From: Paraburkholderia aromaticivorans | GTDB lineage: Bacteria; Pseudomonadota; Gammaproteobacteria; Burkholderiales; Burkholderiaceae | DNA: 64,000 nucleotides | Assembly (NCBI RefSeq): GCF_012689525.1 | Contig: NZ_CP051516.1 | Location: 248,001-312,000 of the forward strand | Direction of reading: 5' to 3' | Part shown: positions 1-64,000 of the stretch, in pieces | Position numbering within the stretch: the stretch's first letter is position 1 | Layout: the number at the start of each line of letters is the position of its first letter | Notes under the pieces: model-generated | Seen by the model: only the letters and a program-made list of their open reading frames with translations | The model's database searches: none | Told to the model about the DNA's origin: nothing | Position numbers and translations under genes: made by a program

Positions 1-501
1 CACGTTGCGCGCGCCCGGATCGTTCACGTCGGGGGAAATGCTCGCGGTCTTCGGCGTCGGTCCGATCGCGCCGGCGACGAAGCGCGGCTTGTCGGGCGTC
101 GAATACTTGTCGCAAGCGGTGCGGGCGAGTTTCGCCGACTCGAGATTCATCTCGATGGCGAGCGCTTCCATGCCGTAGTCCGCCTGGGCGACCGTGGTTG
201 CACCGAACGTGTTGGTTTCGATGATGTCTGCGCCCGCCGCCAGGTACTGCTCGTGAATCTCGCCGATGATCTGCGGTTGCGTGATCGACAACAACTCGTT
301 GTTGCCCTTGATGTCGCGCCCGTAGTCCTTGAAGCGTTCCCCGCGATAGCGGGCTTCGTCGAGCTTGTAGCGCTGGATCATCGTGCCCATTGCGCCGTCC
401 AGGATCAGGATGCGCGACTTGAGCAGCGCGGGCAGCGCCGTGCCGCGCGTGTAGGCGGCGTCGGGGCGGACTGGCGTGGCGGTTTGAGCGGGCTGGTTCA
501 T
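1..501 (-). CDS. metH: Methionine synthase N-terminal part (homocysteine S-methyltransferase domain), truncated by window edge
   Basis: Reading the minus strand from the ATG at 501 gives an open frame to the window edge. It includes [13 protein letters not shown], then [20 protein letters not shown] and [18 protein letters not shown]. These are the characteristic N-terminal segments of the zinc-dependent homocysteine methyltransferase domain of cobalamin-dependent methionine synthase, which methylates homocysteine using 5-methyl-THF. About 167 codons are visible; the zinc cysteines lie beyond the edge. In many Burkholderia the MetH activity is split into two adjacent polypeptides (known for the group). 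Whether that holds here cannot be seen. No cobalamin or SAM riboswitch was recognised upstream. Confidence 0.9.
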
Positions 502-640
502 GGCGGACGAGGGCTTGCGCCGGCTTTTTCGGGAAACCTGTCATTGTAGCCGCTGCCAGACAGATCCGCCCGGCGCGGGATGAGCAGCCGCCTTTGGCTG
601 TCGAGGCGCCGCATGATCAAGAGCGGGAAAGCAGCGTGAC

Positions 641-678
641 AAAGAAAACGGCCCAGCGAGGCAAAAGCCTGCTGGGCC
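641..678 (-). terminator. Rho-independent terminator downstream of the DUF3567 gene
   Basis: On the minus strand a GC-rich stem (GGCCCAGC pairing with GCTGGGCC, extended by AGGC/GCCT around a TTTT loop) is followed by GTTTTCTTT. It lies about 110 bases downstream of the stop codon of the gene at 786-1043 and before metH, so it probably separates the two transcripts. Confidence 0.75.
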
Positions 679-785
679 ACTTCATATTTGCCGACCGTCT
701 TGTAAAAGCCGCCTGCGTGTCCACTTACGGGGGCGGACGGCGCGGTCGATGTATGTCGCCAAAAACGCTAAGCCGAACCTCGCGG

Positions 786-1043
786 TTAGTGAAGAATCAC
801 CGGTTGATGCATCAGGCTGTCGAACTGGCCGAGGAATTCGTCTACTTCATCCAGCGACGGTTCCTCTTCAATCAGCTTCTGCACGTGCTCGCGAAAACGC
901 GCCGCCATTGCTCCGTCGATATAGATCTCACGCTGCATGTTTTTGTCGACGATCTCGTAGCCGCCTGACTTCATGGCCAGCGGGCCTTCCTGCGGCGGAA
1001 ACTCGACGACACAATAATTGGGGCTGTTGTAGATCATTTGCAT
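786..1043 (-). CDS. DUF3567 family small protein
   Basis: An 85-residue protein beginning MQMIYNSPNYCVVEF, with GGYEIVDKN, an acidic C-terminal half (EEEPSLDEVDEFLGQFDSLM) and no membrane segment. This matches the beta-proteobacterial DUF3567 family as I know it; the function is unknown. A strong ribosome binding site (AAGGAG, 8 bases before the ATG) supports the start. It is the last gene before metH and has its own hairpin terminator. Two longer frames on the opposite strand over the same bases have no ribosome binding site and are discarded. Confidence 0.8.
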   Translation of the reverse strand: MQMIYNSPNYCVVEFPPQEGPLAMKSGGYEIVDKNMQREIYIDGAMAARFREHVQKLIEEEPSLDEVDEFLGQFDSLMHQPVILH

Positions 1044-1160
1044 GGCGACACTCCTTATTTCCGTTGGCTCCTGGCCATTCCTGCGCCATAGGTGGAGCGT
1101 ATGGTTTGGAATTCAAGGGGTGGGTCCGGATTGACGCTTGTCAAGTTCCGAACCTACCGG

Positions 1161-1949
1161 TTAGACCGGCCTTTCAAGAAACGTTTCAAGCAGTCCAGCA
1201 AAACGGTGAGATTGCTCGATGGGCGCGAGATGAGCGGCATCCAGCAGTTCGAAACGTGCGCCTTCGATGGCGTCTGCTATTGCCTGTGTGGAAGCAGGCA
1301 GCGTGCCCGTGTCGTGGCGGCCCGCCACGGTCAATGTTGGGCATCGAATTGCTCCCAGCTTACTGCGTACGTCGAAATCGCGCAGGGCTTCGCACGCCAT
1401 GGCGTAGCCTTCTGGCAACGTGTGGGCTAACACATCGCGGATCTGCTCGACCGCTTCGGGGTGCGCGGCCTGAAAATCGGGGGTCAGCCAGCGGCTCAAA
1501 GTCGCGGGCACGAGCGACGCCATGCCCCCGTCGCGGGCCGCCGCGGCACGCTGATCCCACGTGGCTCGGGCTTCCTGCGGCGTGCCGCCGCTGCTGTCGG
1601 CGATCGTCAAGGTATCGACGCGCGCGGGATGATCGAGTGTGAATTGCTGCGCGATCATGCCGCCCATCGACATGCCGACCAGATGCGTACTGGGTGCGTC
1701 GAGTGCATCGAGCAGCGTGACGAGATCGTGTGACAGATCGGCGATGCCGAAGGGCGCGCCGGATGCGGCGGTCTTGCCGTGGCCACGCACGTCGTAGCGC
1801 AGCACGGTGTAGTCGTCGCGGAAATAGCCGGCGAGCTGATCCCACACGGACAAATCCCCGCCAAGCTGATGGATGAACGTCAGCCACGGACCGCCGCCCT
1901 CGTTGCTCAGCACATAGCGCGTCTCGATACCGTTGATGTTCACTTGCAT
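1161..1949 (-). CDS. Alpha/beta hydrolase, 3-oxoadipate enol-lactonase (PcaD)-like
   Basis: A 262-residue alpha/beta hydrolase. The segments are FIHQLGG (oxyanion-hole region), YDVRGHGKT, the nucleophile elbow GMSMGG (serine), and a late histidine in LDAAHLAPIEQ. The layout resembles 3-oxoadipate enol-lactonases, which open the lactone ring in the beta-ketoadipate pathway. No pca genes adjoin it, so the substrate is unproven. The start at 1949 is chosen over the upstream one at 2006 because AAGGAG lies 6 bases before it and the protein begins at the usual family N-terminus (MQVNINGIETRY). Confidence 0.8.
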   Translation of the reverse strand: MQVNINGIETRYVLSNEGGGPWLTFIHQLGGDLSVWDQLAGYFRDDYTVLRYDVRGHGKTAASGAPFGIADLSHDLVTLLDALDAPSTHLVGMSMGGMIAQQFTLDHPARVDTLTIADSSGGTPQEARATWDQRAAAARDGGMASLVPATLSRWLTPDFQAAHPEAVEQIRDVLAHTLPEGYAMACEALRDFDVRSKLGAIRCPTLTVAGRHDTGTLPASTQAIADAIEGARFELLDAAHLAPIEQSHRFAGLLETFLERPV

Positions 1950-2148
1950 GCGGGCTCCTTTGAAGGGGAACGCAGTGGAAGGGTCCATTCGCGCGCTGAG
2001 TGCCACTTGGCCACTTCACTTGGCGACTTGCTTGCCGGGCTGATCTATATACGCAGCATAGGCGCGAACGGTTGCAGCAGGTGGCGCGAGTCAGGCTCGT
2101 TGCGGAAGTTTCTCCGATCCGATCGAAACGCTGTCCGAGTTCGTGGAT

Positions 2149-3429
2149 TCAGGGTTTGATGATGCCGGGGTCGGTCGGATCGACCGGCGAAGAGGGCGTG
2201 GTCTCGGGCGTAACTGCCGATGCGGCCGGAGCCGAAGGGCTGGTGGAATTGTCAGGAGACGCTGTGGCCGCGCCGCCATTGCTGTTGGGAGCGCTGCCAG
2301 CCGAGTCGACATTGAGCTTGCCGCGCCACACCAGTTCGAATTGCGTGCCGTTCGGTTCCGTCTGAATTATGCGCGCAGGCAACCAACCGAGCGACGGCGC
2401 GAGCCACACGTCGATGCGGCGTAAATCGCCGTCATGGCGGGGCAGGCGTTTGAAATGACGCGTGTCGAGGAAACCTTGGGCCGTGCGGATGGTTTCGTCG
2501 CCGATCGTCTCGACCGGCCAGTTCTCGCCGCTATCGTTATCGACCACGAAGAACTGGCGCGTCACGCCCGGCTTGTAGGCGCCCGGGTCGCCGCGCACGA
2601 GGCTGGCAAGTTGCATCACCATGCTGAAACGGTCCTGCGCGCCGTCGGGCAACGGCAGGGTGGCCGGGGTGCGCGTAAAAGCGATCTTCTTATCGGCGCG
2701 GTTGAAGATCGCGATGTCTTCCGCCCGGCGGCCGCGTTTTTCGACGTATTGGTCTGGAGCGAGGCCGAAGGCGTCGATGCGACCATGGCTCGAATACACG
2801 AAGGTGCCGACGAAAGGCAGCGGCACGGAGACCACCATTTCATAACTTTGCGCGTTGCTGCTCCAGTGGATCGTGCCGGGCTGGTTGCGCACGCCGTTGT
2901 AGAACGTGTCGTACTGCAACTCGCCCGATGGCGGGACGGAGAACTTCACACCGGGCGACGCTTGCGGCGCGCTCGCGGCAGCGGGCGCGCTGGCGGCGCC
3001 GGCGGTGCTGGCGGCGGTGTTGGGTGCTGTGTTGGCGCTCGACGCTGCAGCCGGAGCGCTTGTGACGGCGTCCGATGCCGCAACAGGTACCGCCGGCGCG
3101 GCTTGCTTTGCCGATTGCAGGGCAGTCAGCACATGTTCGCGCGGCTTGCTCGCCGTGGCGTGGCGCGCGGGCGCTGGTTCAGGCGCGGGCGACGCGGCGG
3201 CCGGTTTGCGTTCGATACGTTCGGGCGTCAGTAATGCGACTTGCACCGGCACATGCTCGTTGTCGGAGGGATTGAGGTTCGCGCGATTGCGCTCGACCCA
3301 TTGCGCCGCGATCCAGTGCAAAACCGCCACGATCAGCAGCACCACGATCCAGCGCCACACGCGCAAACCGGTGCGCGGCCCGCTGGGCGGCGTGCGATCG
3401 GAACGGCGGGTGGCGGGGGCTGAGGACAT
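2149..3429 (-). CDS. DUF3108 domain protein, membrane-anchored
   Basis: A 426-residue protein with one N-terminal membrane segment (about residues 24-44, VWRWIVVLLIVAVLHWIAA). A long low-complexity Ala/Pro/Ser linker spans about residues 75-160. The globular domain reads GELQYDTFYNGV... and YVEKRGRRAEDIAIFNR..., typical of the periplasmic DUF3108 family. A second Ser/Ala-rich tail follows. The domain is therefore expected in the periplasm; its function is unknown. The region just upstream (3430-3698) holds no convincing gene. Confidence 0.8.
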   Translation of the reverse strand: MSSAPATRRSDRTPPSGPRTGLRVWRWIVVLLIVAVLHWIAAQWVERNRANLNPSDNEHVPVQVALLTPERIERKPAAASPAPEPAPARHATASKPREHVLTALQSAKQAAPAVPVAASDAVTSAPAAASSANTAPNTAASTAGAASAPAAASAPQASPGVKFSVPPSGELQYDTFYNGVRNQPGTIHWSSNAQSYEMVVSVPLPFVGTFVYSSHGRIDAFGLAPDQYVEKRGRRAEDIAIFNRADKKIAFTRTPATLPLPDGAQDRFSMVMQLASLVRGDPGAYKPGVTRQFFVVDNDSGENWPVETIGDETIRTAQGFLDTRHFKRLPRHDGDLRRIDVWLAPSLGWLPARIIQTEPNGTQFELVWRGKLNVDSAGSAPNSNGGAATASPDNSTSPSAPAASAVTPETTPSSPVDPTDPGIIKP

Positions 3430-3698
3430 CGGTCAGTGAATGTGTGCGGGCAGAAAGCTTCGGGATCGACGAGCAGCGCGTGCGAGCGGCGGTGAATACG
3501 ACAAAGGCGCCAGGCCTGATGCCTGATGCGTACAAGACCGGCAGCGAACCGATTCGACCGCGCCGCCGCGAGCGATGTTCCGCGCCGATGAAAACACGCG
3601 CACGTTCAAGACCCGTAAGCACATGCGGCGCCGTGCCGCCGCCGCGCTGACCGAGTCCGCTTCAGAGCCTGCGATCACCACGCGCTCAACGCGCCGCA

Positions 3699-4598
3699 TC
3701 ACGCCTGTTCGTCGCGCGGCGACGCACTATACCCCAGCTCATACGAGAGCTTTTCTGCGCACTCGCGCAATGCGGTATCGATCTCGCCGCCCCAGCGAAT
3801 ATCGAACGCGCCTTCATGACCGAGCGCGACGAGGCCGAGCGCGAGTTCGCCGGTCGAGTCGAACACCGGCATGCAGAACGCGTGAATGGTCGGCAGCAAC
3901 ATGCCTTCGACGCGCGCCGCCTGATGCTCTCGCACTTGCGCGAGGACCCGTTCGACTTCGTCGCGGGTGCGCGGGCCGCCCGTATGCGACGAACGGCGCG
4001 AGTCGGCCAGTTCACGTTCGAGCATTGCGGCGGTCTTGCTCGACGGCAGATACGCGGCGAACAACAGACCGGTGGCGGAACCGAGCAGCGGCATCACGTC
4101 GCCGAGTTTGAGGGACGCCTTTGCCGGATAGCTCGATTCCATCCAATGCACCATGGTCGGCCCCTGATTGCCCCATACCGCGATGCCGACCGTGAGATCG
4201 AGCCGGTCGCGCAATTCGGACAGCGCGATGCGCGCGAGCTTGACGCCGTCGACGCGAGCGAGCCGCGCGAGTCCCAGTTGCAGCGCGAATCCGCCCAGCT
4301 CGTAACGGCCCGACAGGGGGTCTTGTGACACCACACCGAGGCGCAGAAAACTCACCAGATAGCGATGCGCTTTCGCCGGGCTCATGCCGGCACGCTGCGC
4401 GAGATCGCGCAGCATCATGGCGCGCGGCTCGTGGGTCAGCACATCGAGCAACTTGAAGCCGACTTCGATCGACTGGATGCCCGAGCGCAGCTTTTCCTCG
4501 CCGTTCTCGCCACCTTCGTCGTCGGGTTCGTTCGGGTCGAGCGGTTCAGCGGAGTCAGCGTCGGTGCGGATGGCGCCGGAGCGGGCATTTGGAGGCAT
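3699..4598 (-). CDS. IclR family transcriptional regulator
   Basis: A one-component regulator with an N-terminal winged helix (SIEVGFKLLDVLTHEPRAMM, then AQRAGMSPAKAHRYLVSFLRLG) and a C-terminal effector domain (LTVGIAVWGNQGPTMVHW ... LLGSATGLLFAAYLP). This is the standard IclR layout at normal length. The start at 4598 (MPPNARSG) is preferred. The frame stays open to 4658, but the extra residues have no family counterpart. It is transcribed divergently from the FAH-family gene at 4727, so it probably controls that gene and perhaps those after it. An acidic linker (residues about 15-35) precedes the DNA-binding domain. Confidence 0.88.
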   Translation of the reverse strand: MPPNARSGAIRTDADSAEPLDPNEPDDEGGENGEEKLRSGIQSIEVGFKLLDVLTHEPRAMMLRDLAQRAGMSPAKAHRYLVSFLRLGVVSQDPLSGRYELGGFALQLGLARLARVDGVKLARIALSELRDRLDLTVGIAVWGNQGPTMVHWMESSYPAKASLKLGDVMPLLGSATGLLFAAYLPSSKTAAMLERELADSRRSSHTGGPRTRDEVERVLAQVREHQAARVEGMLLPTIHAFCMPVFDSTGELALGLVALGHEGAFDIRWGGEIDTALRECAEKLSYELGYSASPRDEQA

Positions 4599-4682
4599 GA
4601 GCGAGGCGCACGCAGCGCATTCAAAAAGTGACACACGGATGAGGCGGATCGCAGGCACTTGGGCCGCGCCGATTCACCATCG

Positions 4683-4700
4683 TAGAATAGATTCCTTCTA
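4683..4700. promoter_or_regulatory. Inverted repeat in the IclR/FAH divergent promoter region
   Basis: TAGAA and TTCTA arms separated by 8 bases lie between the divergent regulator and the hydrolase gene, 27 bases before the hydrolase ATG. IclR proteins commonly bind short palindromes in such positions. This is a candidate operator only; the arms are short. Confidence 0.35.
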
Positions 4701-4726
4701 TCGTCACTAACACGGTTCATTCCTCT

Positions 4727-5710
4727 ATGAAACTTGCCACGCTGAAGGACGGCACGCGCGACGGCCAGCTGATCGTCGTGTCCCGCGACCTGCACACCGC
4801 GGCTGTCGCCGACGCGATCGCGCCCACGTTGCAGCGCGTGCTCGACGATTGGGCCTTCTACGCGCCGCAATTGCAGGATCTGTACGACGCGCTCAATCAG
4901 GGCCGCGCGCGCAACACCTTCCCGTTCGACGCCAAGGACTGCATGGCGCCGCTGCCGCGCGCGTTCCAGTGGGCCGACGGCTCGTCGTATGTGAACCATG
5001 TCGAGCTGGTGCGGCGCGCGCGCGGCGCGGACATGCCGCCGGAGTTCTGGACCGATCCGCTGATGTACCAGGGCGGCAGCGACGACTTCATCGGCCCGAA
5101 AGACGACGTGCTGTGCGCGTCCGAAGCATTCGGCATCGACTTCGAGGCGGAAGTCGCCGTGATCACCAGCGATGTGCCGATGGGCGCCACGCCCGACCAG
5201 GCGCTCCGCAGCGTGCGTCTGATCACGCTCGTCAACGACGTGTCGCTGCGCAATCTGATTCCCGCCGAGCTCGCGAAGGGCTTCGGCTTTTTCCAGAGCA
5301 AGCCGGCCACGTCGTTCGCGCCGGTCGCAGTGACGCCCGACGAACTCGGCGAACACTGGCGCGAAGGCCGCGTGCATCGGCCGATGATCGTCCACTGGAA
5401 CAACAAGAAAGTCGGTCAGCCGGACGCCGGCACCGACATGGTGTTCCACTTCGGCCAGTTGATCGCGCATGCGGCGAAGACGCGCAATCTGCGCGCGGGC
5501 GCGATCGTCGGCTCGGGCACGGTGTCGAACAAGGACGCCAAGCGTGGCTATTGCTGTATCGCCGAGAAGCGCTGCCTCGAAACCATCGAACACGGCGCGC
5601 CGCAGACCGAGTTCATGAAGTACGGCGATACGGTGAAGATCGAGATGTTCGACGAAGCGGGCAAGTCGATTTTCGGTTCGATCGACCAGGGCATTGCGCC
5701 GCTGGATTGA
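4727..5710 (+). CDS. Fumarylacetoacetate hydrolase (FAH) family protein
   Basis: A 327-residue FAH-family enzyme that would hydrolyse a carbon-carbon bond in a beta-diketo acid such as fumarylacetoacetate, the last step of tyrosine/homogentisate breakdown. The visible core has FGIDFEAEVAVI (metal-binding acidic residues), LVNDVSLRN, KPATSFAPVAVTPDELG and AGAIVGSGTVSN. The length fits the bacterial FAH-like group. The ATG at 4727 gives the usual N-terminus MKLATLKDGTRDG. No maleylacetoacetate isomerase or homogentisate dioxygenase adjoins it, so the true substrate is open. The divergent IclR gene is the likely regulator. Confidence 0.85.
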   Translation: MKLATLKDGTRDGQLIVVSRDLHTAAVADAIAPTLQRVLDDWAFYAPQLQDLYDALNQGRARNTFPFDAKDCMAPLPRAFQWADGSSYVNHVELVRRARGADMPPEFWTDPLMYQGGSDDFIGPKDDVLCASEAFGIDFEAEVAVITSDVPMGATPDQALRSVRLITLVNDVSLRNLIPAELAKGFGFFQSKPATSFAPVAVTPDELGEHWREGRVHRPMIVHWNNKKVGQPDAGTDMVFHFGQLIAHAAKTRNLRAGAIVGSGTVSNKDAKRGYCCIAEKRCLETIEHGAPQTEFMKYGDTVKIEMFDEAGKSIFGSIDQGIAPLD

Positions 5711-5962
5711 CGCACTGCTTTTGTGCGGAACGCGGCGTCCGAACCGCGTCCGCAGCGCGCCGCGCTGGATTCGAAAGGGTTTCGCCCGATGCCGCGGCGA
5801 ATGCGCGCGGCTACACTGACTGGCGCGACGGCATGGCCGGGGTGGCCGACTGCGGGTTCATCGCAGGACCGTCGCGAAGCCGCGTGTGAACAACGCGTGA
5901 GCAGGGCATGAGCCGGGACATCGGCAGCACATCAAAACGAAAAACCGACGTGAGGAGACAGC

Positions 5963-7198
5963 ATGCCGCGAATCGAATCCCTTGAACCCGAAACCCGGCG
6001 CGCTCGCGCGTCCAGCCACTCGCGCCTGACGCCCTCGCGCGATCGCCTCGCGCGTCGTGCCGTTGCGCTATGCGCGGCGCTGGCCGGTGTATTGCCCGGC
6101 ATCGCGTTGGCGCAGGTGAAAATCGGCCTGGTGTTGTCGCTCACCGGACCGGCCGCTTCGCTCGGCATTCCCGCGCGCGACACGGTTGCGCTGCTGCCCA
6201 AACAGATCGGCGGTCAGAGCGTCGAATACATCGTGCTCGACGACGCATCCGATACCACGCAGGCCGTGCAGGACACCAAGAAGCTGATCTCCGAAAATCA
6301 CGTCGATGCGATCATCGGTTCGTCGATCACGCCGAATTCGCTCGCGATGATCGATGTGGTCGCCGAAGGTCAAACGCCGATGATCTCGCTGGCGTCATCG
6401 GCGAAAATCATCGAGCCCGTGGATGCGAAACGCCACTGGGTCTTCAAGACGCCGCAAACGGACGCGATGATGGCGTCGGCGATTGCCGAACATGCCAGCC
6501 TGCACGGCGTCAAAACCATCGCGTTCATCGGCCAGGCCGACGCGCTCGGCGAGACTTTCTATACCGAGGTCGCGAAATTCGCGCAACTGCATCACATCGA
6601 GATGGTGGCGAGCGAACGCTTCAATCGTACCGATCCGAGCGTGACCGGCCAGGTCCTCAAGATTCTCGCGACGCATCCCGACGCGGTGGTGGTCGGCGCG
6701 GCCGGCACGCCCGCCGCCTTGCCGCCGAAGACGCTCAGGGAGCGCGGCTACAAAGGGATGATCTATCACAATCACGGAGTCGGGAATAACGACTTCCTGC
6801 GCGTGTGCGGCGCCGATTGCAATGGCACTTTCCTGCCCGCCAGTCCGGTGCTGGTCGCCGCGCAATTGCCGGCGGATCATCCGGCCAAGCGGCTCGCGCT
6901 CGACTACATCGCGCGCTTCGAAGCAGTGCGCGGAGCGGGCAGCGTCTCGGCGTTCGGCTCGTATACTTGGGACGCGGGCATGTTGCTCAACAACGCCGTG
7001 CCGATCGCGCTGAAAAGCGGCGCGCCGGGCACGCCGGAATTTCGCCGCGCGCTGCGCGATGCGCTCGAAGCGACACGCGGTTTCGCGGATACCAACGGCG
7101 TCGTCAACATGAGCGCCACGGATCACCTCGGGCTCGATCAGCGGGCGCGTGTGATGGTCGAAATCAAGAATGCGAAGTGGGTTTATCAGCCGCGTTGA
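5963..7198 (+). CDS. ABC transporter substrate-binding protein, branched-chain amino acid type
   Basis: A 411-residue periplasmic binding protein of the Leu/Ile/Val (Peripla_BP_6) class. It has a long basic N-terminus, a signal-peptide core (ALCAALAGVLPGIALAQ) and mature VKIGLVLSLTGPAASLGIP. GAGGAGAC precedes the ATG. No permease or ATPase genes lie next to it, so this is an orphan binding protein or works with a transporter encoded elsewhere. It sits between FAH and enoyl-CoA hydratase-like genes, suggesting uptake of an aromatic or acyl catabolic substrate (inference only). Confidence 0.87.
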   Translation: MPRIESLEPETRRARASSHSRLTPSRDRLARRAVALCAALAGVLPGIALAQVKIGLVLSLTGPAASLGIPARDTVALLPKQIGGQSVEYIVLDDASDTTQAVQDTKKLISENHVDAIIGSSITPNSLAMIDVVAEGQTPMISLASSAKIIEPVDAKRHWVFKTPQTDAMMASAIAEHASLHGVKTIAFIGQADALGETFYTEVAKFAQLHHIEMVASERFNRTDPSVTGQVLKILATHPDAVVVGAAGTPAALPPKTLRERGYKGMIYHNHGVGNNDFLRVCGADCNGTFLPASPVLVAAQLPADHPAKRLALDYIARFEAVRGAGSVSAFGSYTWDAGMLLNNAVPIALKSGAPGTPEFRRALRDALEATRGFADTNGVVNMSATDHLGLDQRARVMVEIKNAKWVYQPR

Positions 7199-7247
7199 AT
7201 GAACACGGCACGGTTCAACCGACACACCGATACACGGATTGCTCATC

Positions 7248-8135
7248 ATGTCTCAGGCACCACACCGTAACGACGCGTTCTACGCGCACTATCAGTCGCT
7301 TCAGTTGCATCGCCATCCGCATGGTGTGCTCGAAGTCGTGATGAGCGGCGAGGGCGCCAACAAGAGCGCGCTTGCCACTGCCAACGCGCGCATGCACTTC
7401 GAACTCGCCGAGATCTGGCGCGACATCGACCGCGATCCTGACACGCGCGTCGCGATCATTCGCGGCGAAGGCAAGGGCTTTTCGGCGGGCGGCGATTTGC
7501 AACTCGTCGAAGACATGGCGACCGATTTCGACGTGCGGGCGCGGGTGTGGCGAGAGGCACGCGATCTCGTCTACAACGTGATCAATTGCAGCAAGCCGGT
7601 CGTCTCGGCCATGCACGGACCGGCGGTGGGCGCGGGGCTCGTCGCGGGGCTGCTCGCCGACATCTCGATCGCGACGAAGACGGCGCGGATCATCGACGGC
7701 CATACGCGTCTGGGCGTGGCCGCGGGCGATCACGCGGCGATCGTCTGGCCGCTCCTGTGCGGCATGGCGAAGGCCAAGTACTACCTGATGCTGTGCGAGC
7801 CGGTGAGCGGTGAAGAGGCGGAGCGCATTGGTCTCGTCTCGCTCGCCGTCGACGAAAACGATCTTCTGCCCAAAGCATTCGAAGTTGCGCAGAAGCTGGC
7901 CAACGGCTCGCAAACGGCGATTCGCTGGACCAAGTACGCGTTGAACAACTGGCTGCGCTCGGCGGGGCCGGCGTTCGATACGTCGCTCGCGCTGGAATTC
8001 ATGGGCTTTGCCGGGCCGGATGTGCGCGAAGGCGTGAACTCGCTGCGCGAACGGCGCGCGCCGGATTTCGGCGGCGCCGACCCGTGGCGCGGTCAGCCGT
8101 CGAACGGCGGCGCGACAGGCGGCGAGCGCTCCTGA
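7248..8135 (+). CDS. Enoyl-CoA hydratase/isomerase family protein
   Basis: A crotonase-fold protein of about 295 residues. It has [19 protein letters not shown] (first oxyanion-hole strand) and [21 protein letters not shown] (second oxyanion-hole glycine and CoA-binding turn). An unusual [19 protein letters not shown] segment occupies the catalytic region where many hydratases carry glutamates. The reaction is therefore uncertain: hydratase, isomerase or another CoA-thioester reaction. ATG at 7248 is chosen over an in-frame TTG at 7239; neither has a clear ribosome binding site. It follows the binding protein by about 50 bases and may be co-transcribed. Confidence 0.83.
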
Positions 8136-8231
8136 GGCCGCCTTCCGCACGGTATGATCGAAACAGACGCGCGCGGGACGGCGCCCCTTCCTTACCGCTT
8201 CTTCTTCAATTTACGCAGCGAGGCGACAAGC

Positions 8232-9050
8232 ATGACCAATACTCCTGATTCCACGCCGCCCTTTCCCGGCTTCCCCGGTTTCCCGCCCGCTGAAATGCTC
8301 GAACGCATGTGGGGCATGATGCGGCTGTCGCCGTTCGGCTCGGCTTTTTCGGGTGCGCAGCCGGCCGGCGGCGGCCTCGGACCTTCGCTCTCGATGATGT
8401 CCGACATGATGGCGCCGCTCACCAATGTCGAGGAACTCGACAAACGCATCACCGACATGCGGGCGGTCGAGCAATGGCTCAAGCTGAATCTGAGCATGCT
8501 GCAGTCCGCGATTCAGGCGCTCGAAGTGCAGCGCGCGACGCTCGCGACACTGCGCGCGTTTGGCGCGTTCGCGCAGTCGTCGATGTCGCAACCCGCGGCG
8601 GAGTCGGCCGCGCCGAGTCCCGCGCCCGCGAAGGGCTGGCCGCATCCGGCGGCGCCTGCCCCGGCACCAGCGCCGGCTGCTGCGGCGAGGGCCGCTTCGT
8701 CGGCTGAGGAGCCGGCTGGTGGGGAAGAGGAGACGCCAGCCACGCCGCCATTCGACGCATCCGCGTGGTGGAATCTGCTGCAATCGCAGTTCAACCAGAT
8801 CGCCCAGTTCGCAATGACGCAACCGCCGGCCGCCGGTGCGGGTGCGGAGGCGTCTGATTTTGTCCCGGACGATGCGGCCGCTTCGGCAGCCGGCGGCGAG
8901 CCAGCGGCCAACGCGCCGCAGGCGCCGGCGCGAGACGCGGAATCCGCGGAGTCTGCGGCCAAACGGCCGGCGGCGAAGCGAGCGCCGGCGGCCACAAAGC
9001 ACACGAGCGGCGCAAGCGTCAGCCCGAAAACCACGAAAAAGTCTATTTAA
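8232..9050 (+). CDS. phaM: PhaM-type polyhydroxyalkanoate granule regulatory protein
   Basis: A 272-residue protein. Its N-terminal half reads PPAEMLERMWGMMRLSPFG and then NVEELDKRITDMRAVEQWLK followed by LNLSMLQSAIQALEVQRATL, matching PhaM as I know it from Ralstonia/Cupriavidus. PhaM activates PHB synthase and links PHB granules to the nucleoid. The C-terminal half is Ala/Pro-rich and ends in a basic AKRPAAKRAPAATK tail, like histone H1, consistent with DNA binding. The ATG at 8232 has GAGGCGA upstream; an upstream ATG at 8154 adds an unrelated peptide and is rejected. Confidence 0.85.
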   Translation: MTNTPDSTPPFPGFPGFPPAEMLERMWGMMRLSPFGSAFSGAQPAGGGLGPSLSMMSDMMAPLTNVEELDKRITDMRAVEQWLKLNLSMLQSAIQALEVQRATLATLRAFGAFAQSSMSQPAAESAAPSPAPAKGWPHPAAPAPAPAPAAAARAASSAEEPAGGEEETPATPPFDASAWWNLLQSQFNQIAQFAMTQPPAAGAGAEASDFVPDDAAASAAGGEPAANAPQAPARDAESAESAAKRPAAKRAPAATKHTSGASVSPKTTKKSI

Positions 9051-9618
9051 AGGTAGGAATGAAACGCGGTGGCGTGGCGCGGGTATCGACGCCGCACAGA
9101 AAGGCGAGTTCGCCGTCTGTCATGGTTTTGACCCCGATCGTCCGCCACACTTCGCGAATCGCACGATTTTTCTTGCGCGAGGTCAGCCAGGCACTGGAAT
9201 TGCTGCTGTTACGGCGCGGGTTCGGTCAAGTCAGCGTGCTATCATTATGTAAGCTTTTTTTGGGCTTTTGGGCGTGCGCTGAAAACTACCAATCCAGCCG
9301 CCCTTGCTCCATTTGCCGCCGGCAACACCGGCGCAGGGCTGGACGGTGCGGTTTTCATCGCAAACTGGCTCGACCTCAGGCACAGGGCATCCCTCACCCA
9401 CGGTTGGCCGCGCAGCGCGTAACGTAGGGACAGACGCGCAGGCGCAAACGCCTGGACTTCTTTGTCGCCAGGTGCATCTAGGCGGCCGATTACCGCGTAA
9501 AATTGACTGCTTGGCCGGCAAACGGTGCACATATGGGTGCGATCCGTTCGTCGTGAGCAAACGTACTACTCGTAGTAGTGACAGACACACACAGTATGCG
9601 CAGAACAGGGGTGGGACT
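9051..9618. other. Intergenic region, no convincing gene
   Basis: 568 bases between phaM and the ferritin-like gene. Short open frames exist but have biased composition, lack ribosome binding sites and do not resemble proteins I know. The only clear structure is the palindrome at 9565-9579. Confidence 0.6.
9565..9579. promoter_or_regulatory. Perfect 15-bp palindrome upstream of the ferritin-like gene
   Basis: ACTACT-CGT-AGTAGT lies 40 bases before the ATG at 9619. Its perfect symmetry and position fit an operator for a dimeric repressor such as a TetR-type protein; the regulator is unknown. Confidence 0.45.
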
Positions 9619-10491
9619 ATGAACACCATGCTTTATCCGGAACTTTATAAATCGCTCGAATCCGTTCGATGGGACATGGAGAAAGACATTCCCTGGGACA
9701 AGTTCGATGCATCGCTATTGACCGACGAGCAGGCAGCGACAATCAAGATGAACGCGATCACCGAATGGTCGGCGTTGCCCGCAACGGAAATGTTTCTGCG
9801 TGACAACCATCACGACAGCGATTTCTCCGCGTTCATGAGCGTGTGGTTCTTCGAAGAACAGAAGCATTCGCTGGTGCTGATGGAATATCTGCGCCGCTTC
9901 AAGCCGGAAATGTGCCCGACCGAAGAGGAACTGCACGCCGTGCGCTTCGAATTCGATCCGGCGCCGCCGCTCGAAACGCTGATGCTCCACTTCTGCGGCG
10001 AAATCCGCCTGAATCACTGGTATCGCCGTGCAGCCGAATGGCACACCGAGCCAGTCATCAAGCAAATCTACGAAACCATCTCGCGCGACGAAGCACGGCA
10101 TGGCGGCGCGTATCTGCGCTACATGAAGAAGGCGATGGCGCAAACCGGCGACATCGCGCGCGCCGCGTTTGCGAAGATCGGTGTCCTGATGGCATCGGCT
10201 CGCCGCACGGAAAAACCGCTGCACCCCACCAACCTGCACGTGAACCAGGCGCTGTTCCCGCGCGACACGATTCAGTCGCGTCTGCCGGATCCGGAATGGC
10301 TCGAGCGCTGGCTCGACGAACAGATCCGTTTCGACGACAGTTGGGAAAAGAAAGTGGTCGAGCGCATTCTGCACAACCTATCCATTCTGTTCGAGCGCAC
10401 GTTCAATACGGCGCAGGAACTGAACCGCTACCGCAAGGAAGTGGTCCTGCGTCTGCAGGCCGATCAAAAGTCGGCTGAACAGCCGGCCTGA
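9619..10491 (+). CDS. Ferritin-like di-iron domain protein
   Basis: A 290-residue helical protein with two ExxH-type iron-ligand motifs, EEQKHS and RDEARHGG, plus carboxylates in ITEWSALPATE. This is the pattern of the ferritin-like/acyl-ACP desaturase-like superfamily. It may be an oxygen-using oxidase or desaturase, but the exact reaction cannot be read. ATG at 9619 (MNTMLYPELY, with AGGGGTGGG upstream) is the natural start; the longer frame from 9304 is not. It is followed by a strong terminator and so is probably monocistronic. A 15-bp palindrome upstream suggests repressor control. Confidence 0.78.
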   Translation: MNTMLYPELYKSLESVRWDMEKDIPWDKFDASLLTDEQAATIKMNAITEWSALPATEMFLRDNHHDSDFSAFMSVWFFEEQKHSLVLMEYLRRFKPEMCPTEEELHAVRFEFDPAPPLETLMLHFCGEIRLNHWYRRAAEWHTEPVIKQIYETISRDEARHGGAYLRYMKKAMAQTGDIARAAFAKIGVLMASARRTEKPLHPTNLHVNQALFPRDTIQSRLPDPEWLERWLDEQIRFDDSWEKKVVERILHNLSILFERTFNTAQELNRYRKEVVLRLQADQKSAEQPA

Positions 10492-10552
10492 GGGTCGCGA
10501 GCATGTGACTCGGTTTGCGGCGCCGCGCGCTGCGAACTGGTTTGAAAATGAA

Positions 10553-10590
10553 CGGCCTGGCGCACTCATGTGCGCCAGGCCGTTTTGTTT
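10553..10590 (+). terminator. Rho-independent terminator after the ferritin-like gene
   Basis: A perfect 12-bp stem (CGGCCTGGCGCA with its complement) around a 6-base loop is followed by TTTTGTTT, 61 bases after the stop codon at 10491. Confidence 0.9.
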
Positions 10591-10644
10591 CATGCGACCC
10601 ATCGTGTATGGTGACGTCACCTTCCTGTCCTCTCCGATTCCTCC

Positions 10645-11127
10645 ATGGCTGCCATTTTTGAACGCAAGATTCTCACGCGCGATGCACTGGTGACGCTGCG
10701 TCCTTCGCTCAACGCACCGGTTGTATTTACCAACGGAGTGTTCGATATCCTGCATCGCGGGCATGTGACTTATCTCGCCGATGCCAAGGCTTTGGGCGCT
10801 TGCCTGGTCGTCGGCGTAAATAGCGATGCGTCGGTGCGCATGCTCGGCAAAGGCGACGATCGGCCCATCAATAACGAGGCTGACCGCATGGCCTTGCTGG
10901 CGGCGCTGGAGAGTGTCGACTACGTGGTGTGCTTCGGCGAGAAGACGCCCGTCGAGTTGATTTCGGCAGTGCGGCCGGATGTGCTCGTGAAGGGCGGCGA
11001 CTACGACATGGACGTGTTGCCCGAGTCGGCCATCGTGCGAAGCTGGGGCGGTAAGGCGTTGGCGATTCCCTTCGAGCACGACCGCTCGACTACCGCACTA
11101 CTGAAGAAGGTTCGTACGCAGGGCTAG
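10645..11127 (+). CDS. rfaE2: D-glycero-beta-D-manno-heptose 1-phosphate adenylyltransferase
   Basis: A 160-residue nucleotidyltransferase with the HxGH signature (TNGVFDILHRGHVTYL) and a second substrate motif (VVGVNSDASVRMLGKG). It transfers AMP from ATP to heptose 1-phosphate to make ADP-heptose precursors of the LPS inner core. The length equals the stand-alone HldE C-terminal (RfaE2/HldC) form; no kinase domain is fused. The ATG at 10645 begins MAAIFERKIL, as in relatives. It stands alone between a terminator and the convergent small gene at 11200. Confidence 0.92.
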   Translation: MAAIFERKILTRDALVTLRPSLNAPVVFTNGVFDILHRGHVTYLADAKALGACLVVGVNSDASVRMLGKGDDRPINNEADRMALLAALESVDYVVCFGEKTPVELISAVRPDVLVKGGDYDMDVLPESAIVRSWGGKALAIPFEHDRSTTALLKKVRTQG

Positions 11128-11199
11128 TGGCCGGCTGCCGCGGGAGTCACTCATCGACTTCGCGACTCGCATCGCACACGTCGCAAGACGGCAAGCGAC

Positions 11200-11439
11200 T
11201 TACTGCGAAAGCGCGGATGCCGCAATCGGCGCCACCGGCGTCGGGCCGCCTACAACGGCCTGATCGGCGGCTTCGGCCGCCGTGACCGGCTGCACTTTCA
11301 ACCATTCCTGATGAACCTGGCGATTCAGATGGTTGGGCTCGCGTCCGCCGGCTGTGGGCGTCGGGCCGAAAACGCCGCGCACCGCGACGAATGCCAGCAT
11401 GTTGGCAAGAAACAATATGGCGATCAGCCAGCGCAGCAT
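11200..11439 (-). CDS. Small single-pass membrane protein downstream of coaX
   Basis: A 79-residue protein with an N-terminal membrane segment (MLRWLIAILFLANMLAFVAV) and a short Pro/Ala-rich soluble tail containing NRQVHQEWLKVQP. It lies 53 bases downstream of coaX on the same strand. In related bacteria a small or SPOR-type protein of this look follows birA-coaX. No SPOR domain is present here, so this could be a shortened version. Function unknown. Confidence 0.65.
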   Translation of the reverse strand: MLRWLIAILFLANMLAFVAVRGVFGPTPTAGGREPNHLNRQVHQEWLKVQPVTAAEAADQAVVGGPTPVAPIAASALSQ

Positions 11440-11492
11440 TGTTGGTTTTCCCCGTCCAGAAGTTAAGCCGCCGTTATGCCGATGGTCGCGAT

Positions 11493-12305
11493 TCAGTTGC
11501 CGCGTTCCATGGCGCGCTCGGCAGCAATCAGCGCAAGACCGGACAGCACGAGCGAATCGTGGCGAGTATGCGGCACTTTCAGTGCGCTCGCCACTTCGTC
11601 CACGGCGCCGCCGCTGACCACGAGTCGCACCGGCACCTGCCATTCATCCTGCAGATCGCGCCACATCCGCTCGATCAAACCCGCTTGCGCTAACGTGCAA
11701 CCGGCGGACAACGAGCGCGGCGTATCGGTCGCGAAGAACGGGCCGCTGCGCGGCGCATCGGGCGTGCTGCCGTCGAGCAGACCGCGTGCCGCGTGGGCGT
11801 CGAGCGTCGGCAGTTGCGCCGTGTGTTCGCCCAGCGAGCGCATCATCAAGCTCCAGCCCGGCGCGATCAAACCGCCGACAAAGCAGCCGTCCGCGCGCAA
11901 TGCTTCGAGCGTGGTCGCCGTGCCGAACGTCGCAATCAGCAGATGTTCGCCGGGAAACGCCGCGTGCGCGCCGATCATGCCGGCCCAGCGGTCGCTGCCG
12001 AGCGCATGCGGCGTGGTGTAGCTGTTGGTCACGCCGCATTGCTGCGTGGAGGCACGGATCGTCGTGAGCGGCAGGTGCGGCCAGCGCGCGTCGAGCAATG
12101 CGGCAATCCGCGCCGCGACATTTTCACCCGCGACATTCGACAACCATGCGCCGCCGGGCGTCGGCAAATCCGACCAGTCCGGCTGATCCGCGCCGCCGTG
12201 CGTCAGCGCGCCGGCCGCGATCTGCGAACCGTCCGCCTGCACCAGCGCCCACTTGATACGGCTATTGCCCGCGTCGATCAGCAAATCAGGCGCGCCGCTC
12301 GTCAT
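11493..12305 (-). CDS. coaX: Type III pantothenate kinase
   Basis: A 270-residue CoaX with the ASKHA phosphate motifs: [15 protein letters not shown] (phosphate 1), [12 protein letters not shown] (pantothenate/adenosine region) and [15 protein letters not shown] (phosphate 2). It phosphorylates pantothenate in the first step of CoA biosynthesis; the type III enzyme is not feedback-inhibited by CoA (known for the family). Its start overlaps the birA stop by four bases, so the two are translationally coupled. Confidence 0.93.
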
Positions 12306-13195
12306 GCGGCACCGTCGGCCAGACGCAGCGAGACGTCGCCGGTCGCGACGGTCTCGCGGCCGGTTGCGGTATCGAGCAGCAACTGGCCGCGCTCGTCGAC
12401 GCCCGCCGCCACGCCGCGCATCTGTTCCTGGCCTTGCTCCAGCAACACCACTTCGCGGCCTGCGTAGGCGTGCACCGCGTTCCAGCGCGCCTGGAACGGC
12501 GCGAAACCTTCAGCGCCGAAGCGCTGCAAGGCCGGTTCGAGCGCGTTCAGCTCGGCGGCGAGCGTGTCGGTGAGGTTGGCGTTGGGCAGCGCGCGCTGCA
12601 AGGCGGTCGGCGCGGTGCCGCGCGCCTGCGGCGGCACGCCCGCGTTCAGCGCGCCGACTTTGGCCGCGAGTTCGTCCGCGCCCTTCACGTTGGTGCCGAT
12701 GCCGATCACCACCGCGCTGGCGTCGTCGGTACTCCACGCGGTTTCGATCAGGATGCCGGCCAGCTTGTCGCCTTCGAGCAGAACGTCGTTCGGCCACTTC
12801 AGCGCGATCTGGCCGGGGCCGGCGACCGGCAGCGAGCGCAGCCCGTCGACCAATGCGACGCCCACCGCGAGACTCAGGCCCGCGAGGCCTTCAAGCGGAC
12901 GCGGCAGCACGCACGCCACCGAAAACAGCAGCGCATTGCCCGGCTCCGCATACCACGGACGGCCACGGCGGCCGCGCCCGGCGGTTTGCAGATACGCGAC
13001 CCGGACGATCGGCCGCGGCAGCGCGCCGGCCTTGCGCGGCAGCGCTTTGACGCGTGCCATCAGGTCGGCGTTGGTCGAGCCGGTTTCCTCGACGATTTCG
13101 ATCGGCCAGTCGTGCGCGTGCGGGCCGAACAGGGCGACGGCGCGCTCGCGGTCGATGCGCCAATCGGCTTGAGAGGGAGTCTTGGAAGCGTTCAT
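12302..13195 (-). CDS. birA: Biotin--[acetyl-CoA-carboxylase] ligase
   Basis: A 297-residue biotin protein ligase with the biotinyl-AMP motif [15 protein letters not shown], the lysine motif [19 protein letters not shown], and a C-terminal SH3-like domain. It attaches biotin to the acetyl-CoA carboxylase carrier protein. The N-terminus lacks the winged-helix DNA-binding domain of E. coli BirA, so it should be a class I enzyme with no repressor role. It is coupled to coaX and divergent from the mlaE-like gene. Confidence 0.92.
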
Positions 13196-13300
13196 GGTTC
13201 ATATTGTAGCGACAGCGAACCCGTTGAGCCCGCGCGCACGGTTCCCGCGCCGCGCCTTCGTTACAATGGCCGCTAATCCGATAACCAGATTCAACGATCC

Positions 13301-14434
13301 TTGAACTACGAAACTCCGCCCGGCCTCGACGTCGCGGCAGGCAGCCAAGGCAAGATCGTCCGGCTCTCGGGCCAGTGGACGGCGCTCGCGCTCGCGCGCG
13401 ACAAGGCCACGGGGCACGTGATCCCTCTGTTGCGGTCGCTGGTCGGCGCCGAAGGCATCGGTCAATGGGACCTGTCGCGTATCGACCGGATGGACCACGT
13501 CGGCGGCCAGGCGCTGTGGCGCGTGTGGGGCCACAAGATGCCCCCCGACACCACGCTCACCGACACGCAACGCGACATTTTCGAGCGCATCGCCTTGCTC
13601 GACACCGTGCGTGAAACGGCCGAGCCGGTGATCAAGTTCGATCCGCTCACGCGGCTGGGGCTCGCGATCTTCTCGTTCTTCGAGCATCTGTATGGCGGCG
13701 TGGCGATGCTCGGACGCGTCGTGCTCGACCTGTTGGCGATCGCGCGCAAACCGAAAATCACGCCGTGGACCGAGATCTCCGCGAACATCTATAACGCCGG
13801 CACTAAGGCCATGCCGATCACCGCGCTGGTCGCGTTCCTGATCGGCATCGTGCTCAGTTATCTGTCCGCGCAGCAACTGCGGCTTTTTGGCGCAAACCAG
13901 TACATCGTCAATATCCTGGGGCTTTCGGTGATCCGCGAACTCGGGCCGGTGCTCGCCGCGATTCTGGTGGCAGGCCGCTCGGGTTCGGCGATCACCGCGC
14001 AGATCGGCGTGATGCGCGTGACAGAGGAACTCGACGCCATGCGCGTGATGGGCATCCCGCACGGCCTGCGGCTGATCCTCCCGCGCGTGGTCGCGCTCGG
14101 CGTGGCGATGCCGCTGCTCGTCATGTGGACCAACATCATCGCGCTGACGGGCGGGGCGCTCGCCGCGAAGATCGCGCTCGGCATCGACATGAACTATTTC
14201 GCGCGGGCGCTGCCGAGCGTGGTACCGGTCGCGAATCTGTGGATCGGCTTGGGCAAGGGCGTCGCATTCGGCATGCTGATCGCGATCGTCGGCTGTCATT
14301 TCGGTTTCCGTATCAAGGCCAATTCGCAGAGTCTCGGCGAAGGCACGACGACCTCGGTGGTGACCTCGATTACCATCGTGATTCTCGCGGACGCTGTGTT
14401 CGCGATCCTCTTTCAGAACGTGGGGCTCGGATGA
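13301..14434 (+). CDS. mlaE: MlaE-type ABC permease with N-terminal STAS-like domain
   Basis: A 377-residue inner-membrane permease of the MlaE/MCE family, with several membrane segments from about residue 165 and the conserved stretch LGLSVIRELGPVLAAILVAG followed by RSGSAITAQIGVM. The first 110 residues read GKIVRLSGQWTALALAR and WDLSRIDRMDHVGGQALW, which resembles a STAS domain. In E. coli this is the separate MlaB subunit; here it appears fused. The start is a TTG at 13301 after the birA divergent gap; no nearer ATG keeps the STAS-like part. It would form the phospholipid exporter/importer core with the next two genes. Confidence 0.88.
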   Translation: MNYETPPGLDVAAGSQGKIVRLSGQWTALALARDKATGHVIPLLRSLVGAEGIGQWDLSRIDRMDHVGGQALWRVWGHKMPPDTTLTDTQRDIFERIALLDTVRETAEPVIKFDPLTRLGLAIFSFFEHLYGGVAMLGRVVLDLLAIARKPKITPWTEISANIYNAGTKAMPITALVAFLIGIVLSYLSAQQLRLFGANQYIVNILGLSVIRELGPVLAAILVAGRSGSAITAQIGVMRVTEELDAMRVMGIPHGLRLILPRVVALGVAMPLLVMWTNIIALTGGALAAKIALGIDMNYFARALPSVVPVANLWIGLGKGVAFGMLIAIVGCHFGFRIKANSQSLGEGTTTSVVTSITIVILADAVFAILFQNVGLG

Positions 14435-15309
14435 TCGCGCCACTCACTCAGGCCGTGCGCGGCCAGCCGATGCCCTCGATCGCCGAGCCGGTGATCGAGG
14501 TGATCGACGTGACCAAGCGCTACGGCCGCAACATCGTGCACCAGCATCTGAATCTGGACGTGCGGCGCGGCGAGATCGTGTCGATCGTCGGCGGCTCGGG
14601 TTCCGGCAAGACCACGCTGGTGCGGCAGATTCTCGGTTTGGAGCGTCCATCGTCGGGCACCATCAAGTTGTTCGGCGAGAACCTCGCGACCATTTTGCCC
14701 GACACCGCGCTGCTGATGCGCAGCCGCTCCGGCATGCTGTTTCAGCGCGGCGCGCTGTTCTCGTCGCTGTCGGTGTTCGACAACATCGCGCAGCCGGTAC
14801 GCGAGCTCGGCAAGGTGCCCGAAGATCTGTTGCGCGACATCGTGATGCTCAAGCTCGAGATGGTCGGCCTGCCGTGCAAGCATGCGTCGAAAATGCCGTC
14901 GGCGCTGTCGGGCGGCATGATCAAACGCGTGGGCATTGCGCGGGCCATCGCGCTCGAACCCGAACTGCTGTTCCTCGACGAACCAACCGCCGGGCTCGAT
15001 CCGCAGTCGTCCGATGAATTCGTCGAGCTGATCTCCGCGCTGCATCGCGCGCTCGGCCTGACGGTGGTGATGGTCACGCACGATCTCGACACGATGATCG
15101 CGCTGTCCACCCGCGTCGCCGTGCTGGCGGATCGCAAGGTGCTGGTCGCCGCGCCGGTGGAAGAGGCCGCGGGCGTCGATCATCCTTTCATCCGCGAATA
15201 TTTCCTCGGCCTGCGCGGGCGCCGCGCGTTGCAGGCGCTGCCGCCGGAGCGCCGCGCGAGGCTGCCGCGGGCGGCGCTTGAGCCGGCATCGTCCGAATTG
15301 CCGCTGTGA
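14431..15309 (+). CDS. mlaF: MlaF-type ABC ATPase
   Basis: A 292-residue ATPase with Walker A GGSGSGKTT, signature LSGGMIKRVGIARA, Walker B ELLFLDEPTAGLDPQ and H-loop VMVTHDLDT. The signature variant LSGGM is typical of MCE-linked ATPases. ATG at 14431 overlaps the permease stop codon by four bases (ATGA), which shows tight coupling. The C-terminal tail (about 30 residues, Arg/Ala-rich) extends past the usual family end. It powers lipid movement between the membranes together with the permease and the MCE protein. Confidence 0.92.
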   Translation: MIAPLTQAVRGQPMPSIAEPVIEVIDVTKRYGRNIVHQHLNLDVRRGEIVSIVGGSGSGKTTLVRQILGLERPSSGTIKLFGENLATILPDTALLMRSRSGMLFQRGALFSSLSVFDNIAQPVRELGKVPEDLLRDIVMLKLEMVGLPCKHASKMPSALSGGMIKRVGIARAIALEPELLFLDEPTAGLDPQSSDEFVELISALHRALGLTVVMVTHDLDTMIALSTRVAVLADRKVLVAAPVEEAAGVDHPFIREYFLGLRGRRALQALPPERRARLPRAALEPASSELPL

Positions 15310-15325
15310 ACCAGGGAACCTGACA

Positions 15326-16288
15326 ATGGAAAACAAATCACATGCCTTCTGGGCCGGGCTCTTCACGATCGTTTTGCTGGCTGCAGTCGCACTGGCGGCT
15401 TTTTTGTTCAATGTCGACCGTTCCGTGCGGGTGCCGTACGATCTGATTGCGCGCACCAACGTGACGGGCCTGTTTACCGACGCTGCGGTGCGTTATCGCG
15501 GGCTCGACGTCGGCAAGGTGCAGTCGATCAAATTCGATCCGGCGCATCCGGGGCAGATTCTGATCCGTATCCTCGTGGATACGCACGCGCCGATTACCCA
15601 TTCGACGTTCGGCAGCCTCGGTTTCCAGGGCGTGACGGGCATCGCCTTCATCCAGCTGGATGACAATGGGCGCGACACGTCGCCGCTGCCTTCGTCGGCC
15701 AAACAGGTGGCGCAGTTGCCAATGCGCCCCGGCTTGCTCGATCAACTGCAGCAACGCGGCGAGGTGCTGCTGCGCAAACTCGAAAAAGTCGCGGACGACG
15801 TCGACAATCTGCTCTCGCCGGAAATGGCCGAGCAGTTGCAAGGCACGGCCGCGAGTTTGCAGAAAGCCGCCGACGGCGTCGCCACGCTGACGCAGAAAAT
15901 GGCGCCGGCCGCCGGCATGCTGCCCGGCACGATCAACCAGTTGGACCGCACGCTGGCGTCGACCAATCAGCTGATCACCGGACTGAACCGCCCGAACGGC
16001 CCGTTCGAGACCAACCTGAACAAGGTCGGCACCGCCGCGCAGCAGGCCGGCGACGCGCTGGTGTCGATCAACGGCGCCGTGCAGGAACTGTCGGCGCGGG
16101 TCGGCTACGACACCTTGCCGCGCGTCAATTCGCTCGCTGAAGACGTGCGCTCCGCGGCCCGCTCAGTGGACCGCGCCGCCGATACGTTCAGCACCAGCCC
16201 GCGCAGCGTGCTGTTCGGCGCGCCGGGTGCGGCGCCCGGCCCCGGCGAAGCAGGCTTCAAATGGCCTGCCGCGCATGCTGCTCAATGA
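15326..16288 (+). CDS. mlaD: MlaD-like MCE family lipid-binding protein
   Basis: A 320-residue protein with an N-terminal anchor (FWAGLFTIVLLAAVALAAFL) and one MCE domain (FTDAAVRYRGLDVGKVQSI ... LGFQGVTGIAFIQL). A long helical C-terminal part holds repeated heptad-like stretches. MCE proteins form a hexameric ring that shuttles phospholipids through the periplasm. At 320 residues it is longer than E. coli MlaD; the extra C-terminal helices suggest a longer tunnel. It begins 17 bases after mlaF. Confidence 0.88.
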   Translation: MENKSHAFWAGLFTIVLLAAVALAAFLFNVDRSVRVPYDLIARTNVTGLFTDAAVRYRGLDVGKVQSIKFDPAHPGQILIRILVDTHAPITHSTFGSLGFQGVTGIAFIQLDDNGRDTSPLPSSAKQVAQLPMRPGLLDQLQQRGEVLLRKLEKVADDVDNLLSPEMAEQLQGTAASLQKAADGVATLTQKMAPAAGMLPGTINQLDRTLASTNQLITGLNRPNGPFETNLNKVGTAAQQAGDALVSINGAVQELSARVGYDTLPRVNSLAEDVRSAARSVDRAADTFSTSPRSVLFGAPGAAPGPGEAGFKWPAAHAAQ

Positions 16289-16332
16289 TGTTGAAGCAAT
16301 GATTTTGAAGGTTTGAAGAAAGGAAGATTGTC

Positions 16333-16959
16333 ATGTCACGCTCGATTCACCGATTCTTGTCCTCGAGCGCCGCGCTGGCGGTGCTGCTCGCATTCGGCGT
16401 GCTCGCCGCGGGCTGCGCCGGTACGCCCGCAGCGCTCTCGGACATCCGCTACGACTTTGGGCCGCCGAGTCCGGCAGCGTCCGCAGGCACGTCGCCGGCT
16501 GTGAAGGTGCTCGATGTGAGCGCGCCCGACGTGCTCGAGTCGGACAAGCTGATGTACCGCCTGAGTTACGCCGACGCGCAGCAGACGGCCACCTATGCGA
16601 ACAGCCACTGGACCATGACGCCTTCGCAGTTGCTGACCCAGCGTCTGCGTGGCGCGCTCAGTTCGCGCGGCACCGTGTTGACGGGCGCCGACGGCGTCGC
16701 GGCGCCGGTGCTGAAGGTCGATCTGAGCGAGTTCGAACAGGTCTTCGACAGCCAGTCCGAAAGTCACGCCGCGGTCACCGCGCGCGCGACTCTCACGCAA
16801 AGCGGCAAGGTGCTCAGCCAGCGCACGTTCATCGCGCGGGCACCGTCCAGGTCGGCGGACGCCGCCGGCGGCGCGCAGGCGCTCGCCACCGCCAGCGACG
16901 ATCTGGTCGCGCAGATCGGCGCGTGGCTCGGCGTGCAGGCGCTGGTCGCGGCGCAATGA
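16333..16959 (+). CDS. ABC-type transport auxiliary lipoprotein (PqiC/LbtAB-like)
   Basis: A 208-residue lipoprotein with signal peptide and lipobox (AALAVLLAFGVLAAGCAG; cysteine at about 29). The mature part has VKVLDVSAPDVLESDKLMYR and a pattern of the PF03886-type auxiliary lipoproteins found with MCE operons. It probably sits at the inner face of the outer membrane as the terminal partner of the MCE system. The presence of this protein and absence of MlaA or MlaC genes nearby suggests a non-canonical MCE system rather than a standard Mla set. Confidence 0.8.
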   Translation: MSRSIHRFLSSSAALAVLLAFGVLAAGCAGTPAALSDIRYDFGPPSPAASAGTSPAVKVLDVSAPDVLESDKLMYRLSYADAQQTATYANSHWTMTPSQLLTQRLRGALSSRGTVLTGADGVAAPVLKVDLSEFEQVFDSQSESHAAVTARATLTQSGKVLSQRTFIARAPSRSADAAGGAQALATASDDLVAQIGAWLGVQALVAAQ

Positions 16960-16990
16960 CCGGCATGCAGCGCACACCTCGGAGCGCTGC

Positions 16991-18148
16991 ATGAGCGTGA
17001 AACCCTGGGCGCGCCGTCCGTCGGCGCTCGCCCGGCAGGCACTGGTGCTCTATACCGCGTTGATCGTCTACGGTTCGTGGTATCCGTTTTCGGGCTGGCG
17101 TTCGCTCGGCCTCGGTCCGTTTGCCTATCTGTCCGATCCCATGCCGCAGTACCTGACGGCGTTCGACGTCGTCACCAACGTGCTCGGCTATATGCCGTTC
17201 GGCGCGCTCGTGGTGCTCGCTGTCTATCCGCGCTGGCGCGGCACGCTGGCGGTCGCGTTCGCCTTCGTGCTCGGCGGGCTGCTGTCCGGCCTGATGGAAG
17301 CCGTGCAAACCTATCTGCCGACGCGTGTCGCCTCCAACCTCGATCTCGCCGCCAACGCGCTCGGCGCACTGCTCGGCGCGGCGATCATGTCGCCGGCGAC
17401 GGGCGCGCTGCTCGATCGCGGCTTGCTGCGGCGCGTGCGGCTATTGTGGTTCGAGCGCGATCGAGCCGCGCTCGCGTGTCTGGTCGCGGCGTGGCCGTTC
17501 GCGACGATGTACCCGGCGCCGCGCCTGTTCGGTCTCGGCAACTGGCCGCGGGCGCTCTGGCTGCGTTTCGATTCGACGACGCAAGACGCCTTGCTCGCGT
17601 GGACGCCGCCGGGCTGGCACGTCGGCGCCTGGCCGGCGCTCGTCGCCGCCTGGATGCCCGACGACGTGTGGGAAGCCGTGATCACCACGCTCAACCTGTT
17701 CGCCGCGCTCGCGCTGGCGTCGTTGCCGGTGCGCCGCCATGCGCCGCGCGTGCGCCTGCTGCTCCTGTTTATCGTTGCGGCCTTGTGCGTGAAGGCGGGC
17801 GCGACGTTTCTGCAGTCGCAGTCCGGCCTCGCGTTCGACTGGGCGACGCCCGGCGCGTTGGCGGGTCTTGTGTGCGGGACCGCTGCGGCACTCCTCACGT
17901 TGCGTCTGCAGCGCCGATCACGCGCGGCGCTGGCGGGCGTCGCGCTGACAATCGCGCTGGTGTTCGTCAATCTGCTGCCGGTGAATCCGTATTTCGATGC
18001 CGTTCTGGCCGACTGGCGGCAAGGGCGTTATCTGCACTTCAACGGTCTGGCGCACTGGCTTGCGTGGATCTGGCCGTATGCGGCGCTCGTGTGGCTGGCG
18101 TATGTCGTCGAGCAAGCGTGGCTCAAACGGCGCATGAAGCACACGTGA
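16991..18148 (+). CDS. VanZ family multi-pass membrane protein
   Basis: A 385-residue integral membrane protein with many hydrophobic segments. The N-terminal part (LVLYTALIVYGSWYPFSGW ... VVTNVLGYMPFGALVVLAV ... SGLMEAVQTYLPTRVASNLD) carries the conserved VanZ-like polar residues, including the Glu/Gln/Thr and Asp of MEAVQTYLP and NLDLAANALGA. The C-terminal half is a less conserved set of membrane helices. The function of chromosomal VanZ-like proteins is unclear. It starts 31 bases after the lipoprotein gene and may be part of that operon. Confidence 0.82.
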   Translation: MSVKPWARRPSALARQALVLYTALIVYGSWYPFSGWRSLGLGPFAYLSDPMPQYLTAFDVVTNVLGYMPFGALVVLAVYPRWRGTLAVAFAFVLGGLLSGLMEAVQTYLPTRVASNLDLAANALGALLGAAIMSPATGALLDRGLLRRVRLLWFERDRAALACLVAAWPFATMYPAPRLFGLGNWPRALWLRFDSTTQDALLAWTPPGWHVGAWPALVAAWMPDDVWEAVITTLNLFAALALASLPVRRHAPRVRLLLLFIVAALCVKAGATFLQSQSGLAFDWATPGALAGLVCGTAAALLTLRLQRRSRAALAGVALTIALVFVNLLPVNPYFDAVLADWRQGRYLHFNGLAHWLAWIWPYAALVWLAYVVEQAWLKRRMKHT

Positions 18149-18285
18149 AGCGTACGCGGCGCGTGGGGCAGGCGCGGACAGCGTCAGCGACCGCCAGCCC
18201 CGCTCGTTATAATCGTTCGCACACCAGGCGCGCCGCCGTGCATCCAGCGCCGTTCCCCACACTGACAGTCTCGCCCCCGGACATC

Positions 18286-18609
18286 ATGGACTCCTTCTAC
18301 AAGTACCACGTCTTCTTCTGTCTCAATCAGCGCGACCCCGGCGCCGAGCGCCCGAGCTGCGCGAACTGCAATGCGCAGGAGATGCAGGAGTACGCAAAAA
18401 AACGCGTGAAGAAACTCGGTCTCGCAGGTCCGGGCCAGGTGCGCATCAACAAGGCCGGGTGCCTCGACCGCTGCGAACTCGGCCCGACGGTCGTCGTGTA
18501 TCCGGAAGGCATCTGGTACACGTACGTCGACGAAAGCGACATCGACGAAATCGTCGACTCGCACCTCGCGAACGGCAAGATCGTTGAGCGTCTGAAAATC
18601 GATCAATAA
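18286..18609 (+). CDS. Thioredoxin-like [2Fe-2S] ferredoxin domain protein
   Basis: A 107-residue protein with cysteines in YHVFFCLNQRD, SCANCN, GCLDRCELGPTVVVYPEG. This is the spacing of stand-alone thioredoxin-like [2Fe-2S] ferredoxins related to NuoE and Clostridium pasteurianum 2Fe-2S ferredoxin. Expected to carry electrons in the cytoplasm; the partner is unknown. ATG at 18286 starts directly at the domain. Ten bases separate it from the downstream hydrolase, so the two are probably one transcript. Confidence 0.85.
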   Translation: MDSFYKYHVFFCLNQRDPGAERPSCANCNAQEMQEYAKKRVKKLGLAGPGQVRINKAGCLDRCELGPTVVVYPEGIWYTYVDESDIDEIVDSHLANGKIVERLKIDQ

Positions 18610-18618
18610 AGCCTCGCC

Positions 18619-19263
18619 ATGAACGTACACACCAAAAAATATCTGATCGACGGCCCGGTCGGCAAGATCGAGGTCGCGCTGGATCTGCCCGACGAAACGC
18701 GCGAGAACGGCGCCGCGCCGCGCGGCATCGCGCTGGTCGCGCATCCGCATCCGCTGTTCGGCGGCACGATGGACAACAAGGTTGCGCAGACGCTCGCGCG
18801 CACGCTCGTGCAGTTGAACTACGTGACGTATCGCTCGAATTTTCGCGGCGTCGGCGAAACGCAAGGCGAGCATGACGCGGGCATCGGCGAGCGTGACGAC
18901 TTGCGCGCCGTGCTCGATCACATGCGCGCCGAACCCGGCCAAAGCGATCTGCCCCTCGTGCTGGCGGGTTTTTCGTTCGGTACGTTCGTGCTGTCGCACG
19001 TTGCTGCGCAGCTGCGTGACGAAGGTCAGGAGATCGAGCGAATGGTGCTGGTCGGCACCGCGGCGAGCCGTTGGGAGGTCGCCCCCGTGCCGGAAAACAC
19101 GCTCGTGATTCACGGCGAAACCGACGAGACGGTTCCCATTCAGTCCGTTTACGACTGGGCACGGCCGCAGGAATTGCCGGTTGTCGTGATTCCGGGGGCG
19201 GAGCATTTTCTGCATCGCAAGCTGCACGTGCTGAAGCGGATCATCGTCGACGCCTGGCGCTAA
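18619..19263 (+). CDS. Alpha/beta hydrolase (CocE/NonD-like small hydrolase)
   Basis: A 214-residue alpha/beta hydrolase with ALVAHPHPLFGGTMDNKV (oxyanion region), SNFRGVGETQGEHD, nucleophile elbow AGFSFGT, and C-terminal LVIHGETDETVP plus IPGAEHFLHRKL giving the catalytic Asp and His. This signature is typical of a widespread short hydrolase group whose substrates are not established. It is coupled to the ferredoxin gene. Confidence 0.85.
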   Translation: MNVHTKKYLIDGPVGKIEVALDLPDETRENGAAPRGIALVAHPHPLFGGTMDNKVAQTLARTLVQLNYVTYRSNFRGVGETQGEHDAGIGERDDLRAVLDHMRAEPGQSDLPLVLAGFSFGTFVLSHVAAQLRDEGQEIERMVLVGTAASRWEVAPVPENTLVIHGETDETVPIQSVYDWARPQELPVVVIPGAEHFLHRKLHVLKRIIVDAWR

Positions 19264-19582
19264 CCGGCGCGCGATGTGTGTTTTCTGGGGTACAGGTACG
19301 CACAAACGCAAATTAATCGCCGCCCTTTGCGCAAAGTAACGGGGAGAGCGCGCGTATAATGGCGACTCTTTTTTGGGCGCGGCGCCGCCCATCCGGCAGT
19401 TCGCGCGACGCGTAGCGTCTTTTCGCGCGCAGCGGTGCCGGATGCGGGCGTGCTGCGCGAACCGATCGCGTGGCCGGAAGTCCAATGGGCGCCGCGCCGT
19501 TTTTACGGCCAGACGCTCGCCGACCGGCTCTTCCAAACTCTGCGCCCTGCGCGCGATGTATTTTTCTGCACGAATCGACCCT
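19264..19582 (+). promoter_or_regulatory. dacC: Intergenic region with a TATAAT element upstream of dacC
   Basis: About 320 bases before dacC. A perfect TATAAT is at 19355-19360, within GCGTATAATGGC. The expected -35 position has no good TTGACA match, so activator help or an extended spacer would be needed. If this is the promoter, the dacC leader is about 215 bases. Reading frames in this stretch are short and not convincing. Confidence 0.4.
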
Positions 19583-20812
19583 ATGCGTTTTTCCACCTCC
19601 GGCCGCACGTCATTCCCCTCAGTTGCTTCTTTCGTTCCTTCTACGCTTAGCCGTGCCGTGACCCTCGGCGTCGTGCTGCCGGCCACGCTCGTCGCCAGCA
19701 CCGCGTTTGCTCAAGTGCCGCCGCCGGTCGTGAACGCGCGCTCGTGGGTGCTCGTCGACGCGACCAGCAACCAGGTGCTCGCTTCGGGCAATCCGGACGA
19801 GCGCGTGGAACCGGCGTCGCTGACCAAGCTGATGACGGCGTACCTCGTCTTCGAAGCACTGCAGACGAAGAAGATCAACATGGACCAGACGGTCATGCCG
19901 AGCGAAGCGGTGCGCCGCGTGCGCACGGACGAATCGCGCATGTTCATCGAAGCGAACAAGCCGGTGACCGTGCACGATCTGGTGTACGGCATGATCATCC
20001 AGTCGGGTAACGACGCGGCGATCGCGCTGGCCGAACTGGTTGGCGGCAGCGAGTCGCAGTTCGTCAACATGATGAACACGGAAGCGCAACGCCTCGGCAT
20101 GAAGAACACGCATTTCGCCGATGTGAACGGCATGCCCGATCCGCAGCACTACACCACGGCGGGCGACCTCGCGGTGCTGTCGGCGCGTCTGATTCGCGAC
20201 TTCCCTGACTACTACAACATCTTCTCGGTCAAGGATTTCACGTACAACAAGATCAAGCAGCCGAACCGCAACCGCCTGCTGTGGATCGACCCGACGGTCG
20301 ACGGTCTGAAGACCGGTCACACGCAAGGCGCCGGTTACTGCCTGATCGCGAGCGCGAAGCGTTCGCTGCCGGGCACGACCGACGCGTCGCGCCGTCTCGT
20401 CTCGGTCATGATGGGCGAGACCAAAGAACACGACCGCGTGCAGGACAGCCTGAAGATGCTGAACTACGGTTACAGCGCGTACGACACGGTGCGTCTGTAC
20501 AAGGCGAATCAGGTGGTGGGCACGCCGCGCGTCTACAAGGGTGCGCAGGACACCGTGCAGATCGGCGTGAAGAGCGACCAGTACATCACCGTGCCGAAGG
20601 GCATGGGCGACAAGGTGAAGCCGCAGATCGAGCAGATCGATCCGCTGATCGCACCGATCGCGAACGGTCAGCAGGTCGGTACGGCGAAGCTGGTGGCCGA
20701 CGGCAAGGTGCTCGCGCAGTTCCCGATCGTGGCCCTGCAGGCTGTGCCGCAAGCGGGCGTGGTCGGCCGCGTGTGGGATTCGCTGATGCTCATGTTCAAC
20801 AAGAAGAAGTAA
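19583..20812 (+). CDS. dacC: D-alanyl-D-alanine carboxypeptidase (PBP5/6 family)
   Basis: A 409-residue serine DD-carboxypeptidase that trims the terminal D-Ala from peptidoglycan stem peptides. It has a signal peptide (LGVVLPATLVASTAFAQ), catalytic SxxK (ASLTKL), SxN (QSGNDA), KTG (LKTGHT) and a C-terminal PBP5-like domain followed by an amphipathic helix (VWDSLMLMFNKKK) for membrane attachment. ATG at 19583 (MRFSTSGRT) is preferred; another ATG at 19556 adds nine residues. Its neighbour dat makes or consumes D-amino acids, a sensible partner. Confidence 0.93.
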   Translation: MRFSTSGRTSFPSVASFVPSTLSRAVTLGVVLPATLVASTAFAQVPPPVVNARSWVLVDATSNQVLASGNPDERVEPASLTKLMTAYLVFEALQTKKINMDQTVMPSEAVRRVRTDESRMFIEANKPVTVHDLVYGMIIQSGNDAAIALAELVGGSESQFVNMMNTEAQRLGMKNTHFADVNGMPDPQHYTTAGDLAVLSARLIRDFPDYYNIFSVKDFTYNKIKQPNRNRLLWIDPTVDGLKTGHTQGAGYCLIASAKRSLPGTTDASRRLVSVMMGETKEHDRVQDSLKMLNYGYSAYDTVRLYKANQVVGTPRVYKGAQDTVQIGVKSDQYITVPKGMGDKVKPQIEQIDPLIAPIANGQQVGTAKLVADGKVLAQFPIVALQAVPQAGVVGRVWDSLMLMFNKKK

Positions 20813-20825
20813 GAGCCTGATTGCG

Positions 20826-21791
20826 ATGACCGCTGTTTCCGATGTTTCGCCTGATCCGATTGTCTATCTGAACGGCGAGTTGGTGCCGTTGTCCGAAGCG
20901 CGCGTGCCGGTTCTCGACCGCGGCTTTATTTTCGGCGACGGCATTTACGAAGTTGCGCCGCTCTACGCACACCCCGCGCATGCGGGCGGCCGCACGCCGT
21001 TCCGTTTCCAGCAGCACCTGGCGCGGCTCGCGCGCTCGGTCGACAAGATCGGTATCGTCAATCCTTTTGACGATGCCGGCTGGCGCGTGCTGATCGAGCG
21101 CGTGGTCGCGGCGAATGAGGCGGACGGTGGTTTGCGTGCCGATCAGGACGCGATTGCCTATATTCAGGTCACGCGCGGTGTCGCCAAACGCGGTCACGCG
21201 TTTCCGGCCGGCATCCAGCCGACCGTGTTCGTGATGGTTACGCCGCTGAACCTGCCGGACGCGGCGCAACGCACGCAGGGCGTGCGTTGCGTGACGGCGG
21301 AAGATCGCCGCTGGCTCAATTGCGACATCAAGTCCGTGTCGCTGCTCGGCAACGTGCTGATGGCGCAATACGCCGCGGAGAACGATGCGTTCGAGACGAT
21401 CCAGTTTCGCGACGGCATGCTGACCGAAGGGTCGTCGTCGAATGTGTGGATGGTGAAGGACGGCGTGTTGTCCGCGCCGCCGCGCAGCCACAAGATTCTC
21501 GAAGGGATTCGCTACGGCTTGATCGAGGAACTGACGGGCGAATGCGGCATCCGTTTCGAAGCGCGCGAGATCAGTGAGGCCGAACTGCGCGCGGCTGACG
21601 AGATCATCGTCAGTTCGGCAACCAAGGAAGTGCTGCCGGTCACGCAACTCGATGGCCAGCCGGTCGGCGAGGGCCAGCCGGGTGCGGTCTTTGCGGCGCT
21701 GTACGCGGCGTATCAGCGAGCCAAGACCCAAGAAGCGCGCGAGGCGCAGCAAGGAGTAGAGAATGAGTTCCGTGAACGAGTCACTGTTTGA
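20826..21791 (+). CDS. dat: D-amino acid aminotransferase (class IV)
   Basis: A 321-residue PLP enzyme of fold-type IV with PVLDRGFIFGDGIYEV at the N-terminus, the PLP lysine in NCDIKSVSLLGNVL, and EGSSSNVWMV and SSATKEVLPVT near the C-terminus. It interconverts D-alanine/D-glutamate with keto acids. Distinguishing it from a branched-chain aminotransferase rests on family resemblance and on the neighbouring DD-carboxypeptidase. Its 3' end overlaps the following ybeD-like gene by 29 bases. Confidence 0.87.
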   Translation: MTAVSDVSPDPIVYLNGELVPLSEARVPVLDRGFIFGDGIYEVAPLYAHPAHAGGRTPFRFQQHLARLARSVDKIGIVNPFDDAGWRVLIERVVAANEADGGLRADQDAIAYIQVTRGVAKRGHAFPAGIQPTVFVMVTPLNLPDAAQRTQGVRCVTAEDRRWLNCDIKSVSLLGNVLMAQYAAENDAFETIQFRDGMLTEGSSSNVWMVKDGVLSAPPRSHKILEGIRYGLIEELTGECGIRFEAREISEAELRAADEIIVSSATKEVLPVTQLDGQPVGEGQPGAVFAALYAAYQRAKTQEAREAQQGVENEFRERVTV

Positions 21792-22032
21792 GTTTCCTTG
21801 CGATTTCCCGATCAAGATCATGGGCAAATCGCACCCCGAGTTCGCCGAGACGATCGTCACGGTGATGCGGCAGTTCGACAACGAAGTCGACGCCTCGCGC
21901 ATCGAAACGCGACCGTCCAGCGGTGGCAACTACACGGGCCTGACGGTCACGGTGCGCGCCACGAGCCGCGAGCAGCTCGACGATATCTATCGCGCGCTCA
22001 CCGGCCATCCGATGGTCAAAGTGGTGCTTTAA
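21763..22032 (+). CDS. ybeD: YbeD/DUF493 family protein
   Basis: An 89-residue protein with FPCDFPIKIMGKSHPEF and YTGLTVTVRATSREQLDDIY, and the closing GHPMVKVVL, all typical of the small ferredoxin-like YbeD (DUF493) fold. The gene normally sits before lipB in proteobacteria, and lipB follows here after an insertion. AAGGAG lies 6-8 bases before the ATG inside dat. Molecular function is not established. Confidence 0.9.
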   Translation: MSSVNESLFEFPCDFPIKIMGKSHPEFAETIVTVMRQFDNEVDASRIETRPSSGGNYTGLTVTVRATSREQLDDIYRALTGHPMVKVVL

Positions 22033-22049
22033 AGCCCTTCTTGTACGTG

Positions 22050-23018
22050 CTACGGCGTGACGTGCAATGCGTCCGCCGCCAGGTCGGCGCCTGGGGCGGG
22101 TCTTAGCTCGCAAGCCCGGTCGAAAAGCTGCTTGAAGCGTCCCACCTCCTCGAACACCCAGTCGCGAAACGCCCTGACCCGCGCGGTCTCGAGCATCTGC
22201 GGCGTGCAGATGAAGTAGTACTGCCACGGGCTCGGCCCGTCCACATCGAATAGCCGCACGAGGCGGCCCGCCGCGATCTCGTGCATGGCCAGCGAGCGGC
22301 GCGTGAGCGCGACGCCCTGGCCGTCGATGGCCGCCTGCAGCAGATTCGACGAATCCTGGTACAGCACGCCGCGCTTCGGCTCGGGCCAGTCGGTGAGGCC
22401 GGCGGCGTCGAACCAGGGGCGCCACAATTCGTCGTCGGAACGCAGCAGCGGGACTTTGGCCAGATCGGCCGGCGTTTGCGGCAGCTTGCCGCCGTTGAAA
22501 TTCGGCGCGCAGGCGGGAAAGAAAATCTCCTCCAGCAACAACTCCGAATGCAGACCCGAATATTTGCCGAAGCCGAAACGGATCGCCACGTCGACGTCGT
22601 CGCGCGCGAAGTCCGTGAGCGCGTTGGTGGACAGCAGTTCGAGGTCCCACTGCGGATGCGCCTCGATAAAGCTGCCGACGCGCGGCGTCACCCAGCGCGC
22701 GGCAAACGACGACAGCATGGACACCACGAGCCGCCGCTCGCGGTCGCCGGCGCGGATTTCACGGGTGGCGTCGGCGAGCGCCATGAGCGCGGAGCGCACG
22801 TGCGTGGCGTAGCGCCGGCCGGTCTCGGTGAGCCGCACGCGCTTGCCGTCGCGCGCGAACAGCGGGACGCCGAGTTCGGCTTCGAGCGCGCGGATCTGAT
22901 GGCTGACGGCGCCGTGGGTGACAAAGAGTTCGTCGGCGGCGCGCGAGAAGCTTTCGTGGCGGGCGGCGGCCTCGAATGCCTTGATCGCGTTCAGCGCGGG
23001 TAATAGCCGAAGGTCCAT
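22050..23018 (-). CDS. LysR family regulator, GcvA type
   Basis: A 322-residue LysR protein with helix-turn-helix (AFEAAARHESFSRAADELFV followed by THGAVSHQIRALEAELG) and a C-terminal effector domain (DVDVAIRFGFGKYSG). The MDLRLLPALNAIKAFE start is the GcvA-like N-terminus, so 23018 is preferred over 23033. It is divergent from the DUF2917 gene 98 bases away. This pair interrupts the usual ybeD-lipB neighbourhood. Target genes unknown; DUF2917 is the first candidate. Confidence 0.87.
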   Translation of the reverse strand: MDLRLLPALNAIKAFEAAARHESFSRAADELFVTHGAVSHQIRALEAELGVPLFARDGKRVRLTETGRRYATHVRSALMALADATREIRAGDRERRLVVSMLSSFAARWVTPRVGSFIEAHPQWDLELLSTNALTDFARDDVDVAIRFGFGKYSGLHSELLLEEIFFPACAPNFNGGKLPQTPADLAKVPLLRSDDELWRPWFDAAGLTDWPEPKRGVLYQDSSNLLQAAIDGQGVALTRRSLAMHEIAAGRLVRLFDVDGPSPWQYYFICTPQMLETARVRAFRDWVFEEVGRFKQLFDRACELRPAPGADLAADALHVTP

Positions 23019-23116
23019 GGCAATATTTCTCACATAGAGGTGAAAATAGATCGTTTTGCGTAAACCCTTGCTACGCCTAGGATTGTAGTCATGAAACGAC
23101 TTTTTGCGAGGGCATT

Positions 23117-23443
23117 ATGCGAGAAATTTCCTCTAGCATCGCGTTTGAAATCCGGAATGGCGAAACGGTTCCCCTGAAGGTGGCGCGCAGCACCAAGCTG
23201 GTCGTCCGTGGCGGTGCGGTGTGGGTCACGCGCAGCGACGATACGGAAGATTACTGGCTGCAACCTGGTCATACGCTGCGGTTGCGGCGCGGTGAACGGC
23301 TGTGGTTGAGCGCTGAGGGCAACGGGCAAGCGAGAGTGGCGTTTTCCGTGCCTACACGCTGCGACGAGCGCGCGCTGAACTGGTTTGCGCGCATCGGCGA
23401 ACGGTTGGCGGCGCGTGTGCGAGGCGGCTGGCGTACAGTTTGA
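23117..23443 (+). CDS. DUF2917 domain protein
   Basis: A 108-residue protein with the beta-rich pattern VVRGGAVWVTRSDDTEDYWL followed by QPGHTLRLRRGERLWLSAEG, typical of the proteobacterial DUF2917 family (cupin-like look). The C-terminal 30 residues are basic. Function unknown. It is divergent from a GcvA-type LysR gene, a common pairing for LysR targets. Confidence 0.75.
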   Translation: MREISSSIAFEIRNGETVPLKVARSTKLVVRGGAVWVTRSDDTEDYWLQPGHTLRLRRGERLWLSAEGNGQARVAFSVPTRCDERALNWFARIGERLAARVRGGWRTV

Positions 23444-23743
23444 AGGTGGCGCCCAGGTCCTGATCTCTGGTGAGGCGCGCGGGTTTGAAGGATCGCGCGC
23501 CGCAGCGGGAGTTGGCGCGCGCGAACGGGACGGTCTTGCGCGGCGATCTGGCGCTACAGATGCGGCCGCGCTGAAGCATGTTGGCACTTCAATCGCGGCT
23601 ATCTCACGGTGATGCGGCGCTTCGAAGCGCAGACGCGCCCAGCAAGTTGGCGGTTTAAAGCGTGGCCGCACTCCGCCGACTCGACACTTCGAATCGCGCC
23701 ACCTCCGGCGAGGATTCGCAGATTTCGGTAAACTGCCGGGATC
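23444..23743. other. Intergenic region upstream of lipB
   Basis: 300 bases with no convincing gene. Frames in the stretch have shadow-like composition. It should contain the lipB-lipA promoter, but I see no clear -10/-35 pair. Confidence 0.5.
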
Positions 23744-24469
23744 ATGTGCGCCACCCCGGTTTCCCCGACTCCCTTGCTCTCCACGACGCCGCTCACGCTG
23801 CGCTGGCGTGGCAGCGAACTCTACGAAGCCAGTTTCGAAGCCATGCGCGCGTTCACCGACGAACGCATGGCCGACACTCCCGACGAAATCTGGCTAGTCG
23901 AACACCCACCCGTCTTCACGCTAGGCCAGGCGGGCGATCCCGCCCATCTGCTGGCTGCCGACAGCGGTATTCCTCTGGTGAAAGTAGACCGGGGCGGGCA
24001 GATCACGTATCACGGGCCCGGCCAGGTAGTGGCCTACCTGCTACTCGATTTGCGCCGCCGCAAGTTGATGGTGCGCGAACTGGTCACGCGGATCGAGCAA
24101 GCCGTGATCGACACCCTTGCGGCGTATAATCTCGCCGGAGAACGAAAGGCGGGCGCCCCCGGTATCTACGTGGCGCCGGGGCCGGACGTCGGGCTGCACG
24201 CCGGCGCCAAGATTGCGGCGCTGGGTCTGAAGATCCGCAACGGCTGCAGTTATCACGGCGTGAGCCTGAACGTGAACATGGACTTGCGGCCGTTTCTGGC
24301 CATCAATCCATGTGGCTACGCGGGGCTCGAAACAGTCGATATGGCAACGCTTGGCGTGGCCGCCGGCTGGGACGACGTGGCCCGCACCTTTGCAGAACGC
24401 CTCACCGCAAACCTCGACGGCAGTCCCGCGGCCGTCGCCCAACCACAGGCCGGTGCCCTCACCGCCTGA
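23744..24469 (+). CDS. lipB: Octanoyl-ACP:protein N-octanoyltransferase
   Basis: A 241-residue LipB that transfers octanoate from ACP to lipoyl domains. Key segments are [20 protein letters not shown], the lysine in [19 protein letters not shown], and the catalytic cysteine in INPCGYAGL. An extra Ala/Pro-rich tail of about 20 residues follows the family core. It is immediately followed by lipA (13-base gap), giving the complete de novo lipoylation pair. Confidence 0.94.
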
Positions 24470-24482
24470 CTGGATCGAACGA

Positions 24483-25490
24483 ATGACTGACGTTACCGCG
24501 AACCTCGCAGCTTCCCCCGCTTCTGACGCCGTGCCGGCTCCCGCCGCCGCTTACGACGCCACCGCGAAGCAAAAGGCGCAAGCCAAGACCGCCCGTATTC
24601 CGATCAAGATCATCCCGATCGAAAAGCTGAAGAAACCCGACTGGATCCGCGTCAAAGCGGCGACCGGCAATTCGCGCTTCTACGAAATCAAGCAGATCCT
24701 GCGCGAGCACAACCTGCATACGGTGTGTGAAGAAGCGAGCTGCCCGAACATCGGCGAATGCTTCGGCAAGGGCACGGCGACCTTCATGATCATGGGCGAC
24801 AAGTGCACGCGCCGCTGCCCGTTCTGCGACGTCGGCCACGGCCGCCCGGATCCGCTCGATGTGGACGAACCGGGTAACCTCGCGCGCACCATCGCCGCGT
24901 TGAAGTTGAAGTACGTGGTGATTACCAGCGTCGACCGCGACGATTTGCGTGACGGCGGCGCGGCCCACTTCGTGGAATGTATCCGTCAGACGCGCGAGCT
25001 CTCGCCGGAGACCCGCATCGAAATTCTGACGCCGGACTTCCGCGGCCGTCTGGATCGCGCGATCGGTATTCTGAATGCCGCGCCGCCCGATGTGATGAAT
25101 CACAACCTCGAAACGGTGCCGCGTCTGTACAAGGAAGCGCGCCCGGGTTCGGACTACGCGCATTCGCTGAAGCTGCTGAAGGATTTCAAGGCGCTGCACC
25201 CTGAAGTCGCCACCAAGTCCGGTTTGATGGTCGGCCTCGGCGAAACCGAAGAAGAGATTCTTCAAGTGATGCGCGACCTGCGTGAGCACGATGTGGACAT
25301 GCTGACGATCGGTCAATATCTGCAACCGTCGGAACACCATCTGCCGGTGCGTTCTTACGTGCACCCGGACACGTTCAAGATGTACGAGGAAGAAGCGTAC
25401 AAGATGGGTTTCACGCACGCAGCCGTGGGCGCGATGGTTCGCTCGAGCTACCACGCCGATTTGCAGGCGCATGGAGCTGGTGTGGTCTGA
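24483..25490 (+). CDS. lipA: Lipoyl synthase (radical SAM)
   Basis: A 335-residue radical SAM enzyme that inserts two sulfurs into protein-bound octanoate. It has the auxiliary cluster motif [12 protein letters not shown], the SAM cluster [10 protein letters not shown], and the C-terminal RSSYHAD serine motif that ligates the auxiliary cluster. The first 45 residues are an Ala/Pro-rich extension. ATG at 24483 follows lipB by 13 bases; the longer frame from 24312 overlaps lipB and is rejected. A terminator ends the pair. Confidence 0.95.
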
Positions 25491-25518
25491 GCGTTTTAGC
25501 TAGCTGTCAGTTTGAGAA

Positions 25519-25550
25519 AAGCCTGCACGCGTTGCAGGCTTATTTCTTTT
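25519..25550 (+). terminator. Rho-independent terminator after lipA
   Basis: AAGCCTGCA pairs with TGCAGGCTT around a 5-base loop and is followed by ATTTCTTTT, 28 bases after the lipA stop. Confidence 0.9.
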
Positions 25551-25607
25551 GGGCTGTCAGGCATTGAGTGCCGATGCTGTGTGTCCCGGTGCTTCACTAG
25601 CGACTAG

Positions 25608-25742
25608 CTACCGGTAGTACCGTGCTAGCAGCATGCAGATCGAGGAGAGGGTGCTGCCGATGATTGAAAAAGGGATGGCTAGTTCGATCAGGCGATTGCG
25701 CAGTTCGCGATTTCCCATGACGTAGTCGATCAGATTAGGCAT
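25608..25742 (-). CDS. Short 44-residue membrane protein
   Basis: An unlisted short frame starting at ATG 25742, preceded by GGGAG at 8 bases. It encodes MPNLIDYVMGNRELRNRL, then a hydrophobic helix (IELAIPFSIIGSTLSSICML) and ends LARYYR. It lies 55 bases downstream of the membrane protein gene at 25798-26244 on the same strand, so the two may form a small operon. Base composition is lower in GC than flanking genes. Function unknown; I recognise no family. Confidence 0.55.
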   Translation of the reverse strand: MPNLIDYVMGNRELRNRLIELAIPFSIIGSTLSSICMLLARYYR

Positions 25743-25797
25743 TTAAGTTCTCCCTGTTGGACGTGCTCGAAAGTATAGCTCAGACAATTAAAATTAG

Positions 25798-26244
25798 TTA
25801 GTTTAACGAATAATGAGACAAGGCGAATGAAGCAGACACCGCTGCAGTCATGATCGCTGACGTCCACATCAACCTCCTTTCGGCGGCCTCGTCATCACGC
25901 CGATAGTCGGGGCGCGGCGTAGAGTCGGCCGCGCCGAACGATACGAGGATGGACGCCGCGACGAGAAAAACAACATGCCAGAGCAATCCCGCGAGCATGA
26001 AAGCCCGCGCGCTGTTTGTCGATGCATCGCCCAACGCGCTTCCGATTTCATAGCACGCGCTGGCGCACATTGAGATGACGACCCAGAGAAGTTGTCCGTT
26101 CTGCACGGAACGTATCGCAATGCCGTTGGACGACTGCCGATAGAACCGCGAAAAGCTCAACAGGGGCAGCAGCGCAAAGGGCGCACACACCGGCACGCCG
26201 ACATTGAAAAGCAACCAGCTGAGGCGGCCAATGAAATCGATCAT
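25798..26244 (-). CDS. Four-helix integral membrane protein, unknown
   Basis: A 148-residue protein with four hydrophobic segments: about residues 8-30, 50-68, 79-104 and 125-144. The loop between the third and fourth is charged (TPRPDYRRDDEAAERR). No family recognised. It has ordinary Burkholderia-like codon use at the start but the adjoining non-coding DNA is AT-rich. It is isolated between lipA and tauA and may be a lineage-specific gene. Confidence 0.6.
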   Translation of the reverse strand: MIDFIGRLSWLLFNVGVPVCAPFALLPLLSFSRFYRQSSNGIAIRSVQNGQLLWVVISMCASACYEIGSALGDASTNSARAFMLAGLLWHVVFLVAASILVSFGAADSTPRPDYRRDDEAAERRLMWTSAIMTAAVSASFALSHYSLN

Positions 26245-26518
26245 AGGAATGCGAGGTTCTAGCGACGCGACGATATTCCCGCCGCGTCAACCGCAGGTCA
26301 ATCTGCCGAACGGCCAGCTTGCGCGCACGCGCCACGATCCGCCATCATTCGCTGGAACCGCCCGACTGCCCACCGCAGCAGTCGCCGCTAACCAACCGAA
26401 CGTGAAAAGCAATGCTCAAACAGCGTGATTAGCAATCGCGGATTAATTAGAACCGGCCTCAAACAAACTGCCTATAGTCGAAAGCCTCCCGAACAACACC
26501 TGCTCAAGGGGCTTCCCG

Positions 26519-27541
26519 ATGAACCGCATCCTCCGTCCGCTTGCCGCGTTCGCTACGCTGCTCGCATTGTCTGCGCCGTTTGCTTCCGTGGCGCACGCCG
26601 ACACCAAAGAAGTCGTGATTGCGTATCAGGACATGGTGGTGCCCTGGCGTTACGCGCAGGCCACCGGTGAAGTGGAGAAAGCCACCGGCTATAAGGTCAC
26701 CTACCGCAAGCTCGGCAGCGGCGCCGACGTGATCCGCGCGCTGGCCTCCGGTTCGGTGCAACTCGGTGAAGCCGGCTCGAGCCCGATCGCCGCGGGTCTG
26801 TCGCAGGGCGTGGATATTTCGCTGTTCTGGATTCTCGACAATATCAACGACGCCGAAGCGCTGGTCGCCCGCGATGGCTCCAACGTAACGAGCATCGCCG
26901 GTCTCAAAGGCAAGAAGATCGGCGTGCCGTTCGTATCGACGTCGCACTTTCACACGCTGGTTGCGTTGCAGAGCGCCGGCGTGAATCCGTCCGACGTCAA
27001 GATCGTCAACCTGCGTCCGCCTGAAGTCGCGGCGGCGTGGGAGCGCGGCGACATCGACGCGACGTATATCTGGGACCCCGTGCTGGCCAAGGTCAAGAAG
27101 AACGGCAAGGTGCTCATCACCTCGGGGCAGGTCGCGCAGCAGACCGGCAAGGCGACGTTCGACGGCTTCGTCGTCGATCGCAAGTTCGCCAGCCAGAACG
27201 CCGAGTTCGTCGCGCGCTTCGTGAAGGTGCTCGCCGCGACCGACGCGAGTTACCGCGACCACACGTCCGCATGGACGGCAGCGTCGCCGCAGGTCGAGGC
27301 GGTCGCCAAAGAGTCCGGCGCGAACGCGCAGGAAGTGCCGGCGAGCCTCGCGTTGTACGCGTTCCCGACGCCGGCGCAGCAGGCTTCGAATGCATGGCTC
27401 GGCGGCGGCGCGCAATCGGGCGCGGCGAAGTCGCTGGCCGCCACCGCGGCGTTTCTGAAGACGCAAGGCACGATCCAGAACGTGCTGGCCGACTATTCGA
27501 CCGGCGTCGATCCGCAGTTCGTGCAGCGCGCGGCGCATTGA
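26519..27541 (+). CDS. tauA: Taurine ABC transporter periplasmic binding protein
   Basis: A 340-residue binding protein with signal peptide (LAAFATLLALSAPFASVAHA) and the TauA-like core (KEVVIAYQDMVVPWRYAQA, GSGADVIRALASGSVQLGEA, GSSPIAAGLSQGVDISLFWI). It binds taurine or related alkanesulfonates. It is the first gene of tauABC, ahead of tauB by 41 bases. No tauD (taurine dioxygenase) is in the window, so sulfur release must be encoded elsewhere. Confidence 0.9.
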   Translation: MNRILRPLAAFATLLALSAPFASVAHADTKEVVIAYQDMVVPWRYAQATGEVEKATGYKVTYRKLGSGADVIRALASGSVQLGEAGSSPIAAGLSQGVDISLFWILDNINDAEALVARDGSNVTSIAGLKGKKIGVPFVSTSHFHTLVALQSAGVNPSDVKIVNLRPPEVAAAWERGDIDATYIWDPVLAKVKKNGKVLITSGQVAQQTGKATFDGFVVDRKFASQNAEFVARFVKVLAATDASYRDHTSAWTAASPQVEAVAKESGANAQEVPASLALYAFPTPAQQASNAWLGGGAQSGAAKSLAATAAFLKTQGTIQNVLADYSTGVDPQFVQRAAH

Positions 27542-27582
27542 TCGTCGCCCACTGTCTCCCATTGGCAACATGAGGTCCGGCG

Positions 27583-28380
27583 ATGAGCGGTCTTGAAATC
27601 CGGCGACTGCACGTCGCCTACGAAGGCGCGCGCGGCGCGGCGCCGCACGTCGCGCTGGCCGATGTCGATTTGCGTATCGAACCCGGCGAGTTCGTGGTCG
27701 CGCTGGGCGCGTCGGGCTGCGGCAAGACCACCTTGCTCAACTGCATTGCCGGCTTCATCCCGCCGACTGAAGGTGAAGTGAGGTTGAACGGCGAACCCGT
27801 GCTCGGACCGGGCGCGGACCGCGGCGTCGTGTTCCAGAAGTACGCGTTGATGCCGTGGCTCGATGTGCTCGACAACGTCGCGCTCGGTTTGCGCTTTCAG
27901 CGTGTGCCGAAGGCGGAGCGCGAGCGCATTGCACTCGACATGCTGAAGCTCGTCGGACTCGAGAAGCATGCACGCTCGCGGGTCTATGCGCTGTCGGGCG
28001 GCATGCAGCAGCGCGTGGGTATTGCCCGCGCACTCGCGAGCGATCCGCAAGTGCTGTTGATGGACGAACCGATGGGCGCGCTCGACGCCATGACGCGCGA
28101 GTCGATGCAGGAACTCGTGCTCGATGTCTGGGGCCGCACACGCAAGACGGTGTTCTTCATCACGCATAGCGTCGAGGAGGCGCTCTTTCTCGCGACCCGT
28201 CTCGTCGTCATGACGCCGGGTCCGGGCCGCATCGCCGATAGCTACGACTTGCCGTTCGCACGGCGTTTTCTACAGACACGCGATGCGCGCGCGGTGAAGT
28301 CGTCGGCGGATTTCATCGAATGGCGCGAACGGCTGGTGCATCGGCTGCATGAGCGCAATCAGGAAGAGGTGGTGTCGTGA
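27583..28380 (+). CDS. tauB: Taurine ABC transporter ATPase
   Basis: A 265-residue ATPase: Walker [12 protein letters not shown]-loop [20 protein letters not shown], signature [14 protein letters not shown], Walker [18 protein letters not shown] and H-loop [16 protein letters not shown]. The MPWL-type Q-loop is typical of nitrate/sulfonate/taurine importers. It overlaps tauC by four bases. Confidence 0.93.
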
Positions 28381-29246
28381 CGGCTTCGCGCGAATCGTTG
28401 AGTGACGTGCCGCTCGCGCAGACCAGCAAGCGGCCGCGGCAAACCGGGCGGCCCGTGCGCGGCTGGCGTCTTCCGGGCGAAGGTCCGACCGCGGCGCTGA
28501 GTGCGCTCTCAGTCGCGACGCTTGCGACGTTGTGGTGGCTTGCCACGCATCTGCACTGGTTGCCACCGCTATTTCTGCCGACGCCCGAAGCGGTATGGAC
28601 CGCCTTTCTCGACGCGTGGCACGGCCGCATTCAAGGCGGCTTGCCGCTCTCGGAGCATCTGGCATGGAGCGCGTTGCGCGTGTTCGGCGCGTTTGCGCTG
28701 GCCGCGGTCACGGCGGTGCCGGTCGGTATCCTGATGGGCGTGAGCCGGGTCGCGCGTGGCCTTCTCGATCCGCCGCTCGAGTTCTATCGACCGCTGCCGC
28801 CGCTCGCTTATCTGCCGCTGGTGGTGATCTGGTTCGGCATCGACGAAACCGCGAAAATCGTCGTGATCTATCTTGCCTGCTTCGCGCCGATTGCCATGGC
28901 CGCGCGCGCCGGTGTGCGCAGCGCCACCATCGAGCAGATTCATGCGGCCTATTCGCTCGGCGGCCGCTTCTCGCAGATCGTGCGGCATGTGGTTTTGCCG
29001 GCGGCGTTGCCGGAGATTCTCACCGGCCTGCGTATCGCAATCGGCTTCGGCTGGACTACGCTGGTCGCCGCGGAGATGGTCGCGGCCACTGCGGGCCTGG
29101 GTCAGATGGTGCTCAACGCGTCGAGCTTTCTACGTACCGACGTGGTGGTGATGGGCATCGTGCTGATCGGGTTGATCGCGTGGCTCTTCGATCTCGGTAT
29201 GCGTGCGCTGGAGCGGCGGCTCGTACCGTGGAAGGGGCGCGTATAA
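28377..29246 (+). CDS. tauC: Taurine ABC transporter permease
   Basis: A 289-residue permease with about six membrane segments and the inner-membrane coupling (EAA) loop [20 protein letters not shown] followed by [12 protein letters not shown]. The GTG start at 28377 overlaps tauB. The first 35 residues are a basic, polar extension. The operon ends here; the next gene is convergent. Confidence 0.92.
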
Positions 29247-29271
29247 CGCAGCGGCGGCGCAGGGTCAGCGC

Positions 29272-29961
29272 TCAGGCTCGGCCAAACAGTTCGATCACCG
29301 GCCAGCCGCGTTCCGTGGCGACGACACGCAAACGCGCATCAGGATTGGTCGCGACTGGATTCGTGACGCGCTCCAGCAACGGCACGTCGTTGATCGAATC
29401 GCTATAGAACCAGCTCTGCGGGAAATCCTGCAGACGATGCCCGAGCGAGGCCAGCCAGCTCTCGGTACGCATGATCTTGCCCTCGCGAAAGGTCGGTGTG
29501 CCGACCGCCATTCCCGTAAAGCGTGCCAACGGATCGCCGCCTTCGGTGCCAAGTTCGATTCCCAGCAGATGCTCGAAACCGAGCGCCTTGCCGATCGGCT
29601 CCGTGATGAACACATTGGTGGCGGTGACGATGCAGCAAAGGTCGCCCGCATCCAGATGGCGTTGCACGAGCGCGCGCGCTGCCGGCAGGATGGCCGGCGC
29701 AATCACCTGCTGCATGAACTGCGCATGCCACGTGTCGAGCTGCTTGCGCGAGTGGCGGGCAAGCGGCGCCAGCGTGTAGTTCAGGTAAGCGGCCATGTCG
29801 AGTGTGCCGGCCACATACTGCTGGTAGTAATCGTCGATTTCCTGCGCGTGCCGCGCGGCGCCTTCTATACCCAGTCCGGCAATGAAGTGGGCCCACGCCT
29901 GATCGCTATCCAGCGGCAGCAACGTGTGATCCAGGTCGAACAGCGCAAGGTTGCGGCTCAT
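29272..29961 (-). CDS. HAD-IB family phosphatase (SerB/CicA-like)
   Basis: A 229-residue HAD hydrolase. Motif I is FDLDHTLLPLDSDQ, motif II is in IVTATNVFIT, the lysine in TFREGKIMRT and motif IV in FYSDSINDVPLLE. The cap is a small helical IB type with DDYYQQYVAGTLDM. It should remove phosphate from a small metabolite; phosphoserine-like substrates are possible but unproven. It is convergent with tauC and divergent from the Na/Pi gene. Confidence 0.88.
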   Translation of the reverse strand: MSRNLALFDLDHTLLPLDSDQAWAHFIAGLGIEGAARHAQEIDDYYQQYVAGTLDMAAYLNYTLAPLARHSRKQLDTWHAQFMQQVIAPAILPAARALVQRHLDAGDLCCIVTATNVFITEPIGKALGFEHLLGIELGTEGGDPLARFTGMAVGTPTFREGKIMRTESWLASLGHRLQDFPQSWFYSDSINDVPLLERVTNPVATNPDARLRVVATERGWPVIELFGRA

Positions 29962-30179
29962 CCAGAGTCCTCGTGATTAAGTGGTCGGGTGGTCGTACTC
30001 ACCGCATGACTGACCATGAACCGGCACACAGCAATCCACAGCTTGACACGAGCCTATATTTAAAAGCACAAAATTACAATAAGGCAAAAATGTGCAACAC
30101 TACTGGCATACGCCCCGGGTGCCGGTTCGCGCGGCATGCGGTTCGGGTCATGGCAGCAGGAACGGATGCGTAGTGCTTT

Positions 30180-31847
30180 ATGTTGATTCTCCTAAACCTT
30201 CTGGCCGGTGTGGCGCTCCTCGTGTGGGGTTCGCACATTGTGCGCACCGGCATCCTGCGAGTCCTCGGCGCCGATCTGCGCAGTGTGCTGGGGCGCAGCA
30301 CCAGTAGCCGCTGGCGGGCTTTCCTCTCGGGTGTCGGCGTTACGAGTCTCGTGCAGAGCAGTAATGCCACTGCGGTGATCGTCACGTCGTTCGCGGCGCA
30401 GGGACTGTTGCCGCTCACCAGCGGCCTCGCGATCATGCTCGGCGCCGACGTCGGCACCGCGTTGATGGCGCGGATCCTCACACTCGATCTGTCCTGGTTG
30501 TCGCCGATCCTGATTCTGCTCGGCGTGCCGCTGTTCCTGTCGCGCAAGCAAACCCGTCTCGGCCAGGCCGGCCGCACGTTGATCGGCCTCGGTTTGATCC
30601 TGCTGGCGCTACGTTTGATCGTCGAAGCCGCGCAGCCCATGATGCAAGGCGCCGGCGTGCGCGTCATGTTCGGTGCGTTGACCGGCGACACCATGCTCGA
30701 CGCACTGGTCGGCGCCGCGTTCGCCATGCTGTCCTATTCGAGCCTTGCCGCCGTGTTGCTGACCGCAACGCTCGCCTCGTCCGGCGTGATTTCGCTGAAG
30801 GTCGCGCTGTGCCTCGTGATCGGCGCGAATCTCGGCAGCGGCCTGCTCGCGCTCCTCGGCACCGTCGCGCAAAACGCGGCGGCGCGGCGTCTCGCGTTGG
30901 GCAGCTTTGCGTTCAAGCTGGCCGGCGCACTGCTGATCCTGCCGTTCACTTCGCTGCTCGCACGCGGTTTGCCGGTGCTGATCGCGAATCCGCGTGAAGC
31001 CACGGTCGGCTTCCACCTGATCTACAACACGCTGCGTTGCTGCGCGTGCCTGTCGCTGATCGACCCGGTGGCGCGTATCTGCGTGCGCGTGTTGCCCAAC
31101 CGGCCGGTGCCGGGCGGTGAGCTGCGGCCGCTCCATCTGGATGCCACCGCGCTGTCCACGCCGACGCTCGCGCTCGCGCATGCCGCGCGCGAGGTGCTGC
31201 GGATCGGCGACATCGTGCGCACCATGCTCGACAATGTCGCGGATCTGATCCATCACAACAATCTCGACAAAGCGCGCGAAACGGTCCGCATGGACGACGA
31301 TGTAGATGAGCTCTACGCCGCGGTCAAAACCTATCTGACGCTGATCTCGCGCGAGCAACTCGACGAAGCCGACAGCCGCCGCTGGACCGACATCATTTCA
31401 TTGACGATCAACCTGGAGCATGCGGGCGACATCATCGAGCGGATCGTGCGGGACATCGAGGAAAAGAAGATCGCTCATCGCCTGTCGTTTTCGGAAGAAG
31501 GGCTGGGCGAACTGGACGACTTGCAGGCGCGGCTCGTCAGCAATCTGCAACTGGGCCTGTCGGTGTTTCTGAACAACGATCTGCGTTGCGCCGAGCGCCT
31601 GCTCGCGGAGAAGGAGCGCTTTCGCGATCTGGAGCGCGCGTATTCCTATCGGCATCTGGACCGGCTTACCGGACAGACCTTGCGAAGCATCGAGACGAGT
31701 GCGCTGCATCTCGATCTGATCAGCGACATGAAGCGACTCAATTCACTATTCTGCGCGACCGCCTATCCGGTACTCGACGCAGCCGGCGCGTTGCACGACA
31801 CGCGCTTGCGCAAGCGTACGCTCGATACGATGCATGTGAAGGAATAA
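30180..31847 (+). CDS. Na/Pi cotransporter family protein with PhoU-like domain
   Basis: A 555-residue protein with two repeats carrying the QSSNAT signature (VTSLVQSSNATAVIVTSFAA and the related AMLSYSSLAAVLLTATLASS). Its C-terminal PhoU-like helical part (about residues 335-550) has EHAGDIIERIVRDIEEKK. This is the NptA/YjbB-type phosphate transporter. A PhoU-like tail is often taken to mean phosphate-responsive regulation. The ATG at 30180 starts directly with the first membrane helix. Upstream DNA (29962-30179) is AT-rich with a TTGACA at 30043 but no well-placed -10. Confidence 0.87.
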   Translation: MLILLNLLAGVALLVWGSHIVRTGILRVLGADLRSVLGRSTSSRWRAFLSGVGVTSLVQSSNATAVIVTSFAAQGLLPLTSGLAIMLGADVGTALMARILTLDLSWLSPILILLGVPLFLSRKQTRLGQAGRTLIGLGLILLALRLIVEAAQPMMQGAGVRVMFGALTGDTMLDALVGAAFAMLSYSSLAAVLLTATLASSGVISLKVALCLVIGANLGSGLLALLGTVAQNAAARRLALGSFAFKLAGALLILPFTSLLARGLPVLIANPREATVGFHLIYNTLRCCACLSLIDPVARICVRVLPNRPVPGGELRPLHLDATALSTPTLALAHAAREVLRIGDIVRTMLDNVADLIHHNNLDKARETVRMDDDVDELYAAVKTYLTLISREQLDEADSRRWTDIISLTINLEHAGDIIERIVRDIEEKKIAHRLSFSEEGLGELDDLQARLVSNLQLGLSVFLNNDLRCAERLLAEKERFRDLERAYSYRHLDRLTGQTLRSIETSALHLDLISDMKRLNSLFCATAYPVLDAAGALHDTRLRKRTLDTMHVKE

Positions 31848-31871
31848 ACCTCGAGTCGCTTGACCCAATCC

Positions 31872-32642
31872 CTAAGCGAGAACGATCTCCTCGAGTTTCT
31901 TTTTCAGCGATGCAAAATCGGCGGCTTCGGCCGCCTTTTTGTTGGTGACGAGCACGTCGATCCGATCGACCGGACAGTACGAGATACGGCTGCGCTGGCC
32001 GATCTTGCTGTAGTCGGCGAGGATCACCACGCGGTCCGCGTTGGCGACCATGGCGCGCGCGACTTCGGTTTCGGCGTGATCGTAGTTGGTCGCGCCATGC
32101 CGGTGGTCGATGCCGACCGGCGACAGCAGCGCGAGGTCCGCGCGATAGCGCTGGATGTCGAGCACGGTGGTGGCGCCGGTGGTCGCCATGGCGCGGTCGC
32201 TGATCGAGCCGCCGAGCAGGATGACTTCGTTGGCGGCTTCGGTCTGATCGACCGCGCCGCGCATCTTCAGTGCGACGTCGATCGAATTGGTGACGACGGT
32301 GAGGTTCGCGAGTTTCGCCAGTTCTTCGGCTAGTGCGGCGGTGGTGGTACCGGCGTCGATGAACAGCGTCTGGCCGCTCGCGATCAAACCCGTGGCCGCC
32401 TTCGCAATCGCCGTTTTGGATTTGACGCGCATGTGGGCGCGTTCGGCGATCGGCGCTTCGTCGGCGGGCTTGATCGCGCCGCCGTGCACGCGCCGCAGTT
32501 CACCGAGCGCTTCGAGGTCGAGCAGATCGCGCCGCACGGTTTCGCGCGATACCCCGAGGTCCGCCATGATCCGTTCCGTGGACACGCGTTGCAGCGTGGA
32601 CAGCAACGCGCGAATTCTTTGATGACGGTCTTCCTGCCACAT
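31872..32642 (-). CDS. DeoR family transcriptional regulator
   Basis: A 256-residue DeoR protein with N-terminal helix-turn-helix (RIMADLGVSRETVRRDLLDLE) and C-terminal sugar-phosphate sensor domain (GQTLFIDAGTTTAALAEEL ... VVTNSIDVALKM ... LLGGSISDRAMATTGATT). It is divergent from the GDPD/ABC importer genes across a 567-base region holding a 21-bp palindrome. By context it probably represses glycerophosphodiester uptake and hydrolysis, as GlpR does for glycerol 3-phosphate (inference). Confidence 0.9.
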   Translation of the reverse strand: MWQEDRHQRIRALLSTLQRVSTERIMADLGVSRETVRRDLLDLEALGELRRVHGGAIKPADEAPIAERAHMRVKSKTAIAKAATGLIASGQTLFIDAGTTTAALAEELAKLANLTVVTNSIDVALKMRGAVDQTEAANEVILLGGSISDRAMATTGATTVLDIQRYRADLALLSPVGIDHRHGATNYDHAETEVARAMVANADRVVILADYSKIGQRSRISYCPVDRIDVLVTNKKAAEAADFASLKKKLEEIVLA

Positions 32643-33209
32643 TCATTTTTCCCTGGATGCGTACGCGCGTTGATTCAGCTTGTATTTAACTGCGACATCG
32701 TGGTCACGAATGTGTGTCCGGACGATGTCAAGCCTACTACTTTAGTCGAATGGTGTTGTATTTTTTTGGCAGCTTGCAAGTTTGTGTATTTCAACTTAGC
32801 CTTCGCAGATCGAAGCGCGCAGTCTATTTCGAACATCAAATGTTCGAAAAGGAATTGAAATGTCCGGTTTCGAGCATTTCGCGGCGTTTTTTGGCAATAT
32901 GACTGACCCGTGTCGTCGCCATAATGGATCTTGGGGTTTGCCGTCCGGACGATAGGTCGGTGATGTTTCGCGCTGCGGGATGACTGCACGCTTCGTCATC
33001 CTGACAATGACATTGCAACGCACGGCGCGGTGGAAGCATCGAGTGTATGCCCGGCTTTCGCAGCGCTTGCCTTGGCGCGATACTACGCACGGGCTCGCGC
33101 GTGAAGACAACATGGGGCCGCGCATGCCGCATGATGACCGAGGCGGCGGTGACGGCCGGGAACGTGTCGAGAGCATAGTCAACCCGCTCTATCTGAAAGG
33201 TAACGAGAC
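32643..33209. other. Non-coding divergent promoter region, AT-rich
   Basis: 567 bases between the DeoR regulator and the phosphodiesterase. It is distinctly richer in A and T than its neighbours. Only short frames are present. The clear signal is the palindrome at 32828-32848. Confidence 0.6.
32828..32848. promoter_or_regulatory. 21-bp palindrome, candidate DeoR/GlpR-type operator
   Basis: TTCGAACAT-CAA-ATGTTCGAA is perfectly symmetrical. The half-site ATGTTCG/CGAACAT is also the core of known E. coli GlpR operators, although the spacing and order differ. A weaker related stretch (TTTCGAGCATTTCG) follows about 20 bases on. Position between the DeoR gene and its likely target supports an operator role. 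Confidence 0.6.
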
Positions 33210-33995
33210 GTGGGAAACGGGATTAATCGCACCTTATCCGCGGACTGGCCTTATCCGCGACTGGCGGCGCATCGCTGCGGCGGCACGCTGGCGCCGGAAA
33301 ACACGCTAGCCGGATTCGACACCTGCGTGCGCTATGGCTACCGCATGGTCGAGTTCGACGCCAAGCTATCCGCCGACAACCAGCTCTTCCTGCTGCACGA
33401 CGACACCCTCGAGCGCACCACCAACGGCCACGGCGCCGCCGCGGAACACACATGGCAGCAGCTGGCAACGCTCGACGCCGGCTCATGGTACGGACCGCAA
33501 TTCGCCGGCACGCGTTTGCCGACGCTCGCCGAGGCGGCCGGGCGTTGCGCGCGCGACGGCATTGCCGCCAACATCGAAATCAAACCGTGTCCGGGCCGCG
33601 ACGAGATCACTGGCACTTTGGTGGCAAGCGGCGCGCTGACGTTATGGGAAGGCCAGACGCCGCCATTGCTATCGTCGTTTTCGTTCGAGGCGCTCGCCGC
33701 GGCGCGCGACGCGGCGCCGTCGGTGCAACGCGGCATGCTGTTCGACGAAGTGCCTGACGACTGGCTGCGCATCGTGCGTGAACTGGACTGTGTGTCCTTT
33801 CACGCGAACCAACGCTATCTCACCGAGCGGCTGGTCGCGGAGATTCACTGCGCCGGCCTGCGCGTGCTCGCCTACACCGTCAACGATTTGGCGCGCGCAC
33901 AACTGCTCGCGCAATGGGGCGTCGACATGATTTGTACAGATCGCATCGATACACTGCAACACGACATGTTCTCGGCACCGGCCAACCCGGCCTGA
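33210..33995 (+). CDS. ugpQ: Glycerophosphodiester phosphodiesterase
   Basis: A 261-residue GDPD with the catalytic HRCGGTLAPENTLAGFD (His, Glu), FDAKLSADNQLFLLHDDTLERTTNG-type metal/catalytic block, and the later IEIKP. It cleaves glycerophosphodiesters to glycerol 3-phosphate and an alcohol. There is no signal peptide, so it works in the cytoplasm on imported substrate. The start is GTG 33210 with AAAGG upstream. It leads the ABC importer cluster. Confidence 0.9.
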   Translation: MGNGINRTLSADWPYPRLAAHRCGGTLAPENTLAGFDTCVRYGYRMVEFDAKLSADNQLFLLHDDTLERTTNGHGAAAEHTWQQLATLDAGSWYGPQFAGTRLPTLAEAAGRCARDGIAANIEIKPCPGRDEITGTLVASGALTLWEGQTPPLLSSFSFEALAAARDAAPSVQRGMLFDEVPDDWLRIVRELDCVSFHANQRYLTERLVAEIHCAGLRVLAYTVNDLARAQLLAQWGVDMICTDRIDTLQHDMFSAPANPA

Positions 33996-34100
33996 ACATG
34001 GTGCGGGCGCGCAAGTGCAACCATGCACGCGCGCGCTCTCTGAAGCTCGAACTAGAAATTTTCCAAACGTAGCAATTTCGGCAGAGGATGGGGAAAGACT

Positions 34101-35213
34101 ATGAACCGCACCGCGTTAGCTCGCATACTTTCGATGTCGGCCGTTGCGGGTGTCGCCGCCGCCGGCGTCAGCAGCGCTTCGGCCGCGCCGCTCGACGCAC
34201 TGATCGCCGCCGCCAAGCAGGAAGGCCAACTCACCGTGATCGCGCTGCCGCACGACTGGTGCAACTACGGTGAACTGGTCGCCGGCTTTCAGAAGAAATA
34301 CGGCATCAAGATCAACGAACTGAATCCGGACGCGGGTTCGGGCGACGAAGTCGAAGCCATCAAGGCGAACAAGGGCAACAAGGGCCCGCAGGCGCCCGAC
34401 GTGATCGACGTGGGTCTGTCGTTCGGACCGTCCGCGAAGGCCGAAGGATTGCTGCAGCCGTACAAGGTCGCCTCGTGGAACTCGATTCCGAAGGAGTCGA
34501 AAGATGCTGACGGCTATTGGTATGGCGATTACTACGGCGTGCTCGCGTTCGAAGTCAACGCCGACATGATCGACAAGGCGCCGTCCGACTGGAGCGATCT
34601 GCTCAAGCCGGACTACAAGAACGCTGTCTCGCTGGCGGGCGACCCGCGCTCGGCCAACCAGGCGATCCAGGCCGTGTACGCCGCCGGTCTGTCGCAAAGC
34701 AAGGGCGACGCTAGCAAGGCCGGGCAGGCCGGCCTTACGTATTTCGCCAACCTGAACAAGAGCGGCAACTTCGTGCCGGTGATCGGCAAGGCCGCGTCGG
34801 TCGCGCAAGGCACCACGCCGATCGTCGTGCGTTGGGACTACAACGCACTGGCCGACCGCGACACGCTGAAGGGCAATCCGAAGGTGGAAGTGGTGATTCC
34901 GAAGACGGGCGTGGTCGCTGGCGTGTACGTTCAGGCGATCAGCGCCTACGCACCGCATCCGAATGCAGCCAAGCTGTGGATGGAATATCTGTACTCCGAC
35001 GAAGGCCAGATCGGCTGGCTGAAGGGTTACTGCCACCCGATGCGCTACAACGAACTGGTGAGCGGCAAGAAAGTGCCGCAAGCGCTGCTCGACAAACTGC
35101 CGCCGCCGTCGGCCTACAAGAACGTGGTGTTCCCGACGCTCTCGCAACAGGACGCGTACAAGGACACCATCACGAAGCACTGGGACGAAGCGGTCGGCGC
35201 CAACGTCAAGTAA
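34101..35213 (+). CDS. ABC transporter substrate-binding protein (family 1, iron/polyamine/phosphonate type)
   Basis: A 370-residue binding protein with signal peptide (MSAVAGVAAAGVSSASAAP). The fold pattern is LTVIALPHDWCNYGELVAGF ... APDVIDVGLSFGP ... YYGVLAFEVNADMI ... GTTPIVVRWDYNAL. The binding class covers Fe3+, polyamines and phosphonates. Its neighbour GDPD suggests that glycerophosphodiesters or another organophosphate could be the ligand (inference). A stable hairpin follows the gene. Confidence 0.85.
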   Translation: MNRTALARILSMSAVAGVAAAGVSSASAAPLDALIAAAKQEGQLTVIALPHDWCNYGELVAGFQKKYGIKINELNPDAGSGDEVEAIKANKGNKGPQAPDVIDVGLSFGPSAKAEGLLQPYKVASWNSIPKESKDADGYWYGDYYGVLAFEVNADMIDKAPSDWSDLLKPDYKNAVSLAGDPRSANQAIQAVYAAGLSQSKGDASKAGQAGLTYFANLNKSGNFVPVIGKAASVAQGTTPIVVRWDYNALADRDTLKGNPKVEVVIPKTGVVAGVYVQAISAYAPHPNAAKLWMEYLYSDEGQIGWLKGYCHPMRYNELVSGKKVPQALLDKLPPPSAYKNVVFPTLSQQDAYKDTITKHWDEAVGANVK

Positions 35214-35229
35214 GAGCGTAGCTCGTAGG

Positions 35230-35260
35230 TCGCGGCGGCAGCGGAGCAAGTGCGCCGCGA
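35230..35260 (+). promoter_or_regulatory. Intercistronic hairpin between binding-protein and permease genes
   Basis: TCGCGGCG pairs with CGCCGCGA around a 15-base loop, without a T-run. Such hairpins after a binding-protein gene often protect its mRNA and lower expression of the permease genes; here that is inferred from position only. Confidence 0.4.
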
Positions 35261-35362
35261 CACAAAACACCGTAGCGTGAAGTTTTGCCGCCCCGGCGCG
35301 CCGCCGCTCGTGATGAGCGCAGCGCGCCAGGTGCGTTTGCCAGATTGCCCCAAGGGTGAGCT

Positions 35363-36301
35363 ATGAGCGCTTCATCGGATGCTGGATCGGTGCAGCCGGA
35401 ATTGCTGGTTCCGCCTGTGCCTACCCCAACGCCTCGCGTCGACGGTCCGGGCCGCGCGTCGCAGTTACTCGCCTGGATCGGCGTGGTGCCGTTCTTCACG
35501 TTCGCGTTGCTGTTCCTGATTCTGCCGACCGGCTTCCTGATGGTCGGCGCATTCCAGGACTCGCAAGGTCACTTCACGCTCGCCAATTTCCGCGACCTGC
35601 TCCAGCCGACCGTAATGGACGCGTACTGGATCAGCTTCAAGGTGAGCGCCGCCTCCTCGCTCGGCGGCGCGGTGATTGGCTCACTGCTCGCATGGGCGGC
35701 GGTGCAGGGCAAACTGCCCGGCTGGATTCGTCCGACCTTGATGACGTTTTCGGGCGTCGCGTCCAACTTTGCCGGCGTGCCGCTTGCATTCGCTTTCATC
35801 TGCACGTTGGGGCGCGTCGGGCTCGTCACCGTGTTGCTGAAGAAATACCTCGGCTTTAATCTGTACTCGACCGGCTTTAGCGTCCTGAGCTTTTCCGGCC
35901 TGACGCTGACCTATCTGTATTTCCAGATTCCCTTGATGGTGCTGATCGTCACGCCCGCGCTCGACGGTCTGAAGCGCGAATGGCGCGAGGCCTGCGATTG
36001 TCTGGGCGGTACCGCGTATCAATACTGGCGCTACGTCGCGCTGCCGGTGTTGTGGCCGAGCGTGCTCGGCGCCGCGCTGCTCCTGTTCGCCAATTCGTTC
36101 GGCGCGGTTGCCACGGCCTACGCGCTGACCGGCAGTTCGCTGAACATCGTCACGATCCTGCTGTACGCGCAGATTCGCGGCGACGTGATGCACAACCAGA
36201 ATCTCGGCTATGCACTCGCGCTCGGCATGGTGCTCGTCACCGGCCTCTCGAACGGCGGCTACATCTGGCTGCGTTCGCGCGCTGAAAGGGGACGTCGATG
36301 A
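35363..36301 (+). CDS. ABC transporter permease (PotB-like)
   Basis: A 312-residue permease with six membrane segments after a Pro-rich N-terminal tail. The coupling loop is EACDCLGGTAYQYWRYVALP. It is the first of two different permease subunits; its stop overlaps the start of the next gene by four bases. Together they form the importer channel. Confidence 0.87.
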   Translation: MSASSDAGSVQPELLVPPVPTPTPRVDGPGRASQLLAWIGVVPFFTFALLFLILPTGFLMVGAFQDSQGHFTLANFRDLLQPTVMDAYWISFKVSAASSLGGAVIGSLLAWAAVQGKLPGWIRPTLMTFSGVASNFAGVPLAFAFICTLGRVGLVTVLLKKYLGFNLYSTGFSVLSFSGLTLTYLYFQIPLMVLIVTPALDGLKREWREACDCLGGTAYQYWRYVALPVLWPSVLGAALLLFANSFGAVATAYALTGSSLNIVTILLYAQIRGDVMHNQNLGYALALGMVLVTGLSNGGYIWLRSRAERGRR

Positions 36302-37089
36302 AAACTCAATCGCGCGTGGGTGCGTGGACCGCGATGATCGTCGGTTCGCTGTACTTCCTCATTCCGTTGATCGCGACGTTCGAGTTCAGCCTGCGCATGA
36401 AGCGCGGCACCTATAGCTTCGAAGCGTACAGCGTCGTGCTCGGCGATCCGCGTTTTCAGGCCTCGTTCGGCTACTCGATTCTGATGGCGCTGCTGACGAT
36501 CGTCATCGGCGTGTTGCTGGTGGTGCCGACCGCTTACTGGGTGCAATTGCGTTTGCCGAAGCTGCGGCCGGTGGTCGAATTCATCACGCTGTTGCCGCTG
36601 GTGGTGCCCGCCATCGTGATCGTGTTCGGTTATCTGCGCATCTATAACAGCAGTTCGATTCTGCCGCTCACCGGCAACGAGCGCGCCACCGACCTGCTGC
36701 TGGTGTTCGGCTACGTGACGCTCTCGCTGCCGTACATGTACCGCGCCGTCGATGCCGGCCTGCGTGCGGTCGATGTGCGCTCGCTTACCGAAGCCGCCGA
36801 ATGTCTCGGCGCGAACTGGCCGACGATTCTCTTCAAGGTGATCTTCCCGAATATCCGCTCCGGCATTCTGTCCGGCGCGTTTCTCACCTTTGCGGTGGTG
36901 ATCGGCGAGTTCACGCTGGCGAGTCTGCTCGACCGTCCGGCGTTCGGTCCGTATCTGCAATTGATCGGGGCGAACCGCGCGTACGAACCGTCGGCGCTCG
37001 CCATCATTGCGTTCGCGATTACGTGGGCGTCGATGGGTCTGATTCAGGTGTTCGGTTCGGCCCGCGCAATGAGCGGCCAGAAAGTGTGA
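36298..37089 (+). CDS. ABC transporter permease (PotC-like)
   Basis: A 263-residue permease with six membrane segments and coupling loop EAAECLGANWPTILFKVIFP. ATGA overlap with the preceding permease. It completes the heterodimeric membrane channel. Confidence 0.87.
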   Translation: MKTQSRVGAWTAMIVGSLYFLIPLIATFEFSLRMKRGTYSFEAYSVVLGDPRFQASFGYSILMALLTIVIGVLLVVPTAYWVQLRLPKLRPVVEFITLLPLVVPAIVIVFGYLRIYNSSSILPLTGNERATDLLLVFGYVTLSLPYMYRAVDAGLRAVDVRSLTEAAECLGANWPTILFKVIFPNIRSGILSGAFLTFAVVIGEFTLASLLDRPAFGPYLQLIGANRAYEPSALAIIAFAITWASMGLIQVFGSARAMSGQKV

Positions 37090-37148
37090 CCAGTGAGTGT
37101 GACCAACGAGTTTGATCCAACGAATTTGACGGACTGAGGCAGCGAATC

Positions 37149-38219
37149 ATGGCATTCCTTGAGATCGAAAATCTGCACAAGTCCTTCGGGGCGAACATTG
37201 CGCTGCATCACTTCGACATGAAGATCGAACGCGGCGAGTTCATTACTTTCCTCGGGCCGTCCGGCTGCGGCAAGACGACCGTGCTACGCATGATCGCCGG
37301 CTTCGAAACGCCCACGCGCGGCATCATCCGGCTCGACAACAAGGACGTCACGCACCTTCGCACGCGGCAGCGCAAGGTCGGCATGGTGTTCCAGTCGTAT
37401 GCGCTGTTTCCGAACATGACGGTGGCCGAGAACATCGGCTTCGGGCTGAAGATTACGCATCGGCCGCAGGCGGAGATCAACAGCCGCGTCGAAGAGATGT
37501 TGCAACTGATCAAGCTGCCGCATCTGGGCGGACGTTATCCGTGGCAATTGTCGGGTGGCCAGCAGCAGCGCGTGGCGCTTGCGCGGGCGCTCGCCGGCAA
37601 GCCGCAGGTGTTGCTGCTCGACGAACCGCTCTCGGCACTCGACGCCAAGATCCGTATCTCGTTGCGCCAGGACATTCGCGCGTTGCAGCGCGAACTCGGC
37701 ATCACGTCGATTTTCGTCACGCACGATCAGGAAGAGGCGCTGTCGATTTCCGACCGCATCGTCGTGATGAACGAGGGCCGCGCCGAACAGATCGGCTCGC
37801 CCTTGGAGATCTACAACTTTCCGCGTACGCGGTTCGTCGCGTCGTTCGTCGGCACGCTGAATATTCTGGCCGGGCATGTGGTGGATCCGGCGACCGGCAG
37901 GATGGTGGTGGACGGCCAGGAGCTGACCACGACACAAGAATTGCCGTCGAACGATGCGGGCAAAAAGCGCCTGCTCGCGCTGCGGCCCGAAGCGATCGTG
38001 CTGGAGCCGGCCGCGCCTGGCCGCAACACGTTGAACGCCACCGTCGAAGAAGTGAATTTCCTCGGCGCGGTGGTGCGCATCAGAACCCGAGTGAAAGACG
38101 CCGTGATTTCGCTCGACGTGTTCAACGATCCGAATCGCGGTTTGCCCGAACGCGGGCAGCCGGTGTCGCTCGGTTTCTCGCACGAGAATCTGCTGGTACT
38201 GGAAGAGGGCGGCGTTTAG
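37149..38219 (+). CDS. ABC transporter ATPase (PotA/FbpC-like)
   Basis: A 356-residue ATPase: Walker A GPSGCGKTT, Q-loop FQSYALFPNMTVAENIGFG, signature LSGGQQQRVALARAL, Walker B VLLLDEPLSALDAKIR and H-loop FVTHDQEEAL. A C-terminal TOBE-like domain (about residues 240-356) is present. Same importer as the three genes before it. The gene ends the operon; dctA has its own promoter. Confidence 0.93.
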   Translation: MAFLEIENLHKSFGANIALHHFDMKIERGEFITFLGPSGCGKTTVLRMIAGFETPTRGIIRLDNKDVTHLRTRQRKVGMVFQSYALFPNMTVAENIGFGLKITHRPQAEINSRVEEMLQLIKLPHLGGRYPWQLSGGQQQRVALARALAGKPQVLLLDEPLSALDAKIRISLRQDIRALQRELGITSIFVTHDQEEALSISDRIVVMNEGRAEQIGSPLEIYNFPRTRFVASFVGTLNILAGHVVDPATGRMVVDGQELTTTQELPSNDAGKKRLLALRPEAIVLEPAAPGRNTLNATVEEVNFLGAVVRIRTRVKDAVISLDVFNDPNRGLPERGQPVSLGFSHENLLVLEEGGV

Positions 38220-38331
38220 AGGCCGCAGGTTGGATGGCGCGCTTGCTGCCAGGCAAGGCACGCCGTAGAAAGCCCTACGGGTTATCCCGAGGCCGCCGTC
38301 CCAATGGATTCCGGATTCCCCGACAGCCTTT

Positions 38332-38355
38332 GTCCGGATTTCCAGAATCCCGGAC
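38332..38355 (+). promoter_or_regulatory. dctA: Palindromic upstream activating sequence for DctD (candidate)
   Basis: GTCCGGATT-TCCAG-AATCCCGGAC is nearly symmetrical, and a related TTCCGGATTCCCCG lies about 25 bases before it. The pair is 60-110 bases upstream of the sigma-54 promoter, where enhancer-binding DctD should bind. Assigned by position and symmetry. Confidence 0.6.
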
Positions 38356-38417
38356 GGCGCGTACACTGGATCGCCAGAAAACCTATAAAAATCAAGGCAT
38401 CGATCCAGGCATCGAGC

Positions 38418-38433
38418 TGGCATCGACCTTGCA
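38418..38433 (+). promoter_or_regulatory. dctA: Sigma-54 (RpoN) promoter of dctA
   Basis: TGGCATC-GACC-TTGCA keeps the GG (-24) and GC (-12) with the exact spacing of RpoN promoters. Transcription should start near 38444, giving a leader of about 180 bases. The cognate DctD in the window carries the GAFTGA loop needed to activate sigma-54. Confidence 0.8.
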
Positions 38434-38484
38434 AAATAGAACCCGCGGCCGCAACGGTCCGACAACTACAGCAAGGAGACAACG

Positions 38485-38514
38485 ATGTCCGATTTCCCTT
38501 CCCGGTATTTCTGA
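38485..38514 (+). CDS. Possible 9-residue leader peptide upstream of dctA
   Basis: ATG TCC ... TGA encodes MSDFPSRYF and has a strong AAGGAGAC ribosome binding site 6 bases before. It lies inside the predicted dctA leader, 109 bases before the dctA start. It could be a translated regulatory leader or a decayed former gene start. No terminator-antiterminator pair was seen. Confidence 0.4.
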   Translation: MSDFPSRYF

Positions 38515-38622
38515 ATTCGTCCCTTGTCGCGGCCTAATGCCGTGCACAGGCGTGACGACTATTCGTTCGCATGATGCGCAGCGTGGCAGGCCATTGAGCT
38601 CATCCACATCGCAGGAATTATC

Positions 38623-39903
38623 GTGAAGAAACCTATCCACAAAGTGCTGTACGTCCAGGTGATCGTGGCGATCCTTATAGGTATCGCACTCGGCCATTTC
38701 TATCCGGATTTCGCCGTCGACATGAAACCGCTCGGCGACGGCTTCATCAAGCTGATCAAGATGGTGATCGGGCCGATCATCTTCTGTACGGTGGTGACGG
38801 GCATTGCCGGCATGGAAGACATGAAGAAGGTCGGGCGCGTCGGCGGCAAAGCCCTGCTGTACTTCGAGGTCGTCTCGAGTTTCGCGCTGGTGCTCGGCCT
38901 GATCGCCACGCATGTGCTGAAGCCGGGCGTCGGCTTCAACATCGATCCGGCCACGCTCGACAGCAAGGCGGTCGCGTCGTATGCCGCCAAGGCGCACGGC
39001 CAAAGCTCGGTCGACTTCCTGATGCACATCATTCCGGACACGCTCACGTCGGCGTTCGCGCAGGGTGAAATCCTGCAGATCCTGCTGATCGCGCTGTTGT
39101 TCGGCGCGGTGCTCGCAACGGCCGGTGAGAAAGGCAAGGTCGTGACGAACTTCATCGACGGGCTCGCTCATGTGCTGTTCGGCGTGGTGCGGATCATCAC
39201 AAAACTGGCGCCGATCGGCGCGTTCGGTGCGATGGCCTTCACGATCGGCAAGTACGGTATCGGCTCGCTGCTGCCGATGCTGAAACTGATCGGCACGTTC
39301 TATCTGACCTCGATCGTGTTCGTGGTGGTGGTGCTCGGCATCATCGCGCGTGCGGTGGGCTTCAACATCCTGCGCTTCGTTGCGTACATCAAGGAAGAGA
39401 TGCTGATCGTGCTCGGCACGAGCTCGTCCGAAGCCGCGCTGCCGCAACTGATGCTGAAGCTCGAAAAGCTCGGTTGCTCGCGTTCGGTGGTGGGCCTCGT
39501 GGTGCCGACCGGTTATTCGTTCAACCTCGACGGCACCAACATCTACATGACGATGGCCGTGCTGTTCATCGCGCAGGCCACCAACACCGACCTCACGTGG
39601 ACGCAACAGCTCACGCTGCTGGCAGTGACGATGCTGACCTCGAAGGGCGCGAGCGGCGTGACGGGCGCGGGCTTCATCACGCTGGCCGCGACGCTGGCCG
39701 TGGTGCCGACCATTCCGCTGTCGGGCATGGTGCTGATTCTCGGTATCGACCGCTTCATGAGCGAATGCCGCGCGCTGACGAACATCGTCGGCAACGGCGT
39801 GGCGACGGTGGTGGTGTCGGCATGGGAAAAGGAACTGGACCGCAACAAGCTGAACGCCGCGTTGCGTGGCGAGGTGGCGGTCAAAGAGCCGGCCGGCGCT
39901 TAA
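38623..39903 (+). CDS. dctA: C4-dicarboxylate:cation symporter
   Basis: A 426-residue DAACS-family symporter importing succinate, fumarate and malate with protons or sodium. It has eight membrane segments and two hairpins. Signature stretches are [38 protein letters not shown] and [18 protein letters not shown]. The GTG start has AGGA at 7 bases. Transcription should be DctB/DctD- and RpoN-dependent, because a sigma-54 promoter and palindrome lie upstream and dctBD follow. Confidence 0.94.
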
Positions 39904-39959
39904 GCCGCGCAATCGGCAACGTCCTGTAACGTAACGCTCACGGCCGCGGACACCAGCGT

Positions 39960-41960
39960 ATGAAACCGGTGGCCGCGCGCCCAACCCTCACGTCGTCGGC
40001 CGACGAAGCTGACGCCGACGACGCGTCGCCTTATGCCACAATAAACGATCCTCACCGATCGGATATTGCCAACGTGACGCGACGCCTGCTGATCCTCTTC
40101 GCGCTCGTCGCCGGGCTCGTGGTGGCGTGCGGACTCACCTACAGCATCGCGTGGCAAAGCGGCATCGACCATTTGCGGCGCAACGCCGCGGTGCGCGTCG
40201 ATCGTACGACCAGCGCGCTGAAGAGCACGCTCGAACGCTACGAATCGCTGCCTTATCTGCTGGCGGAACATCCGATCGTGCAGGACGTGCTGGTCAATCC
40301 CACGCCGGCCAATGTCGAGCGCGCCAACCTTTATCTCGATGACCTGAACCGCCACGCGCGCGCCACGGTCACCTACATCATTCCGCTCGACGGCTTTTGC
40401 GTCGCCGCGAGCAACTGGCGCGGGCCGGGCAGCTTCATCGGCGGTGGATATCTATTCCGGCCGTATTTCGTCGATGCGGTCAAAGGCGGTGTAGGCCGCT
40501 TCTTCGGCATCGGCACGATCTCGCAGGCGCCGGGCTACTACATCTCGCAGCCGGTGCGGCGCGAGGGCAAGATCGTCGGCGTGGCGGTCGTCAAACTCGA
40601 TCTCGAATGGTTCCAGGGCGTGGATGCGTCCGAGCCGCTCGTCGTCACGGACGACCACGGCGTGATTTTTCTGTCGTCGGTGCCGGCGTGGAAGTACCAC
40701 ACTATCCGGCCGCTGTCGGGGCCGGTCGCCGATTCGATCTATCAGGCGCGTCAATACGCGCAGCAGCCGATCGCGCCGCTGCCGGTATCGATCGAACGCA
40801 TGCTCGAAGGCAACGCGCAGATCGTGCGCATCGGCGGCGGCCGCTATGCGCCGCGTTATCTGGCGTCGCGGCGCGGCATGGGCGAGCCGGACTGGCATCT
40901 GATCACCATGTCGCCCGTCGATCCGGTCGATGCCGATGCGCGCAAGGCGACCATCGTCACCGCCTTCGGCTACGTGTCGCTCGTGTTGCTCGCGTTCTAC
41001 TGGAGAATGCGCCGGGCTCGCGTGCGTGAGGTGATGCGCAGTCGCGCGCTGCTGCAAAAGGCCTACGCCGAACTGAATCGGCGGGTCGCCGAGCGCACCG
41101 CGGATCTCTCGCAGGCGAACGAACAGTTGCAGAAGGAAGTGGCCGAACGCACGCGCGCCGAGCAGGAGTTGCGTGCCGCGCACGACGAACTGATCCAGGC
41201 GAGCAAGCTCGCCGCGCTCGGTCAGATGGCCGCCGGCATCACGCATGAATTGAATCAGCCGCTCGCCGCGTTGCGCGGTTTCTCGGACAACACGCGCGTG
41301 CTGCTCGAGCGCGGCGACCAGGCGTCGGCGTGCGAAAATCTCGAAGCAATCGCTGCGCTCACGGAGCGCATGGGCAAGATCACCAATCAGTTGAAACTAT
41401 TCGTCGGACGCGCGCGGCCACGCAGTGCGCGGGCGCCGATCGTGCGAGCGTTGCGCAACGTCGTCGCGTTGCTGCAAAAGCGCTTGCAGGGCGTCGAGGT
41501 CGAATTTGCTTTGCTCGATGCGGAGAGCGGCACGCGTATGCCACTGAGTCTCGCCGACGACCATCCCGAACTGATCGCAAATTGTGACGATCTGCGGCTC
41601 GAACAAGTGTTGATCAACCTGCTCGGCAACGCGCTCGATGCGACCGCCGACGTCCACCCGCCACGCATTTCGATCGAGATCGAAGTCGCCGATGCGAATC
41701 TGTCGTTCGCGGTGAGCGATAACGGTCCCGGCATTGCCGACGATGTCCTGCCGCGTCTGTTCGAGCCGTTTTTCACCACCAAGGAAATGGGCCAGGGGCT
41801 GGGGCTGGGACTCGCGATATCGTCGTCGATCGCGCGCGATTGCGGCGGCTCGCTGGTGGCGCGCAACGCGCCGAACGGCGGTGCATTGTTCGTGTTGACG
41901 CTGCGCCGCGCGCGCGTGCAGACGAGCCACACAACGGACCCGCTAACCACGGGCTCCTGA
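39960..41960 (+). CDS. dctB: C4-dicarboxylate sensor histidine kinase
   Basis: A 666-residue sensor kinase. TM1 is at about residues 42-64, a periplasmic PAS/Cache-like sensor spans about 65-325 (YISQPVRREGKIVGVAVVKL), and TM2 lies at about 326-345. A coiled coil precedes the H-box (LGQMAAGITHELNQPLAAL, His429). N, G1 and G2 boxes of the HATPase follow (INLLGNALDAT, SDNGPGI, GLGLGLAISSSI). It senses C4-dicarboxylates and phosphorylates DctD. It lies 56 bases after dctA. Confidence 0.93.
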   Translation: MKPVAARPTLTSSADEADADDASPYATINDPHRSDIANVTRRLLILFALVAGLVVACGLTYSIAWQSGIDHLRRNAAVRVDRTTSALKSTLERYESLPYLLAEHPIVQDVLVNPTPANVERANLYLDDLNRHARATVTYIIPLDGFCVAASNWRGPGSFIGGGYLFRPYFVDAVKGGVGRFFGIGTISQAPGYYISQPVRREGKIVGVAVVKLDLEWFQGVDASEPLVVTDDHGVIFLSSVPAWKYHTIRPLSGPVADSIYQARQYAQQPIAPLPVSIERMLEGNAQIVRIGGGRYAPRYLASRRGMGEPDWHLITMSPVDPVDADARKATIVTAFGYVSLVLLAFYWRMRRARVREVMRSRALLQKAYAELNRRVAERTADLSQANEQLQKEVAERTRAEQELRAAHDELIQASKLAALGQMAAGITHELNQPLAALRGFSDNTRVLLERGDQASACENLEAIAALTERMGKITNQLKLFVGRARPRSARAPIVRALRNVVALLQKRLQGVEVEFALLDAESGTRMPLSLADDHPELIANCDDLRLEQVLINLLGNALDATADVHPPRISIEIEVADANLSFAVSDNGPGIADDVLPRLFEPFFTTKEMGQGLGLGLAISSSIARDCGGSLVARNAPNGGALFVLTLRRARVQTSHTTDPLTTGS

Positions 41961-41977
41961 ATCACACGGAAAACGCC

Positions 41978-43330
41978 ATGCTGAACCACGGCCTGCAAGT
42001 GCTGTATATAGAAGACGACGAACTGGTGCGGCGCGCCAGCGTGCAGAGTCTGCAACTGGCGGGCTTCGACGTGATCGGGCATGCCTCGGTGGAATCCGCG
42101 GCGAAGACGATCAGCGCGGACTTCTCCGGCGTGATCGTCAGCGACATTCGCTTGCCGGGCGCGAGCGGCCTCGATCTGCTTGCGCAATGCCACGAGCGTG
42201 CGCCCGACGTGCCGGTGATTCTGGTGACGGGACACGGCGATATTTCAATGGCCGTTCAGGCGATGCGCGACGGCGCGTACGACTTCATCGAAAAGCCTTT
42301 CGCGTCCGAACGTCTGATCGAAACCGTGCGGCGCGCGTTGGAGCGCCGCAAGCTGGTGCTGGAGAACATCGCGCTGCGCCGTGAGTTGTCGGAACAGAAC
42401 TCAGTGGCGCCGCGGATCATCGGCAGGAGTCCGGCCATCGAACAGGTGCGGCGGCTGATCGCCAATGTCGCGCCGACCGACGCCTCCGTCCTGATCAACG
42501 GCGACACCGGCGCGGGCAAGGAGTTGATCGCGCGCAGCCTGCACGAACTGTCGCCGCGCCGTGACAAGCCGTTTATCGCGGTGAACTGCGGCGCGTTGCC
42601 GGAGCCGATGTTCGAATCGGAGATGTTCGGCTACGAGCCGGGCGCTTTCACCGGCGCGGCGAAACGCCGCATCGGCAAGCTCGAACATGCGTCGGGCGGC
42701 ACGCTGTTTCTGGATGAGATCGAGAGCATGCCGCTCGGCTTGCAAGTCAAGCTGCTGCGTGTGCTGCAGGACGGCGTGTTGGAACGGCTCGGCTCGAATC
42801 AGCCGATTCGCGTGAATTGCCGCGTGGTCGCTGCCGCCAAGGGCGACATGGCCGAGCATGTCGCGGACGGTTCGTTCCGGCGCGATCTGTTGTACCGGCT
42901 GAACGTGGTGACGATCGCGCTGCCGCCGTTGGGCGAGCGTCGCGAGGACATCGTGCCGCTCTTCGAACACTTTTTGCTGGACGCGGCGGTGCGCTATCAA
43001 CGCCCCGCGCCGATCCTCACCGACCGTCAGCGCGCGGGCCTGATGCAGCGCGACTGGCCGGGCAACGTGCGGGAGCTGCGCAACGCCGCCGACCGCTTCG
43101 TGCTCGGCATCGCGGACGATCCGGTCATGTCTTTCGGCGACGACGGCGCGGCCACGCAGCCCTTGAAGGAGCGCGTCGAACAATTCGAGCGGGCGGTGAT
43201 CGCGGAGGCGCTGGAGCAGACCGGCGGCGTGGTCGCGGTGGCGGCAGACAAGCTGCAACTCGGCAAGGCAACGCTCTACGAGAAGATCAAGCGATATGGC
43301 CTCGCGGCCAAAGGGGAAGGGGAGCGGTGA
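41978..43330 (+). CDS. dctD: C4-dicarboxylate sigma-54-dependent response regulator
   Basis: A 450-residue NtrC-type regulator: receiver domain with phosphoacceptor Asp56 ([10 protein letters not shown]), AAA+ domain with Walker A GDTGAGKE and the sigma-54 contact loop GAFTGA (222-227), and a C-terminal helix-turn-helix ([20 protein letters not shown]). It activates dctA from an upstream palindrome. ATG 41978 starts directly at the receiver. A terminator ends the dctABD set. Confidence 0.94.
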
Positions 43331-43339
43331 GGATATGAA

Positions 43340-43375
43340 AACGCCGGCGTCTAGATGCGACGCTGGCGTTTTTGA
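43340..43375 (+). terminator. Rho-independent terminator after dctD
   Basis: AACGCCGGCGTC pairs with GACGCTGGCGTT (one GT pair) and is followed by TTTG. It lies ten bases past the dctD stop and may also serve the convergent thioredoxin gene. Confidence 0.8.
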
Positions 43376-43406
43376 ATCAGTCGAATCGTCAGGCTGCGCC
43401 GCGCGT

Positions 43407-43937
43407 TCACGCCGGTTTCAGCGCCTTTTCCAGCAACTGGTCGAGTTCCGCGAATTGCGGTTCGCCTACATAGCGCTTGAGAATCTTGCCGTCCTTGTCG
43501 ATGAGGAACGTGGTCGGTGTGAGCTGGACGTTGCCGAACTGCTTGGCGGCCGAACCGTCGTCCATCGCGACCTTGAATGGCAACTGGCGAGTTTGCGTGT
43601 AGTTGGCCACGTACATGGGCGCGTCGTAGTTCATCGCCACGGCGACGAACTCGAGGCCTTGGCCCTTGAAGCGGTTATAGGTCTGGACCATCTGCGGCAT
43701 CTCCTTCATGCAGGTGTCGCAACTCGTCGCCCAGAAGTTGACGAGGTAGACCTTGCCTTTCAGGTCGGCAGTGGAAACTTTCTGACCGGACAGCAACGTG
43801 AAGGTCGCGTCGGGCACGCGTTGCTGGCCGGCAAACGCGAAATAACCGGCAATGGCGATCGCAACGGCCACGGCGGCAATGATGATGTAGCGAAGCGGAT
43901 TCGCCCGCCGGGTGGCGGTGGACGGCGTGGAGCTCAT
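43407..43937 (-). CDS. TlpA/ResA-like membrane-anchored thioredoxin
   Basis: A 176-residue protein with an N-terminal membrane anchor (YIIIAAVAVAIAIAGYFAF) and a periplasmic thioredoxin fold with active site CDTC (FWATSCDTCMKEMPQM) and the cis-proline segment LTPTTFLIDKDG. It should reduce or exchange disulfides in the periplasm, for example in cytochrome c maturation. Start at 43937 (MSSTPSTATRR) has GAGG upstream; the longer frame from 44111 is not supported. Confidence 0.88.
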   Translation of the reverse strand: MSSTPSTATRRANPLRYIIIAAVAVAIAIAGYFAFAGQQRVPDATFTLLSGQKVSTADLKGKVYLVNFWATSCDTCMKEMPQMVQTYNRFKGQGLEFVAVAMNYDAPMYVANYTQTRQLPFKVAMDDGSAAKQFGNVQLTPTTFLIDKDGKILKRYVGEPQFAELDQLLEKALKPA

Positions 43938-44109
43938 GAACGGAACCTCAGGAGTCGCGCGGAACGCGCGGGACAGTGCGTCGGTTTGGGCTTTCGGCCC
44001 GGTGCTGGACAGCCTCTCTATTGTAGCCACATTCCGGCGACGCGGCGGGACGCGGGCCAGGAGCGGATAATAGGGTTTTACGTTCTCGTCAGTCCGATCT
44101 TCTGTCCCC

Positions 44110-44814
44110 ATGTTCCGAACTGTTTTTCGCGCTAGTCGCGTTGGTCGCTTTCTCGCTCAAATTCCGTCCTGTCTTACTTCCGCCAGCCGCTCAACGGGCC
44201 GTTTTTTTAACCGGCCACCGCGCCTGATCGACACCAGCGACTGGTCAGTCGGCGCCACGCCCCCATTGTCGAGTGCGCGCGCAGTCTTGAGCACGCTGGC
44301 TTGCGCGATGGCGCTAGGCGTCGCGCTGAGTGCCTGCTCGCCGACCTTCGACTGGCGGACCATCATGAACAACGACAACGGCTACACCGTCGACCTGCCG
44401 GCCAAGCCGAGCAGCGATCAGCGGGCCGTGCAGATCAACGGCACGCCGATGCAGATGGCGATGCAGACGGCCGAAGCCGGCGACGCCGTCTTCGCGGTCG
44501 GCACAGTCATGCTGCCCAACGACGACGAAGCCACGCAGAGCGCCGCGCTCGATTTCCTGCGCACCGGCCTCGCCCGTAACGTGGGCGCTGCGCCTGATGC
44601 GCGTGCCGTGCAGGTCCCGCTTGCTGCCGGCGGCCAGGTGCTCGGCCTGGAAATGAAGCTGAGCGGCGAGGCTGGCTCGCAGCACGAGACACGCACTGTC
44701 TACGCCCGGCTTGTGGCGCGCGGGCGGCATGTCTATCAGGCGGCGATCATTGCATCGAAGCCGATGCAGCAAGAACAGGTCGACCAATTTTTTTCGTCGT
44801 TCCAACTCTATTGA
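44110..44814 (+). CDS. Putative lipoprotein, unknown function
   Basis: The frame has a lipobox, MALGVALSACSP, at about residues 67-78 with a preceding hydrophobic stretch (VLSTLACAMALGVALSAC). The mature domain (about 160 residues) has NGYTVDLPAKPSSDQRAV and ends QVDQFFSSFQLY. The true start is probably later than 44110, for example a TTG near 44267, since signal peptides are not this long. No known family recognised with confidence. Confidence 0.65.
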   Translation: MFRTVFRASRVGRFLAQIPSCLTSASRSTGRFFNRPPRLIDTSDWSVGATPPLSSARAVLSTLACAMALGVALSACSPTFDWRTIMNNDNGYTVDLPAKPSSDQRAVQINGTPMQMAMQTAEAGDAVFAVGTVMLPNDDEATQSAALDFLRTGLARNVGAAPDARAVQVPLAAGGQVLGLEMKLSGEAGSQHETRTVYARLVARGRHVYQAAIIASKPMQQEQVDQFFSSFQLY

Positions 44815-45157
44815 GAGCGGTATTTTTGGCCGATTCGGCGCGTGATGGGGCGAAACGGAAGCGCTGCGCACAGTGAAAGTTCCTTCGTAGCATCGCGCGC
44901 TAATTCCCGGTTTACGTTGGGGTTTTCCTATTCCTCGCCGTTCCTGTGGATAACTCTGTTGAGAACTCGCGCAAATTGGCTGGAGATGCCCATTCTATGG
45001 GCACTCTGTCAGATTCCACCCTCTCAAGGCTGTTAAAAAAACTCAATCAAATCAATGCCTTTTGGATGCGGTCCGCAGCGTACCTTTCAGATGTTTCAAA
45101 ATCTGTCTGGAACGTGTGCGTGTGCATAAGTCAAGTCTTGACAGCATATTTTTCGCC
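44815..45157. other. Intergenic region between lipoprotein and comM
   Basis: About 340 bases. No convincing gene. It is richer in A/T than the flanking genes and contains short A and T runs (for example AAAAAAA near 45036) but no clear terminator. Confidence 0.5.
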
Positions 45158-46027
45158 TCATCGGGAGCCAAAAGCCCGGCGATATTGGATCGCTTCGCCG
45201 ATCTGCGCGGCGCTCGGCATGGGCGCGCCGGCGAGATCGGCGATGCTGCGTGCTACCTTCAGAACCCGGTAGTACGCACGCGCCGACCAGCCGAAGCGCT
45301 CGCCGGCTTCACGCAGCAAGGCTTCGCCCGCTGAGTCGGGGCGGCAGACCTCGTCCACTTCTCGTCCTCCCAGTTCACGATTGGTTTTGCCCTGACGGCT
45401 CAATTGCCGCTCGCGGGCGCGGTTGACGCGCGCCGCGATAACGGCGCTTGTCTCGCCGGCCGCCGTCGAGCGGGCGGACAGTTCCGCCGGCGTGAGCGCT
45501 GGCATCTCGAGCTGGATGTCGATCCGGTCGAGCAAGGGGCCGGAAAGCTTCCGCAAATAGCGCGCAGCGATCTCGGGCGTGCAACGGCAGCGGCCGTTGG
45601 GATCGCCGCGCCAGCCGCACGGGCACGGATTCATGGCGGCGATCAATTGACACGCAGCCGGGAAATCCGCCTGCAAAGCGGCACGCGAAATCGTGATGCG
45701 GCCGGCTTCGAGGGGCTCACGCAGCGTTTCGAGGACATGGCGATCGAACTCAGGAAGCTCATCGAGAAACAGCACACCCAGATGCGCCAGCGTAATTTCA
45801 CCGGGCTGCGGCGGATTGCGCCCGCCGACCAGCGCCGCGGCGCTCGACGAATGATGCGGGGCGCGAAACGGCCGTCGACGCCATTGCGAGGGCGTGAAAC
45901 CGGCCCGGCTGGCGGACAGCAAGGCAGCGGAGGCGAGCGCTTCGTCGTCGGTCATGGGCGGCAGCAGGCCCGGCAGGCGGGCGGCAAGCATCGATTTGCC
46001 CGCACCGGGCGGCCCGACCAGCAAGGA
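45158..46027 (-). pseudogene. comM: comM 3' part (YifB/ComM magnesium chelatase-like), 5' part removed by island insertion
   Basis: The minus strand encodes the C-terminal part of ComM from LLVGPPGAGKSMLAARLPGL (Walker A) through LFLDELPEFDRHVLETLREP, the MNPCPCGW...CRC zinc region and the ChlI C-terminal domain to the stop at 45158. The first 215 or so residues of ComM (Lon-like domain) are missing. The sequence before Walker A does not continue ComM but is foreign DNA leading to a serine recombinase. ComM is a helicase for branch migration in natural transformation, so transformation should be impaired. The exact breakpoint is near 46021-46028. Confidence 0.87.
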
Positions 46028-46110
46028 CGTAGGGCCAAATAAACCCACTGGGCTAATTAGACCCTATCAGGCGGCTATAGCATATGACCTTGTGATAGAT
46101 TAGACCTCCC
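46020..46110. other. Left attachment junction of the island (candidate attL)
   Basis: The comM frame ends here and the serine recombinase gene begins at 46131. The segment holds GGGCTAATTAGACCC (ends complementary) and a second copy of TTAGACC at about 46100. Serine recombinase sites are short with imperfect symmetry, so this is a fitting place; the crossover dinucleotide cannot be set without the other junction. Confidence 0.5.
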
Positions 46111-46130
46111 GTGTTTCTGCCGCCCGTGCC

Positions 46131-47966
46131 GTGCCTGCTACCCCGACGCCAAAGGCGTATTCGTATATCCGCTTTTCGACGCCAGAACAACAATCCGGCG
46201 ACTCATTCCGGCGGCAAACTGAACTCTCGCAGAAGTACGCCGAGGCCCATGGGCTGACCCTTGATGAAAACCTGACGTACCGTGATCTCGGGGTATCGGC
46301 TTTCGACAAGTCGAACATCAGAACCGGCGAACTCGGTGCGTTTCTCCGCGCCATCGATTCAGGTGCTGTCGAACCGGGATCGTATTTGCTTGTCGAGTCG
46401 CTCGACCGGCTTTCGCGAGCGAAGGTCACCGATGCGCTTGAGATTTTCATGTCGATCATCAATCGCGGAATCCGTCTTGTAACACTGGCGGACGGCAGGG
46501 AGTACAGCAAGGAAAAGATAAACGAGCAATTCACGGAATTGATCATCTCGATTGTTGTGATGTCCCGCGCGCACGAAGAATCGCTAACCAAAAGTCGGCG
46601 ATTGAAGGAGGCATGGAAGGCGAAGCGCGGCAGGATCAGTGACACGAAACTGACCGAAATGGCTCCGGCGTGGCTGAAACTGAATGAGGATAGGACAGCC
46701 TACTCGCTCATACCGGATCACGTGGAGCTGGTTCAACGCATGTTCGAGTGGTCGAGAGACGGGATCGGTTCGGAAACCATCGCGCGGCGACTGAACCAGC
46801 AAGAGATTCCCACGCTCGGGACACGTTCAGCAAACCAGTGGCACGCGTCGTACATCAAAAAGATCCTCGATAACCGGGCCGTGCTCGGCGAATTCCAGCC
46901 GCATACGCTCGTCAACGGGAAGCGTATTCCCGAGGGCGATCCGGCTCCCGACTACTTTCCGCGAATCGTCTCGGACGAAGATTTCGTTCTTGCGAAGTCA
47001 GCGCGTCAGTCGCGCCGAACGAATAGTGCTGGACGGAAGGGCCAAACGCTTTCGAATCTGTTCTCAGGCGTTCTTCGCTGCGGTTACTGCAATGGATCGA
47101 TGGTGTATGTGAACAAGGGGCATAGCGGGCCGCGTGCAAAGTTGCTGGTCTGTGCGGGAGCGAAAGCAGGGAAGGGTTGCCACTATGTGCCGTGGGAATA
47201 TCCTCAATTCGAACGTAGTGTTCTCGCGTACTGCAAGGGGCTGGATTTGGATGCATTCCTCCAGACCCGCGATACGGTCAAGTCGGAACTTACGGCTCTG
47301 AGTGCGCGCATCGCGGTGCTCGAATCATCAATGGCTGACAATGAGCAGAAGCAGGCGAACATTCTCGAAGCCATCGAATCGGGAGCGAAGTTCCTGCAGT
47401 TTGAAGCGCGTATGGTCCAACTGGAACAGGAACGTATGCAGCTCAGTGCGGAACTGGAAGAGACACGACAGAAATTTGATCTCCGCGCGAATGCGACCGT
47501 TGACGTAACGGCGGTTCGCGCATCGATTGACGAGTTACTACAGCGGATCAGCGAACTGGAAGGCGACGAGCTATACGATGTGCGAGCGCGGTTGAGCCAG
47601 CATATCAAGCGGCTCATTGTTCGAATCGCCATGTATCCCGGCGGCTATATCGACAAGCCTTATCTCATCGACAAGTTTCGGGCACGCATGATCGCCAACG
47701 GTGCCAGTGCGGATGAAGCGAACACGCACATTGCGTCAAACTTGCGGCTGACGCCGGACGTTAGCGAGCGGTTTTTCACGATGATCTCGCGAAGCGACGC
47801 CGTTCGTATGATTCGGCCTGACCTCGAAAATCCGGAGCTATTGCATCTTCAGTCGATTGAAGGCGGGCACGGTTTGGTCGCTCATGCCGAGGCCATTGGC
47901 GCGATGCTGGAAAAGCTGGCGGAGTTTGCACTGAAATCTCAAGGAACGGCCCAAGACCACGCCTGA
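46131..47966 (+). CDS. Large serine recombinase (site-specific integrase)
   Basis: A 611-residue recombinase. The resolvase-type catalytic domain has YIRFSTPEQQSGDSFRRQ (catalytic Ser16) and LLVESLDRLSRAKVTDALEI. A recombinase DNA-binding domain follows (VELVQRMFEWSRDGIGSETI, then ARRLNQQEIPT), with a zinc ribbon (LRCGYCNGSMVYV ... LVCAGAKAGKGCHY) and a coiled-coil region at about residues 385-480. The GTG start is the most reasonable. It lies directly inside the comM junction, so it probably performed the integration. The Cys-rich and coiled-coil parts control direction in this family. Confidence 0.93.
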   Translation: MPATPTPKAYSYIRFSTPEQQSGDSFRRQTELSQKYAEAHGLTLDENLTYRDLGVSAFDKSNIRTGELGAFLRAIDSGAVEPGSYLLVESLDRLSRAKVTDALEIFMSIINRGIRLVTLADGREYSKEKINEQFTELIISIVVMSRAHEESLTKSRRLKEAWKAKRGRISDTKLTEMAPAWLKLNEDRTAYSLIPDHVELVQRMFEWSRDGIGSETIARRLNQQEIPTLGTRSANQWHASYIKKILDNRAVLGEFQPHTLVNGKRIPEGDPAPDYFPRIVSDEDFVLAKSARQSRRTNSAGRKGQTLSNLFSGVLRCGYCNGSMVYVNKGHSGPRAKLLVCAGAKAGKGCHYVPWEYPQFERSVLAYCKGLDLDAFLQTRDTVKSELTALSARIAVLESSMADNEQKQANILEAIESGAKFLQFEARMVQLEQERMQLSAELEETRQKFDLRANATVDVTAVRASIDELLQRISELEGDELYDVRARLSQHIKRLIVRIAMYPGGYIDKPYLIDKFRARMIANGASADEANTHIASNLRLTPDVSERFFTMISRSDAVRMIRPDLENPELLHLQSIEGGHGLVAHAEAIGAMLEKLAEFALKSQGTAQDHA

Positions 47967-48111
47967 CCTGCCGGTGTCAACACGCGCCGTCTAGTATTTA
48001 CTGCTGTTTGCTGAGTGTTATCACCGGCATGTCCTCGGCCGCAAAATTCCGCGCCCACCCCCGCTAGGCTGGATAGAATTTCCCTACGGTTTCACTACAA
48101 GGGAAAAACAC

Positions 48112-48324
48112 ATGGCAACGAAACCTGTGCGTGACGGGATGGGCCGCATCATCGGCTTCGAAGAAAAGACCAGCAACGGAAGCACTGTCGCATACGATTC
48201 GCAACGTCGGCGGCTCGGGTTCTACAGTTCGCCTTCGAAGAACACGTACGAATCGGATGGGCGTCGGGTTGGACCGCGCGATCAGACGGGCCGTTTGTTC
48301 GGACGGCCTGAACGAAAGAAGTAG
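48112..48324 (+). CDS. Small 70-residue protein, unknown
   Basis: Encodes MATKPVRDGMGRIIGFEEKT ... RRRLGFYSSPSKNTYESDGR ... DQTGRLFGRPERKK. Short repeated D-x-x-G-R-x-x-G turns suggest a beta-hairpin protein. AAGGGAAAAAC lies before the ATG. Likely a real island gene; no function known to me. Confidence 0.65.
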   Translation: MATKPVRDGMGRIIGFEEKTSNGSTVAYDSQRRRLGFYSSPSKNTYESDGRRVGPRDQTGRLFGRPERKK

Positions 48325-48360
48325 ATGCTCGTCATTCCCCGACTCGTTTGCGGTGGCCTT

Positions 48361-48654
48361 TTAGGCGCTGATGTTGATGACTGAGCCGACGGCTGTCGTA
48401 CCCGAACCAGTAGTGCTTTGCGAAGGCGACGGCGAAGAATTCGCCAATGCGCTCAACGCTTGATGGTGGTGCGTGCTTTTGCCAAGACTGCTCTGTGACG
48501 TTGCCGTCTTCAGGTGTGCCGCAAAACTCGGCTGGCTCGATTCACTCGTTGAGCTTTGGCCCGTCAGCTTCGACAGCCCGGAACTGATGGCGCTGCTCAC
48601 GCCGCTGAGTAGTGTGGCTGCTGCACCGATTGGAATCATATCGACGTCCGTCAT
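48361..48654 (-). CDS. Ser-rich small protein, unknown (doubtful)
   Basis: A 97-residue frame from MTDVDMIPIGAAATLLSGVS, then Ser/Thr/Gln-rich, ending TTAVGSVINISA. The composition is low complexity. No clear ribosome binding site at the chosen start. It may encode a secreted or surface-like short protein, or be chance. Confidence 0.4.
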   Translation of the reverse strand: MTDVDMIPIGAAATLLSGVSSAISSGLSKLTGQSSTSESSQPSFAAHLKTATSQSSLGKSTHHHQALSALANSSPSPSQSTTGSGTTAVGSVINISA

Positions 48655-49117
48655 AATGGGGCAACCGAAATGCCCACGCGTTCCAACTATACCGAGTTTC
48701 CCCACTGTGTGGGCATCTCGGCTTCTATGCCATCGCAATCGCGGCTGTCGTTGACGCCGAGTTGGGTGCGGCGATCAGTTCTGGCGGTCTGAACAACCGC
48801 CAGAACGAACGAAATAGCATGTTGCAAATTGACGCACGTGGGTCGTATCGTCAGCCAACGCGACCGATGGCAACCCATCGGCTGCCACTATCGGTGAACG
48901 TCTGCATTGAGAAAGACAGGTGTTCATAACCATCCCACGACGTTCGATGTTTAATCCTCCTGGGCCGATTTCCACGTCCCGTATTTCAGCTTGGTACGGC
49001 CGATATGGCAGAATCTGTCGTCGTCTCGAGCTGGCATCAGGCTGCGCGAGACAATATGGAAAATTACGCTCGCAACAGCGGTACGTGTTCGCTGCGATTG
49101 CCAATAAGAGACCAGAT
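48655..49117. other. Non-coding region upstream of the DUF262 gene
   Basis: About 460 bases. The frame of the DUF262 gene is open upstream from 48920, but the added residues have no family resemblance. Nothing else convincing; the promoter of the DUF262/ATPase pair should be here. Confidence 0.5.
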
Positions 49118-50299
49118 ATGCGCCTGCTACCGTCCGACCCCGACATCGAAACCATCGTCTCACGCATCAAGAGCGGCGATATTGATTTGCAGCCCGATTT
49201 TCAGCGGGGAGAAGTCTGGTCTCGGGCCAAAAAGCAACGTCTTGTCGACAGCGTTCTTCGCGACTGGCATGTTCCGCCAATTCACGTGATCGAAGACGTG
49301 CAAACGCGCAAGCAAGAGGTACTCGACGGGCAGCAACGCTTGGTCGCAATCCGCGACTTCATCGACGGTGAGTTTGCACTAGATGGCGAAATCGAACCGA
49401 TCGACGATGGCTTGGCCACCCTCCACGGCAGCAAATATCGTGATTTACCGGAAGTCTGGAAGCGGCGGTTCAACCAGTTCACGATTCGCCTATTTCGAAT
49501 CGTTGACTATCGCCCCGGCGAACCCGGCGAATTGTTTTTCCGGCTTAACCAGCCTACCAGCCTCACTGGTGCAGAACAGCGAAATGCATTTTTCGGTCCG
49601 GTCCGTGCTCAGATAAAGGGGCTGGTGGAGGCCTTGGACGAGATGGGACTGGGCAAGGATTTCCTCGGGTTTTCTAACTCGCGGATGGCATACGACGACG
49701 TGCTATCGCGCGTTGCATTGTCTTTGGAGCGTGGTTCTCTGGACGCGAAAGTGAAGTCCTCTGATTTGATCGAACTGTATCGATCAGAGGCTCCTCTTGC
49801 GCCCGAGACTACGAGATTGATCCACGAGTCATTGAAACTATTCGGCGATACCCGAGATCATCGCAGTGTCGAAATGAAATTTAACAAGGCGACCCTTTCG
49901 ACTTGGCTGCTGTTCACTGTGCGATGCTTGATGCGTGATTACGATTGGATGTCGGCCGAAACGCTTGCGAATTTCATGAACTATTTCGAGAGTGCTCGCT
50001 TACTCGGCTCGCTCCAATCGGAACAAGTTGCATCGCTGGCCCCGTCGGAATGGTTGTTTAATGTGTACGAGAGCCGCTCGACAGCGCGAGTTGCCGATGT
50101 CTCGTCGGTGTTACTGCGTGACGCAACTTTATGGCTAGTGTTCGATGATTTTATAGCCGCATTAGACGGGTCGATAGCTCGTCCGGAAATCGACCAACTG
50201 CGTTCGGCATTTGCACAGGATTCATCGACCGGTCAACCACTCGAAGACGATTCTGTCGCTCGACGCCTAGTTGAAAACGGCTGGGGACGTCTGGCATGA
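49118..50299 (+). CDS. DUF262 (ParB/Srx-fold) domain protein, partner of the downstream ATPase
   Basis: A 393-residue protein. The N-terminal DUF262 domain has LQPDFQRGEVWSRAKKQRLV and the DGQQR motif (EVLDGQQRLVAIRDFI), which in this fold acts as nucleotide-dependent nuclease or NTP sensor. There is no DUF1524 HNH nuclease tail as in GmrSD-type proteins; the C-terminal half is a helical region without known motifs. Start at 49118 is chosen because family proteins begin near MRLLPSDPDIETIVSRIKSG. Its stop overlaps the start of the ATPase gene (ATGA), so the pair is translationally coupled. Confidence 0.82.
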   Translation: MRLLPSDPDIETIVSRIKSGDIDLQPDFQRGEVWSRAKKQRLVDSVLRDWHVPPIHVIEDVQTRKQEVLDGQQRLVAIRDFIDGEFALDGEIEPIDDGLATLHGSKYRDLPEVWKRRFNQFTIRLFRIVDYRPGEPGELFFRLNQPTSLTGAEQRNAFFGPVRAQIKGLVEALDEMGLGKDFLGFSNSRMAYDDVLSRVALSLERGSLDAKVKSSDLIELYRSEAPLAPETTRLIHESLKLFGDTRDHRSVEMKFNKATLSTWLLFTVRCLMRDYDWMSAETLANFMNYFESARLLGSLQSEQVASLAPSEWLFNVYESRSTARVADVSSVLLRDATLWLVFDDFIAALDGSIARPEIDQLRSAFAQDSSTGQPLEDDSVARRLVENGWGRLA

Positions 50300-51762
50300 A
50301 TCTGCGAAAAGCTCGGTTTGATGACCACTGGCGGCGTACATTTCTCAGGGCATATCCGTCGCGACTTGAAGTCTTGAGGTTCAAGCGGCTCCTTTGCGTA
50401 GCGGACAGCGAGGTGGCAATTCCGACCGGCATTTGTGCCATTGTGGGCGGGAACGGTGTTGGGAAATCTGCATTGCTGGCCGCGATTTCGGAGCTGCTGG
50501 CCGATCCGGAAATGCCTCTCGGAGTCGGGCACCAGGCGAGGCTGCGAAACAGTGAGCTGCAAGGTACCGTAACAGATCAAGTTGGTCGCAAAGACATCAT
50601 TGTTCGAGAAGACGCGGATGGTGTGCGAACGCTCGGCGAAGGCAAGTTCGAAGCAGAATTCTACTGGCTCGAACCGTCATATCTTGTCAATCTTACCCAT
50701 AAGCAAGTAAACGAAGACGCCAACTTTTCTGATCTGTTGGAACCGTTAAGCCCATCTACGCTCGACGCCGATGAACTCGAGACATTGTGGTACTTGCTGG
50801 GGAAAAAAATAGATTCGTGCTCAATATACGAAATCACGGAGTATGGGGACTTGGACCCATTCCCCTATTTCATAGCGGAGGCTGGGGGCCACAGCTATGG
50901 AAGTGAAAGCATGGGTTACGGGGAATTGTCGCTCCTGTTCGTGCTGTGGAAGTTGCGAACAATCGAGAAAAACTCAGTGCTGGTGCTCGAGGAACCCGAG
51001 GCACACGTATCCCCGCGCTCTCAACGCGCTTTAATGGATATTCTGGCGAGGGCTTGCGACGAGAAAGGGCTGTCGATAATTCTGACGACGCATTCCCCGG
51101 CGATTATCGCGAACCTGCCGAATCGAAATATCGTTTTAATTTCGAAGAGCGCTAATGGAACCTCGGCCTCCATCGGGCCAAGTAAAGTACAGGTGAACGA
51201 TCTACTTGGTGCAACGACCCTAAAACGTGCTCTCGTCCTTGTGGAGGACCGAGCGGCACATCAATTCGCGCTTGCTTTGTTGGGAGAAACAAACCTCGAC
51301 GTGCTGTCACATGTCGAAGTGGTGGAGGCCGGCTCCGCCGCAAAAATCGATTCTGTTCTATCAACACTACCGCTATCAAGACATGGCTGGCTGAATGTAA
51401 TTGGCGTGTACGACGGAGACATGCGCGCCCGAGTAGACTCGCGCCACTTCAATTGGCCTCACCTTTTCCTGCCGGGTGAAGTATCGCCTGAACATATTTT
51501 GCGCGATGGTTTGACTTCGCGGCATGACGGGCAAGATCTACTTGCAACGGAGTTGCGTCGCGCCCGCGACGCAGTTGGGGTAGCGTTAGATGCTGTCGAT
51601 GGCCTAGACGCGCATGACTGGTTCACTCAATTGCCGGTATCACTTGGTTGTGACCATCCCGCATTGATGGCGGCATTGGTCCGAATTTGGCTTCGTGACA
51701 ACAAGCCCGCAGCAGATGCATTCGTTCAGAGCATCGTCGATAAGATCAATCTAACGGTTTAG
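50296..51762 (+). CDS. OLD-like AAA ATPase with C-terminal TOPRIM-like segment
   Basis: A 488-residue protein. Walker A is GGNGVGKSALL (about 51-61). The Walker B-type strand is SVLVLEEPEAHVSPRSQRAL (about 228-247), where the usual Asp is Glu. The H-loop is IILTTHSPAIIANL. The C-terminal third has LVLVEDRAAHQFALALLG (about 313) and GVYDGDMRARV (about 370), matching the E and DxD of TOPRIM nucleases in OLD proteins. Known OLD/ABC ATPases act in phage defence (for example Gabija, PARIS). Coupling to DUF262 makes a two-gene candidate defence operon. Confidence 0.82.
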   Translation: MNLRKARFDDHWRRTFLRAYPSRLEVLRFKRLLCVADSEVAIPTGICAIVGGNGVGKSALLAAISELLADPEMPLGVGHQARLRNSELQGTVTDQVGRKDIIVREDADGVRTLGEGKFEAEFYWLEPSYLVNLTHKQVNEDANFSDLLEPLSPSTLDADELETLWYLLGKKIDSCSIYEITEYGDLDPFPYFIAEAGGHSYGSESMGYGELSLLFVLWKLRTIEKNSVLVLEEPEAHVSPRSQRALMDILARACDEKGLSIILTTHSPAIIANLPNRNIVLISKSANGTSASIGPSKVQVNDLLGATTLKRALVLVEDRAAHQFALALLGETNLDVLSHVEVVEAGSAAKIDSVLSTLPLSRHGWLNVIGVYDGDMRARVDSRHFNWPHLFLPGEVSPEHILRDGLTSRHDGQDLLATELRRARDAVGVALDAVDGLDAHDWFTQLPVSLGCDHPALMAALVRIWLRDNKPAADAFVQSIVDKINLTV

Positions 51763-51920
51763 TTCGTGCCGCGCTTTGGCCGATGATCTGCCGACTGACT
51801 CGGCGGGACGAATGGCCGTTACTCGCCGAAAGTTGATTATGAGGCGGTGCGCGGCCCAGCGTCCAGCGTGAGTCGATCAGAGGCGGGCGCGAACATTTTG
51901 GACGCTGTCGAGATTGCCTT

Positions 51921-52145
51921 TCAATTCGTCAACGTATCTGCATCATCGCCATCGCGGTGAGCGTTGGCAATGATCGCTCGAATGCAGGCGTTAGCCTCAC
52001 GTGTCCATTCGGCCTCAACCTCGCGGCGCATTTCCTCTTCCATCGTCGGGTAGCGACACTCTTCGCGCATCACCCAGCCATACTTTTCCGTCCAGCGTCT
52101 CTTGTGTTCGGCGATTGCCGCCTGTAGTCGTTCTAAGTCGTTCAT
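51921..52145 (-). CDS. Small charged protein, unknown
   Basis: A 74-residue protein starting MNDLERLQAAIAEHKRRWTE with many Arg/Glu residues (EEEMRREVEAEWTREANACI) and predicted long helices. The ATG at 52145 has AGAGGAAAAC before it, a very good ribosome binding site. Function unknown. Confidence 0.65.
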   Translation of the reverse strand: MNDLERLQAAIAEHKRRWTEKYGWVMREECRYPTMEEEMRREVEAEWTREANACIRAIIANAHRDGDDADTLTN

Positions 52146-52297
52146 GTTTTCCTCTGTTTCTTGCCCGGTGCTGTTCGGGCCTGCCCAGGTATTTATCGAC
52201 GGCATTCCGCTGCGCTTCGAAACGCTCCAACGATCGACGCTTGCTGATCGAAAGCTTGCTGCGATAGATTCGATCCTTTTGGGGAGTTGGAGCTACC

Positions 52298-53122
52298 GTG
52301 GCAGCGAATTCCGAGCAGATCGCATCAATGTTCCGAATTACCTACTCGTCGGAGTCGGCGGACGGGCTAACGAAGTTCGATTTCAAGATCAACGACACCG
52401 CGAGCGACTGGCTATGGTGGTGGTATCGATACTTCAAGGAAAACGCGGACTACAAGGCGTACTGCGCGGCCCGTCGCGATGACGACCGGGAGGCCTGCAT
52501 CGAACTGGAAAGCCGGTTCGAACGCATCGTCCAGTTGTACGAGGACTGGGGTGATATCCACACCGGCAAGCGGTTGTACAAAAACGAATCGTCGTGGCAG
52601 GAGTGGCTGTTTGATCACCGGCACCTGTTCTTTGTCCAAGTGCCGTCGGTCAGAGTGCTCTCGGCTCTTGCTGATGTCGAACGCGGGGCCATCGCCATCC
52701 AAATTCCGGCTACGGTCTCGAAGGAGGTGCTGCTTCAAACCGTCACTGAATTCATCGAACGAAACTATGCGGACCTACGCGTTGCGCCGAAGCCCAAATA
52801 CGAACTGTATGCCCCGGGAGGGCGCATCGACCAGAGCACCTTTCAGACCGTAAAGAAATCATTTTACGTTCACACGGCGTCGCAGCAACACGTCTGGTTT
52901 CCGATTTCGAACGCCGGGACCGCGCTCGAAGTCATGGCGCTCGAACTGAAGAGCGAGCTAGGGTTCAACTGGGAGCTGGAGCCAGATCAGGAAGAACGGC
53001 TGCGGAATGGCACGTTGAGCATGTTGGAGTTGGAAGCGTTCAAGAGGCAGGTCGGCCGGTACAAGGCCCAGTTCGATGCCTACGTCGCGAACACCATTCA
53101 CGGTGTGTTCCCGAAGAAGTAG
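52298..53122 (+). CDS. Unknown protein, 274 residues
   Basis: A soluble protein. The N-terminal half is Trp/Tyr-rich (ASDWLWWWYRYFKENADYKA, then RFERIVQLYEDWGDIHTGKR). The middle has EWLFDHRHLFFVQVPSVRVL and IAIQIPATVSKEVLLQTVTE. Layout recalls uncharacterised island proteins with a short motif of DWGD and a helical C-terminus. GTG start with GGAG upstream. No catalytic motif recognised. It may belong to the cargo of the element. Confidence 0.65.
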   Translation: MAANSEQIASMFRITYSSESADGLTKFDFKINDTASDWLWWWYRYFKENADYKAYCAARRDDDREACIELESRFERIVQLYEDWGDIHTGKRLYKNESSWQEWLFDHRHLFFVQVPSVRVLSALADVERGAIAIQIPATVSKEVLLQTVTEFIERNYADLRVAPKPKYELYAPGGRIDQSTFQTVKKSFYVHTASQQHVWFPISNAGTALEVMALELKSELGFNWELEPDQEERLRNGTLSMLELEAFKRQVGRYKAQFDAYVANTIHGVFPKK

Positions 53123-53129
53123 CGACTAG

Positions 53130-53166
53130 GAACAGATCAGATTGCGATTTCGGATTTGATCTGTTC
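53130..53166. promoter_or_regulatory. Inverted repeat between the 274-residue gene and the H-NS-like gene
   Basis: GAACAGATCA and TGATCTGTTC, perfect 10-base arms around 17 bases, no T-run. A possible mRNA end signal or protein-binding site. Confidence 0.4.
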
Positions 53167-53244
53167 GTTCCGCAGAAGTCTTCCGATTGGAAAAATGGCT
53201 ACATCGTACGCAATCAAACACACGAAGAAGATTGCCCGATGCAA

Positions 53245-53290
53245 ACCTATCAACAAATCGGAGGATTTATGCGGACTTATCAACAAATCG
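53245..53290 (+). repeat. Tandem 30-bp duplication at the start of the H-NS-like gene
   Basis: AC(C/T)TATCAACAAATCG occurs at 53245-53260 and again at 53275-53290, in the same reading frame (TYQQI twice). The strong GGAGG before ATG 53269 lies within the duplicated spacing, so the duplication places a second start codon and ribosome binding site. Confidence 0.7.
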
Positions 53291-53844
53291 AAGCAGAATT
53301 CGTGCAATACGAAGCCGAGGTCGCCGCTCTCAAGCAACGCATGGCCGCCCTCAAGGAACGCCGTAAGGATATGCGTCGGGAAGCCTGTAATCGGGCTCTT
53401 CCTGAAATCGTAGAACGCATGACCGCGGCCGGGATTACGTTGGAGCAGGTGCGCATCGCACTCGCAGCAGCAAAACCTGCCGTGCCGGTCGTCGATAAGT
53501 ATCGCAACCCCGAAACTGGCGACACGCACTCCGGAAGGGGTCATTGCCCCGGTTGGCTCACCAAGGAAACCAAGAAGGACCCGCGTTATTGGAACCCGGA
53601 ATGGGTTGCCAAGGATGCCGCCAAGAAAGCAGCCAAGGAAGCAGCAAAGGAAGCAGCAAAGGAAGCAGCCATGAGGAATAAGACCAACTCTTCGGGTGCG
53701 TCCGTTGCCGACGAGGCTCAGGCTTCGAATAACGCAGCTCAAACTCCGAGCGGTGAGGTTCAGGCTTCGAACGATGCACCCCACCATTCGACTGTCAACG
53801 CGCTGAACCCGTTGAGCCAATCGTCCGCCGTGGGCGCTGCTTAA
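53269..53844 (+). CDS. H-NS family histone-like protein with unusual linker and core
   Basis: A 191-residue H-NS/BpH3-type protein. The N-terminal part is a coiled coil (QIEAEFVQYEAEVAALKQRM). The C-terminal DNA-binding core is KYRNPETGDTHSGRGHCPGW (about 77-96), where most relatives have RGRAP or RGKKP. A KEAA-type repeat (about residues 118-135) and a Ser/Ala-rich tail follow. Start ATG 53269 has GGAGG at 6 bases. It may silence AT-rich island genes. The changed core loop may weaken DNA binding (inference). Confidence 0.85.
   Translation: MRTYQQIEAEFVQYEAEVAALKQRMAALKERRKDMRREACNRALPEIVERMTAAGITLEQVRIALAAAKPAVPVVDKYRNPETGDTHSGRGHCPGWLTKETKKDPRYWNPEWVAKDAAKKAAKEAAKEAAKEAAMRNKTNSSGASVADEAQASNNAAQTPSGEVQASNDAPHHSTVNALNPLSQSSAVGAA
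53629..53670 (+). repeat. 12-bp tandem repeat encoding (A-A-K-E)n
   Basis: GCAGC(C/A)AAGGAA repeated three and a half times inside the H-NS-like gene, giving an alternating Ala/Lys/Glu helix like those in eukaryotic-like H1 tails. Confidence 0.85.
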
Positions 53845-53928
53845 CGTATCAATCTAGATAAAAACTATCCGAATACGGCATGCATCGCTATGAAATAGTA
53901 AGCATGCCTACTTAATTGTCGAAAGGAA

Positions 53929-54495
53929 ATGAAAATGAAAGCAGAAGATTGCGAAATTACGTGGATGGACCGGATCGACGGCGAGCGCGCGAACACCCTG
54001 GTCTTGCCGGAAGAGTACGCGGACTTGAAAAAAAAATCGCATGACTCGCTCGAGTTGGCAACCATCGTGTCGATGCTTAATCACGCGAAGGAAATGGGCG
54101 ATATCCCCGACCGTCTGCGCCGGATTCGCCACGTTTCCTACTTCAAATCGGAAAAGGCGTCGGATCGCTTCGCCAAGAAACTGGCTTCCAACGGCTACAT
54201 CGACGTGAACGTAATGAAATTTTTGGGCGTGCCGTTGTGGCGCATCGATTTTTTCCGCATCGGAAATGCGACCCTCCCCCACATGGCGCATATGAATTGC
54301 ATCGTCAAGAAAATGGTCGAGAAGGCAGGTGGGGAATATGACGGCGTCGTGCTTCCTACCATGTCCACGGATGTTCCGGACGAATCTCTTCATCCCGAGA
54401 ATGATGGCCCCATTTGGAGCATCGTAACCATGGCTCCGCGCGACCAATCGGTAAATCATGACGAGTCTAACGCGACGCAATTGCTCGTAGCGTAA
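53929..54495 (+). CDS. RraB-like (RNase E inhibitor fold) protein, copy 1
   Basis: A 188-residue acidic-to-neutral protein with ATIVSMLNHAKEMGDIPDRL, RHVSYFKSEKASDRFAKKLA, WRIDFFRIGNATLPHMAHM and KAGGEYDGVVLPTM. The order of a short N-terminal helix, H-x-x-x-F strand and GxYDG strand resembles the RraB/DUF695-like fold. RraB proteins bind RNase E; whether this one does is not known. AAAGGAAATG-type ribosome binding site. The next gene is a diverged copy. Confidence 0.55.
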   Translation: MKMKAEDCEITWMDRIDGERANTLVLPEEYADLKKKSHDSLELATIVSMLNHAKEMGDIPDRLRRIRHVSYFKSEKASDRFAKKLASNGYIDVNVMKFLGVPLWRIDFFRIGNATLPHMAHMNCIVKKMVEKAGGEYDGVVLPTMSTDVPDESLHPENDGPIWSIVTMAPRDQSVNHDESNATQLLVA

Positions 54496-54506
54496 TCCGA
54501 AATCGA

Positions 54507-54530
54507 CCGACCGTTTTCGTAGACGGTCGG
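54507..54530. promoter_or_regulatory. Hairpin between the two RraB-like genes
   Basis: CCGACCGT pairs with ACGGTCGG around an 8-base loop, no T-run after it. It may separate or couple the two cistrons. Confidence 0.4.
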
Positions 54531-54569
54531 ATAACCAACAAGTACACAGAAATACTCATCAGGACCGAT

Positions 54570-55022
54570 ATGAGCAATCAAACCAATACCGAAGAAGATG
54601 GCGTGGCTCCGCATTTCATGTCTATTGCGGAGGTTCCTCCTTCGGATTTTGTTGCCACCCGCATGGGTCGAAAAAAACAGGACGACGACATCATCGCATT
54701 GGTCGATGCAGTCAAACGCCTGCAGGACGGTGGAGATGACGAGGACCAGCATCGCGACATCTGGCACACCGCGTACTTCGGGTCGAAAGACCATGCGGAT
54801 GTCTTCTTGAAGTGGCTGGATGAACGCGCGTTTTGTGCCGTCTCGTGCTGTCATCTCGATAGCGGTGGGTGGCGTGTTAGCGCATTCAACTATGGATTCA
54901 CTAACCTCGTTGACCTGATCAAGTGGTATTCCATCGTTCATGAGCAGGTATGTAAGGCCAATGGCCAGTACGTAGAGATCCGCGTGCGTGTCATGTGTGA
55001 CGACGGGCACGCCATCGAATAG
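54570..55022 (+). CDS. RraB-like protein, copy 2
   Basis: A 150-residue protein with DIIALVDAVKRLQDGGDDED, RDIWHTAYFGSKDHADVFLK, GGWRVSAFNYGFTNLVDLIK and KANGQYVEIRVRVM. The order of a helix, HxxYF strand, gap, GWR...F strand and KAxGxY strand parallels the preceding gene, so the two look like diverged paralogues. Function unknown. Confidence 0.55.
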   Translation: MSNQTNTEEDGVAPHFMSIAEVPPSDFVATRMGRKKQDDDIIALVDAVKRLQDGGDDEDQHRDIWHTAYFGSKDHADVFLKWLDERAFCAVSCCHLDSGGWRVSAFNYGFTNLVDLIKWYSIVHEQVCKANGQYVEIRVRVMCDDGHAIE

Positions 55023-55034
55023 GCCAATAAATAG

Positions 55035-55120
55035 GACTGTCGCAAGCCAGCAGGGCGGTCGTCACCGCTTCGCGCCGTTACCAATGAAATGACGGCCTCC
55101 TGCTGACCTTCGCGACGGTC
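55035..55120. promoter_or_regulatory. Long imperfect inverted repeat upstream of the replication genes
   Basis: Arms 55035-55054 and 55099-55120 pair with a few mismatches (GACTGTCGCAAGCCAGCAGG against CCTGCTGACCTTCGCGACGG and onward). Inner segments (GGCGGTCGTCA/TGACGGCC) pair too. The structure lies 84 bases before the primase gene. It could be part of an origin, a single-strand initiation site or a folded leader RNA. Confidence 0.55.
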
Positions 55121-55203
55121 GATCTGGTAACTCGACCCATAACCTAGCGAAGCGGATCACCTGTGCATATTTCCGCATACATCGCGTCTTGCGAGGAATC
55201 AAC

Positions 55204-56178
55204 GTGCCTAATTCTGCACTACAAATCAATTACACAAATTTCAATAGCGTCTACGACAATGTCGTGAAGCCTGCGCTTGCGTCTTGGGATGAACTGGCAT
55301 CCATTTTGATCTCAGGTCATCCAGTTGTCGTTGCCGACAAGCTGACTCTGCCATCGTTCAGTGCATGGCGCTACAAAAGCGTTGACGATCTAACCGTTGA
55401 TCATGGGGAGAAGAACGGAAAGCCGATCAAGTGTTTCAGCAAGACCCATGTCCGACGTCTCAAGTCGAACGTGGTCGAAACGTCCATGCTGATCATCGAC
55501 TTCGATGGCCGTTTGCCCGTTGAGGAAGTTCGGAAACGCTTCGGCGAATACGAGTACGTCTGCTATACCTCTTTGCGGCATCGCCATGAAGACAAGGACA
55601 AGTTCCGCGTGGTGCTTCCGTTTGCCGATCCGATGCCGAAGGAGGACTTTCAGCGGCTTCATCGTAAAATTGAAAAATGGATCGACGGCGACGATCGCAA
55701 CATCGCGGATGATGTCACTTATGTAATCGGACAAGTCTTTCTTCTTCCTGGTGTATTCGAAGAGTACGCCGCGCATGCGCGTGCATGGCGTAACGAAGGT
55801 GCGTTGCTTGATTGGCGCATGTTCGAGTCGATTTCTTTGGCCGCAGTGGAATCGAACACTGCCAATGCAACCATGACCAACAATCGGCAGAGCGAGCACC
55901 GTTTGATGCCATATGACGTTCTCGAAACGGCGTCAGGACCGATCAAGGTCAAGGACATAGACCGAAAGATTTCGAAAGTGCTGTGCCCGTTTCCGTCTCA
56001 TGGCGATACCAATCCGTCCGAATTCGTGGATGTATCAAACAGTGGGCGTCCCCGCTTGGTGTGCAAGAAGTGTGGAACAATCTATATGTGGCAGGCACAG
56101 GGAGACGACATTGCCGATGGTCTGGCAATGATCGCGGAACGTAAGCGTCTGCGTGCCGAACGGGAGGCGAAGCAATGA
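55204..56178 (+). CDS. AEP-type primase/polymerase-like replication protein
   Basis: A 324-residue protein with an archaeo-eukaryotic primase-like core: SMLIIDFDGRLP (acidic pair near residues 99-101) and YTSLRHRHEDKDKFRVVLPF (about 121-140, the S-x-H motif variant plus basic residues). A C-terminal zinc-binding segment follows (VLCPFPSHGDTNPSEF ... LVCKKCG). GTG start at 55204 is chosen because GAGG lies 7-10 bases before it. The ATGA overlap with the following helicase suggests they work together to start replication of the element. Confidence 0.75.
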   Translation: MPNSALQINYTNFNSVYDNVVKPALASWDELASILISGHPVVVADKLTLPSFSAWRYKSVDDLTVDHGEKNGKPIKCFSKTHVRRLKSNVVETSMLIIDFDGRLPVEEVRKRFGEYEYVCYTSLRHRHEDKDKFRVVLPFADPMPKEDFQRLHRKIEKWIDGDDRNIADDVTYVIGQVFLLPGVFEEYAAHARAWRNEGALLDWRMFESISLAAVESNTANATMTNNRQSEHRLMPYDVLETASGPIKVKDIDRKISKVLCPFPSHGDTNPSEFVDVSNSGRPRLVCKKCGTIYMWQAQGDDIADGLAMIAERKRLRAEREAKQ

Positions 56179-58331
56179 GCAAGTCGCCGTTCCACACCTA
56201 TTCGGAGAAGAATGTTTCGCCGCAGTGGCATCAGCAGCCTGATCTGGTCCCATACAAGCGCCCGTTGCAGTCGGTTGAGGACGCAGGGCTGTACGATGAA
56301 ATACGGGTCGATAGTCGCTACCTTGCGTTGGATGTCTCGACGGATGACCGTCGTTTGCATGACGCCAACATCATCTTCGTGAAGGCGCCGAAGGGAACTG
56401 GCAAGACGAAATGGACGGCCAAATATCTAGAATCAATTCCGCGTCAGCGTAGCCGACTTCAAATATCGCATCGGCAATCGTTGGCGACCGTGCTATCGAA
56501 CGAACTGAACCTGAAGTGCTACCTGGACGACAAGGATGCGCATTGGGGCTATTCTGTCAGTCTGGACAGTATCGAGCTTGTGGAGAACTGCGCCTATGAC
56601 ATTCTTATAATCGACGAATCCGAACAAGTCTTCCGGCATCTCATAGGAGAAACGACGAGGGCCAAACGAGAGGCGATCTTCAACGTTCTGGTCAAACTGG
56701 CATGGAATGCAAAGCAGATCATCTGTCTGGATGCAGATATGACCCATGAACTCACTGGTTACGCGATGTCGAAATTGCGCTGCAATTTCGAATCCGACCG
56801 GCTTCTCTCCATCGTCAATGAGTGGAAAACGGATCGGGCCATCGAGATCTATCAGGACAAAAACCACCTGATCGCCGAACTCGTTACCGCCATTGTCGAT
56901 GGCAAGCGCGTGTACGTACCCGTCAGCGAACTCGGCTTTGCAAATACATTGAAGTCCCTGTTGGAAGGGTTGGTTCGGACAGACGGCCAGAAAATCGACG
57001 TATTGATGTTGACGGGAGAGACGAACAACGAGGATCGTCACAAAGCGTTCTTCCAGAATCCGAACGAAGAGGCGAAGAAATATCAGGTTCTCATTTCCAC
57101 ATCGACGCTCAGCACGGGCGTTAGTATCGATGTCAAATGGTTCGAAGCCGTGTACGGCATTTTCAGTGGAAACATTTACACCTATCAGGATTGTGATCAG
57201 GCCATCAGCCGCGTCCGCAAATGCGATACGGTGAAGGTGTGGATACACGGTGGCGGCAAACGGGAGTTTGAATCAGAAGCAGCAATTCGCAACGGAGTGT
57301 TGGAGAAGGAGGTTCGAACTCGACGTATCATTTTTCCAGATGAAGATGCCTCGATCACCCGAGCGCAGGAAACATTCCTTGATATGCATGCACGAATCAC
57401 TTGGTGCAATCAGGAATGGAAGATGAAGCGCATCGAGAAATTCCGCGATCTGAAGATCGAAGAAGGCTGGCGGGTTTCGTTGGTGGCGACCGATGTGGCG
57501 ATGAAGAAGGCCGGCAGTGAGATGTTGAAGTTTGGTATAGATCCGTTCGGTACGAAAAAGGCTACCCTCATCCTAGAGGCAAAGAACATCGACTTCGGAG
57601 AAGCCGATGTGTTGCGTGCGAAAGATCGTTCCGATCTTTCCCGCGACCAGAAACGGTCATTGACGAAGTGGGCTGTCTGCGAATTCTTCCGGCTGAAATC
57701 GCCAGCGCAGGTAACGTTGCAGCAGATCCAGCAGTACCAAACCGACGAAGTGCGTGAGGTGCTGAAGAATGTGCGACTGCTGCGGGATTCGAGAGCACTG
57801 GCGTTGGAGCGTGACCAGTACGAACGGACGAGTGATCGGGTCACCCGCGCTTTAACCGACTATGAGCACCGCGTCATGAAGCGCGACCTGTTCGATGGTG
57901 CGCTTGAGGCATCAGGCATCAATCGAGGAGAGGCATTTCGGCGGGCTGCGCGTTATAAGGAAATCGAAGATGAGTACGCTGAATCAATGCGCATCATCGG
58001 CGATTCGAATTCGCGTCCGGGCCGAGAAGCATCGAAGCATCGGCGCGAGCAGTTGGCGCAACTGGAATGGATCGTAACAGCCGAGATGATCGATAGTGTC
58101 TCGCGGTATGCTTCAACGAAGATGAAGGAGGTGAACATGTTCTTGGGCACCCACTTCGCAACGCCAGAGGCACTGGAAGCGAAAACGAAGGTCTTCAACG
58201 CAATCTTAGGCCGTCTTGGTATCGCGATCAAAAAGAATCGAAAGAAGGACAGCACTGGCTATGTCATCGACTACAAACGCATGGCAGAGCTATCGCCTTT
58301 GGTAAATGACGCAGAAGTTGCTGCCATTTAG
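56175..58331 (+). CDS. Replication helicase of the CyRepA1 / origin-binding type
   Basis: A 718-residue protein. The N-terminal half is a superfamily 2-like helicase: Walker A VKAPKGTGKTKW (about 69-80), DExx box LIIDESEQVFRHL (about 145), a CLDADM motif III region, STLSTGVSIDVKWF, and arginine-finger motif QDCDQAISRVRKC. The C-terminal half is helical and charged and may hold DNA-binding parts. This layout matches CyRepA1-like plasmid replication proteins as I know them. It forms a coupled pair with the primase-like gene. Confidence 0.8.
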   Translation: MSKSPFHTYSEKNVSPQWHQQPDLVPYKRPLQSVEDAGLYDEIRVDSRYLALDVSTDDRRLHDANIIFVKAPKGTGKTKWTAKYLESIPRQRSRLQISHRQSLATVLSNELNLKCYLDDKDAHWGYSVSLDSIELVENCAYDILIIDESEQVFRHLIGETTRAKREAIFNVLVKLAWNAKQIICLDADMTHELTGYAMSKLRCNFESDRLLSIVNEWKTDRAIEIYQDKNHLIAELVTAIVDGKRVYVPVSELGFANTLKSLLEGLVRTDGQKIDVLMLTGETNNEDRHKAFFQNPNEEAKKYQVLISTSTLSTGVSIDVKWFEAVYGIFSGNIYTYQDCDQAISRVRKCDTVKVWIHGGGKREFESEAAIRNGVLEKEVRTRRIIFPDEDASITRAQETFLDMHARITWCNQEWKMKRIEKFRDLKIEEGWRVSLVATDVAMKKAGSEMLKFGIDPFGTKKATLILEAKNIDFGEADVLRAKDRSDLSRDQKRSLTKWAVCEFFRLKSPAQVTLQQIQQYQTDEVREVLKNVRLLRDSRALALERDQYERTSDRVTRALTDYEHRVMKRDLFDGALEASGINRGEAFRRAARYKEIEDEYAESMRIIGDSNSRPGREASKHRREQLAQLEWIVTAEMIDSVSRYASTKMKEVNMFLGTHFATPEALEAKTKVFNAILGRLGIAIKKNRKKDSTGYVIDYKRMAELSPLVNDAEVAAI

Positions 58332-58342
58332 GGCTTCGGCGA

Positions 58343-58426
58343 TGTACAAAAATGTTGAGCTTTTCGGTAGATATGTAGTAACACCAACGTATATCAACCT
58401 ACTGGGCTCGGCTGCAAAAATGTACA
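58343..58426 (+). repeat. 84-bp direct repeat, copy 1 (iteron or recombination site)
   Basis: Begins and ends with TGTACA and has CAAAAATGT near both ends. It matches the copy at 58468-58551 at 71 of 84 positions (85%) without gaps, counted by hand. Lies just after the helicase gene, where plasmid iterons usually lie. Confidence 0.85.
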
Positions 58427-58467
58427 TCGACCGGGCAATATCAAGATGGGAGCGTCGGGCTGGGCGC

Positions 58468-58551
58468 TGTACAAAAATGTCGAGCTTTTCAGTGGACCTG
58501 TAGTAACACCTACGTGTATTCGTCTACTGGGCTTGGCTGCGAAAATGTACA
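58468..58551 (+). repeat. 84-bp direct repeat, copy 2
   Basis: Second copy of the repeat at 58343-58426, offset 125 bases. Differences are scattered substitutions; the ends (TGTACAAAAATGT and AAAATGTACA) and TGTAGTAACACC are kept, so these may be protein contacts. Confidence 0.85.
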
Positions 58552-58606
58552 CCTTGAGGCGGGCCACACAGGGCGGCGGCTTGCGTCGGCCTGTGTTGAC
58601 CAGTCC

Positions 58607-58651
58607 GGCCAGCCGCTCGGCCGTCCCTGACGGCGACCTTGGCGGCTGGCC
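58607..58651 (+). promoter_or_regulatory. Nested hairpin, possible terminator or origin structure
   Basis: GGCCAGCCGC pairs with GCGGCTGGCC, and inside it GCCGTC pairs with GACGGC around CCT. A short TTT follows. It may end the replication transcript; the unusually elaborate stem also suits a conjugal or replication origin. Confidence 0.55.
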
Positions 58652-58687
58652 TTTGATATGTCCATGTTCAGCCAGTGTCCCAGCAGG

Positions 58688-58717
58688 AATGTTTACTAAT
58701 TACAAATAGTAAACATT
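58688..58717. repeat. 11-8-11 inverted repeat, candidate tyrosine recombinase core site
   Basis: AATGTTTACTA-ATTACAAA-TAGTAAACATT: perfect 11-base arms around an 8-base spacer. This is the geometry of Xer/Cre-type crossover sites (11 bp arms in dif, 8 bp spacer in loxP). A tyrosine recombinase starts 104 bases later. Confidence 0.65.
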
Positions 58718-58766
58718 TCGTTGCAGCAAGCCATCCTGCCAGTGTACGAAGCCCAGAGGGCTGGAT

Positions 58767-58811
58767 AGAATGTTTATAAATGATTCGCATAGCGAAATTA
58801 ATAAACATTCT
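58767..58811. promoter_or_regulatory. Second AATGTTTA inverted repeat, immediately upstream of the recombinase
   Basis: AGAATGTTTAT and ATAAACATTCT, perfect 11-base arms, flank TTCGC-ATA-GCGAA, another palindrome. The arm core equals that of the 11-8-11 site. It ends 10 bases before the recombinase start, so it may be an autoregulatory site or an accessory recombinase site. Confidence 0.6.
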
Positions 58812-58821
58812 GAGGTGAATT

Positions 58822-59415
58822 GTGCGCGATGGTCAGGCGAAGGTATTGACCGAATCGGAGTTCCGCCGCGTCGTCAACGCGATGAAGAAAGAGGCCCATG
58901 CGAAGCGAAATGTTGCGCTTCTCTATTGTTCGTTCGGGCTCGGCCTTCGCGCGAAAGAGATGGCATCGCTTCGAATTCGTCATGTGCTCGGCGTTGATGG
59001 CGAACTGCTGGACGAAATTAATCTCGACGGCTCGATGACGAAGGGCAATAAGCAACGCCATGCGTACTTGACGAACCCGAAAGTTGCAGATGCGATTCGT
59101 GACTATTTGAACGAGCGGCGGAAGGGCGAAGGCATCCTGTTCAACTTCGATGCGCCATTGTTCCGTTCTCAGAAGGGTGGACAATTCTCACCGAACACGT
59201 TGCAACAGCTTTTCCATCGAATGTACGCGAAGGCTCGATTGCAGGGCGCATCGAGCCATTCGGGTCGTCGCACGTTCGCGACGACCCTGATCGAGAAGGG
59301 TGTAGACATCAAGGCCGTATCGACATTGATGGGACACGCATCAATCGGCATGACCGCGCGATATGTCGAAGACAACCCGGTACGATTGAAGCAGATCAGC
59401 GCTGACCTGTTTTGA
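58822..59415 (+). CDS. Minimal tyrosine recombinase (FimB-size, catalytic domain only)
   Basis: A 197-residue recombinase with all catalytic residues: Arg43 (GLGLRAKEMASL), lysine in TKGNKQRH, His146-x-x-Arg149 (SSHSGRRTFATT), His172 (LMGHAS) and Tyr181 (ARYVED). There is no N-terminal SAM-like core-binding domain, as in the FimB/FimE inverting enzymes. GTG start with GAGG upstream. It may act on the inverted repeats upstream to resolve dimers or invert DNA. Confidence 0.9.
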   Translation: MRDGQAKVLTESEFRRVVNAMKKEAHAKRNVALLYCSFGLGLRAKEMASLRIRHVLGVDGELLDEINLDGSMTKGNKQRHAYLTNPKVADAIRDYLNERRKGEGILFNFDAPLFRSQKGGQFSPNTLQQLFHRMYAKARLQGASSHSGRRTFATTLIEKGVDIKAVSTLMGHASIGMTARYVEDNPVRLKQISADLF

Positions 59416-59461
59416 GGATACCAACGCGAGACATGTGGGCGTATGAACAAGGAGACATCTC

Positions 59462-59662
59462 GTGAATGTGCGGAAGCGTATCAAGAGGGCCAACGACGCA
59501 AGAGTTCAACATAACCACGTATTGCTCGCCAGAATCTCGAAAACGAACGATACCGGCCTTGATGATGGAGTTGTGCTATCTATCTTGCGAGCGAAGAAAG
59601 GTCCGTGGACTGAATATACTTCGGTCGAAGAAATGCTTGCATTCATAGGTGCCGAAACGTGA
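59462..59662 (+). CDS. Small protein following the recombinase, unknown
   Basis: A 66-residue protein from GTG 59462 with AAGGAGA at 6-9 bases before it. Basic N-terminus (MNVRKRIKRANDARV), then DDGVVLSILRAKKGPWTEY. Probably co-transcribed with the recombinase gene 46 bases before it. Function unknown. Confidence 0.6.
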   Translation: MNVRKRIKRANDARVQHNHVLLARISKTNDTGLDDGVVLSILRAKKGPWTEYTSVEEMLAFIGAET

Positions 59663-59745
59663 CGATGTCTGTCAAAGACGTTAGACTTCCTGCTTCGTGA
59701 CGACGCTAACGTATGTCTAATCGTGCGTGGAAGTTACAATAATAT

Positions 59746-60825
59746 ATGTACATCATCCTAGACTCGAATATTTTCTTCAACAACTGGTATTTGCGCAGCG
59801 CAGAGTTCGAGCGTCTTGTCCATCATGCAAACAGTGTTGCGGCAACCTTGGTGGTTTCTCAGGTCGTCGTTGATGAAGTTAGTGCTAAGTTCGAGGAACA
59901 TGTCAGCAATTTCCGGGCGGACGAAAAGAAGCTCAAGGATGCCTGTGCAAGATTGACATTCGCGCGTTTCGATTGGCCGGAAATCACCACGCCCGACAGC
60001 TACGATTTTGTCCAAATCTTGCGTTCTCGCTTCCAAGACGTCGCGGTTGCTTCGTATGATCATGTTGGTCATCAGCGTCTTGTCGATAAAGCGATTCGGA
60101 AGGAGATGCCATTTCAGTCAAACGAGAAGGGATATCGCGACGCGCTGATGTGGCTGACGCTGCTGGCTTTCATCAAGGGATCGAACTCGGATCGCTACGT
60201 TGTGTTCATCAACGAGAATAAGAACGACTTTTTCGAGAAGGGCGGCGACCGCCTGAGGCTTCACCATCACTTGCAAGCGGATTGGGATACAAAGAAGCTC
60301 GATAACGAGCTTTTTTTGTACAACAAGCTTTCTGACTTCAACGATGTTCAGATGCAACCGGCCGGTCACGACATCGATCTGGTTGCGTTCATTGAGCAAC
60401 ATACAGACACGATCGAGACTGCTATATCTTTGGATGTTGGCGATTACCTTGAGGGCGACGGGACTAGGAAGTTCCTTGCGATGCTGTGTCTATCAGGGCT
60501 AGTGACCCAGAATTCTGATTGGGAAGTCATTGAGGGCATTGAAGATTTCACTGTTGTCCAGTGCCAGCATATATCCCCGACGCTTTCCTATGTGGGCGTT
60601 CGCTTCAACCTCCGAATAGTCAGCGTATCGTTAAAGGTCGCTGCAGACGTTTACCGCGCGCAGAAGCACGAAATTGACGCTACGTTCCAAACCATCACGC
60701 CCGATGGGGATTTCGTAGATATGAGCATGTGGGTGCGCTGTTATTTTGAAGCCAGCCTACTCTACGACGCGCGAAACGAAGACGTTCGCGAAATTGCCAT
60801 AGGCTTGACGGATCTGCGTACATAG
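59746..60825 (+). CDS. PIN domain protein (DUF4935-like RNase)
   Basis: A 359-residue protein with an N-terminal PIN nuclease domain: Asp6 (MYIILDSNIFFNNWYL), Glu44 (VVVDEVSAKF), Asp132 (GYRDALMW) and Asp161 (FINENKNDFFEKGGDRLRLH). All four acidic residues expected of the metal site are present. The C-terminal half is a beta-rich region without a family I can name. PIN-domain RNases of this type are often in defence or toxin systems; no antitoxin is adjacent that I recognise. Confidence 0.78.
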   Translation: MYIILDSNIFFNNWYLRSAEFERLVHHANSVAATLVVSQVVVDEVSAKFEEHVSNFRADEKKLKDACARLTFARFDWPEITTPDSYDFVQILRSRFQDVAVASYDHVGHQRLVDKAIRKEMPFQSNEKGYRDALMWLTLLAFIKGSNSDRYVVFINENKNDFFEKGGDRLRLHHHLQADWDTKKLDNELFLYNKLSDFNDVQMQPAGHDIDLVAFIEQHTDTIETAISLDVGDYLEGDGTRKFLAMLCLSGLVTQNSDWEVIEGIEDFTVVQCQHISPTLSYVGVRFNLRIVSVSLKVAADVYRAQKHEIDATFQTITPDGDFVDMSMWVRCYFEASLLYDARNEDVREIAIGLTDLRT

Positions 60826-60962
60826 GTTCACTAAAACCGACTGATAGCTCTAAAGTCGGGCGCGACCAATGCCGATATCCAATGCATGAAGGTGTGCACA
60901 GACCGACCAAGGAACGGAGCCTGTGTCGATGCGCAAACGCGGCATATTTCGGAGAAGCTAGA

Positions 60963-61718
60963 GTGAGCTTTGAGCGTGAATTGTGGTCTGGTGAGTATTC
61001 CCGAAGCGAATTGCCTCGCTTCTCGTGCCCGCGGTGTAGGTCGGGCCGTTTGGCGCAGGCTGTTGATTCACTGTCAGTCGTTGAGCCAGAATATTCGAAA
61101 ACACAGGCACAACACCCTGACTGGGAGCCGGACTGGGATGTTGAGCGATTCAACCTGAAGCTGTTGTGCGATAACTCGGGCTGCGCAGAGGTGGTTTGCG
61201 TCGTTGGCGACACGACGATATCCGAATACTATGACGAGGAACTGAATTCTTGGGCACTCGTATCCTTGCTTCGGCCTAGAGCTTTTTTTCCTGCGCCTCC
61301 GATGATGGCCTTGCCTAAGGAGATGCCGAGAGAGGTTGAGGCTCAAATCGAAAAAAGTTTTGAACTTTACTGGACAGATTTCAGTTCGTGCGCGAACCGC
61401 TTACGCGTCAGTGTTGAACTTTTGCTAGATTACTTTAAGATCTCTCGCTCTGCTATAAACGTAAAAGGAAAGTCTGTCCAGCTGGATCTCAACGCACGAA
61501 TCAATTTGTTCGCGAAAATCGAGCCTGAGCACGCACCTACCCTTACCGCGCTGAGAATGATCGGAAACCTCGGTTCTCACGGCGATGAGGTTAGCCGTGA
61601 GGCGCTACTCGATGCGCTCGAAATTTACGAACATGCGCTCGCTGAACTGTGTGGACAGCGCAGAGCCCGGATAGACAGCCTCCGCAAGAAACTGATCGCT
61701 TCGAAAGGCAAGTATTAA
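60963..61718 (+). CDS. DUF4145 domain protein
   Basis: A 251-residue protein. The N-terminal part has two zinc-like CxxC pairs (FSCPRCRSG and LLCDNSGCAEVVC). The helical DUF4145 domain follows (EKSFELYWTDFSSCANRLRV, VSVELLLDYFKI, LRMIGNLGSHGDEVSREALL, LDALEIYEHALAELCGQ), as in proteins associated with restriction and defence genes. GTG start at 60963 has GGAG at 9 bases. Function unknown. Confidence 0.75.
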   Translation: MSFERELWSGEYSRSELPRFSCPRCRSGRLAQAVDSLSVVEPEYSKTQAQHPDWEPDWDVERFNLKLLCDNSGCAEVVCVVGDTTISEYYDEELNSWALVSLLRPRAFFPAPPMMALPKEMPREVEAQIEKSFELYWTDFSSCANRLRVSVELLLDYFKISRSAINVKGKSVQLDLNARINLFAKIEPEHAPTLTALRMIGNLGSHGDEVSREALLDALEIYEHALAELCGQRRARIDSLRKKLIASKGKY

Positions 61719-61755
61719 ACCCCGACTTGGGGCTAACTTAGCAGCTCATTCGCTT

Positions 61756-62568
61756 ATGATACTTTCTATCACGATCTTCGCAGTTTCCATTACGCTCACC
61801 CTGTTCCAGTATCTAAAACAGTCTCGGTTTGGGTGGCAGGTTGCAAAAGGACTCTCCCTTCTGCTCTTTGCCTTGTCCATCTGGAACGTATATGAGCAAA
61901 ACAAGGATCGAGACTTCTATATCACTAGCCTTGAACAGATTGGGACTCGCGTCAACTGGGGAGATACGGACGTTTCTGTCGAACTTCTGAACGAAGCTGA
62001 AATGGTGCCTGCTGGGGCGGTTTCAGTTCAAATGAAGCTTCTCGCGCCGACTCAACTTCGATTGCCACCGAATAGCGCGATTGAGCTTGATGCAATCGAG
62101 CGCTCGTGCATTGTTGATGCACAACAGGGCCTCGGGTACATGTCCGCCCAAGATGCCGAAAAACTATTCCACGCGTTTGCACGCCCTGATGGTTCCATCT
62201 ATCTCAACACGGAGAAGAAGGCTGGCATCGAACACCTTATGTACCTGGGAAAGGAGACGGTTCGTGGACCTCTTGGCAATGCTCGAGTGCAAATGCGCCT
62301 CGATCGTGGTCCAGATACCCAAAGCCAGTTCAGTTCACTTTCGGACTTGAACGGGGCGATTGTCATTGCCCTCATTCAGGCAGTATCGGTGCAGAATCCG
62401 ATAATTTCATCAGTGTCCATGCAACTGGTAACGGCTGCTGGATTGCAGCGAATCGACGTTCCGGTGCGCCTCCTTGATCCCAGTAATACCCGACCGATAA
62501 CGGGCAGCCGCTATGTCGGTCTATGCATTCCTAAAGAGTACTTTGGTGTCGTCAAGCGTCAAATTTAG
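61756..62568 (+). CDS. Membrane-anchored protein with extracytoplasmic-like domain, unknown
   Basis: A 270-residue protein with two N-terminal hydrophobic segments (about 4-18 and 32-42), the second followed by WNVYEQNKDRDFYITSLEQI. A beta-rich soluble region follows. It starts 37 bases after the DUF4145 gene. It could be part of a PIN-DUF4145-membrane protein cargo unit. No family recognised. Confidence 0.65.
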   Translation: MILSITIFAVSITLTLFQYLKQSRFGWQVAKGLSLLLFALSIWNVYEQNKDRDFYITSLEQIGTRVNWGDTDVSVELLNEAEMVPAGAVSVQMKLLAPTQLRLPPNSAIELDAIERSCIVDAQQGLGYMSAQDAEKLFHAFARPDGSIYLNTEKKAGIEHLMYLGKETVRGPLGNARVQMRLDRGPDTQSQFSSLSDLNGAIVIALIQAVSVQNPIISSVSMQLVTAAGLQRIDVPVRLLDPSNTRPITGSRYVGLCIPKEYFGVVKRQI

Positions 62569-62574
62569 CAGGTC

Positions 62575-62633
62575 GCCTTCTGGAAATGTCCATCGACATT
62601 GCTGGTGAACACGAACGCACCGTGTTGCTTCGT
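62575..62633 (-). pseudogene. 59-bp remnant of a Sir2-type gene
   Basis: This segment matches 63484-63542 of the Sir2 gene at 51 of 59 positions (counted by hand) and encodes THE same peptide pattern in the minus-strand frame, TKQHGAFVFTSNVDGHFQKA against TKERGAFVFTSNVDGHFQKA. The rest of the gene is absent around it. A relic of a second Sir2 copy lost by deletion or recombination. Confidence 0.75.
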
Positions 62634-62706
62634 GAACACAAAAATGCAGCAACTATGCTGTTTGCAACACATTGGACCTCTCATTAACCAAACACGCGAT
62701 TGCAGA

Positions 62707-62985
62707 ATGTTATCCAAATTAGTAATCAAGTTTGTGCATTGGAAATGGAAGACCTTCGACGCTCAGCGTCTTATTCAGGCACTTCGGGCGCAGGGGAAAG
62801 AAAAGGAGGCTGACGCACTTGAGAAAATTCGTCAGGAACCTGCACCGAATAGCCAAGATGAAATGGTTCAGTCAAACGTAAACAAATTGCTGGCCCAGGG
62901 ACGAATGGATGATGCAATGAAACTAAAAAAAATGGCACAGAAGGTTAAGCACTGGCAGAAGCATGGTGGCGAACGGCCTTGGTAG
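62707..62985 (+). CDS. Small helical protein, unknown
   Basis: A 92-residue frame from ATG 62707 (MLSKLVIKFVHWKWKTFDAQ), with KEKEADALEKIRQEPAPNSQ and KHWQKHGGERPW at the end. Highly charged, probably helical. Earlier in-frame starts reach back into the Sir2 remnant and are not convincing. It may have been built from residual sequence. Confidence 0.5.
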   Translation: MLSKLVIKFVHWKWKTFDAQRLIQALRAQGKEKEADALEKIRQEPAPNSQDEMVQSNVNKLLAQGRMDDAMKLKKMAQKVKHWQKHGGERPW

Positions 62986-63026
62986 GTCATGCGAAGTTCT
63001 TAGGAGTCGCCTGTCCTTCGCGTTGA

Positions 63027-63860
63027 TCAGCCGATGCTTTCGTCCAACCGCCGCAGCATGTCGAGCGCACCACCGCTGATGCCGATTCCGCCACTCGGAT
63101 CAATCGCGTAATCGAGTGGATTGATCCGAATGACGCGAGGCCCGTTTCTCTCGCTCATGTTCCGAACGGTCGGAAGGGCCCGGCCTGCACCAAGTTCGAA
63201 GACGACCAACCGTTCGACGCTCAACAGCCAGGCTTCGAATCGCATACGCTGACGCTTTGCGTGAGTTTCGATCCAGTCCCAGTCGTTGAACATGAGGATG
63301 TTCGGTCTTGCTACGCTGCCGCACTTCGGACAACGCGGAAGCGGCGATGTGAGGAAGTATTGCTCCTCGTCCACCTCAGGTTGGAATTCATCTGCCGACC
63401 GAACGTCGTGTGAACAGACTCGCGAGCATTGAAGGAAGTGGATTGAGCCGTGACATTCGAGAACGCGATTCTCCGGAAAGCCAGCCTTCTGGAAGTGTCC
63501 GTCCACGTTGCTGGTGAACACGAACGCGCCGCGTTCTTTCGTCGATGACCAGCGCCGAAGGATGTCGTAGCCTGCATGCGGAACGGTGCGGCGATAGAGA
63601 TTGAGTCGGTGGCCGTAGAATCCCCACGTCCGTATCGGATGATTTCGGAATGCTTCGCCGTTAGCGATGTCCTGAAAGCCGATGCCTTCTGACTTCAATG
63701 CAGGATACGCGTTCCAGAAGCCATGTGTGCCACGGAAGTCCGGCAGTCCGGAATCGATGCCCATACCAGCGCCAGCCGTAATCAGAATTCCGTCAGCGTC
63801 CCGTAACCACTCCACAGCGATCGTCAAGCGGTCAGCTAGGTCCATTTGCGTCGCCGTCAT
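63027..63860 (-). CDS. Sir2 family NAD-dependent deacetylase-like protein
   Basis: A 277-residue protein with the NAD-binding motif GILITAGAGMGIDSGLPDFR, TSNVDGHFQKAGF, the catalytic histidine in ECHGSIHFLQC, and a zinc module (FLQCSRVC ... LPRCPKCGSVA). This is the complete set for a class III deacetylase. Start 63860 (MTATQMDLADRL) lies 4 bases after the stop of the upstream gene on the same strand, so the two form an operon. Sir2 domains also occur in phage-defence proteins that drain NAD; the present one looks like a stand-alone deacetylase. Confidence 0.85.
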   Translation of the reverse strand: MTATQMDLADRLTIAVEWLRDADGILITAGAGMGIDSGLPDFRGTHGFWNAYPALKSEGIGFQDIANGEAFRNHPIRTWGFYGHRLNLYRRTVPHAGYDILRRWSSTKERGAFVFTSNVDGHFQKAGFPENRVLECHGSIHFLQCSRVCSHDVRSADEFQPEVDEEQYFLTSPLPRCPKCGSVARPNILMFNDWDWIETHAKRQRMRFEAWLLSVERLVVFELGAGRALPTVRNMSERNGPRVIRINPLDYAIDPSGGIGISGGALDMLRRLDESIG

Positions 63861-63864
63861 CACG

Positions 63865-64000
63865 TCAGTATTCACTCGGAAATAATACAGCGGTCGAGGT
63901 CTGATCGGCTTCCGTGATGATCCATACGCGCTTGCCCGCGACCTCATATGCTGAAAAGATTCGTGCGCCGTGGATTGCTGCGAGCAGGTTCGTTTCTGCA
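63865..64000 (-). CDS. C-terminal part of a short protein, truncated by window edge
   Basis: The minus strand has an open frame entering from the right edge and reading ETNLLAAIHGARIFSAYEVA, then GKRVWIITEADQTSTAVLF and PSEY, then stop (63867-63865). The sequence looks like a true protein end, not a shadow frame. Partner gene of the Sir2 protein by four-base spacing. Family unknown. Confidence 0.6.
   Translation of the reverse strand, partial: AETNLLAAIHGARIFSAYEVAGKRVWIITEADQTSTAVLFPSEY

Follow-up and report, generated by a model that had tools for sequence, protein, structure and literature searches.

A DUF262 protein encoded with an OLD-like ATPase-TOPRIM protein: a candidate two-gene anti-phage module on a mobile island

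The partner gene is the main basis on which OLD nucleases are classed. Excerpts of two papers (PMC12796447, PMC10568477) place TsOLD and P2 Old in class 1, Gabija GajA in class 2, the retron-Eco8 effector in class 3, PARIS in class 4, and Cran1 in class 5. An excerpt of PMC12839542 states that in PARIS phage triggers are sensed by OLD-ABC ATPases and that tRNA is cut by the AriB TOPRIM. The nearest single-chain family to the protein described here, HEC-04, is reportedly active against T4 and T5 (PMC12111858, in excerpt). Part of PMC10952713 describes Menshen as combining DUF262 with a nuclease predicted to be of OLD type, and states that defence by Menshen and by Dazbog requires their DUF262 genes.

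Here we describe a pair of overlapping genes in a 64,000-nucleotide stretch of Paraburkholderia aromaticivorans DNA (the window), encoding a DUF262 protein (P0001) and an OLD-like ATPase (P0002). A literature search covering open-licence PMC papers in part did not find the pair described, and absence from print is not claimed. The features of the pair are as follows.

49118..50299, + strand: DUF262 / GmrSD_N protein P0001, 393 aa, without a recognisable HNH; ATG start at 49118, stop at 50299
49145..49594, + strand: DUF262 domain, residues 10-159; Pfam PF03235 GmrSD_N, 2e-18
49325..49339, + strand: DGQQR motif, residues 70-74; kept in 46/46 aligned sequences
50296..50299, + strand: ATGA overlap of the DUF262 stop and the ATPase start; read in the DNA
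50296..51762, + strand: OLD-like protein P0002, 488 aa, an ABC ATPase carrying a TOPRIM-like part at its C-terminus; HMM matches, motifs, structure model, and Foldseek
50446..50469, + strand: Walker A GGNGVGKS, residues 51-58; motif pattern in 37/37
50977..51000, + strand: Walker B region LVLEEPE, residues 228-235; EEPE in 37/37
51091..51093, + strand: H-loop His266; at least 90% conserved in the 37-row alignment
51244..51249, + strand: TOPRIM-type Glu317-Asp318; invariant in 37
51412..51420, + strand: TOPRIM-type DGD (Asp373, Asp375); Asp373 invariant, Asp375 at least 90%

The start of P0001 at 49118 is supported because most aligned relatives begin at a MRLLPSDPD-type start; an alternative longer DUF262 ORF with a GTG start runs from 48920. 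An initial annotation had read the protein as DUF262 with DGQQR and without the HNH tail of GmrSD, and this reading holds. GmrSD_N is its sole Pfam family at E<=0.1, and DGQQR, a motif of the nucleotide pocket, is kept throughout an alignment whose 46 rows include the window's own sequence and leave out a divergent relative (L071) with DGHQR in its place. The GmrD-type motif DH[ILVMF][YFW]P occurs in none of the 46, and residues 187-393 give no Pfam match, DUF1524/HNH included, at E<=1. The structure model (pLDDT 88) resembles BrxU/SspE/ParB/Srx folds, with BrxU and SspE at the top of the structural list and a loose BrxU superposition (rmsd 13.1). A Foldseek search with this model gave no match at E<=0.001, and searching PDB sequences with a profile of DUF262 returned a single chance-level match (E 0.39).

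In P0002, the Walker A, Walker B Glu, and H-loop noted earlier fall in columns that are invariant or nearly so across the 37 aligned rows, the invariant ones being G51, N53, G54, K57, E232-E235 (LEEPE), E317, D318, and D373; the last three belong to the TOPRIM-like C-terminal acids, which had also been proposed. The TOPRIM assignment rests on these motifs, on the structure model, and on a HEC-04 HMM that matches the C-terminal part alone at 1e-7; Pfam matches to this part include no TOPRIM family, the best being Phage_r1t_holin at E 0.02, under the cut-off. The VIA list for P0002 tests residues 19-308 only, with the TOPRIM part outside it. The model (pLDDT 90.5, pTM 0.66) finds Thermus OLD (TsOLD, 6p74) as its top Foldseek match (E 1.1e-13, 466 columns), together with the retron-Eco8 effector and GajA, and its whole-chain superposition on OLD is poor (TMq 0.33, rmsd 15.4). 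On its motifs and predicted fold, P0002 is thus placed in the OLD type, an ABC ATPase with a C-terminal TOPRIM, itself without Pfam support, on the same chain. Set against the TOPRIM metal A and metal B ligands, P0002 shows E317, D318, and D373 invariant and D375 nearly so. Where the E-x3-D of Thermus OLD has its second acidic residue, at position +4, P0002 has Ala321, and Asp318 may possibly substitute for it. The annotation had cast the ATPase as the possible sensor and left the nuclease to either DUF262 or TOPRIM. A DUF262 nuclease was rejected, HNH not being recognised there, and since the TOPRIM acidic residues are invariant, the TOPRIM part of P0002 is the likely nuclease of the pair.

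The annotated ATGA overlap is present, the ATPase ATG at 50296 overlapping the DUF262 stop at 50299, and the same 4-nt overlap is found in the window and in seven of eight other loci, the genes abutting instead in the eighth (L005). Co-conservation extends in both directions: a DUF262 gene lies directly upstream in 7/7 loci reached from the family of full-length ATPases, and the ATPase is present on 3/3 viral contigs whose DUF262 relative is full-length. Upstream of more distant ATPases DUF262 was seen at 0/31 loci, 14 of which carry only ~0.8-1.5 kb upstream; three (L021, L022, L023) are identical, and the distinct loci therefore number 29. Likewise, the ATPase is present at 0/67 loci with weak DUF262 matches, at least 1 kb of downstream sequence being available in 54 and less than 1 kb in 13. 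Distances within the DUF262 and ATPase families correlate (r 0.93 over 37 pairs, with 0/2000 shuffles as high), which shows co-inheritance of the pair and not physical interaction; the 37 rows comprise 8 loci and 29 pairs matched by identical contig size, with the window's pair included and an ambiguous one dropped. Indirectly, 30/73 ATPase matches lie on contigs of a size identical to that of a listed DUF262 match, against 0-2/73 with shifted sizes. The searches comprised protein searches in which ~8000 word-sharing candidates were scored each (75 of 75 and the best 120 of 2055 matches listed), a scan of genome contigs (at least 596 stretches), and class and genus scans (at most 4 and 11 candidates scored per genome); further pairs may have been missed because the contig, class, and genus scans covered limited candidates. 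Compared with a Caballeronia copy (L001), dN/dS is 0.075 for the DUF262 gene and 0.089 for the ATPase gene, values by which both genes are judged to be under purifying selection. Chance adjacency was considered and rejected. As judged from sequence comparison, the two overlapping genes are inherited as a unit across distant bacteria.

The pair had been assigned to a mobile island with other defence-like genes, and the first half of that assignment is borne out by a serine recombinase adjoining a comM/YifB gene split into pieces, the N-terminal one lying ~34 kb away on the same contig.

46131..47966, + strand: large serine recombinase of the carrying island; Resolvase, Recombinase, and Zn_ribbon_recom domains
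45158..46048, - strand: C-terminal piece of interrupted comM/YifB; Mg_chelatase, Mg_chelatase_C

Direct repeats at the comM ends amount to 9-11 base matches, which do not define an att site. The second half is weakly supported in the window, where PADLOC found no solid defence match among the neighbours scanned. At other loci the pair adjoins Gabija (L075) or AbiEi/AbiEii (L004), or lies near a Mrr-like nuclease gene (L002; PDC-S02 6.4e-14) or a NACHT protein (L005); among the 17 neighbour proteins searched with PADLOC, the two each from L003, L018, and L071 had no match. No third gene is common to the flanks of nine loci, in a comparison of 100 flanking ORFs (at least 80 aa, picked by length rather than as annotated genes) in which the sole cross-locus match was between two recombinases. 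Rfam at gathering thresholds gave no match in 44000-64000, and a promoter/terminator scan of 48000-52300 found a sole + strand promoter-like site upstream of the pair (48630-48657, 9/12), which is not informative. By association, the pair is probably an anti-phage module.

A primary role in element maintenance or in rivalry among mobile elements, of a toxin-antitoxin-like or anti-plasmid kind and with phage defence taking second place, appears very unlikely to us. Such a role would suit the carriers (an island with a replication gene here, predicted viral contigs elsewhere), the ParB/Srx likeness of the DUF262 model, and the existence of phage-protein families of unknown function close to both proteins (phrog_1583, 4.1e-76; phrog_3940, 5.8e-34), but the recognisable neighbours are defence-like in four other loci and plasmid records hold no match for either P0001 or P0002 at E<=1e-20. 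Phage records gave no match to P0002 at E<=1e-10, a partial match to P0001 (27% identity) was seen in an Alicyclobacillus phage with no ATPase annotated in the stretch examined, and the DNA of the pair was not found in E. coli genomes.

We lean, by a little, towards a self-contained two-gene defence module on mobile elements, with DUF262 acting as the gate of an OLD-type TOPRIM nuclease. The two proteins would form a complex in which an ATPase dimer keeps the TOPRIM nuclease quiet; DUF262, as a putative ParB/sulfiredoxin-fold NTPase like BrxU and SspE, would respond to invading nucleic acid or to a cue of infection, passing the signal on through NTP binding or hydrolysis; TOPRIM would then cut nucleic acid, leading to restriction of the invader or abortive infection. 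This would amount to a GmrSD-like enzyme whose HNH effector has given way to an ATPase-TOPRIM effector of OLD type, carried on a second protein. The roles could also be distributed as in PARIS, with the ABC ATPase as sensor, TOPRIM as effector (perhaps a tRNA nuclease), and DUF262 as a second effector or NTP-consuming regulator. The trigger sensing and AriB activity reported in the PARIS excerpt (PMC12839542) agree with this arrangement, as do the occurrence of HEC-04-like ATPase-TOPRIM proteins without DUF262 and the faster change of the TOPRIM part of P0002, which is less constrained than the ATPase part (dN/dS 0.20 vs 0.05). We nevertheless consider it unlikely: the best conserved region of the pair is the N-terminal part of DUF262 (mean column agreement 0.81, residues 1-165), and none of the seven fetched full-length family ATPases lacks DUF262. 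The pair would connect DUF262 modification sensors with OLD TOPRIM effectors, two families that have been studied separately, and DGQQR, Walker A, and the TOPRIM acids offer ready mutants for asking which half senses and which kills.

Among described systems, Menshen resembles the pair in having an ABC-type ATPase gene after its DUF262 gene. Derivation of the pair from Menshen, as a variant or a reduced form with P0001 as a divergent NsnA, P0002 as a divergent NsnB that gained TOPRIM, and NsnC lost, would accord with the predicted OLD nuclease noted above (PMC10952713, in part) and with the PADLOC matches: NsnA is the best for P0001 (2.5e-31), and P0002 matches NsnB over residues 198-276 (8.4e-17). 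We regard this derivation as distinctly improbable. At five of eight fetched NsnA-model loci (L063-L067), the next gene is an ATPase of 361-384 aa followed by a third gene of 249-330 aa, an ATPase that the other three (L068-L070) lack. DUF3696, found in 2/2 NsnB proteins scanned with Pfam, gives no Pfam match in P0002, which has the TOPRIM-like part in its place, and a search of the whole host genome with the NsnC model was empty at E<=10. Trees place pair DUF262 and NsnA in clades of their own (100/99 each), with long branches present and one long-branch row (L060) joining the pair clade from outside (89/82); this tree kept 12 of 22 NsnA loci tried, by score and length, and 24 of 25 others. 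Pair ATPases likewise fall apart from NsnB (88/93 and 100/100), the 19 'pair' rows being P0002, six with adjacency read in DNA, and 12 labelled by similarity, with the fragment L148 left out. Menshen membership was rejected on the missing NsnC and DUF3696 and the separate clades, for the Menshen models and loci compared here; Li et al. 2025 (NAR gkaf357) reportedly deals with polymorphism in that system.

The type IV restriction enzymes GmrSD, BrxU, and SspE resemble the pair in DUF262 with DGQQR and in the BrxU and SspE structural matches, and differ in that DUF1524/HNH is not recognised here and the nuclease function would sit in the second protein. HEC-04/IbfA is likewise a single-chain ATPase-TOPRIM, with VED..A and DGD-type motifs common to most aligned rows, and HEC-04 is the best PADLOC match of P0002 (1.9e-25, best stretch residues 154-484). 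It is a single-gene system, unlike the pair: no DUF262 gene lay within the fetched flanks of nine other HEC-04-model loci (0/9), and pair ATPases group apart from it (88/93). A stand-alone HEC-04 was set aside on the DUF262 partner and this grouping.

With the OLD family, P0002 shares an N-terminal ABC ATPase bearing Walker A, LEEPE, and the H-loop, and C-terminal TOPRIM-type motifs; the partner is DUF262, not UvrD, RT, a separate TOPRIM, or a membrane protein. Stand-alone class 1 proteins have no dedicated partner gene, whereas the pair ATPase has DUF262 in 7/7. The UvrD-like helicase of Gabija is not kept in the flanks of the nine pair loci, and the helicase beside the pair in L075 comes with its own GajA. 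As for retrons, which have an adjacent RT and an ncRNA, no flanking gene is conserved, Pfam RT is absent from the scanned window neighbours, and the Rfam scan was empty. In PARIS, the ATPase and TOPRIM are on separate genes, whereas P0002 is a single chain of 488 aa, which alone is not decisive because fused AriAB forms exist (PMC10568477, in excerpt). Cran1 belongs to a Sulfolobales operon with a predicted membrane protein, whereas the named hosts of the pair, such as Azonexus hydrophilus (L002) and Paenibacillus oceani (L004), are bacterial.

The suggestion that the pair matches no named system stands in so far as PADLOC 2.0.0 has no protein model covering either protein as a full-length member of one two-gene system; each protein does resemble parts of named systems, namely NsnA and NsnB of Menshen, HEC-04, and GajA. 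The DUF262 partner is found from Pseudomonadota to Bacillota, here with only one ATPase clade, which probably points to a separate mode of control, and the pair is a candidate for a further class of OLD system. Speculatively, and with more doubt than belief, such a class might have a nuclease-less DUF262 in place of the helicase, RT, or other partner, which would read invader DNA, possibly with modified bases, under NTP gating and so turn on TOPRIM; it would combine type IV restriction with OLD immunity and have been carried through both phyla by prophages and islands. By the sequence tests run, the pair appears related to, yet distinct from, Menshen, GmrSD, and stand-alone HEC-04.

The initial annotation had placed a DUF262 protein ahead of an overlapping ATPase, and both open reading frames were recovered, with the stop of the first and the start of the second sharing an ATGA overlap:

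49118-50299, + strand: P0001, DUF262 protein, 393 aa (Pfam GmrSD_N, 2e-18)
50296-51762, + strand: P0002, ATPase, 488 aa (Pfam AAA_21/AAA_15)

The reported lack of a GmrSD-type HNH also holds: the C-terminal part of P0001 has no Pfam match, and a GmrD-type motif occurs in none of the 46 DUF262 rows aligned. All 46 rows keep DGQQR; the divergent relative L071 has DGHQR in its place. In the C-terminal part of P0002 all Pfam matches fall below cut-off (best E 0.02) and none is to a TOPRIM family; the model of HEC-04, described in passages of PMC12111858 as an ABC ATPase fused to TOPRIM, matches this part on its own (1e-7). Across 37 aligned ATPase rows, Walker A, LEEPE, E317-D318 and D373 are invariant and H266 and D375 nearly so; the Walker A, Walker B Glu variant, H-loop, TOPRIM-like acids and DGQQR noticed at the outset are therefore all conserved. 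With the Caballeronia copy as reference, dN/dS is <0.1 for each gene, and within P0002 it is 0.20 for the TOPRIM part versus 0.05 for the ATPase part, which fits either weaker constraint or target-driven change.

Comparison across loci indicates that the two-gene module is real and inherited together. An ATPase profile search of genome contigs returned at least 11 loci, at least five of them full length (L001-L005), and relatives of P0001 lie directly upstream in 5/5 of the full-length loci listed, at identities as low as 41% (DUF262) and 28% (ATPase). Scanning 369 genomes of the class gave one extra pair (L014/L071), and viral contigs added another (L018); L017 is identical to L001. Neighbourhood conservation, proposed in the initial annotation as a check on the pair, was borne out from both sides. 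All seven ATPases scoring >180 bits have the DUF262 partner, which is absent at all 31 more distant ATPase loci (29 distinct; one set of 14, the window's own not counted, and another of 17). A DUF262 profile search of viral contigs yielded 70 loci, 3 full-length and 67 weak (22 to 49.5 bits). The ATPase occupies the same junction in all three full-length matches, two of which (L073, L074) are L017 and L018 again, leaving only L075 as new; it accompanies none of the 67 weak ones, 54 of which have at least 1 kb available downstream. Seven of the eight other loci share the window's 4-nt ATGA overlap, while in L005 the genes abut. The two families' pairwise distances track each other, with r 0.93 across 37 pairs. 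Since the sole cross-locus similarity among 100 flanking ORFs from nine loci is between two recombinases, the conserved unit appears to be the two genes.

The pair is rare among the genomes searched, being present in 2/369 genomes of the class, host counted, and in 1/144 of the genus, the host itself, where three other ATPase matches lack DUF262. At E<=1e-40, DUF262 was found in 1/398 and 1/299 genomes, each time the host. Separately, an ATPase-TOPRIM relative without DUF262 (L015, G311, 994-3962) shares 4 nt with the gene that follows it, and the beginning of that gene, judged by eye, resembles a DUF1156-type methylase.

In the host, comM/YifB is interrupted by a ~34 kb island beginning with a large serine recombinase gene:

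45158-46048 (window): comM/YifB, C-terminal piece
46131-47966 (window): serine recombinase, start of island, adjoining that piece
55189-58331 (window): primase-like gene (phrog_9765, 5e-15) overlapping a CyRepA1-family replication helicase gene (NCBIfam 6e-72, over cut-off)
G000:C3:328223-329053: comM/YifB, second (N-terminal) piece, ~34 kb on, same contig

The island also encodes a tyrosine recombinase; no att core was found at the split gene. The primase-like gene and CyRepA1-type protein suggest that it is capable of replication. The earlier description of a mobile island with defence-like genes stands as to mobility, with a recombinase-bearing island splitting comM/YifB; its further defence cargo amounts to weak hints, namely, at G000:C3:320968-322311 and 323259-324464 (L156), a radical SAM protein matching the PADLOC viperin model (3.3e-20) and a trypsin-like peptidase (Pfam Trypsin_2 6.9e-11; PADLOC RT-Protease_XI 2e-9). 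Two adjacent RraB-like genes lie on the island at window 53929-54495 and 54570-55022, with Pfam values of 3.7e-7 (above the cut-off) and 3.9e-4 (below it). At 59746-61718 a PIN_12 protein gene precedes one for DUF4145, a family assigned to the HEPN superfamily in part of PMC3710099; the two are a possible RNase pair.

At several other loci some neighbours are defence-like. In L075 (IMGVR_UViG_2639763197_000001, 1-6734) the pair adjoins divergent gajA and gajB (GajA 2e-218, GajB 4e-179), apparently a complete Gabija operon, with a resolvase-like gene nearby. AbiEi/AbiEii adjoin the pair in Paenibacillus oceani (L004), a Mrr-like nuclease gene lies close to it in Azonexus hydrophilus (L002), a NACHT protein is in its vicinity in L005, and a methyltransferase gene lies ~2 kb away in L001; the neighbours scanned in L003, L018 and L071 (two each) had no PADLOC match. 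Because of these neighbours and the known roles of both families, the pair is probably a defence module. Both proteins match PHROGs families of unknown function (phrog_1583 4.1e-76, phrog_3940 5.8e-34), which places relatives of them in phages or prophages.

The initial annotation had let either DUF262 or TOPRIM supply the nuclease. TOPRIM is the simplest candidate, because its acids are invariant and no HNH is recognised in the DUF262 protein, which weakens the other option. Sections of PMC10952713 report that DUF262 NTPase activity turns on the nuclease domain of SspE and propose NTP-driven changes for BrxU. Given these precedents and TOPRIM as the simplest nuclease, the best-supported model has DUF262 as the sensor or switch, which NTP would drive, and gives the effector role to the OLD-type protein.

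A PADLOC profile search, likewise suggested at the outset, gave only partial matches to named systems: P0001 to the Menshen subunit NsnA, and P0002 to HEC-04, GajA, AriA of PARIS and NsnB of Menshen. NCBIfam had no match for P0001, and among the best 25 of 79 for P0002 all were far below cut-off. Menshen differs in layout: in 5/8 NsnA-model loci fetched, NsnA is followed first by an ATPase of 361-384 aa and then by a third gene (3/8 are without that ATPase). It also differs in NsnB, which ends in DUF3696 in both proteins scanned, and NsnC has no match in the host genome. In trees, the pair's DUF262 proteins and NsnA form separate clades (100/99 each), and its ATPases group on their own (88/93, in a tree with several long branches), away from NsnB and from the solo proteins that resemble HEC-04. 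The portions of PMC12796447 and PMC10568477 that describe OLD classes 1-5 tell them apart largely by partner gene, and DUF262 is absent from the partners described there; the pair likely adds another partner class to the OLD-type systems.
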